From the IMG/VR virus record IMGVR_UViG_3300022935_001212, positions 1 through 23,677 of that record: DNA of 23,677 nucleotides; one strand, given 5' to 3'. Origin of the DNA: a virus. Positions within the stretch are counted from its first letter, which is position 1. Each line of letters starts with the position of its first letter. This document shows, piece by piece, positions 1 to 23,677 of this stretch. A program made the position numbers and the translations under genes. The notes below the pieces were generated by a model, which searched no databases, was not told the origin of the DNA, and saw only the letters and a program-made list of their open reading frames with translations.

Positions 1-149
1 TTGGGGTTATCATGTGGTAAATCTGTAATACACCAAAAATCGAAGTCTTTGGTACAGTTAGCTCGTACCATATCGTAGAGCTTGTCCACATACGCAGTTG
101 GATAAGCCTCTCCTACTCTAACACACACTATGTTAAACTTTTGAGCCAC
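1..149 (-). CDS. Putative glycosyltransferase, N-terminal fragment (cut by window edge)
   Basis: An open frame runs off the left edge, and 49 codons are visible. It starts at a GTG (147-149) inside the 3' end of the cupin gene, overlapping it by 17 bases, as many neighbours do here. A weak purine-rich GAAAGAG lies upstream. The peptide begins with a hydrophobic beta strand (FNIVCVRVGEAYP), followed by a helix and then DFWCITD. This is the usual first strand, helix and second strand of GT-A nucleotide-sugar transferases. The DXD motif would lie beyond the edge. The glycan-enzyme context supports the call, but the fragment is too short to name a family. Confidence 0.5.
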   Translation of the reverse strand, partial: MAQKFNIVCVRVGEAYPTAYVDKLYDMVRANCTKDFDFWCITDLPHDNP

Positions 150-486
150 CTACAGTTTCTCTTTCAATATCGGCGTGATCAAATTCAGCCCAATACAACT
201 CAAATGCTACTGTGTCCTCTAATGCTTCAAACTGATGGAACTCTCCTGGGCCAACGGCTGTGAAGTCGCCATCTTCTAGTATTGTTTCGTCTACTAGGTC
301 ATAGTTGTTTTTCCATACTCTGATTAGTAGTCGACCCTTCTCTACAAAGAATCCGTTCCATTTTGTTTTATGTAAGTGTTTACTGCAATACTTGCCTGCG
401 TTTGCTTCAATTCTATGGAATTCTAAAACTCCATTAGCATGAATAAGTTCTGTAATTCCCCAGACTTTACCTGCTTTTGTTGTCAT
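133..486 (-). CDS. Small cupin-domain protein
   Basis: This is a complete 117-aa single-domain cupin. Motif 1 is GKYCSKHLH (HxH about residues 37-39) and motif 2 is GDFTAVGPGEFH (third His about 84). The usual Glu of motif 1 is replaced, so three His ligands are visible. Such small cupins bind a divalent metal and often act as sugar-phosphate isomerases, epimerases or mannose-6-phosphate-isomerase-like enzymes. The exact reaction cannot be read here. The start ATG has AAGGA about 7 bases upstream. It overlaps the preceding DUF6492-like gene by 20 bases and the next glycosyltransferase by 17, so it is part of the same leftward glycan operon. A sugar-nucleotide role is inference from context. 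Confidence 0.72.
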   Translation of the reverse strand: MTTKAGKVWGITELIHANGVLEFHRIEANAGKYCSKHLHKTKWNGFFVEKGRLLIRVWKNNYDLVDETILEDGDFTAVGPGEFHQFEALEDTVAFELYWAEFDHADIERETVGGSKV

Positions 487-1315
487 ACTGTAATCCTTTT
501 GATTCTAAATATGTGTGCCACTGTTGTCGTTGTTCAAAGTCTAATAATTTGTAAGCATCTGCCTTAATACTTGCTGTTAGTACTTCTGGATCTTCTAATA
601 GTTGCCAAAAATCATCAATGTCGGGTATTTGCCAGTCTGCTAAGTTTGCACATTTATATGTAGGTGCTGTGTTAGTGTAGTACTGGTCAAACACTGGTCT
701 GGTGAACTGACTATACAATATCATTTCTGTTACAAAATGTGGATATTGACTGTACTTCTCAAACCAATCAACAAACGACATACCAGTTGTTAGTTTAACA
801 TAACTTATCATAGTTTGCAAAACTTTTGAGTTAACTGGGTAAGGCATACCGCCTGGTGCTATCCACATTTCGTCACGTTGGTCAAAGCCTAATAGGTCTT
901 TACATACTGTAAAGCCTTCACTGAACTCGTCGAATACTGGCATCTGATTAGTAATAAACTTACCGTTGTCAAACATAGTAGCAGGATCCAGCGTTCTTAC
1001 TAAAAATGTTTTAGCATCAAACCACAATGTCCAGTCTGATTGTGCCTGTAATGGTGCTAGTAACTTACATAACTGCTGTGACTCTCTGCCGTTTATTGTT
1101 ACATTACGTTTATAGCCTATGTCTTCTCTGGAAAGTAAAGTAACACGTTTGTGGTGTACACCCCACCACCTAGTATCGAATTTACGTAACTGATGATCGT
1201 CGTTTATAACTACAAAAATGTCTTTGACATCTTTGAGGTATATGTCAAAACTTTGTGCTTGTGTCTTTAATAATTGTAGTTCAGGGTTATATACGACTGT
1301 GACTGTGCTAATCAC
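467..1315 (-). CDS. DUF6492-like putative glycosyltransferase
   Basis: This 282-aa protein resembles the DUF6492 group of GT-A-like proteins. It has an N-terminal strand (STVTVVYNPELQLL), then a helix and IFVVINDD. The family-like block WTLWFDAKTFLVR (about residues 95-107) occupies the DXD/metal-site region, with the acidic residue in WFDAK. It starts at GTG (1313-1315) in a GTGA overlap with the upstream gene, and AAGGAT is placed upstream as a ribosome-binding site. It lies between a GT8-like gene and the cupin in the leftward operon. It probably transfers a sugar onto a surface glycan; donor and acceptor are unknown. Confidence 0.6.
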   Translation of the reverse strand: MISTVTVVYNPELQLLKTQAQSFDIYLKDVKDIFVVINDDHQLRKFDTRWWGVHHKRVTLLSREDIGYKRNVTINGRESQQLCKLLAPLQAQSDWTLWFDAKTFLVRTLDPATMFDNGKFITNQMPVFDEFSEGFTVCKDLLGFDQRDEMWIAPGGMPYPVNSKVLQTMISYVKLTTGMSFVDWFEKYSQYPHFVTEMILYSQFTRPVFDQYYTNTAPTYKCANLADWQIPDIDDFWQLLEDPEVLTASIKADAYKLLDFEQRQQWHTYLESKGLQYDNKSR

Positions 1316-1974
1316 AGACTAATATCCTTATAGTAACTTTCCCAGTCGGTGCTGTAGTCACAATCTTTGTAATCATCAAACCACGGTCCGCCATCAGTGT
1401 AGTGTATACATTTTACATCATCTTTGTGGTTATATTCTCCTGCTAACCAATTCCATTCTAAAGGTAAGTCGCCTATTAAGTGATCTCCTTCTAGCCACTT
1501 AAATTGGTGTAGTTCTAGTCCACTTGCTTTCATTACATAGTCTGGTGTAAGTGTTGTACACTTTTTACAGTTAAGTAACATAAAACTTGACCAATTTTTC
1601 TTTTCGTATTTTGTCTGTATTTGTCCTAAAAACTTTGTATCTGTTTTAGGTTGGTAGTCATGTTTACATAATTGTACTGCGTAACTGTCATCACGTAAAC
1701 GCCATAATTCATTAATGTCTGCTGTCATTAACATATCACAGTCCATAAACAGTGCCCAGCCTTGATAGTTCATAAGGTGTGGTACAATAAATCTACTAAA
1801 ACTAAATTCAGTACTACTGAGGTCATTACGTTCTCTTACGTAATCATCTTTAATGTTTTCTAAATATATAGGAGTAATGCTTACAGGCTTTGTGCTGTTT
1901 TTTAGTATACTGTAACTAAGAACATTAAACGATACCTTCTCTTTTGTGTCGTATCCTATAAAAACATTAATCAT
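1312..1974 (-). CDS. GT8-like glycosyltransferase
   Basis: This 220-aa GT-A protein opens with MINVFIGYDTKE, a typical first strand of family-8-like transferases. It carries the DXD metal and nucleotide-sugar motif in ALFMDCDML (DCD at residues 78-80), and ends with a conserved-looking WLEGDHLIGDLPLEWNW and IHYTDGGPW section. The His in IHYTDG matches the usual C-terminal metal His (HxxG-like) of GT8 proteins. It overlaps the FkbM gene by ATGA at its start and the DUF6492-like gene by GTGA at its end, which suggests translational coupling. No membrane segment is seen, so it is likely cytoplasmic and acts on a nucleotide-sugar donor. The acceptor is unknown. Confidence 0.72.
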   Translation of the reverse strand: MINVFIGYDTKEKVSFNVLSYSILKNSTKPVSITPIYLENIKDDYVRERNDLSSTEFSFSRFIVPHLMNYQGWALFMDCDMLMTADINELWRLRDDSYAVQLCKHDYQPKTDTKFLGQIQTKYEKKNWSSFMLLNCKKCTTLTPDYVMKASGLELHQFKWLEGDHLIGDLPLEWNWLAGEYNHKDDVKCIHYTDGGPWFDDYKDCDYSTDWESYYKDISL

Positions 1975-2675
1975 AAATCTATCTTATCCTTGTGTGCAAA
2001 TACAGTATCCTTGCTTACTGATCCTCGTTGAAAAAATCCCCATTCTAATAACTTTAATTTTACTAAGTGTTTCTTTTCTTTTTCTTTAGGTGTCCTAATA
2101 GGAAGTTCAACGCATAGAACAGGTTTATGTATTTCTAGTGTTTTCCTCGCACCATCTAGCACTGATTCCTCTGTGCCTTGTACGTCTATTTTAATTAAAT
2201 CTACATTTTCAAAATCAAATGAATCTAGTTTACGTTGTTCTACTGGATAACTTTTAAGATCTTCATATGTAAGCAAAGAGTCTGTGGGACCTTCTATAAC
2301 TCCTTGGGCGCTAGTTCCTGCATTTCCAGTTGCTTTTTCTTCATAGAAAAATTTAACAACTTCTTCTTTGTTTCCTAGTGCATATGGATGTAACGTTACA
2401 TTGGAGTAGTTTTTAAGATTTATTTCAAACGCTTCTCTACAGTCTGGTTGTGGTTCAAAAGCAATAACTGTTTCGAACCTATCTGCAAATGGTCTACTCC
2501 ACGTGCCTATGTTTGCACCAATATCTATTACTGTCCTAAAACTTTGGCAGTGTCGTAATGCATGTTCACGGTGTGCAATTTGATAATCAGAGGTATTGTT
2601 TGCACTAAAGAATTCTAAAAAGTCTTTTTCCCTTGAAGGCATATACCAACCATAGGCGTTAATCAACTTTGTCAT
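1971..2675 (-). CDS. FkbM-family SAM methyltransferase
   Basis: This 234-aa protein carries motif I FRTVIDIGANIGTWS (about residues 46-60), the post-I acidic motif VIAFEPQ (about 70-76), and the FkbM hallmark KLDSF...VDLIKIDVQGTE (about 149-170), followed by LEIHKPVLCVEL. FkbM proteins O-methylate hydroxyls on polyketides and sugars. In phage glycan clusters they are presumed to cap sugar residues. The gene begins 41 bases from the divergent gene at 2717 and starts a new leftward unit. An AATAAATA box sits 5 bases before its ATG and no Shine-Dalgarno is visible. The end overlaps the GT8-like gene by 3-4 bases (ATGA). Confidence 0.88.
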   Translation of the reverse strand: MTKLINAYGWYMPSREKDFLEFFSANNTSDYQIAHREHALRHCQSFRTVIDIGANIGTWSRPFADRFETVIAFEPQPDCREAFEINLKNYSNVTLHPYALGNKEEVVKFFYEEKATGNAGTSAQGVIEGPTDSLLTYEDLKSYPVEQRKLDSFDFENVDLIKIDVQGTEESVLDGARKTLEIHKPVLCVELPIRTPKEKEKKHLVKLKLLEWGFFQRGSVSKDTVFAHKDKIDL

Positions 2676-2680
2676 GCAAT

Positions 2681-2688
2681 TATTTATT
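2681..2688 (-). promoter_or_regulatory. Late-promoter box AATAAATA for the FkbM operon
   Basis: On the minus strand the octamer AATAAATA matches the T4-like late box (N)ATAAATA. It stands 5 bases before the ATG at 2675. T4 late boxes cover about -13 to -6, so the start of transcription would fall on the A of the ATG. No Shine-Dalgarno lies between, so the transcript could be leaderless. Function is inferred from motif and position. Confidence 0.5.
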
Positions 2689-2703
2689 TTAGCGATTTTA
2701 CCT

Positions 2704-2711
2704 TATAAATA
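2704..2711 (+). promoter_or_regulatory. Late-promoter box TATAAATA for the plus-strand gene at 2717
   Basis: This is a perfect TATAAATA octamer, the T4 late consensus, 5 bases before the ATG at 2717. It is one half of a divergent pair with the AATAAATA box at 2681-2688 on the other strand. No Shine-Dalgarno is present between box and ATG, and the predicted transcript start coincides with the start codon. Confidence 0.65.
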
Positions 2712-2716
2712 ATTAT

Positions 2717-3601
2717 ATGCACACTTTATCAGTCTTTACGTCCTGGCATCCTGCAGGATATGAAAAATATGGAAAACAATTCATTTCAGGATACAATTCA
2801 AATTGGCCAAAAGAAGTTCCATTAGCCATATACGCAGAAGATCATATACCAGACACTGGTGGTAATCCAAACATAACTGTGTATGACCAACGACAAACAT
2901 TGCCAGAACTTAAAGCATGGCAAGAAAAACACAAAGACAATCCACATGCACATGGCTGGAATAAAGACAAAACACTTAAAAGTTTTTTATGGGACGCAAG
3001 TAGATTTGCTAATAAAGTATTTGCACTTTGGCATTGGGCTGAACATTGTAATACGGACATATTCATTTGGTGTGACGGAGATGTAAGAACACATACTCCT
3101 ATGCCATTGGATTTTTTACATAGCATTGCACCTGGTAAAAAGCAACTATCTACTCACTTGGGAAGAGTTACTTGGCCCGAATGTGGTTGGATGATGTTTA
3201 ATCGGCACCATCCTCGGTTCAAAGACTTTATGACAAAGTGGCGTTGGATATATGAAAGCGATGATATCTTTAATCACAAAGAAACGCACGACAGTTTTAT
3301 CTACGGCGAACTAGTAGAAGAATTCAAACAACAAGAAGTTAAGTTTAACGATTTAGGCAGTCCAGAAGCCAGCGGACATATTTTTATTAATAGTGTGCTA
3401 GGTCAATATATGGACCACCTTAAAGGATTTCGTAAAGAAGTAGGTAAAAGTCTAGCAAAAGACATACAAAAGAACTTCCAACACAAAGATAATACTTGGT
3501 GGCATGATGTAAAAAATTACACTAAGGCAGATATTGCTAGAGAAAAATTAAAAAAGCCACATGAATATGCCGCTAAAAAAGTTAAGACGAAAGGTCTTTA
3601 G
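2717..3601 (+). CDS. GT-A-like putative glycosyltransferase, inverted relative to neighbours
   Basis: This is a 294-aa protein on the plus strand. It opens directly with a core strand (TLSVFTSWHPAGYEKYG), so the ATG at 2717 is the likely start. The segment DIFIWCDGDVRTHTPMP (about residues 114-130) looks like a hydrophobic strand ending in a DGD version of the DXD metal motif. A second block, WPECGWMMFNRHHP, resembles the acceptor-side region of GT-A enzymes. The C-terminus is Lys-rich. It has its own TATAAATA promoter and ends by overlapping the convergent sulfotransferase gene by 20 bases. I do not recognise a named family; glycosyltransferase is the best fit from fold pattern and context. 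Confidence 0.55.
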   Translation: MHTLSVFTSWHPAGYEKYGKQFISGYNSNWPKEVPLAIYAEDHIPDTGGNPNITVYDQRQTLPELKAWQEKHKDNPHAHGWNKDKTLKSFLWDASRFANKVFALWHWAEHCNTDIFIWCDGDVRTHTPMPLDFLHSIAPGKKQLSTHLGRVTWPECGWMMFNRHHPRFKDFMTKWRWIYESDDIFNHKETHDSFIYGELVEEFKQQEVKFNDLGSPEASGHIFINSVLGQYMDHLKGFRKEVGKSLAKDIQKNFQHKDNTWWHDVKNYTKADIAREKLKKPHEYAAKKVKTKGL

Positions 3602-4301
3602 TAATACGCTTATAGCCTAGTTTTCTAAAATCACGTTTATATCTTTGAAATATTAGTTCTAATACTTCTTCGTTTAAATCTTGCCAACTACCTTGCTTGT
3701 CGTCATTAACTAAACTACGACGAGGTTCAACATGGGTACCAAGTTCCTTAAGCCATTGCCATAGTCTATCCATTTTTTCAACTTGAAATATCATTGCTTG
3801 ACTTCCTACAATATACTCCCACTGACTGCTTTTAATTATTCTACACATGTCTTTCCAATGTCCACCTTTGTGTAACAACCTGTCTATGTCTTTTAAAACG
3901 CTTAGTGGAGTAGCCTTATCCCAGTAGAGTAATCTTTCTGCTAGGTCTTCTTTATTGTTATTCTTAATATCCTCAAGTCCGTCATGCATACGTTGGTCAA
4001 GTTTTTGTTGATAGTAAAACCAACTGTGATATCTTGCATAAGGATTCCTCACAACAGTAAACCAAGTTTTTGGCGGTGGGAACACTCTAGGCATTTTGCT
4101 TTGGCTTTTATGAGGCCAAGCGGTTCTAAATTTTGTATGTGTGTTGAATACGGGCCACGGTGACCAAGGCATGTCTAACCTTTGCTCATATAAACGAGGA
4201 CGTGGATCAGGACCAGGACTAGCAAATGCATCATATACGCTCGTTCCTGCACACTTAGGAATGTGGATAAATCCTAACTTGTGATTTGTAGTTACAAACA
4301 T
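3582..4301 (-). CDS. Sulfotransferase-family protein
   Basis: This 239-aa protein has both PAPS-binding elements of sulfotransferases. The 5'-phosphosulfate loop is GFIHIPKCAGTS (residues 10-21) and the 3'-phosphate-binding segment is TVVRNPYARYHSWF (about 81-94, Arg and Ser). This layout matches the Sulfotransfer_2 type that acts on carbohydrates. It would transfer sulfate from PAPS to a glycan hydroxyl or amine. The host would need to supply PAPS, since no PAPS synthesis gene is seen here. The gene follows the second FkbM gene with a TAATG one-base overlap, and its 3' end overlaps the convergent gene at 2717-3601 on the opposite strand by 20 bases. Confidence 0.85.
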   Translation of the reverse strand: MFVTTNHKLGFIHIPKCAGTSVYDAFASPGPDPRPRLYEQRLDMPWSPWPVFNTHTKFRTAWPHKSQSKMPRVFPPPKTWFTVVRNPYARYHSWFYYQQKLDQRMHDGLEDIKNNNKEDLAERLLYWDKATPLSVLKDIDRLLHKGGHWKDMCRIIKSSQWEYIVGSQAMIFQVEKMDRLWQWLKELGTHVEPRRSLVNDDKQGSWQDLNEEVLELIFQRYKRDFRKLGYKRITKDLSS

Positions 4302-4864
4302 TATTTGACTAGTATGTAATCGTGCTTCTGTTGGTCAACTACTCGATAACCCAGTGTTTTACAAAATTCTAATGCTTCAAACTTTTTACCTTTACCCCAC
4401 TTTTCTGTAGCATCATTTTGTTCTATGCAAAGAGTAGGACTGTATTTTTGTATTGTTTCAACTGCACCTTTAAGAACTTTAAGTTCGTGTCCTTCAACAT
4501 CTATTTTAATAAATCCTATGTTGTCGAACTTAAAACTATCTAGTGTGCGCAGGTTTGCCACTTTACGTTTTCTGCTACTAACATGGTCATCTCTGCTTTC
4601 AACAATAACTCCTCCCCACGCAGTCAACTGTTCTTCTTTATCATGAAGTCCGTAGTTGTAAAAGGTGCATCGGTTTTCATGTTTTACATAACGTTCCATT
4701 ATTGAAGTTTGTCTGTAATCAAAACTATAACAATGTTGAAACTTTTCTAGTATAAGACTAGTAAACTGTGCGTACCTTGCACCTATGTCAATAGCGTTAC
4801 TAAAATTAGTTATGTGGGGTATACATTGTTCCCAAGTTGGTTGGCATGGATTAATAGTTTGCAC
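4301..4864 (-). CDS. FkbM-like SAM methyltransferase (short)
   Basis: This 187-aa methyltransferase has motif I AIDIGARYAQF (residues 24-34), where GANIG of the other FkbM gene is replaced by GARYA. It also has the FkbM signature TLDSFKFDNIGFIKIDVEGHE (about 107-127) and YSPTLCIEQ. It is likely an O-methyltransferase on a sugar or related group. It starts at GTG (4862-4864), 14 bases inside the upstream methyltransferase gene. It is shorter than the FkbM gene at 1971-2675 and diverged from it in the SAM loop, so the two are more likely separate acquisitions than a recent duplication. Confidence 0.82.
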   Translation of the reverse strand: MQTINPCQPTWEQCIPHITNFSNAIDIGARYAQFTSLILEKFQHCYSFDYRQTSIMERYVKHENRCTFYNYGLHDKEEQLTAWGGVIVESRDDHVSSRKRKVANLRTLDSFKFDNIGFIKIDVEGHELKVLKGAVETIQKYSPTLCIEQNDATEKWGKGKKFEALEFCKTLGYRVVDQQKHDYILVK

Positions 4865-5666
4865 CTCTATGATCCTTTTGTCTTGTATCTACATTATCGG
4901 AACTGTATTCTCCTTTGAGATCATCCACTATATCATTGACATAGCGTCCTTGAAAAGGAATCTGAAAAGGTTGGTCTGTAGTTTTTGTATATGCGGCAAC
5001 AATGCTAACATTCTGTGCTTTGCCGTCTCTGTTGTGTAAGTTGTCATACACTTGTTCTAATTTGCTAATAGGATTACGTGGCTTCTTCTGTTCATAAAAT
5101 GCCCAACTGTCCATACTAGTTTTACAGTCTGCATAATGACCTGTGTTTTGTGCCAGCCACATAAACTGCCACTTGTAACCATTTGCGGCTACGATATCTC
5201 TGAACAGTTGTGGATGATAACTATAGAAACAATGATTAAACCATGGAGCAAAAGGCAATACACAAATAATAGTGCCACCTACTTTACATAAGTTGTGCAT
5301 GTTTTCAAATACAGTACGTTGGTCAAAAATGTGTTCACCTGTGCCATTGTTTGTTACATAATCAAATTGTGTTGTATAGTTGTACTTGTCTTTAAGTATA
5401 AAGTTAAGATCCATTGCAATACTGCGTAATTCAGTATTAATGTCTATGGCAAGATAATCTGAAAAGCCTAAGTCCTCAAAGTACTGCCATACAAACTCTG
5501 TGGGTTTTCGTAAGTTTTTACCACTTACTTTTGCACAATGATCAATCCACTTGTCGCTGTATCTAAATCTTTGATTACCCCATTCTACCACAGTTGCTCC
5601 AGGCTTAAAACAACCTTTACTAGATAGAGTTGCAGTCGCTAACTGCATGATGTTATTGAATGCCAT
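4851..5666 (-). CDS. Class I SAM-dependent methyltransferase
   Basis: This 271-aa protein has a Rossmann-like layout. ATVVEWGNQRF (24-34) stands in for motif I, although Gly-poor. LAIDINTE is the motif II acidic strand. FDYVTNNGTGEHIFDQ and LCKVGGTIICVLPFAPW match motif IV and the post-motif strand seen in Methyltransf_11/23-type enzymes. The weak motif I (one Gly, no GxGxG) is unusual and could mean altered SAM binding. It lies one base from the 2OG-oxygenase stop and overlaps the short FkbM gene by 14 bases. The substrate is unknown; a sugar or small-molecule role is inferred from the operon. Confidence 0.68.
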   Translation of the reverse strand: MAFNNIMQLATATLSSKGCFKPGATVVEWGNQRFRYSDKWIDHCAKVSGKNLRKPTEFVWQYFEDLGFSDYLAIDINTELRSIAMDLNFILKDKYNYTTQFDYVTNNGTGEHIFDQRTVFENMHNLCKVGGTIICVLPFAPWFNHCFYSYHPQLFRDIVAANGYKWQFMWLAQNTGHYADCKTSMDSWAFYEQKKPRNPISKLEQVYDNLHNRDGKAQNVSIVAAYTKTTDQPFQIPFQGRYVNDIVDDLKGEYSSDNVDTRQKDHRGANY

Positions 5667-5667
5667 A

Positions 5668-6444
5668 TTATACTTTCGTTTTAATTTCTTTTACTTTCCA
5701 CATACGACCGTTGCCGTTGAATTCGCCAATTATGTTAATACTTCTTCTTCGTAGTCTGGGTTGTATTCTAGGTGTTACACTATGCACACTACCTTTAACA
5801 TTTAAAAACATACAAAAATTGTTTGCTTGATAAGGTACTTCACGCTGAGGTTGATGTATATCATCTGCAACTTGTCTGCCAAGTGTTTTGTTTACTTCTG
5901 TAATTTCCTTGTGTACACTATGAACAGTGAAGTTACCACCTAATGAATCATCTTCAGGTAACCTCATATATAACAGCCCTGCATATATTTCAACAGGATT
6001 GTCTATGTGAGGTGTCCTAGTAGTGCCCGTTTGATCAACGGGTTCGTGTACAACAAACTGACAGTCTGCTACATAACTGCCCGAGTTATCTACATCACGC
6101 GGAGTAACACTTCCTTGTAATAAGTCGTGCAAGAATTGGTCACCGTATGCTTTTGCAATGTGAGGACCAAATAATTCTATACAAGAATTAAAATATTCTT
6201 TACTTGTATGATATGCAAAAAAGTCTTGCCAAATTGCAGGTGGTTGTTGCTGTCGGCATTCTTTCATCTTATAACGATATGTTACACCGTTGTCATGTGG
6301 ACTTGTACTACAAACAAGTTCCATAGGAAATGTTTCACATAATTCTTTATATCTTTTTTCAGGAAGTGCGCCTTCTACACAAACATAAGGGTAAGGGTCA
6401 GTTTCTACTTGTTTTACGTTTTGTAATACGCTTAGTTCATGCAT
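5668..6444 (-). CDS. 2-oxoglutarate/Fe(II)-dependent oxygenase
   Basis: This 258-aa protein carries the iron triad of the double-stranded beta-helix oxygenases. The HxD is in TRTPHIDNP (H146, D148) and the distal His in VKGSVHSVTP (H221), followed about ten residues later by basic residues (PRLRRRSINII) that would hold 2-oxoglutarate. The spacing and the NFCMFLNV strand before the distal His fit the prolyl-4-hydroxylase-like phage and cyanobacterial group. It would hydroxylate or otherwise oxidise a sugar, lipid or protein side chain. The gene overlaps the preceding GT-B gene by 8 bases. Family confidence is high; the substrate is not known. Confidence 0.83.
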   Translation of the reverse strand: MHELSVLQNVKQVETDPYPYVCVEGALPEKRYKELCETFPMELVCSTSPHDNGVTYRYKMKECRQQQPPAIWQDFFAYHTSKEYFNSCIELFGPHIAKAYGDQFLHDLLQGSVTPRDVDNSGSYVADCQFVVHEPVDQTGTTRTPHIDNPVEIYAGLLYMRLPEDDSLGGNFTVHSVHKEITEVNKTLGRQVADDIHQPQREVPYQANNFCMFLNVKGSVHSVTPRIQPRLRRRSINIIGEFNGNGRMWKVKEIKTKV

Positions 6445-7285
6445 CTGTTTTTCTTTCTTTTTCTAAATATCTCCAAGCACTTCCACTTAACAGCTCGTGT
6501 GTTTCGAATTGATGGTTACATAAATTAAACAACCATGGCATTCTGTCAAATTCTTTAAGTTTCTCAATGTCCATTATATTATTACTAATAGGATATGCCG
6601 CACATTGTTCGCTACATATAATAGGTATCCCTTGTATAGCGGCTTGTATTGCTACACTACTGTGATAAGCAATCACACAATGTGCTCTTGATAATTCTTG
6701 TTCTAAAGGAAGTTGCGTCGGGTCAACCGGAGTACGTCCAATCTCTTTGCCTTTTTCATCTAAGATAACTTCACCAGGCTTACCCCTTACAATTATCTGT
6801 CTATTTGTTAAAGGTCTAATAGTTTCTAAAACTTTATTAGTCCATTCATGACTTCCAAACACATAACTTACTGCATCTGTAGGCGGCAAAATTAGAATTG
6901 TTTGTCCATCTCTGCGCCAAGGCTTAAGCTCAAATGTTCTATCAAATATTTTGTTAAACTTTGTAGAATCTGTATCTGTAATTTTGTTACAGTTGAACGC
7001 ATCTGCTGTTACACGCATCCACTCGCTTGATTTATTGTAGCCAGCCTTAAAATACGCATGATCCATGTAGTAAAATTTATGTTTACCTGCAATTAGGTAT
7101 TTTAGTAAATCACCACCGCCACGTATGATGCCTGCTGTAATTACTCTCGAAGTATCGCTAGGAATACGTTGATTCCTTATCCACCAATCTATGGGCCAAA
7201 TTCTGCCTTGAGCACCTTTGCTCATATTATGGACAATACGTTCCTGTGTATTTGATTTATTCTTAGGTAAGAATGAAACTATCAT
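6437..7285 (-). CDS. GT-B-like capsule-synthesis-type protein, copy 1
   Basis: This 282-aa protein is one of three relatives in the window. The C-terminal half has QIIVRGKPG (about 163-171) followed by AHCVIAYHSSVAIQAAIQGI (201-220), then PIICSEQCAAYPIS. This resembles the nucleotide-sugar side of capsule/KpsS-type GT-B enzymes, where a Ser-rich loop and a Gly-Ile/Val-Pro turn bind the donor. A shared tail, MPWLFNLCNHQFETHELLSG, follows. The N-terminus begins with INTERNAL basic residues and no signal peptide. It overlaps the next copy by 23 bases and the oxygenase by 8. It is probably a glycan-assembly transferase. The N-terminal half is too diverged to assign an acceptor. Confidence 0.62.
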   Translation of the reverse strand: MIVSFLPKNKSNTQERIVHNMSKGAQGRIWPIDWWIRNQRIPSDTSRVITAGIIRGGGDLLKYLIAGKHKFYYMDHAYFKAGYNKSSEWMRVTADAFNCNKITDTDSTKFNKIFDRTFELKPWRRDGQTILILPPTDAVSYVFGSHEWTNKVLETIRPLTNRQIIVRGKPGEVILDEKGKEIGRTPVDPTQLPLEQELSRAHCVIAYHSSVAIQAAIQGIPIICSEQCAAYPISNNIMDIEKLKEFDRMPWLFNLCNHQFETHELLSGSAWRYLEKERKTDA

Positions 7286-8069
7286 TGATGTTATGTATTC
7301 CTTGACGTATTTCTTTTTCAGTAAATTGATAATAACTTAATGTATTTAACCATTTTGTACGATCGGGTCTAATAGGAGTTTCTATTTTACTAAGGTCCCA
7401 CAGAGCTATAGGCGAGGCTGGTCCTTGCTCGTGAGTGAATACAGGTATGCCTAAACATGCGGCTTCGACTGCCGACATGCTAACTGATGTTACAACTGCA
7501 TGTGCATTACTAGCATCTTCTGCAAAAGGTACTCTAGCCGCGGCTGGCCCACTAGTGCCACGTGCTCTAGGCTTGTGTCTTATTTTAATAGGTCTATCCG
7601 TGTAACGTTTTAGTGTTGCTACTGTTTGTTCAGTCCATCCAGGTTGTCCTATGAATCGTTCCATAGTAGGACTACTAGGGCACACCAAAATATGATCACC
7701 ACGAGTTTGCCAATCATGTACTTCTACTCCTAATTGTTTAAATCTATCATTGGGATAATCATTTACCCAAGTAACATGTGTTGCATTAGGTACAATACGC
7801 CAGTAAAAATCCATATTTGGATTGACTGCTTCTTTTAGTCCATTCCAACGACCCCAATAAGGCATGTCAGTAAAGTACCACTTGAGCCCTAGTCTAATAT
7901 GTTCTTTAACTAAGTGATAATTTTTGCCTACAAATCCCCAAAAGAAACTGGGTCCAGTTTCGTCCCAAGAATAATCTAGTATTTTTCTAAACCCATAACA
8001 CTCATGTAAAGGGTTCATAACACGATAGGCTTTGCTGTCTTCTTTATGTCCCGGACAATATAAGTTCAC
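7263..8069 (-). CDS. GT-B-like capsule-synthesis-type protein, copy 2
   Basis: This 268-aa relative of the 6437-7285 protein has IKIRHKPRA (about 161-169), then NAHAVVTSVSMSAVEAACLG (188-207) and IPVFTHEQGPASPI, then the shared tail R.KWLNTLSYYQFTEKEIRQG. It starts at GTG in a GTGA overlap with the carbamoyltransferase stop. Its Ser-rich loop (TSVSMSAVEAA) aligns with YHSSVAIQAA of copy 1 and SPTGGSAIEAI of copy 3. The N-terminal part is aromatic-rich and without an obvious motif. It is likely a cytoplasmic transferase acting with the carbamoyltransferase on the same glycan. Confidence 0.62.
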   Translation of the reverse strand: MNLYCPGHKEDSKAYRVMNPLHECYGFRKILDYSWDETGPSFFWGFVGKNYHLVKEHIRLGLKWYFTDMPYWGRWNGLKEAVNPNMDFYWRIVPNATHVTWVNDYPNDRFKQLGVEVHDWQTRGDHILVCPSSPTMERFIGQPGWTEQTVATLKRYTDRPIKIRHKPRARGTSGPAAARVPFAEDASNAHAVVTSVSMSAVEAACLGIPVFTHEQGPASPIALWDLSKIETPIRPDRTKWLNTLSYYQFTEKEIRQGIHNINDSFILT

Positions 8070-9541
8070 GAGAAAACCTTTACTCCATATTTGTTTTCAA
8101 ATCTATCTGCGTCAGCACGAGTATCTACCATGGGCTCTCCCCTAATGTTTAAACTTGTGTTCAATAACATAGGACAACCTGTTTCTGCGTACCATGTCTC
8201 TAACAATTTTCTAAAGCCTGGACTATCGTTCTTGCTAACTGTTTGTACACGGCTAGTTCCGTCTACGTGTACAATAGCAGGAAAGTCTTCGGGCTTTTTA
8301 CATGTAGCAACTACTTGCATGTAGGGACTATCTTCCCAAGCCATAGGCATATCAAAGTAATCGTGTACATGTTCAGCAAGTATGGCAGGAGCGAATGGTC
8401 TGAATAGTTGTCGCTTTTTAATCTTGTTAACAGCATCCTTTATTTCTATACCGCGGGGGTCTGCTAATAGACTGCGATGTCCTAATGCTCTAGGACCAAA
8501 CTCTGCTCTGCCGCTTGCTACACCTGCAATCTTATGTTCTTTAAGATAATTTACAAGTTCTTTTACAGGGTACTCACCTGGTATGTCAGTACCCAAATAA
8601 GGGTGTTGCCAATTTAACTTAGTGCCTTGTAGTATAGCGGCGGCTCCTAGACTACTACCAGCATCACCTGGATTGGGCATAATCCAAATGTCTTCAAAGT
8701 ATTTGCCAATGTTCCTGTTTGCTACACAATTTAGTGCTACTCCGCCCATAAACACAACACTAGATTCGCCTGTTAGGTCACGAGCCTTACGGAATACAAC
8801 ATCTAACAGTTCTTCCGTTAGTACTTGTACACCTGCGGCAATATCAGTGTCTTTAGAGTCTTTTAAGTAGTCTTTTTCAATGCCCAAGTGCATATTTTTG
8901 CTAAATTTAAGTCTCCGAGGATCACTTATTAGGTCACTCTTGATAGTACTACTAAGTTTGCCATCACCAAATGCACTCATGCCCATTAGGATATATTCTT
9001 CATCTAGTGGCTTTAGACCTACTCGTTGTGTAAACGCAGAGTACATTAGTCCAATACTATGGGGATACTTGTTTGACCAAAGTTTTTCGTATTCTACTTC
9101 TCCATCAAAGTCTTCTACAGCATGCCATATACTCATAGTATCCCACTCGCCTATAGCATCTACCACAACAACTGCGGCACTTTCGAATGGACTAGTTGCA
9201 AAGCCAGCGGCGGCATGTGATTCGTGATGATCGGCATAGTAAACCGGAATATCTGACAGTCCTGTAAAGTAACGTAAGTTTGTTTTTACTGTGGGCCATT
9301 GTAATGCATCGTCCCATTGTCCTGCAAATGCTTGTCTAAATTTTTTATTCCAGGGATTTTCGTAATAGATTATTTTGTCAGGCTTGCCATACTGAAATGC
9401 TTCTTCAAATATCTGTTTGTTGATCCAGTTGTCGTGCTTGTGCTTACTGAAACGTTCAGTATGTCCTGCAAATAGTATTTCTTTTTCGTTGATTAGCGTT
9501 ACGCCTGCATCGTGGAAACCGTAACTTACACCTAGTATCAT
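8066..9541 (-). CDS. NodU/CmcH-family carbamoyltransferase
   Basis: This 491-aa protein transfers a carbamoyl group from carbamoyl phosphate, through carbamoyl-AMP, to a hydroxyl of a sugar or small molecule. The N-terminal Kae1-like domain shows LGVSYGFHDAGVTL (3-16), the metal/catalytic ADHHESHAAAGF (103-114), VVVDAIGEWDT (125-135), and the ATP-site blocks GGVALNCVANR (266-276) and DAGSSLGAA (293-301). The C-terminal domain has EFGPRALGHRS (348-358), RPFAP (381-385), GTSRVQTV (429-436) and LNTSLNIRGEPMV (460-472). It is a little shorter than many family members (often 550-600 aa) but has all the recognisable blocks. Its ATG is only 14 bases from the divergent ATG at 9556, so its promoter must lie inside that gene. 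Confidence 0.93.
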   Translation of the reverse strand: MILGVSYGFHDAGVTLINEKEILFAGHTERFSKHKHDNWINKQIFEEAFQYGKPDKIIYYENPWNKKFRQAFAGQWDDALQWPTVKTNLRYFTGLSDIPVYYADHHESHAAAGFATSPFESAAVVVVDAIGEWDTMSIWHAVEDFDGEVEYEKLWSNKYPHSIGLMYSAFTQRVGLKPLDEEYILMGMSAFGDGKLSSTIKSDLISDPRRLKFSKNMHLGIEKDYLKDSKDTDIAAGVQVLTEELLDVVFRKARDLTGESSVVFMGGVALNCVANRNIGKYFEDIWIMPNPGDAGSSLGAAAILQGTKLNWQHPYLGTDIPGEYPVKELVNYLKEHKIAGVASGRAEFGPRALGHRSLLADPRGIEIKDAVNKIKKRQLFRPFAPAILAEHVHDYFDMPMAWEDSPYMQVVATCKKPEDFPAIVHVDGTSRVQTVSKNDSPGFRKLLETWYAETGCPMLLNTSLNIRGEPMVDTRADADRFENKYGVKVFS

Positions 9542-9555
9542 ATTAAATATGTTTT

Positions 9556-10425
9556 ATGAAAATTAGCTTTTGGCACAACAATGTTGCACTTGCTGGTCAA
9601 GATATTTATAAGGCATTTGAGAACACTGTAGCAAAAACAGACCAGATAGTACACGAAGATATGTCAGCAGATGTTGCTGTAATATGGAGTGTGTTATGGC
9701 GTGGGCGTATGCAAGGTAACCAAGCAGTATACGATCATTTTCGTAGCCAAGGCAAACCTGTTGTAATTATAGAAGTGGGTGTGTTAAAGCGCAACGAGTC
9801 ATGGCGCATTAGTGTTAACCACATAGACAACACAGGTTACTATGGTCATTTAGATCATCCTATAATAGAAGGCAGACATGAACGTTTTGACTTTGTGCCT
9901 CGTAAGTTTTTAGGTACAGGATCTAAGATTGTTATTTGCTGTCAGAACGAAGCAAGTCAGTTATGGCGTCATATGCCAGACACCAGCACATGGTTAGATC
10001 AAGTCGTACAACGTATAAAAATATTTCACCCCACTAAAGAGATCATTGTTAGACCACATCCAAGATATCCTGTCGCACAAAGTGTTCACAATAGATACCA
10101 AGTCGAACAACCAAATAGACAGGGTGATAAAGATGATACAGATTTTTTAGATACTTTAGATGATGTTTACTACGTAGTAAGTCCCACCGGAGGATCGGCA
10201 ATAGAAGCCATTATTGCAGGAGTACCTGCTATTGTTTCTAAAGAAAGTCTAGCAATGCCTGTTGCTAGAACAGACTACGCAACTCCTCTAGTACCTAATA
10301 AACAGGATCGCAAACAGTGGATTAAAAAGTTACGTAATACAGAATGGTTCTTAGATGAGATTCAAGAAGGCACACCTTGGCGCAGACTTAGGCCGTTTGT
10401 GCTAAATCAAATAAATGCCCGCTGA
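9556..10425 (+). CDS. GT-B-like capsule-synthesis-type protein, copy 3 (inverted)
   Basis: This 289-aa plus-strand relative of the two minus-strand GT-B-like proteins has EIIVRPHPRYP (about 162-172), DDVYYVVSPTGGSAIEAIIA (202-221), GVPAIVSKESLAMPV, then the shared tail RKQWIKKLRNTEWFLDEIQEG and WRRL. The N-terminal half (SFWHNNVALAGQDIYKAF, VAVIWSVLWRG, PVVIIEVGVLKRN) looks like the acceptor-side Rossmann half of capsule and surface-polysaccharide transferases. A late-like ATTAAATA lies 6 bases before the ATG. The 3' end overlaps the convergent methyltransferase gene by 38 bases. Being the only copy on this strand, it probably moved by inversion or separate insertion. Confidence 0.65.
   Translation: MKISFWHNNVALAGQDIYKAFENTVAKTDQIVHEDMSADVAVIWSVLWRGRMQGNQAVYDHFRSQGKPVVIIEVGVLKRNESWRISVNHIDNTGYYGHLDHPIIEGRHERFDFVPRKFLGTGSKIVICCQNEASQLWRHMPDTSTWLDQVVQRIKIFHPTKEIIVRPHPRYPVAQSVHNRYQVEQPNRQGDKDDTDFLDTLDDVYYVVSPTGGSAIEAIIAGVPAIVSKESLAMPVARTDYATPLVPNKQDRKQWIKKLRNTEWFLDEIQEGTPWRRLRPFVLNQINAR
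9603..9610 (-). promoter_or_regulatory. Late-promoter box TATAAATA for the carbamoyltransferase operon
   Basis: A perfect TATAAATA on the minus strand lies within the first codons of the plus-strand gene 9556-10425. The predicted start is near 9597, giving a leader of about 56 bases before the ATG at 9541. The leader could fold a small hairpin (GTGCAACA pairing with TGTTGTGC, two G-U pairs). Coding constraint on the other strand also shapes this sequence, so motif function is inferred. Confidence 0.55.
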
Positions 10426-11143
10426 TCCAGCGTAGTAATAAATGAGGTTGATTAGTTACGTGGTTGAATCTATCTATACTTTCCTCAAAACTTTTAGGTA
10501 ACAATTTCTTATCACGAAGATCATGCCATGTAGTTGTCATAGGATCCATCGGCTTAACTTTACTTTTGTAGACTACTGCATGTAACCAAGGGTCATCTTT
10601 GGCTTTGTAGTACAAACCATCTTTACAATCAAAGCCAGCACACGCCATCATGAACACCAAGTTTATAATGTTAAAATTATAAAAGTGTCCTGGTAAATGA
10701 TGGATGTGTGTCCTATTATATTCAATGTTGTGCAGTTGTGGTAATATTACACACAACATACCACCAGCGTTCATTTGTTCATTCCAAACTCTTAACGTGT
10801 CATAGGGATTTTGTACATATCCTAAACTATCATGACTCCATATCAGATCAACCTTTGTAGGAAGGAAGGGAGCCTTTGTAAAATCGTTTTCAACAACTTT
10901 TAAATTTTTTGGTAGGTTATATTTTATACTAGGTTTCAAATCAACAGCGAAACATTTGTAGTTATGTGGGATAGGTGGGTCGTCTCTACTTGCGCACTCT
11001 GCCCACCACTTTATGTCTAAGCCTGCACCACAACCAACATCTGCTACACTACGAATACTGTCCATTAAGTCATCGTGTTTATACAGTGCTTCTAGTGTAA
11101 ACAAACTTTGCTGGTGACTTTCTTCTGGTGTTAGTTGTCTCAT
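10388..11143 (-). CDS. Class I SAM-dependent methyltransferase
   Basis: This 251-aa protein has a clear SAM motif I, VADVGCGAGLD (about 33-43), motif II CFAVDLKPS, motif IV VDLIWSHDSLGYVQNPYDTL and the following strand MNAGGMLCVILPQL. It fits the Methyltransf_11/25 type. A longer frame reaches back to 11236, but that part lies inside uvsY. The ATG at 11141-11143 forms an ATGA overlap with the uvsY stop, so I take it as the start. The 3' end overlaps the convergent GT-B gene by 38 bases. It is transcribed with uvsY, so a role in the recombination-gene transcript or in the glycan cluster are both possible. Confidence 0.78.
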   Translation of the reverse strand: MRQLTPEESHQQSLFTLEALYKHDDLMDSIRSVADVGCGAGLDIKWWAECASRDDPPIPHNYKCFAVDLKPSIKYNLPKNLKVVENDFTKAPFLPTKVDLIWSHDSLGYVQNPYDTLRVWNEQMNAGGMLCVILPQLHNIEYNRTHIHHLPGHFYNFNIINLVFMMACAGFDCKDGLYYKAKDDPWLHAVVYKSKVKPMDPMTTTWHDLRDKKLLPKSFEESIDRFNHVTNQPHLLLRWISGHLFDLAQTA

Positions 11144-11592
11144 ACGCTTACATCTTCCATACCTGCTGTTCGCAGTCTTGTAATGTGACCTAGTTGCCAT
11201 TGTTTGGCTTCCAGGCCTTTCATAATACCTAACCATTTATTACGAAGTAGCGCAACTTCATTAATTAGCGTTTCAAAGTCTACTACTTCGTCCTCACCAT
11301 CAACATACTTCTCAGCATCTCTACTGGTCAACGCACGTTGATAGCCTTCTAGATATTTCTTAAACCATTTACGTCTAATGCGTCGTAGTTCAATGTTAAG
11401 ATAGTTTAAGACTGCTTCTATCTCTTGTAACTGATTAAATCTATGTTCAGTTACACCAGGCAAGTTAGTAAGGGACTTCTCTACGTTGCCCCATATCTTA
11501 ACTTCCTGTTTGGCTTCGTCTAACTCATTGTTGTAGTGTGCAATGAAGTCAGGCAAAAAAGCCAAGTCTTGAACTACTTTGTTATACCACAT
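11140..11592 (-). CDS. uvsY: UvsY recombination mediator
   Basis: This 150-aa, helix-rich and charged protein is close in length to T4 UvsY (137 aa). The C-terminal half matches what I know of T4-like phage UvsY: RIRRKWFKKYLEGYQRAL, then DAEKYVDGEDE and LINEVALLRNKWLGIMKGLE, ending QLGHITRLRTAG. UvsY loads UvsX on gp32-covered single-stranded DNA during recombination-dependent replication. The gene is in a TAATG overlap with the acidic-protein gene upstream and an ATGA overlap with the methyltransferase downstream. uvsX and gp32 are in the same window and orientation, separated by accessory genes. Confidence 0.88.
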   Translation of the reverse strand: MWYNKVVQDLAFLPDFIAHYNNELDEAKQEVKIWGNVEKSLTNLPGVTEHRFNQLQEIEAVLNYLNIELRRIRRKWFKKYLEGYQRALTSRDAEKYVDGEDEVVDFETLINEVALLRNKWLGIMKGLEAKQWQLGHITRLRTAGMEDVSV

Positions 11593-11831
11593 TAGTCGTC
11601 AAATTCTAGTTCGTCCATGTCGTCATCGCCGTCCTCTTCATCGAGGTAATCTTCAGCGGCTCTTTTTAGATAAGAATCTGTAGCACAAAACTTTTCGAAC
11701 TCTGGGTCTGCAATTCCCATGTCTACTAGATTGCCCACTAATTGATCTGCGGCTGTTTGTCTATCTTTACTGGGTACATACTCTTTCATAATCAAGTATG
11801 TTTCTGTTAATACGTCTAATTCAACTGACAT
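11592..11831 (-). CDS. Small acidic phage protein of unknown function
   Basis: This 79-aa protein has a predicted helical body (LDVLTETYLIMKEYVPSKDR) and a very acidic tail (EDYLDEEDGDDDMDELEFDD). I recall similar small acidic proteins next to uvsY in marine T4-like phages, but no function is known to me. The tail resembles those used to compete with DNA for a binding surface, so a partner such as UvsY or gp32 is possible (inference). It directly abuts the radical-SAM gene (TAAATG) and overlaps uvsY by one base. Confidence 0.7.
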   Translation of the reverse strand: MSVELDVLTETYLIMKEYVPSKDRQTAADQLVGNLVDMGIADPEFEKFCATDSYLKRAAEDYLDEEDGDDDMDELEFDD

Positions 11832-13208
11832 TTAATTTTCCTCACTTAAAAGCGAATTTAGTTCTGGATAATAATCGCCAAAGAGCGTTGCTCTTTTTTG
11901 ATCTTGGGGTTCCAGATATTCCCGTACACTACTTATACCTTCTTTAGAATCCATTATATCCAAAATAGGTTCTATTTTGTCCTTAAAGTTTTGATTACTT
12001 AGTGACAATAATTTTGTTCTAACATTTTCCTTTACTATACTAGGCAAATTTGTAACTGTCAACTCCGCTGGATTAGACAATGCACTAAATGTAACTGGCA
12101 TTCCTAGTTGCTCGCCTAATTCAAACACTTCGTTTGCGTACATTACATTTATATTAGTTACTGTGGCATAGATATTACATGTGTACTCGGTTTCTGCATA
12201 TTTGCGTAAATTGGCAGAAACTGTTCTCCAAGTAGATCCAAAACGTTCGTACATAAAACGTTTGCCCACAGCATCAATACTAAAACTTAGCTCAACTGCT
12301 TTAAACTGGTCCCAATAGTCAAACAAAAAATCTGCAAATACTGTGCCATTAGTATTATAATGAAGTGTAACTTGTCTACTAAGTCCTGCATCTATAAAGT
12401 ATTGTAACAGTTTTCTATGTGTTTTGTCTAGTAGTGGTTCACCACCTGCAAATGTAATGTATCTTACGTCTTTACTGATGCTGATAATATCAGACCAAAA
12501 TGTACTAGACTCATTTGCTAACCAGTTGAACTCTACCGTTTCTGCATCTGCATAACGACCCCACGTACTACTACATCTAGGACTGCATATTCTACATGCT
12601 AGGTTACACTTGTTGCCTAACTTGATATCTAAGTTTAATATCTTGTTTGATGTTAGGTCATTGTAGTCTATGTCAAACTTGTGTTCTCTAAACACATATT
12701 CATCGTTTAACCGTTTACTAACACCACCCTGTTCCTCAACTTGCCAACACTTGTTACACGCACCAGGCTTATTTCCTAGTATGAGTTGTTGCTTAAGTTC
12801 TTGTTGTTTATCACTTGCAAAGTATTCAACAATACTTGTAGTGTCTTCGCCCAGTTGCCTATCCCATAAACAACAACGATGTAAACTACTGTCAACGTCT
12901 ATCTCTAGTCCTGCCCACGGCGTCATACAAATTGTATCTGGTATGTTGTAGTTTGTGGGATTGTCTATTGATAAATTGCCTCTGTTTATGTTCTCAACAA
13001 AGAATGTATCAATGTCTAAATGTACAAATAACTTGCTAAGGTAACGCTCTAAGTGTTCTTTAGCATCAGAGTCTAAGACATCATCAATAAAAAGAATGCG
13101 TTCGTCGTCAGCAAACGCACCTTTATACACTGCCTTTAAATCTTTATAAATTTGATTAATAGGCTGTGATAGTAGACTGCTATAATGTATTTTAGTTAGG
13201 TAGTTCAT
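11832..13208 (-). CDS. Radical-SAM protein with N-terminal twitch/SPASM-like domain (paralogue D, longest)
   Basis: This 458-aa protein has the radical-SAM motif GNKCNLACRIC (C201, C205, C208), which holds the 4Fe-4S cluster, then FAGGEP (253-258) and an LSFSIDAVG block. Before it lies a Cys-rich module: CMTPW (C94), RCC (C112-113) and CNKC (C151, C154). This is the spacing of a SPASM/twitch auxiliary-cluster domain, but it sits on the N-terminal side of the barrel. Residues 1-80 form an additional domain not found in the other three paralogues (ILFIDDVLDSDAKEHLERYL). It would use SAM to form a 5'-deoxyadenosyl radical; the substrate is unknown. It overlaps the upstream radical-SAM gene by 17 bases. 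Confidence 0.85.
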   Translation of the reverse strand: MNYLTKIHYSSLLSQPINQIYKDLKAVYKGAFADDERILFIDDVLDSDAKEHLERYLSKLFVHLDIDTFFVENINRGNLSIDNPTNYNIPDTICMTPWAGLEIDVDSSLHRCCLWDRQLGEDTTSIVEYFASDKQQELKQQLILGNKPGACNKCWQVEEQGGVSKRLNDEYVFREHKFDIDYNDLTSNKILNLDIKLGNKCNLACRICSPRCSSTWGRYADAETVEFNWLANESSTFWSDIISISKDVRYITFAGGEPLLDKTHRKLLQYFIDAGLSRQVTLHYNTNGTVFADFLFDYWDQFKAVELSFSIDAVGKRFMYERFGSTWRTVSANLRKYAETEYTCNIYATVTNINVMYANEVFELGEQLGMPVTFSALSNPAELTVTNLPSIVKENVRTKLLSLSNQNFKDKIEPILDIMDSKEGISSVREYLEPQDQKRATLFGDYYPELNSLLSEEN

Positions 13209-14319
13209 TTAACCAGTTAACAAATGACGTTGGAAATATTGTTAAGTCTAGATTTCGACGTTTTACAAATTCTTTTAAAAATACAACTAGGTTTCTGTGT
13301 TGTTCTGTAGTACAGGGTGTCTGTATAGATTGTTTTATAAAGTTATCTTTGTTTTTGAATTGCACTGACTGTAAATGCTCTTTACTTTTGTCGTCTAATA
13401 CATTTAATGCAAGATAGTCTGGTTCATTACAAAATACCATGTCTATATCATAGTCAGCGTATTTGTCCTCAAATTCTTTAAAATTAAAAATGGTTAAGTT
13501 TGATAACACACTACTAAATGACACTTTTCCTGCTTGTTGCAAAAGTTCTAAGTTCCGTGTAAACCTTTCATAACTGTTATTATATCTAGCGAACTCGTAA
13601 CTGGCGCCCAATCCTTCAGCACTAACCATAAACTCCACATTGTCGCTTACATCCTCAAGTATACGTTCTAACCTATCAGTATTAACACCTAAGCCAGTAT
13701 ATAACTTAACAGGATTCGTAAAGTTTTTTAGCAACTTAGTTAAACTGTTGTTTAAAAAAGGTTCGCCTCCGCTTATAGATACAAACTCGTAATTCTTATA
13801 CTTAACTATTTCATCTATCAGTAAATTATAAGACTCTGTTTGATCTATTTTCTTTTGCCCTAACTTTAATAAAATTTTATCGTTAACATTTATATCAAAC
13901 CTAGCCTCATTGAGGTATGCACCGTTGTCGGCTATGTCTCTAAGCCAAGCAGTACTGTATTGTTTTGTGCAGTACACGCAAGTTAAATTACAATCACTGC
14001 CAAGATTAATATGTAATACTTCTGGTTCCGTTGTTATATTAGTATGTGTTACTTTGTCTGATCCCATAACAAGTCGTCTACTAGACTTTCCTTGACGTTC
14101 GGGAGCCCAACACGTACCTTCACAACTAGAAACCTGTATCCCATCCAACATATCCTTACGCTCTTGTGTTAGTATAGGTATATTAAACAAGTTACCTGGA
14201 TTGTCTTTTAACCAAGTAGTGTCTATTTTATGCGGATAAGCGGCGCAACACGATTGTAATTGCCGCCGCTCAGGTTCTATAGTTAGCCACCAAAATTTTT
14301 GAGAGCAATAACTACTCAC
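13192..14319 (-). CDS. Radical-SAM protein with N-terminal twitch/SPASM-like domain (paralogue C)
   Basis: This 375-aa protein has the N-terminal Cys module C5, C24-C25, C66 and C70 (last pair CEGTC, three residues between rather than two). The radical-SAM motif is GSDCNLTCVYC (C110, C114, C117), with SISGGEP (181-187) as the SAM-binding block and EFMVSAEGLG as a later strand. It starts at GTG (14317-14319), 8 bases within the 3' end of uvsX. It shares the overall order with its three paralogues but is far diverged, so this is not a recent tandem duplication. Substrate unknown. Confidence 0.84.
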   Translation of the reverse strand: MSSYCSQKFWWLTIEPERRQLQSCCAAYPHKIDTTWLKDNPGNLFNIPILTQERKDMLDGIQVSSCEGTCWAPERQGKSSRRLVMGSDKVTHTNITTEPEVLHINLGSDCNLTCVYCTKQYSTAWLRDIADNGAYLNEARFDINVNDKILLKLGQKKIDQTESYNLLIDEIVKYKNYEFVSISGGEPFLNNSLTKLLKNFTNPVKLYTGLGVNTDRLERILEDVSDNVEFMVSAEGLGASYEFARYNNSYERFTRNLELLQQAGKVSFSSVLSNLTIFNFKEFEDKYADYDIDMVFCNEPDYLALNVLDDKSKEHLQSVQFKNKDNFIKQSIQTPCTTEQHRNLVVFLKEFVKRRNLDLTIFPTSFVNWLNELPN

Positions 14320-15400
14320 TATCTACAACTTCCGGTTCCTCATTGGTAACTTCTACTGTGGGTTCTTCAGTAGATTTTTCAATTTGACCCCACGAATTAA
14401 TGATAGCATCCAAGCAACCTTCTTCGTTGCGTTCCCACTCTTTACGGTACATTTTAGTTTCTTCACCTTTAGCATTTACATGCTTGAGCCTATTGCCATC
14501 TTTTTGTAACAAGTTCTTTTTCTCAAACAAGTCTACTAATCCACTGTATGGATTCATGCCTGTTTCATATGGGATCTTAACTTGTACACCTTCAAATGGT
14601 TTTGCATAACGAGTCTTCATTACTTTACAGCCTGCTCTAATACCTTTTACTTCGCTAATCTTGTTACCGTCCTCATCTTCTTTCAGTTTTAGTTTCTTCA
14701 TAGCAACTACAATAGATGATGCATAGATAAAGCCTTGACCGCCTGAGATCTTGTCATCTGGGTCAAACATATCTTGCGATGCGTATGTGTGGTTAGTACA
14801 TACCATACCTACGTTGTGACTACCAAACATGTTAACACAGTTACGCACTAGTGCGGTTAGTGCTTTAGGTTTACGACCCATGTCACCTTTCAAGTCACCT
14901 TTGTCAAATTGGTCAACGTCTGTAGGTGTCAGCAACATACCTAAACTGTCAATTACAAATAATACTTTAGGTCTGTCATCTTCTGGTGTCGCACGATAGT
15001 CTGCCATAAATTGACTAATAGTTTTTGCTACGTCATCAATCATAGCCAAACCTAAACGCAACAATTTGTCCTCGCTGGTGTCAACACCTAGTGCATGTAA
15101 CCATGCTTCATCTAGAGCGTTCTCACTATCTACTAGTACAACATAAATTCCTTGTTCTTGTGCGGCTTTAATAATGTTACCTGAACAAATGTAACTCTTA
15201 CCTGCACCTGACTCACCTGCAAATACAGTTACCTTGCCAAGTGGCACACCTTTGTTAAAGTCTCCACTGATAAGATAGTTTAAGGCATAGTTGCCTGTTG
15301 AGATCCAGTCTGTAGGATCGTTAAAGCCAAAACTAATACCATCAATGGCTTTAGTTAGGCCTTTTCTAAATTTTGATACGTCGAAGGGTTTTTGTGCCAT
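14312..15400 (-). CDS. uvsX: UvsX RecA-like recombinase
   Basis: This 362-aa recombinase forms filaments on single-stranded DNA and performs strand exchange in T4-type recombination-dependent replication. It has Walker A GESGAGKS (62-69), the acidic pair VLVDSENALD (88-97), Walker B VLFVIDSLG (146-154), the loop region CTNHTYAS and DKISGGQGFIY (217-226, DNA-binding loop 2 area), and an acidic C-terminal tail (EEPTVEVTNEEPEVVD). The ATG has GAGG 8-9 bases upstream. Radical-SAM genes lie directly on both sides, one ending 2 bases before its start and the other overlapping its stop by 8 bases. Confidence 0.95.
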   Translation of the reverse strand: MAQKPFDVSKFRKGLTKAIDGISFGFNDPTDWISTGNYALNYLISGDFNKGVPLGKVTVFAGESGAGKSYICSGNIIKAAQEQGIYVVLVDSENALDEAWLHALGVDTSEDKLLRLGLAMIDDVAKTISQFMADYRATPEDDRPKVLFVIDSLGMLLTPTDVDQFDKGDLKGDMGRKPKALTALVRNCVNMFGSHNVGMVCTNHTYASQDMFDPDDKISGGQGFIYASSIVVAMKKLKLKEDEDGNKISEVKGIRAGCKVMKTRYAKPFEGVQVKIPYETGMNPYSGLVDLFEKKNLLQKDGNRLKHVNAKGEETKMYRKEWERNEEGCLDAIINSWGQIEKSTEEPTVEVTNEEPEVVDSE

Positions 15401-15401
15401 G

Positions 15402-16556
15402 TTATTGCCTCATAAGTTTATAAATGTCAGGGAATATTTGCTCACTGTCTGTACTTCTGCGAGCATCTATCCACTGTAAGTATTCAATCGTGCTGTTTGG
15501 ATTTTTTTCAAACGGCTCTTGTATATATCTCAGTAAATTTCTATAACTGTTTTCTAATAGATGTCCTAGGTTTTCGTTTATTCGTTTACGTAGTATAACA
15601 CTTATTTTTTCTAGTGTCAATTTACTATGATGCCGAATGTTAAGTTCTACCGGCCCTGTTATTGGTCCTATTACAAATGCATTTGGATGAAAGTTCCAGT
15701 CATTTTTAAATTTGTCAATAAAATCAAACATGCTATACGCATTAAGAGCAAAGTATAACATATTAAATGTTATCTTATGTCCTAGGTCTTTGATCCAACG
15801 TAAGTTACTACAAAAAGTTGCCCAGTCTCCACCATAACGAATATACTCGTACTCTGCACCCATTGTTTCTGCGCTCACTATCCAGTGTACATTCTTAAAT
15901 TGGCATGCTAAGTCAAACACTCGAGTATTGGTATGACTAAGGTTAGTGTTGATGCGCAGACTCACGTCGGGATTGAACTCTAAGAGTAACTCTAAGAGTT
16001 CTTCGTTCTCTGTCATTAGCATGGGCTCGCCGCCTGCTAGGTAAACGTTTTTTAATGTTTTTATGTTTTCAAAAACATAATTACGCAAGTCTTTATAAGT
16101 GTCTTTGCTTGGCTTAGGTTGTGCAATGCCTAGATCCTGTTCCCATTTGCTACTAAACTCTGGACCGCAGTATATACAGGTAAAGTTACAAGTGTTTTGC
16201 CAACGTATATCAATTTGATGTAGTTCATGTGTGCTATGGTCATATATACCTTTATCTACATTTTTCAGTTCTTTGATATAGTACTTTCTGTCACTAATAA
16301 CATTTATACCGGTAGTTTGTCTCTCCAGTTCATAACAGCCTTGACAACTCGCATGTTCTTTACCAGACTGTTGTGTTTGTTGTACTTCTCGATTTTTATC
16401 TCCAGAGACAATGTCACGTATAGACATCGTTTTAAGATCGCCTATGTCCTCGTATGCTCTTATACAGTTTTTGACTTGTCCATTATGGTTGACCATCATG
16501 CCTGTCCAAGGAACAGGGCAACGTACAGGACTTGTAACGTATTCTTTTGCGTCCAT
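15402..16556 (-). CDS. Radical-SAM protein with N-terminal twitch/SPASM-like domain (paralogue B)
   Basis: This 384-aa protein has the N-terminal module CPVPW (C13), KNC (C31) and CQGC (C71, C74), which is the cleanest twitch/SPASM-type pattern of the four. The radical-SAM motif WQNTCNFTCIYC (C123, C127, C130) and VYLAGGEP (171-178) follow, then LRINTNLS and VHWIVSAETMG strands of the barrel. Its ATG forms a one-base overlap (TAATG) with the dehydrogenase stop, and it ends just before the uvsX start. The CPVPW and CxxC block resembles peptide-modifying SPASM enzymes, but no precursor peptide is evident nearby. A sugar or other small-molecule substrate is equally possible. Confidence 0.86.
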   Translation of the reverse strand: MDAKEYVTSPVRCPVPWTGMMVNHNGQVKNCIRAYEDIGDLKTMSIRDIVSGDKNREVQQTQQSGKEHASCQGCYELERQTTGINVISDRKYYIKELKNVDKGIYDHSTHELHQIDIRWQNTCNFTCIYCGPEFSSKWEQDLGIAQPKPSKDTYKDLRNYVFENIKTLKNVYLAGGEPMLMTENEELLELLLEFNPDVSLRINTNLSHTNTRVFDLACQFKNVHWIVSAETMGAEYEYIRYGGDWATFCSNLRWIKDLGHKITFNMLYFALNAYSMFDFIDKFKNDWNFHPNAFVIGPITGPVELNIRHHSKLTLEKISVILRKRINENLGHLLENSYRNLLRYIQEPFEKNPNSTIEYLQWIDARRSTDSEQIFPDIYKLMRQ

Positions 16557-17077
16557 TATGCTAGACTAATGTCGTATACTTCCATGCCAACTTGGTCATG
16601 GTCCAATATGTTAGTAAGTTTTTCTACCCATGCTGTAACATTAGCACCGCCTTCACCTTGTGTGTCAACTTTGCCTGGACGCACAATAACTAACTGAGGC
16701 CAAGTCAAGTTGTTACGCAATACTTCTACTGCGGACTCTAGTGTACGTTTTTGATGATGATACTTCATCATGTCATAACCTTCTAAACAACTAACAGGCA
16801 TACCTGCCATCATACTACTGATGTTAATAATCTTTTTACCTGGTTTATCTCGCCAGTATTCATATACATCAAACAATAGTTCTGTTTGTGCGTAACCTTG
16901 TTGTGCGTTGTTAAAGAACCAATCTGCTTGTGACACACGTTCTGCTATACGTTCGTGATGTTGTATGTTCCATCCATTACGTTTACTGTAATCTAATACT
17001 GTGTGTCCTTTTTTAACATAATGCTCTACTATGGCTTTACCAATGCCATTGCTACCACCTGTAATTGCTATTTTCAT
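16556..17077 (-). CDS. Compact short-chain dehydrogenase/reductase
   Basis: This 173-aa protein has the SDR NAD(P)-binding motif TGGSNGIG (6-13), NNAQQG (56-61, variant of NNAG), the catalytic Ser in INISSMM (S87/S88) and YDMMK (Y101, K105), then VRPGKVDTQ (132-140). It would reduce or oxidise a carbonyl/hydroxyl with NAD(P). The usual SDR length is about 240-260 aa. Here the stretch between the Gly loop and NNA is shortened (about 45 instead of 75 residues) and the C-terminal substrate lid is missing. It sits between radical-SAM paralogues A and B with ATGA and TAATG overlaps, so it is probably in the same pathway. Confidence 0.82.
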   Translation of the reverse strand: MKIAITGGSNGIGKAIVEHYVKKGHTVLDYSKRNGWNIQHHERIAERVSQADWFFNNAQQGYAQTELLFDVYEYWRDKPGKKIINISSMMAGMPVSCLEGYDMMKYHHQKRTLESAVEVLRNNLTWPQLVIVRPGKVDTQGEGGANVTAWVEKLTNILDHDQVGMEVYDISLA

Positions 17078-18024
17078 AAGTAGTCCTTGTAGTTAATTTT
17101 TCGAATAGTGTCTTGATACAGCATCCACTCTGTAAGTTTATGACTGTTATCTTGTTCAGTGCCTACAACATTCTCAAACAAGTCTTTGTGTGGCTCTGTT
17201 AAAAAGTTTGTGTGCCTTACACTTAGTACATCTGGTGATTCTAAAAATGCCCATGACCAATTAACTTGTTTACTTTCTACAAATTGTTTAATGTTATTGA
17301 AGTCACCAATGTTTAATGCACTTATAGTAGACCATAAGTCTAAATGAAAGTTATCATTTTTAAAACGTTTGTAATAGTTAAAAGTCTTTAGCCATGTTTT
17401 CCAAGTAACGGGCCAACGCAAGTAATCGTGTACTTTGTCTATGCCGTCCAAGCTCATTGTTATTGTAACATCTATGTCACGTTTTAGTAATGGCTTAGGA
17501 TCTATTTTAAGACTACCGTTAGTGTTTATTCTCACATAACGTATATTAGGTGGCAAATACTCTAACAGTTTTTTATAGTTAGGACTCGCCGTGGGCTCAC
17601 CGCCATTTATGTCTAACTTTACAATACGCTCTTGCGGAAAGTCATAAAACTTGTCTGTGTTGTCTACTGCTATCGTTTTGTTGGCAATAGCACCAAACTT
17701 TGTACTTAAGTGTGGGTTACAATGTTGACAGGCACTATTACAAACATTGTCTAGTACCCCGCCTATAATAAGATAATCTCTGCGTATGTTATGTAGTTCT
17801 TGATGTTGCTTTTCAGCAAACTGTCTAATACTTTCTTTGCCTTCGTTTTCACTAACACGACAACGTATACATTCATCGGGCCAGTTACCTAAGTTTTGAT
17901 TCCACTCACTGGCATTCATTTCATTAAATGATTCGAAGCGAGGTGCATTAACCATATGCCCGCAACGACTAACTGTGCCGTCTGGGTTCAATCTTGCAAA
18001 ATGTCTAAATCTAACGCAATTCAT
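17074..18024 (-). CDS. Radical-SAM protein with N-terminal twitch/SPASM-like domain (paralogue A, shortest)
   Basis: This 316-aa protein starts almost at its first module Cys (C3), followed by C21 and CIRC (C52, C55). The radical-SAM motif is LDNVCNSACQHC (C95, C99, C102), with KLDINGGEP (136-144), VRINTNGS and ITMSLDG. The Cys spacing is CxxxCxxC as in the classical family. It overlaps the 2OG-oxygenase-like gene by 14 bases upstream and the dehydrogenase by 4 (ATGA) downstream, so the four proteins are likely translated from one message. Substrate unknown. Confidence 0.85.
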   Translation of the reverse strand: MNCVRFRHFARLNPDGTVSRCGHMVNAPRFESFNEMNASEWNQNLGNWPDECIRCRVSENEGKESIRQFAEKQHQELHNIRRDYLIIGGVLDNVCNSACQHCNPHLSTKFGAIANKTIAVDNTDKFYDFPQERIVKLDINGGEPTASPNYKKLLEYLPPNIRYVRINTNGSLKIDPKPLLKRDIDVTITMSLDGIDKVHDYLRWPVTWKTWLKTFNYYKRFKNDNFHLDLWSTISALNIGDFNNIKQFVESKQVNWSWAFLESPDVLSVRHTNFLTEPHKDLFENVVGTEQDNSHKLTEWMLYQDTIRKINYKDYL

Positions 18025-18529
18025 TTACTGGTTCATTAAAAAATGTTATACTTAATACAATACGTGGCCCATACTCAATCTTTACACCGTGTGGTATTTG
18101 ACTGTTAAACACGATTGGTTTTGTAAAGAACTTGTGTGTAATTATCTCTGAGTTTGCTACCCAGCCTTTTAAGTCATATACTTCTCTATCAAACTTGTCT
18201 TTTATTTTTGGTCTGTAACTAATATCCTCATCATACCAATAGTTGATGTTACCAACACAATTTTGTATAGGTATGTTAAGTTTAGCAACTACTGGTTTTG
18301 CATCTACGTGTAAGTCTAAGTGTCTAGTAAGGTATGTACAAGCAATGTCCCTAGGGTGTAGTTTAAGATCCTTAACTAGCCAATTCATAAGAGTAGGACA
18401 ACTACGTAGACAAGTAGCCTCATCTATGTCGTTCCATCCTTCTTCTAATGTGTAGTGTGCAAGATGCTCCAATATTTCTCGCTGTATATGGATTATACCG
18501 TGACACTCTAGCTCTTTAAATGCTTTCAT
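18011..18529 (-). CDS. Putative 2OG-Fe(II) oxygenase-like beta-helix protein
   Basis: This 172-aa protein has TRHLDLHVDAKPVVAKLNIP, giving an HxD (H74, D76), then FNSQIPHGV (H147) and PRIVLSITF (R156, nine residues later). The H-x-D...H...R order and strand pattern fit a small 2-oxoglutarate/Fe(II) oxygenase or a related cupin-fold enzyme. The frame extends upstream to a TTG at 18550. I prefer the ATG at 18527-18529 because its 14-base overlap with the sulfotransferase-like gene matches local spacing. Neither start has a good ribosome site. It lies upstream of radical-SAM paralogue A. The family call is moderate. Confidence 0.55.
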   Translation of the reverse strand: MKAFKELECHGIIHIQREILEHLAHYTLEEGWNDIDEATCLRSCPTLMNWLVKDLKLHPRDIACTYLTRHLDLHVDAKPVVAKLNIPIQNCVGNINYWYDEDISYRPKIKDKFDREVYDLKGWVANSEIITHKFFTKPIVFNSQIPHGVKIEYGPRIVLSITFFNEPVNELR

Positions 18530-19100
18530 GTATGTTTTTACTATGCTCAAAAACTTCTTTATAGTATTCCTTATAGTTTATACGAAGTACACGCATTAGT
18601 TCGTCAAAATGTACTTGTTCATCTATGTAGTTGTCCCATATCATCTTATCACAAGTCATGTAGAACTGTACTTTGTCAGACACAGGCACATCCATTGTAT
18701 TATAGGGTCGTTCGTGAAATACTGTTACTTCTCTAATTTTATCTATGCTTTTAAACACAAAACTTGTTTGCTCGTTCATATAACGATGCAAGTTAATTAA
18801 AGTGTAAAACTGTGGTGCATAATGTTTATTTAAAAACAAATACTTCACAGCCGTATGCATACTAATGCCAGTCTGGTGTACAAACGTACTTACACCACTT
18901 TTGAACCTTGCAATAGGTTCTCGCCAGTAAACTGTAATTGCTTGTGCTTGTTGTATTTCTTTAAGAGTTGCTAACTTGTATCCTTCTTTATCTATGCTAC
19001 TTGAGGCATTTTTAAGTATTTTAGCCACAAGTTTGCCTGACGGTAGTTTATATACCTCAGGTGTGTCGGGAAATAGTTCGTAATCGAGTTGTGTAAACAT
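18516..19100 (-). CDS. Sulfotransferase-like protein
   Basis: This 194-aa protein has KILKNASSS (28-35), which resembles the 5'-phosphosulfate loop (PKxAGTS type), and TVYWREPIARFKSGV (56-70), which resembles the 3'-phosphate segment (RxPxxRxxS, with the Arg and Ser in place). It is short and has diverged from the sulfotransferase at 3582-4301. The likely role is PAPS-dependent sulfation; loss of activity cannot be excluded. It is the first gene after the hairpin that follows gp32. A TACAAATA (one mismatch from the late box) ends one base before the ATG. Confidence 0.62.
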   Translation of the reverse strand: MFTQLDYELFPDTPEVYKLPSGKLVAKILKNASSSIDKEGYKLATLKEIQQAQAITVYWREPIARFKSGVSTFVHQTGISMHTAVKYLFLNKHYAPQFYTLINLHRYMNEQTSFVFKSIDKIREVTVFHERPYNTMDVPVSDKVQFYMTCDKMIWDNYIDEQVHFDELMRVLRINYKEYYKEVFEHSKNIHESI

Positions 19101-19115
19101 ATATTTGTAGTATTA

Positions 19116-19143
19116 AAGCAGGTACCCACCTGGGTACCCACTT
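19116..19143 (-). terminator. Strong hairpin after gp32, terminator-like
   Basis: In the leftward RNA, arms GGUACCCA and UGGGUACC flank GG, and the stem is extended outward by AAGUG with UGCUU (two G-U pairs). This gives a stem of 12-13 pairs, followed by UUAAUA. The outer extension pairs fully only in minus-strand RNA, which suits a signal for leftward transcription. It is the most GC-rich stem seen in the window. The U-run is short, so attenuation or RNA 3'-end protection is an alternative. Confidence 0.6.
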
Positions 19144-19167
19144 CTAACTACTTACTACTAGGAGGTA

Positions 19168-20160
19168 TTACTTTTGTCTATTTCTAATCATAGCCAAAAT
19201 GTCTTCTGCTCTTTGGCTTGATGGTTTGCTAGCCTCTACAGGAGCAGTTGCTTCTGCTGGCTCAGCATCTTCTACTACAGGCTCAGGTTGTGCTTCTACT
19301 GTAGTTTGTGGTGTAGGAGCAGGCTGTGCCGCAGGAGCACTTTCAGTTGCAGGTTGTGCGTTAGCAATAACTACACCTGCTGGTCTGAAGTAACTGCCCC
19401 ACTTGTCTGCATCATATGGTTGCCCATCTACTGATGCTTCAAACATCTCTTTCATAACTTTAAGAGCTGTCTCGTCTGGACGCTTGGGCAAGAAGTCTGC
19501 TAGATTGAATAAACCATATTGTTCTATAGCCGCTGTTTCTGTTGATGTAAGTGCAGACTCTCGCCTTGCCCAATTACTTGTAGAGTAGTCGCTGTAACCG
19601 CCTTTGCTAGTCTTAACTACTCTGAAGTCTAATCCTTGATTGTAATCAGTTGGTAACTCAACCATGTCTGGGTCAAGCAATGCTGACTTAATCAAGTTAA
19701 AGATTTGTGGACTAATTACAAATCTACGAATTGGATTCTCAGGAGTTGTTTCCTCCTGCATTGGGTTTTCTTTTACAAAGCCTTGGAACAAGTAACTACG
19801 CTTCTTCCAGTACTTACGACCCATATCTTCTAAACTTGGATCTTTAAACCAAGTTCGAACCTCAGCAAGAATAGGACATGACTCGCCCCACATCTCAACA
19901 CATGGAACTTGTACTGTTACTGGTTTACTATCTGCTTGTCCTTTAATACCCTGAAAAGGTAATCGGATCATAGCACGTTCTACCCAGAAAAAATCGTTGT
20001 TTGTGTCTCCATCAGGAAGGAACCTGATAGTTGCGGTTTCGCCTTCTTTAATGTTCCAGTGTGCAAAGATAGCATTGTCGCCACCCCCACTAGAATTACC
20101 GCCTTGTCTTGTTTCTTGTTGTTGCAGTCTTGCTCTGATATCGGCCAATGATGTTGCCAT
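19168..20160 (-). CDS. 32: gp32-like single-stranded DNA-binding protein
   Basis: This 330-aa protein is similar in length to T4 gp32 (301 aa). The N-terminus has a basic cooperative-binding stretch (SLADIRARLQQQETR, about 4-18), followed by the OB-fold core, with IRFLPDGD, FFWVERAMIRLP, and VPCVEMWGESCPILAEVRTWF (residues 85-105), YLFQGFVKENP, FVISPQIFNLI and DFRVVKTSKGGYSDYSTSNWARR. The C-terminal tail from about 268 is rich in Ala, Pro and Glu, and ends RAEDILAMIRNRQK. Only C87 and C95 are seen in the zinc region, fewer than T4's three Cys plus His. It coats single-stranded DNA and binds replication partners by its tail. AAGGAG lies 8 bases before the ATG. Confidence 0.92.
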   Translation of the reverse strand: MATSLADIRARLQQQETRQGGNSSGGGDNAIFAHWNIKEGETATIRFLPDGDTNNDFFWVERAMIRLPFQGIKGQADSKPVTVQVPCVEMWGESCPILAEVRTWFKDPSLEDMGRKYWKKRSYLFQGFVKENPMQEETTPENPIRRFVISPQIFNLIKSALLDPDMVELPTDYNQGLDFRVVKTSKGGYSDYSTSNWARRESALTSTETAAIEQYGLFNLADFLPKRPDETALKVMKEMFEASVDGQPYDADKWGSYFRPAGVVIANAQPATESAPAAQPAPTPQTTVEAQPEPVVEDAEPAEATAPVEASKPSSQRAEDILAMIRNRQK

Positions 20161-20185
20161 AATGTTTTCTCCTTAATAAGTTTGC

Positions 20186-20228
20186 CATAATGTATGCCTA
20201 AATACATACACCACATTATGTAGTGTAT
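20186..20228 (-). promoter_or_regulatory. Structured gp32 leader with two competing folds
   Basis: In the leader RNA, 20206-20228 can form a near-perfect hairpin of 11 pairs around one central base (one G-U). Its 3' half can instead pair downstream: 20216-20220 with 20186-20190 (CAUAA:UUAUG) and 20205-20210 with 20191-20196 (UGUAUG:CAUACA), with a 5-base bulge. The two folds exclude each other and end 11 bases upstream of the AAGGAG. T4 gp32 controls its own translation through a leader pseudoknot; an equivalent role is an inference. Confidence 0.45.
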
Positions 20229-20250
20229 ACAATTTTATTTATCTAGTCAA
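20222..20250 (-). promoter_or_regulatory. Possible host-type (early) promoter of gp32
   Basis: TTGACT (20245-20250) and TACACT (20222-20227) lie 17 bases apart on the minus strand, similar to sigma-70 boxes. The start would be near 20215, about 55 bases before the ATG, which would remove the 5' arm of the first leader hairpin. It overlaps the late box at 20236-20243. The weak -10 keeps confidence low. Confidence 0.35.
20236..20243 (-). promoter_or_regulatory. Late-promoter box GATAAATA of gp32
   Basis: GATAAATA on the minus strand fits (N)ATAAATA. A start near 20230 gives a leader of about 70 bases that begins right at the first hairpin and has a good AAGGAG site. gp32 is therefore likely transcribed from its own late promoter. 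Confidence 0.55.
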
Positions 20251-20268
20251 TGCTAAACGGTAAAACTT

Positions 20269-22683
20269 TTACCTAATACCGCTTAGTCTTTGTAAATCTT
20301 CTGCTGTTGTTTCGCCGTGCTTCTTTTTCTTTGTAGTAACACTATCGATAAAGTCTTCGCTTGCATCACCACCTAGTGCTTCCATTTGCATGTCACCAAA
20401 GTTTAGTATCTTGAGCAGTCCCGGATTTACTTTTTCCAAATGTTTGTAAACTGCTGGTCTACCACATGCATCAGGACCTTTCTCATCTGCAATTTTTTGC
20501 AATTCTAAGTTAAGACCTTCATCGTCGATTAAACCCTGTAGTGCTATAATAGCATTAGCACCGTCTTGTCCTACTGGGAAGTGCTGTCCTACAAGTTTTT
20601 GTAGCTCTACATGTGCTTCTTCCGAGTCTTCGTTGATATCTTCGTCTTTCTTAAATGGTGATGTAACAACGTCTTTAACTTTGTCTATTCCACCTTTAAT
20701 AGCCTTGCCAACTTTTACCATGCCACGACTTAATTTTCCTGCAGGAGTCTGATCCCACATTTCTTTTTCTTTGTCATGATCATGCTCTGCGGCTTCCATT
20801 TTGTTACCAGCCTTTAGTTCTTCCTGCCAGTTATCTGCTAGGTTACCAGCAACTGCTCTGCGTACTGCTGGTGAGAAAATCTTAAAGCCATCATTATTAG
20901 AATGTTCTTTACCATACATCTTAGCACCAGTGTCTGCTAGGTACTTAAACAATGTCTTTGCTTTGTCATGGTCATATATGCCTTTATCCCACTTCTTGGT
21001 GAGGTTACGCATAATAGGTTCGTACTGCATACGATATAGATCGCCGTTGTTTTCAATGTAAAGTTCAAGTTCACGTATTGAGTCCTCGTCTACTTCATCA
21101 TCTTCAACTAAACTGTCTGCCCAGTTGGCATATTCATCTGACTCGTCTACTTCGAATGGACTTAATCCATACTTGTCTAAAATTTCGTGTGCTTTCTCAC
21201 GTGGGCTTGTATCCATGCCACGTAAATATTCTTCCCATTCCATAGGATCACCTGATCTAACTAGGTCTGCTAGTGTTAGGAAGTCTCCCTTGTCTATGCC
21301 TGCTTGGTCGGCATAGTCTAATAGTTCATCTGCAACGTCTTGATATTTTTCAGCATCTTCACTTACTGGTTGGCTTTCCTTGATCGACTTGACACCTTTA
21401 ATATACTGCTTGGCAAGTTGTACAGCCATACCGTATTCTTCTTTTAAAGATTCATCAACATGCTCTGAAAGTGTGTCAATTCGAGATGCCCATTTAGTTG
21501 CAAACTCTTTGATTACTCCGTCTGCTTGTTCTGATACTTGTTCTAGTACTGTTCTTAACAATGCTTTTGTGTCAACAAAACTTAATGATTCAAAGTAAGC
21601 CTTGTTGCCATGTGTTCTACCAAATTCTACAGACTCATCTGTGCGTACAAATTCATGTACTTGTTGTAACTGCTCTGACATATTTTTACTCCATGCTTTG
21701 TGCGCACTATAAACGTGTGGTAATGCAGACTCTAACTTTTCTGGGAAGCTCTTTTGTACAAATTTTTCTTTAAGTGTGTCTGCATCAAAATCATCTAACT
21801 GCTTTACTTCAGGCTCAAATGCCTCTACATACTTTGCGTAGCCTTTTGGTCCCTGTAGACTATTGAGCGTGGCTCTCACACCTTGGTAGCGTTCAACTGC
21901 GGCTTCCACCATTTCTTTGGTCTCGCTGTTTTCCCATGGTTTGTTTTTCATTAGTCTAACAAATTGACCTAAGTCTCCCATCTCCTCAACTAGTTCTGAT
22001 ATGTGAGTTGCTAAGTCATCGCCAACACCGCCACCGTTCATTAAGTGTCTAGCCATAGCTCTTGCACCTACTAGTTTAGTAAATGGTAATTTGAATCTTT
22101 CACCTGTTTGTGTCTCTAAAAAGATTGCGCTAATGTTTCTTGCTCTTGCACCATGCTTTTCTTCATCAATGCTTTTAGCATGTCTCACAATAATCTTAAC
22201 AGGATTTTGTCCTTCTCGTGCTACCATCTTTTGGTAACTGCTTTTCTTACTACCGTATAACTTGCTTTCAGTAGCAATTTGATTAAGTTCTGTTTTGTCG
22301 TAAACGTCTACGTTGGTGGCCATATCTTTAATCTCTTTTTTCGTTAATGCATATCTTGTAATATCTCTTGTATCGAACCTCAGCATATTTCTGCGTGAAA
22401 AACTACGTAGTGCCTTTAAAAACTTGTACCATGTTGGACGGTCTTCTTCATCCATCTTTTTACTGATACGTCTATTAAAGAAAATCTTAAGGCTTTCACC
22501 ATCATTGATACTGATAGTGACATTACCGTAGTTTTTATTGCCAATTCTATAATCAAAGTTAAAGAAACGCCCTTGTTCTACTTCACTAGTAGGCTTTGCT
22601 GACTCGTCAGATATAGCAATATCGCCAAATCTGTTCTTCAACTTGTCGTATAATCCTTGTGCTATGGGTTCAATTTCACTCAT
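20269..22683 (-). CDS. Large phage protein of unknown function (~804 aa), next to terminase
   Basis: This 804-aa hydrophilic protein has no signal peptide or membrane span. The frame can begin at a TTG (22696-22698), but the ATG at 22681-22683 follows a GATAAATA box by 5 bases and is preferred. A middle-to-C-terminal block reading LTKKWDKGIYDHDKAKTLFKY, then LADTGAKMYGKEH and FSPAVRRAVAGNLADNWQEE, looks conserved in marine phage proteins, though I cannot name a family. The last 130 residues hold a Lys-rich linker (GGIDKVKDVVTSPFKK) and an acidic segment. Size, late-type promoter and proximity to the terminase suggest a virion or packaging-associated role (inference). A short palindrome (20259-20273) covers its stop codon. 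Confidence 0.72.
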   Translation of the reverse strand: MSEIEPIAQGLYDKLKNRFGDIAISDESAKPTSEVEQGRFFNFDYRIGNKNYGNVTISINDGESLKIFFNRRISKKMDEEDRPTWYKFLKALRSFSRRNMLRFDTRDITRYALTKKEIKDMATNVDVYDKTELNQIATESKLYGSKKSSYQKMVAREGQNPVKIIVRHAKSIDEEKHGARARNISAIFLETQTGERFKLPFTKLVGARAMARHLMNGGGVGDDLATHISELVEEMGDLGQFVRLMKNKPWENSETKEMVEAAVERYQGVRATLNSLQGPKGYAKYVEAFEPEVKQLDDFDADTLKEKFVQKSFPEKLESALPHVYSAHKAWSKNMSEQLQQVHEFVRTDESVEFGRTHGNKAYFESLSFVDTKALLRTVLEQVSEQADGVIKEFATKWASRIDTLSEHVDESLKEEYGMAVQLAKQYIKGVKSIKESQPVSEDAEKYQDVADELLDYADQAGIDKGDFLTLADLVRSGDPMEWEEYLRGMDTSPREKAHEILDKYGLSPFEVDESDEYANWADSLVEDDEVDEDSIRELELYIENNGDLYRMQYEPIMRNLTKKWDKGIYDHDKAKTLFKYLADTGAKMYGKEHSNNDGFKIFSPAVRRAVAGNLADNWQEELKAGNKMEAAEHDHDKEKEMWDQTPAGKLSRGMVKVGKAIKGGIDKVKDVVTSPFKKDEDINEDSEEAHVELQKLVGQHFPVGQDGANAIIALQGLIDDEGLNLELQKIADEKGPDACGRPAVYKHLEKVNPGLLKILNFGDMQMEALGGDASEDFIDSVTTKKKKHGETTAEDLQRLSGIR

Positions 22684-22688
22684 ATATC

Positions 22689-22696
22689 TATTTATC
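22689..22696 (-). promoter_or_regulatory. Late-promoter box GATAAATA for the ~804-aa gene
   Basis: The box lies over the last bases of the terminase gene, 5 bases before the ATG at 22683. The predicted start falls on the ATG, so the transcript would be leaderless. No Shine-Dalgarno is present. Confidence 0.5.
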
Positions 22697-23677
22697 AAAA
22701 CATGACAAAGGGCATAGGTTCGATTAAACTGTCTGTGTGATCTCTCATTGCTGTGTCTAAGTTAGCATCGTATGCTTGTAAGCCCTGCATCATACGTGTT
22801 ATTAGCACTAAACTCATAACTAAATCGTCTGTCTCTCCTACTTTGGCGGCATAACTACCCCCACTTGCTACAAACGTTTTGAGCTCACTGATAAGATTTT
22901 TACTGTAGACTTTTAATTTTTTACTTTCAATAAGGCTCTTAAGTTTAGCACACGCCGCTAGTTTGCTACGTGCTGTTGTGTTAAAACCTTTTCTAAATCT
23001 TCTAGCGTTGCCGTGTCTTGCAGGTTCTGTCAAGAACGTGCCCTGTATGTTTTCTTCACCTATTTCAGCAATACTAATAAGTGCCGCTTCACCAATAGTA
23101 TTATTCTCTATACTATAGTATATGTTATTTTTGTCAACTGTTTCTGCTATATAACTTGTAATTTGCTGTAACAGTTTTATTTGTTGTGGGATAGGTGTCT
23201 TGTTGTGTTGCCACTCTCCTACTTGTTCTAATGATGGCAACTCATATATCTGTATAGCACTAAAGTCACCGCCTGTGCCTAAACTAGGATCTAAACTAAT
23301 CACATACGTCTTATCTTTTTCAGGCTGTTTAAACCATCGTACCTGACCTTGTTTAAATACAGGATCTCGGTGTTCTAGTTCTAGCAGTGTAGTAGCATTA
23401 ATAAGTGTTTCATCATAAATTAAGAACTCTAATCCATGTTCTCGTCTAAATCTATCCTCACCAATACGCCCTATTTCTTCTGCTTTCCATTCTTCGTCTC
23501 TGTCAGGATGTTCCCACCACTCTGCTCTAAATGCCTTAAAACCATTTATACCAGTTTCCATTTCATTACCGAACTCGTCTATGTTCTTGTTTGCCTGTTT
23601 CCAGATAAATGCAAACTGATCTTCGTCACTGTTAGGTGTTGATGTAATAATAGCCTTACCACCAGTACTAAGTGTTG
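22695..23677 (-). CDS. 17: Terminase large subunit gp17, C-terminal part (cut by window edge)
   Basis: 326 codons plus stop are visible; the N-terminal ATPase (Walker A and B) lies beyond the right edge. The frame is open past the first internal Met (23561) to the edge, where STGGKAIITSTPNSDEDQFA is the coupling motif region of gp17. The RNase H-like nuclease follows, with the first Asp in ISLDPSLGTGGDFSA, the Glu in YYSIENNTIGE and the last acidic pair in KVGETDDLVMS. These match the three catalytic acids of T4 gp17 (D401, E458, D542). The protein cuts concatemeric DNA and pumps it into the prohead. The stop overlaps the late box of the next gene. Confidence 0.93.
   Translation of the reverse strand, partial: TLSTGGKAIITSTPNSDEDQFAFIWKQANKNIDEFGNEMETGINGFKAFRAEWWEHPDRDEEWKAEEIGRIGEDRFRREHGLEFLIYDETLINATTLLELEHRDPVFKQGQVRWFKQPEKDKTYVISLDPSLGTGGDFSAIQIYELPSLEQVGEWQHNKTPIPQQIKLLQQITSYIAETVDKNNIYYSIENNTIGEAALISIAEIGEENIQGTFLTEPARHGNARRFRKGFNTTARSKLAACAKLKSLIESKKLKVYSKNLISELKTFVASGGSYAAKVGETDDLVMSLVLITRMMQGLQAYDANLDTAMRDHTDSLIEPMPFVMF

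Follow-up and report, generated by a model that had tools for sequence, protein, structure and literature searches.

Phage radical-SAM genes linked to an SDR and a sulfotransferase-like gene between gp32 and uvsX most likely rework sugars of the bacterial surface

Introduction

T4-like marine phages with up to 12 radical-SAM genes have been described, namely TARA_ERS488813_N000010 (PMC5332604) and the pelagimyophages MAGV3 and MAGV16 (PMC7029224). The phage studied here resembles them in being T4-like and in carrying many radical-SAM genes; the portions of those accounts available to us, however, make no mention of a gp32–uvsX cassette, a sulfotransferase, an SDR or an N-terminal module (PMC5332604, PMC7029224). 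Phage glycan modification, or serotype conversion, has been proposed for glycosyltransferases, and the outcome proposed in the available part of that account, an altered host surface glycan, is the one that we propose below; the cassette differs in being built on radical-SAM and putative sulfation chemistry and in being sited with recombination genes (PMC7029224).

The radical-SAM family concerned is itself already known: NCBIfam model NF033640 (N_Twi_rSAM, twitch domain-containing radical SAM protein) has the same module ahead of the barrel, but its name states no function and the model names no reaction. A mechanistic comparison is offered by BtrN (PDB 4m7s and 4m7t), which we take to be the 2-deoxy-scyllo-inosamine dehydrogenase of butirosin synthesis. 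BtrN's auxiliary module is C-terminal to the barrel, whereas that of the phage proteins is N-terminal; we claim only that the two may work alike, by a radical dehydrogenation of a sugar-like ring.

Results and discussion

Four radical-SAM proteins flank uvsX

The window, the whole 23,677-nucleotide stretch of a virus record that we analysed, holds four radical-SAM open reading frames, all on the minus strand and present exactly at the coordinates given here with their neighbours.

467–10425, no strand assigned: carbohydrate-type genes, context outside the cassette; 10 of the proteins in this stretch examined
11140–11592, minus strand: uvsY recombination mediator, context (phrog_231, E 5.7e-15)
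11592–11831, minus strand: small acidic ORF p79, 79 aa, between uvsX and uvsY; a common phage gene outside the cassette
11832–13208, minus strand: rSAM1, 458 aa, with an N-terminal extension of ~90 aa; separate insertion between uvsX and uvsY
13192–14319, minus strand: rSAM2, 375 aa; separate insertion between uvsX and uvsY
14312–15400, minus strand: uvsX recombinase, phage core gene between both insertion sites (RecA Pfam E 8e-14)
15402–16556, minus strand: rSAM3, 384 aa, with an N-terminal twitch-like module; core cassette gene 4
16556–17077, minus strand: short SDR, 173 aa, with TGxxxGIG and YxxxK; core cassette gene 3
17074–18024, minus strand: rSAM4, 316 aa, with an N-terminal four-Cys module; core cassette gene 2
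18011–18550, minus strand: 2OG-Fe(II)-oxygenase-like protein, optional cassette gene; TTG start listed
18516–19100, minus strand: sulfotransferase-like protein, 194 aa, motifs FKN-SSS and R-P--R--SG; core cassette gene 1
19168–20160, minus strand: gp32-like single-strand binding protein, left boundary; named by inspection and position

As a sequence-only reading of this DNA had noted, radical-SAM genes stand on both sides of uvsX, rSAM3 and rSAM4 on one and rSAM1 and rSAM2 on the other. The gp32-like gene is the cassette's left neighbour in the loci, and the best annotated phage matches of uvsX are Atu_ph07 and other large phages, at about 66–67%. The ten carbohydrate-type proteins comprise DUF6492, GT8, Sulfotransfer_2, an FkbM methyltransferase, a further methyltransferase, a weak 2OG oxygenase, a carbamoyltransferase and three unassigned proteins.

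The matches to NF033640 in the window record are rSAM1 to rSAM4 and no others, and it is by far the best NCBIfam family for each. Against its curated cut-off of 170 bits, a whole-protein score, rSAM1 (290.4 bits) and rSAM3 (232.8 bits) pass while rSAM2 (150.9 bits) and rSAM4 (118.1 bits) fall below, and we treat the latter two, by sequence score, as relatives and not formal members; the suspicion that an N-terminal-twitch architecture was already on record is thus borne out, with formal membership for two of the four. All four pass the PF04055 Radical_SAM cut-off of 29.5 bits (31.2, 39.0, 52.6 and 34.2 bits for rSAM1 to rSAM4). Queried as a single sequence, rSAM3 had no match by tblastn among 50,697 annotated phage records at E 1e-5, nor any in the PDB at E 0.01. 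Two narrower identities were rejected: heme b synthase (ahbD) and other equivalogs scored far under their NCBIfam cut-offs, and viperin matches, at about 21–34 bits, fit the shared barrel only.

A conserved four-cysteine module precedes the barrel

Each of the four proteins carries a conserved four-Cys module ahead of the CxxxCxxC barrel motif: C94/C112/C151/C154 before C201/205/208 in rSAM1, C5/C24/C66/C70 (CxxxC where the others have CxxC) before C110/114/117 in rSAM2, C13/C31/C71/C74 before C123/127/130 in rSAM3, and C3/C21/C52/C55 before C95/99/102 in rSAM4. The seven ligand cysteines are invariant among relatives (rSAM1 13/13, rSAM2 62/62, rSAM3 87/87, rSAM4 68/68 to 71/71), counting rows with a letter at the position, these being distinct sequences of which many come from closely related viruses. 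The earlier description of an auxiliary-type module placed before the barrel in all four therefore holds. A SPASM profile search of the modules, which that description had called for, was positive for rSAM3, whose Pfam order is SPASM at 13–75 followed by Radical_SAM at 119–269; the modules of rSAM1, rSAM2 and rSAM4 missed the Pfam SPASM cut-off.

The four N-terminal cysteines of rSAM3 align with four cysteines in the C-terminal part of BtrN, in a match that is weak both for the whole sequence (E 2.6e-4) and for the module alone (i-E 0.09). An AF2 model of rSAM3 reached a pLDDT of 87.7; its fold matches are mainly to the barrel, the N-terminal module being hardly reached by fold comparison.

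A tightly packed cassette lies between gp32 and uvsX

The sulfotransferase-like gene, rSAM4, the SDR and rSAM3, joined in some phages by the oxygenase-like gene, form one tightly packed gp32–uvsX cassette. Its internal junctions have medians of −4 to −47 nt, overlaps that may be overstated because longest-ORF starts were used.

The SDR, which the sequence-only reading had paired with an oxygenase, is a real one: it matches adh_short (E 6.6e-10; 39.2 bits against a cut-off of 26.6), keeps Y106 and K110 invariant (25 rows) and by profile matches solved SDRs, which are longer than the window protein. Its proposed partner, the putative oxygenase, keeps HxD...H...R, with H81, H154 and R163 invariant and D83 at ≥90% (19 rows), and has no significant family match; Asp_Arg_Hydrox reached E 0.0068 in one of 19 members, and PDB profile matches stayed at chance level. 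Relatives such as that at locus L017 begin at the equivalent of an internal ATG.

PAPS-dependent sulfotransferases are marked by a 5'-PSB loop and 3'-PB R..S motifs. In the putative sulfotransferase R60, P62, R65 and G69 are invariant and K30 and S68 are kept at ≥90% (35 rows); Pfam Sulfotransfer_2 matches weakly in 9 of 35 family members and not in the window protein. Its AF2 model (pLDDT 91.8) gave 21 best VIA rows that are all sulfotransferases, the best at Z 5.3, where the tool advises trust from Z 8 (rmsd 4.6, 139 aligned). Foldseek returned no match at E ≤ 0.001, and a profile search of the PDB none at E 1. Both enzyme names draw on conserved motifs together with scores that are weak or moderate. 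The sulfotransferase-like gene was absent from the sequence-only reading, and its linkage is as tight as that of the radical-SAM genes.

The cassette is gained or lost nearly whole

The comparison drew on 256 viral loci, 25 of which gave no uvsX; the searches behind it kept the best 80 of at least 600 candidates for uvsX, the best 80 of 117 for rSAM2 and the best 80 of 114 for rSAM3. Thirteen of the 113 uvsX clusters, lacking a complete gp32..uvsX interval, were left uncounted; among the remaining 100 dereplicated clusters, 39 carried the complete core set of four genes, 58 carried no core gene and 3 carried part of the set, counts that are skewed to carriers because the radical-SAM queries fetched most loci. 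A less biased sample, although the set nearest the window's uvsX, comprised 59 uvsX-sampled clusters, with all four genes in 8, none in 50 and a partial set in 1. The expected conservation of radical-SAM genes beside the SDR was found for rSAM3 and rSAM4, all four core genes being present in 39 of the 42 clusters with any of them. The oxygenase, also assigned to the pathway, is a less constant member: no more than 17 of the 39 full cassettes include an oxygenase-like gene. Four of the 39 have their genes in another order, with linkage kept.

In T4-superfamily phages the cassette is gained or lost nearly whole in this interval. On a 96-tip uvsX tree, which leaves out the three partial clusters and a full one whose uvsX is short, presence and absence require no fewer than 19 changes, against a mean of 30.1 and a minimum of 24 in 100 shufflings of the labels. 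Where the cassette is absent (uvsX-sampled, n = 47), 26 intervals are under 200 bp and 21 hold 265–4213 bp of other DNA. Distances between cassette genes correlate among themselves (Spearman 0.47–0.70) and more weakly with gp32 (0.19–0.34); because the correlation with uvsX is 0.29–0.57, joint transfer of the cassette genes independently of the phage backbone is not clearly seen.

Carbohydrate neighbourhoods favour a proposed role in surface-glycan editing

Family members in other genomes bear on the substrate. Few of the cellular genomes searched have an NF033640 match, with 3 of 299 at E 1e-45 (one being a MAG with the phage-like contig L261) and, at E 1e-50, 1 of 78 (G095 again) and 1 of 385 (G672; G130 drops out). 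Three cellular contexts, two of them read partly by inspection and all from family members other than rSAM3 or rSAM4, adjoin carbohydrate genes. In G095 the gene lies with those for an ABC2 permease, Wzt, WbsX, TylF and RmlD, and a single ORF of 854 aa combines ABC_tran, Wzt_C, SPASM and Radical_SAM, a fusion with the O-antigen exporter Wzt; in G672 it stands beside a dTDP-glucose-dehydratase/GalE-like gene; and in G130 it is near sugar-type genes, with phage-like genes on the other side, both by inspection. These three neighbourhoods and the carbohydrate-type genes of the window give the glycan reading its context, and the placing of the cassette among DNA-metabolism genes counts against it. 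A surface glycan and a nucleotide had both been named as candidate substrates; with cellular relatives by carbohydrate genes, the glycan is now the better supported.

The most likely role of the cassette, one that we rate at slightly better than even, is to remodel sugars at the bacterial cell surface: its enzymes would oxidise or epimerise, then sulfate, one residue of the surface glycan of the host. Their substrate would be a sugar of that glycan or its activated precursor. The 5'-deoxyadenosyl radical of a radical-SAM enzyme would abstract a hydrogen atom from a sugar carbon, and the predicted N-terminal [4Fe-4S] cluster would take the electron, as BtrN's C-terminal one does, leaving a keto sugar; the SDR could then reduce or oxidise this and set the stereochemistry, the oxygenase-like protein of some phages could add a hydroxyl, and the sulfotransferase-like protein could transfer a capping sulfate from PAPS onto a hydroxyl. 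How the steps are ordered, and which sugar is involved, are guesses. Co-expression with recombination proteins would bring about this change at the cell surface while infection is under way, a plausible benefit being that competing phages are kept out.

In related phages the number of NF033640-type paralogues rises to as many as 14 (raw counts of 14, 16 and 14 in G001, G002 and G003 include 0, 4 and 2 matches under 35 bits, which we discounted). A sister phage has seven tandem family ORFs near an aminotransferase and an APS-kinase-like gene; the latter misses NCBIfam cut-offs and occurs in 4 of 18 large records, one of these without rSAM4. At another locus, on a contig binned as a Porticoccaceae MAG, SDR, sulfotransferase-like, rSAM4 and oxygenase-like genes stand together without a clear rSAM3. 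A wider proposal, which we offer tentatively and think likelier wrong than right, is that large T4-superfamily phages have an expanded toolkit of up to 14 permuted-twitch radical-SAM enzymes for editing host surface sugars during infection, with the gp32–uvsX cassette as a self-contained oxidise/epimerise-then-sulfate unit; this would be serotype conversion by phages of a new class, using relatives of the O-antigen export-locus enzymes typified by the Wzt–radical-SAM fusion. If it is true, phages rewrite bacterial surface sugars with oxygen-sensitive radical enzymes. The literature that we searched held no description of such rewriting, nor of the co-inherited set of radical-SAM, SDR and sulfotransferase-like genes. 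For NF033640, linkage to an SDR and a sulfotransferase-like gene, location in carbohydrate clusters and fusion to Wzt together provide a testable substrate class.

Other functions fit the linkage and context less well

Could the enzymes instead modify nucleotides or DNA, as hypermodification against restriction? The cassette adjoins the recombination genes gp32, uvsX and uvsY, and in T4 DNA-modification genes lie near uvsX. A thymidylate-synthase-family gene occurs in 3 of 18 large records, all among the 10 that carry rSAM4 (a single copy in each); in G001 and G002 about 11 kb separate it from the tandem array of radical-SAM genes. It is missing, however, from 7 of those 10, most of which are fragments, and the one copy read, from G001, has PFNIAS. 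Asn at this position marks a dUMP-type synthase and Asp a dCMP hydroxymethylase; the G001 protein has the Asn. We know of no sulfation of DNA bases, and cellular family members adjoin carbohydrate genes. DNA hypermodification is disfavoured, and we consider it unlikely.

Many SPASM and twitch enzymes are RiPP maturases, and SkfB, SuiB and anSME are among the solved radical-SAM structures nearest by fold and profile; the fold matches are to the shared barrel. Peptide maturation is nevertheless disfavoured, and quite improbable in our estimate, because in the clusters examined no junction inside the cassette offers a precursor gene as much as 120 nt (outer junctions do so in 7 of 35 cases for rSAM3–uvsX and 1 of 34 for gp32–sulfotransferase) and because the nearby small ORF, p79, is a common phage gene, found in 58 of the 60 uvsX-sampled clusters whose uvsX..uvsY interval is complete, most of them cassette-free.

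Superinfection exclusion, counter-defence or another non-sugar role, or a set of enzymes with no common substrate, would suit the patchy occurrence of the cassette and the weak PADLOC viperin matches of all four radical-SAM proteins; but ligand and catalytic residues are invariant at about 40–50% sequence identity and the genes remain together despite rearrangement, and we give these options a marginally smaller chance than peptide maturation.

rSAM1 and rSAM2 are inserted separately

The sequence-only reading had placed all four radical-SAM genes in one pathway. Thirty-three clusters have rSAM3 or rSAM4 and are complete in both intervals: neither rSAM1 nor rSAM2 is present in 16 of them, rSAM2 alone in 13, rSAM1 alone in 2 and the two together in 2; rSAM2 also occurs without any cassette gene in 13 clusters. 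One fixed four-enzyme pathway, which the joint presence of all four in the window virus and a close relative would suit, is rejected, and seems to us highly improbable, because rSAM1 and rSAM2 occur separately from the cassette. Both belong to the enzyme family of rSAM3 and rSAM4, with their genes set apart in the interval from uvsX to uvsY. Co-occurrence of all four, looked for elsewhere, extends from the window virus itself (L006, 100% identical) to that one relative, L027, where the order of rSAM1 and rSAM2 is reversed.

Four radical-SAM proteins in a T4-type backbone

In the 23.7-kb virus record the T4-type core genes are encoded by the minus strand, as are the other genes listed here:

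11140-11592, minus strand: uvsY (phrog_231)
11832-13208: radical-SAM protein rSAM1
13192-14319: radical-SAM protein rSAM2
14312-15400, minus strand: uvsX (RecA Pfam, 8e-14)
15402-16556: radical-SAM protein rSAM3
16556-17077: SDR
17074-18024: radical-SAM protein rSAM4
18011-18550: oxygenase-like protein
18516-19100: sulfotransferase-like protein
19168-20160, minus strand: gp32 (named by position and inspection only)
22695-23675, minus strand: terminase (named by position and inspection only)

The top uvsX matches among annotated phages were Agrobacterium phage Atu_ph07 and other 350-490 kb phages, at ~66-67% identity. Between terminase and gp32, an 809-aa protein (20269-22698, minus strand) keeps its position in many relatives and is very divergent in sequence; elsewhere, three ORFs without Pfam matches (6437-7285, 7263-8069 and 9556-10425) weakly resemble one another in profiles built here.

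Searching the window with NF033640 (N_Twi_rSAM), the NCBIfam family whose twitch domain lies N-terminal to the radical-SAM barrel, returned exactly the four ORFs that the sequence-only reading had delimited, at the same coordinates. The cysteine module that it had placed before the barrel was borne out in all four: four N-terminal and three barrel cysteines are invariant in relatives of rSAM1 (13/13), rSAM2 (62/62), rSAM3 (87/87) and rSAM4 (68/68 to 71/71), rSAM2 having CxxxC where the others have CxxC. The SPASM profile proposed as a check of these modules recognised rSAM3 above the Pfam cut-off but left the other three below it. A profile of 26 rSAM3 relatives matched BtrN (E 2.6e-4 for the whole sequence), with the order of parts swapped between the two and the four module cysteines aligned with four close to the BtrN C-terminus; because the module alone scores an i-E of 0.09, we treat this sequence match as a lead, consistent with SPASM and NF033640 but short of proof. 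The AF2 model of rSAM3 was confident (pLDDT 87.7), and its barrel resembled those of BlsE, SuiB, MoaA, anSME and others in fold comparison. rSAM1 also matched ahbD (heme b synthase) with E 8e-8 but scored 32 bits where the cut-off is 500; weak matches of this type might account for questionable 'ahbD' assignments in surveys of viruses, for example PMC9301287, which lists 261 of them from Baltic viruses and itself questions what they do.

A nearly all-or-none cassette between gp32 and uvsX

Loci were gathered by searching viral contigs with each radical-SAM protein; a less biased sample used uvsX as query, with the best 80 of at least 600 matches kept. Among 100 dereplicated clusters with a complete gp32-uvsX interval, the sulfotransferase-like gene, rSAM4, SDR and rSAM3 were all present in 39, all absent from 58 and present in part in 3 (L244, sulfotransferase-like gene and rSAM4; L064, SDR and rSAM3; L130, lacking the SDR only). 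The uvsX-sampled subset of 59 clusters held 8 with all four core genes, 50 without any and 1 partial. In 26 of 47 cassette-free intervals from uvsX-sampled loci, gp32 adjoins uvsX (<200 bp); 21 of the 47 contain 265-4213 bp of other DNA, and gp32-uvsX is therefore a general insertion site.

Of the 39 full cassettes, 18 read sulfotransferase-rSAM4-SDR-rSAM3, another 11 have an oxygenase-like gene added after rSAM4 and 6 have it before rSAM4, as in the window; three more read SDR-rSAM3-sulfotransferase-rSAM4 and one rSAM3-sulfotransferase-rSAM4-SDR. On a quick, single-gene uvsX tree of 96 tips (38 full, 58 none), cassette presence required a minimum of 19 changes, a number that recombination or errors of a one-gene tree could inflate, against a mean of 30.1 and a minimum of 24 in 100 label shuffles; cassette presence therefore partly tracks uvsX kinship, yet changes many times, nearly always as the whole set. 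Pairwise-distance correlations over 40 clusters (0.47-0.70 among cassette genes, 0.19-0.34 with gp32, 0.29-0.57 with uvsX) are suggestive of co-transfer, though not cleanly so.

The sequence-only reading had joined all four radical-SAM genes, the dehydrogenase and the oxygenase in one pathway. This was half right: the radical-SAM/SDR linkage stood, but rSAM1 and rSAM2 are separate, occupying the uvsX-uvsY interval. In 33 clusters both intervals are complete and the left one holds rSAM3 or rSAM4; among these, rSAM2 was found alone in 13, rSAM1 alone in 2, both in 2 and neither in 16 (threshold 250 bits); rSAM2 also occurred in 13 of 54 cassette-free clusters, rates biased by the many clusters fetched with rSAM2 as query. 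Both accompany rSAM3/rSAM4 only in L006, which is 100% identical to the window virus, and in its close relative L027. Given this separate occurrence, both are separate, exchangeable additions; in some clusters the interval holds further, weaker family members. In L027 the two genes, between uvsX and uvsY, stand in the opposite order to 11832-14319 of the window. A small acidic ORF in the same interval (11592-11831, minus strand), for which a family match was sought and none found, recurs in 58 of the 60 phage clusters sampled.

Partner enzymes

The protein at 18516-19100 is a probable sulfotransferase. Its family keeps FKN-SSS and R-P--R--SG, which we take to be a PAPS-binding pattern, and its AF2 model is confident (91.8). 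The 21 best VIA rows were all sulfotransferases, heparan sulfate 3-O-sulfotransferases first, the best row (Z 5.3, rmsd 4.6, 139 aligned) being at a level that may reflect a mere common arrangement; Foldseek gave no match at E 0.001, and Pfam matches were weak, in 9 of 35 members. In the SDR the TGxxxGIG motif is present, and Y106 and K110 are invariant. HxD...H...R is conserved across the oxygenase-like family, for which a significant family match was sought and none found.

Family expansion in large phages

Counting NF033640 matches of at least 110 bits in 18 records, we found 14 members (13 over cut-off) in the 289-kb phage G001, 12 (10 over) in the 357-kb G002, 12 (10 over) in G003 (220 kb, close to G002), and none in two records. 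Seven N_Twi radical-SAM ORFs lie in tandem at 95.4-104.7 kb of G001 (L262/L263), near a class III aminotransferase (4.6e-39), a GDSL hydrolase and an APS-kinase-like protein (Pfam 5.6e-10; under NCBIfam cut-offs); a 325-aa neighbour, amidinotransferase-like by eye, is unsupported by any Pfam or NCBIfam model. G002 has a five-member array (L268) with a carbamoyltransferase and, by inspection, SGNH-like ORFs.

PMC5332604 describes, under an Fe-S theme, 12 radical-SAM genes in a 183-kb T4-like environmental genome. The literature searched yielded no description of the cassette; new here are the nearly all-or-none cassette with its sulfotransferase-like gene, the high number of family members in these phages and the link to carbohydrates.

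A surface glycan as the favoured substrate

Cellular NF033640 members are rare among the genomes searched (3/299, 1/78 and 1/385 in three sets, the match in the set of 78 being G095 again). The cellular genome G095 has four, alongside ABC2 permease, Wzt, WbsX, TylF and RmlD genes; one 854-aa ORF (L278:8579-11143, minus strand; ABC_tran, Wzt_C, SPASM and Radical_SAM; NF033640 300 bits) fuses an N_Twi radical-SAM enzyme to Wzt, the ATPase of the O-antigen exporter, including the Wzt C-terminal domain, as a single ORF in a single assembly. In a second cellular genome, G672, a member adjoins a dTDP-glucose-dehydratase/GalE-like gene, amid glycosyltransferase- and methyltransferase-like genes (by inspection). 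In a third, G130, the member lies between sugar-nucleotide/glycosyltransferase-like and phage-like genes (all by inspection), an ambiguous context because of the phage-like side. Neighbours in the window include Sulfotransfer_2, FkbM methyltransferase, GT8 and carbamoyltransferase, and these together with the cellular contexts favour a surface glycan.

The sequence-only reading had also named a nucleotide; against this, a thymidylate-synthase-family gene is present in 3 of 18 records, all three with rSAM4, and is dUMP-type in the one read. A peptide is disfavoured by a cassette interior without space for a precursor gene: measured from the start of the longest ORF, internal junctions have medians of -4 to -47 nt and none has room for 120 nt, which is available at 7/35 rSAM3-uvsX and 1/34 gp32-sulfotransferase outer junctions. 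On balance, and by a slight lean, we propose that the cassette would oxidise or epimerise, and then sulfate, a residue of the host surface glycan; our confidence is slightly lowered by the co-occurrence of all four radical-SAM genes in just one relative beyond the window virus, the paralogue count of 14, the ambiguous G130 and the thymidylate-synthase distribution.

A pattern-based scan of 84,980 species genomes found a sole rSAM4 locus, L261, on a contig of 10 kb that had been binned with the Porticoccaceae MAG MED13. It groups an SDR, sulfotransferase-like gene, rSAM4 and oxygenase-like gene, lacks a clear rSAM3 and has three further radical-SAM-like ORFs, one by inspection only; with a gp41/DnaB-like helicase (by inspection), it resembles a piece of a phage genome that has most of the cassette in a different place.
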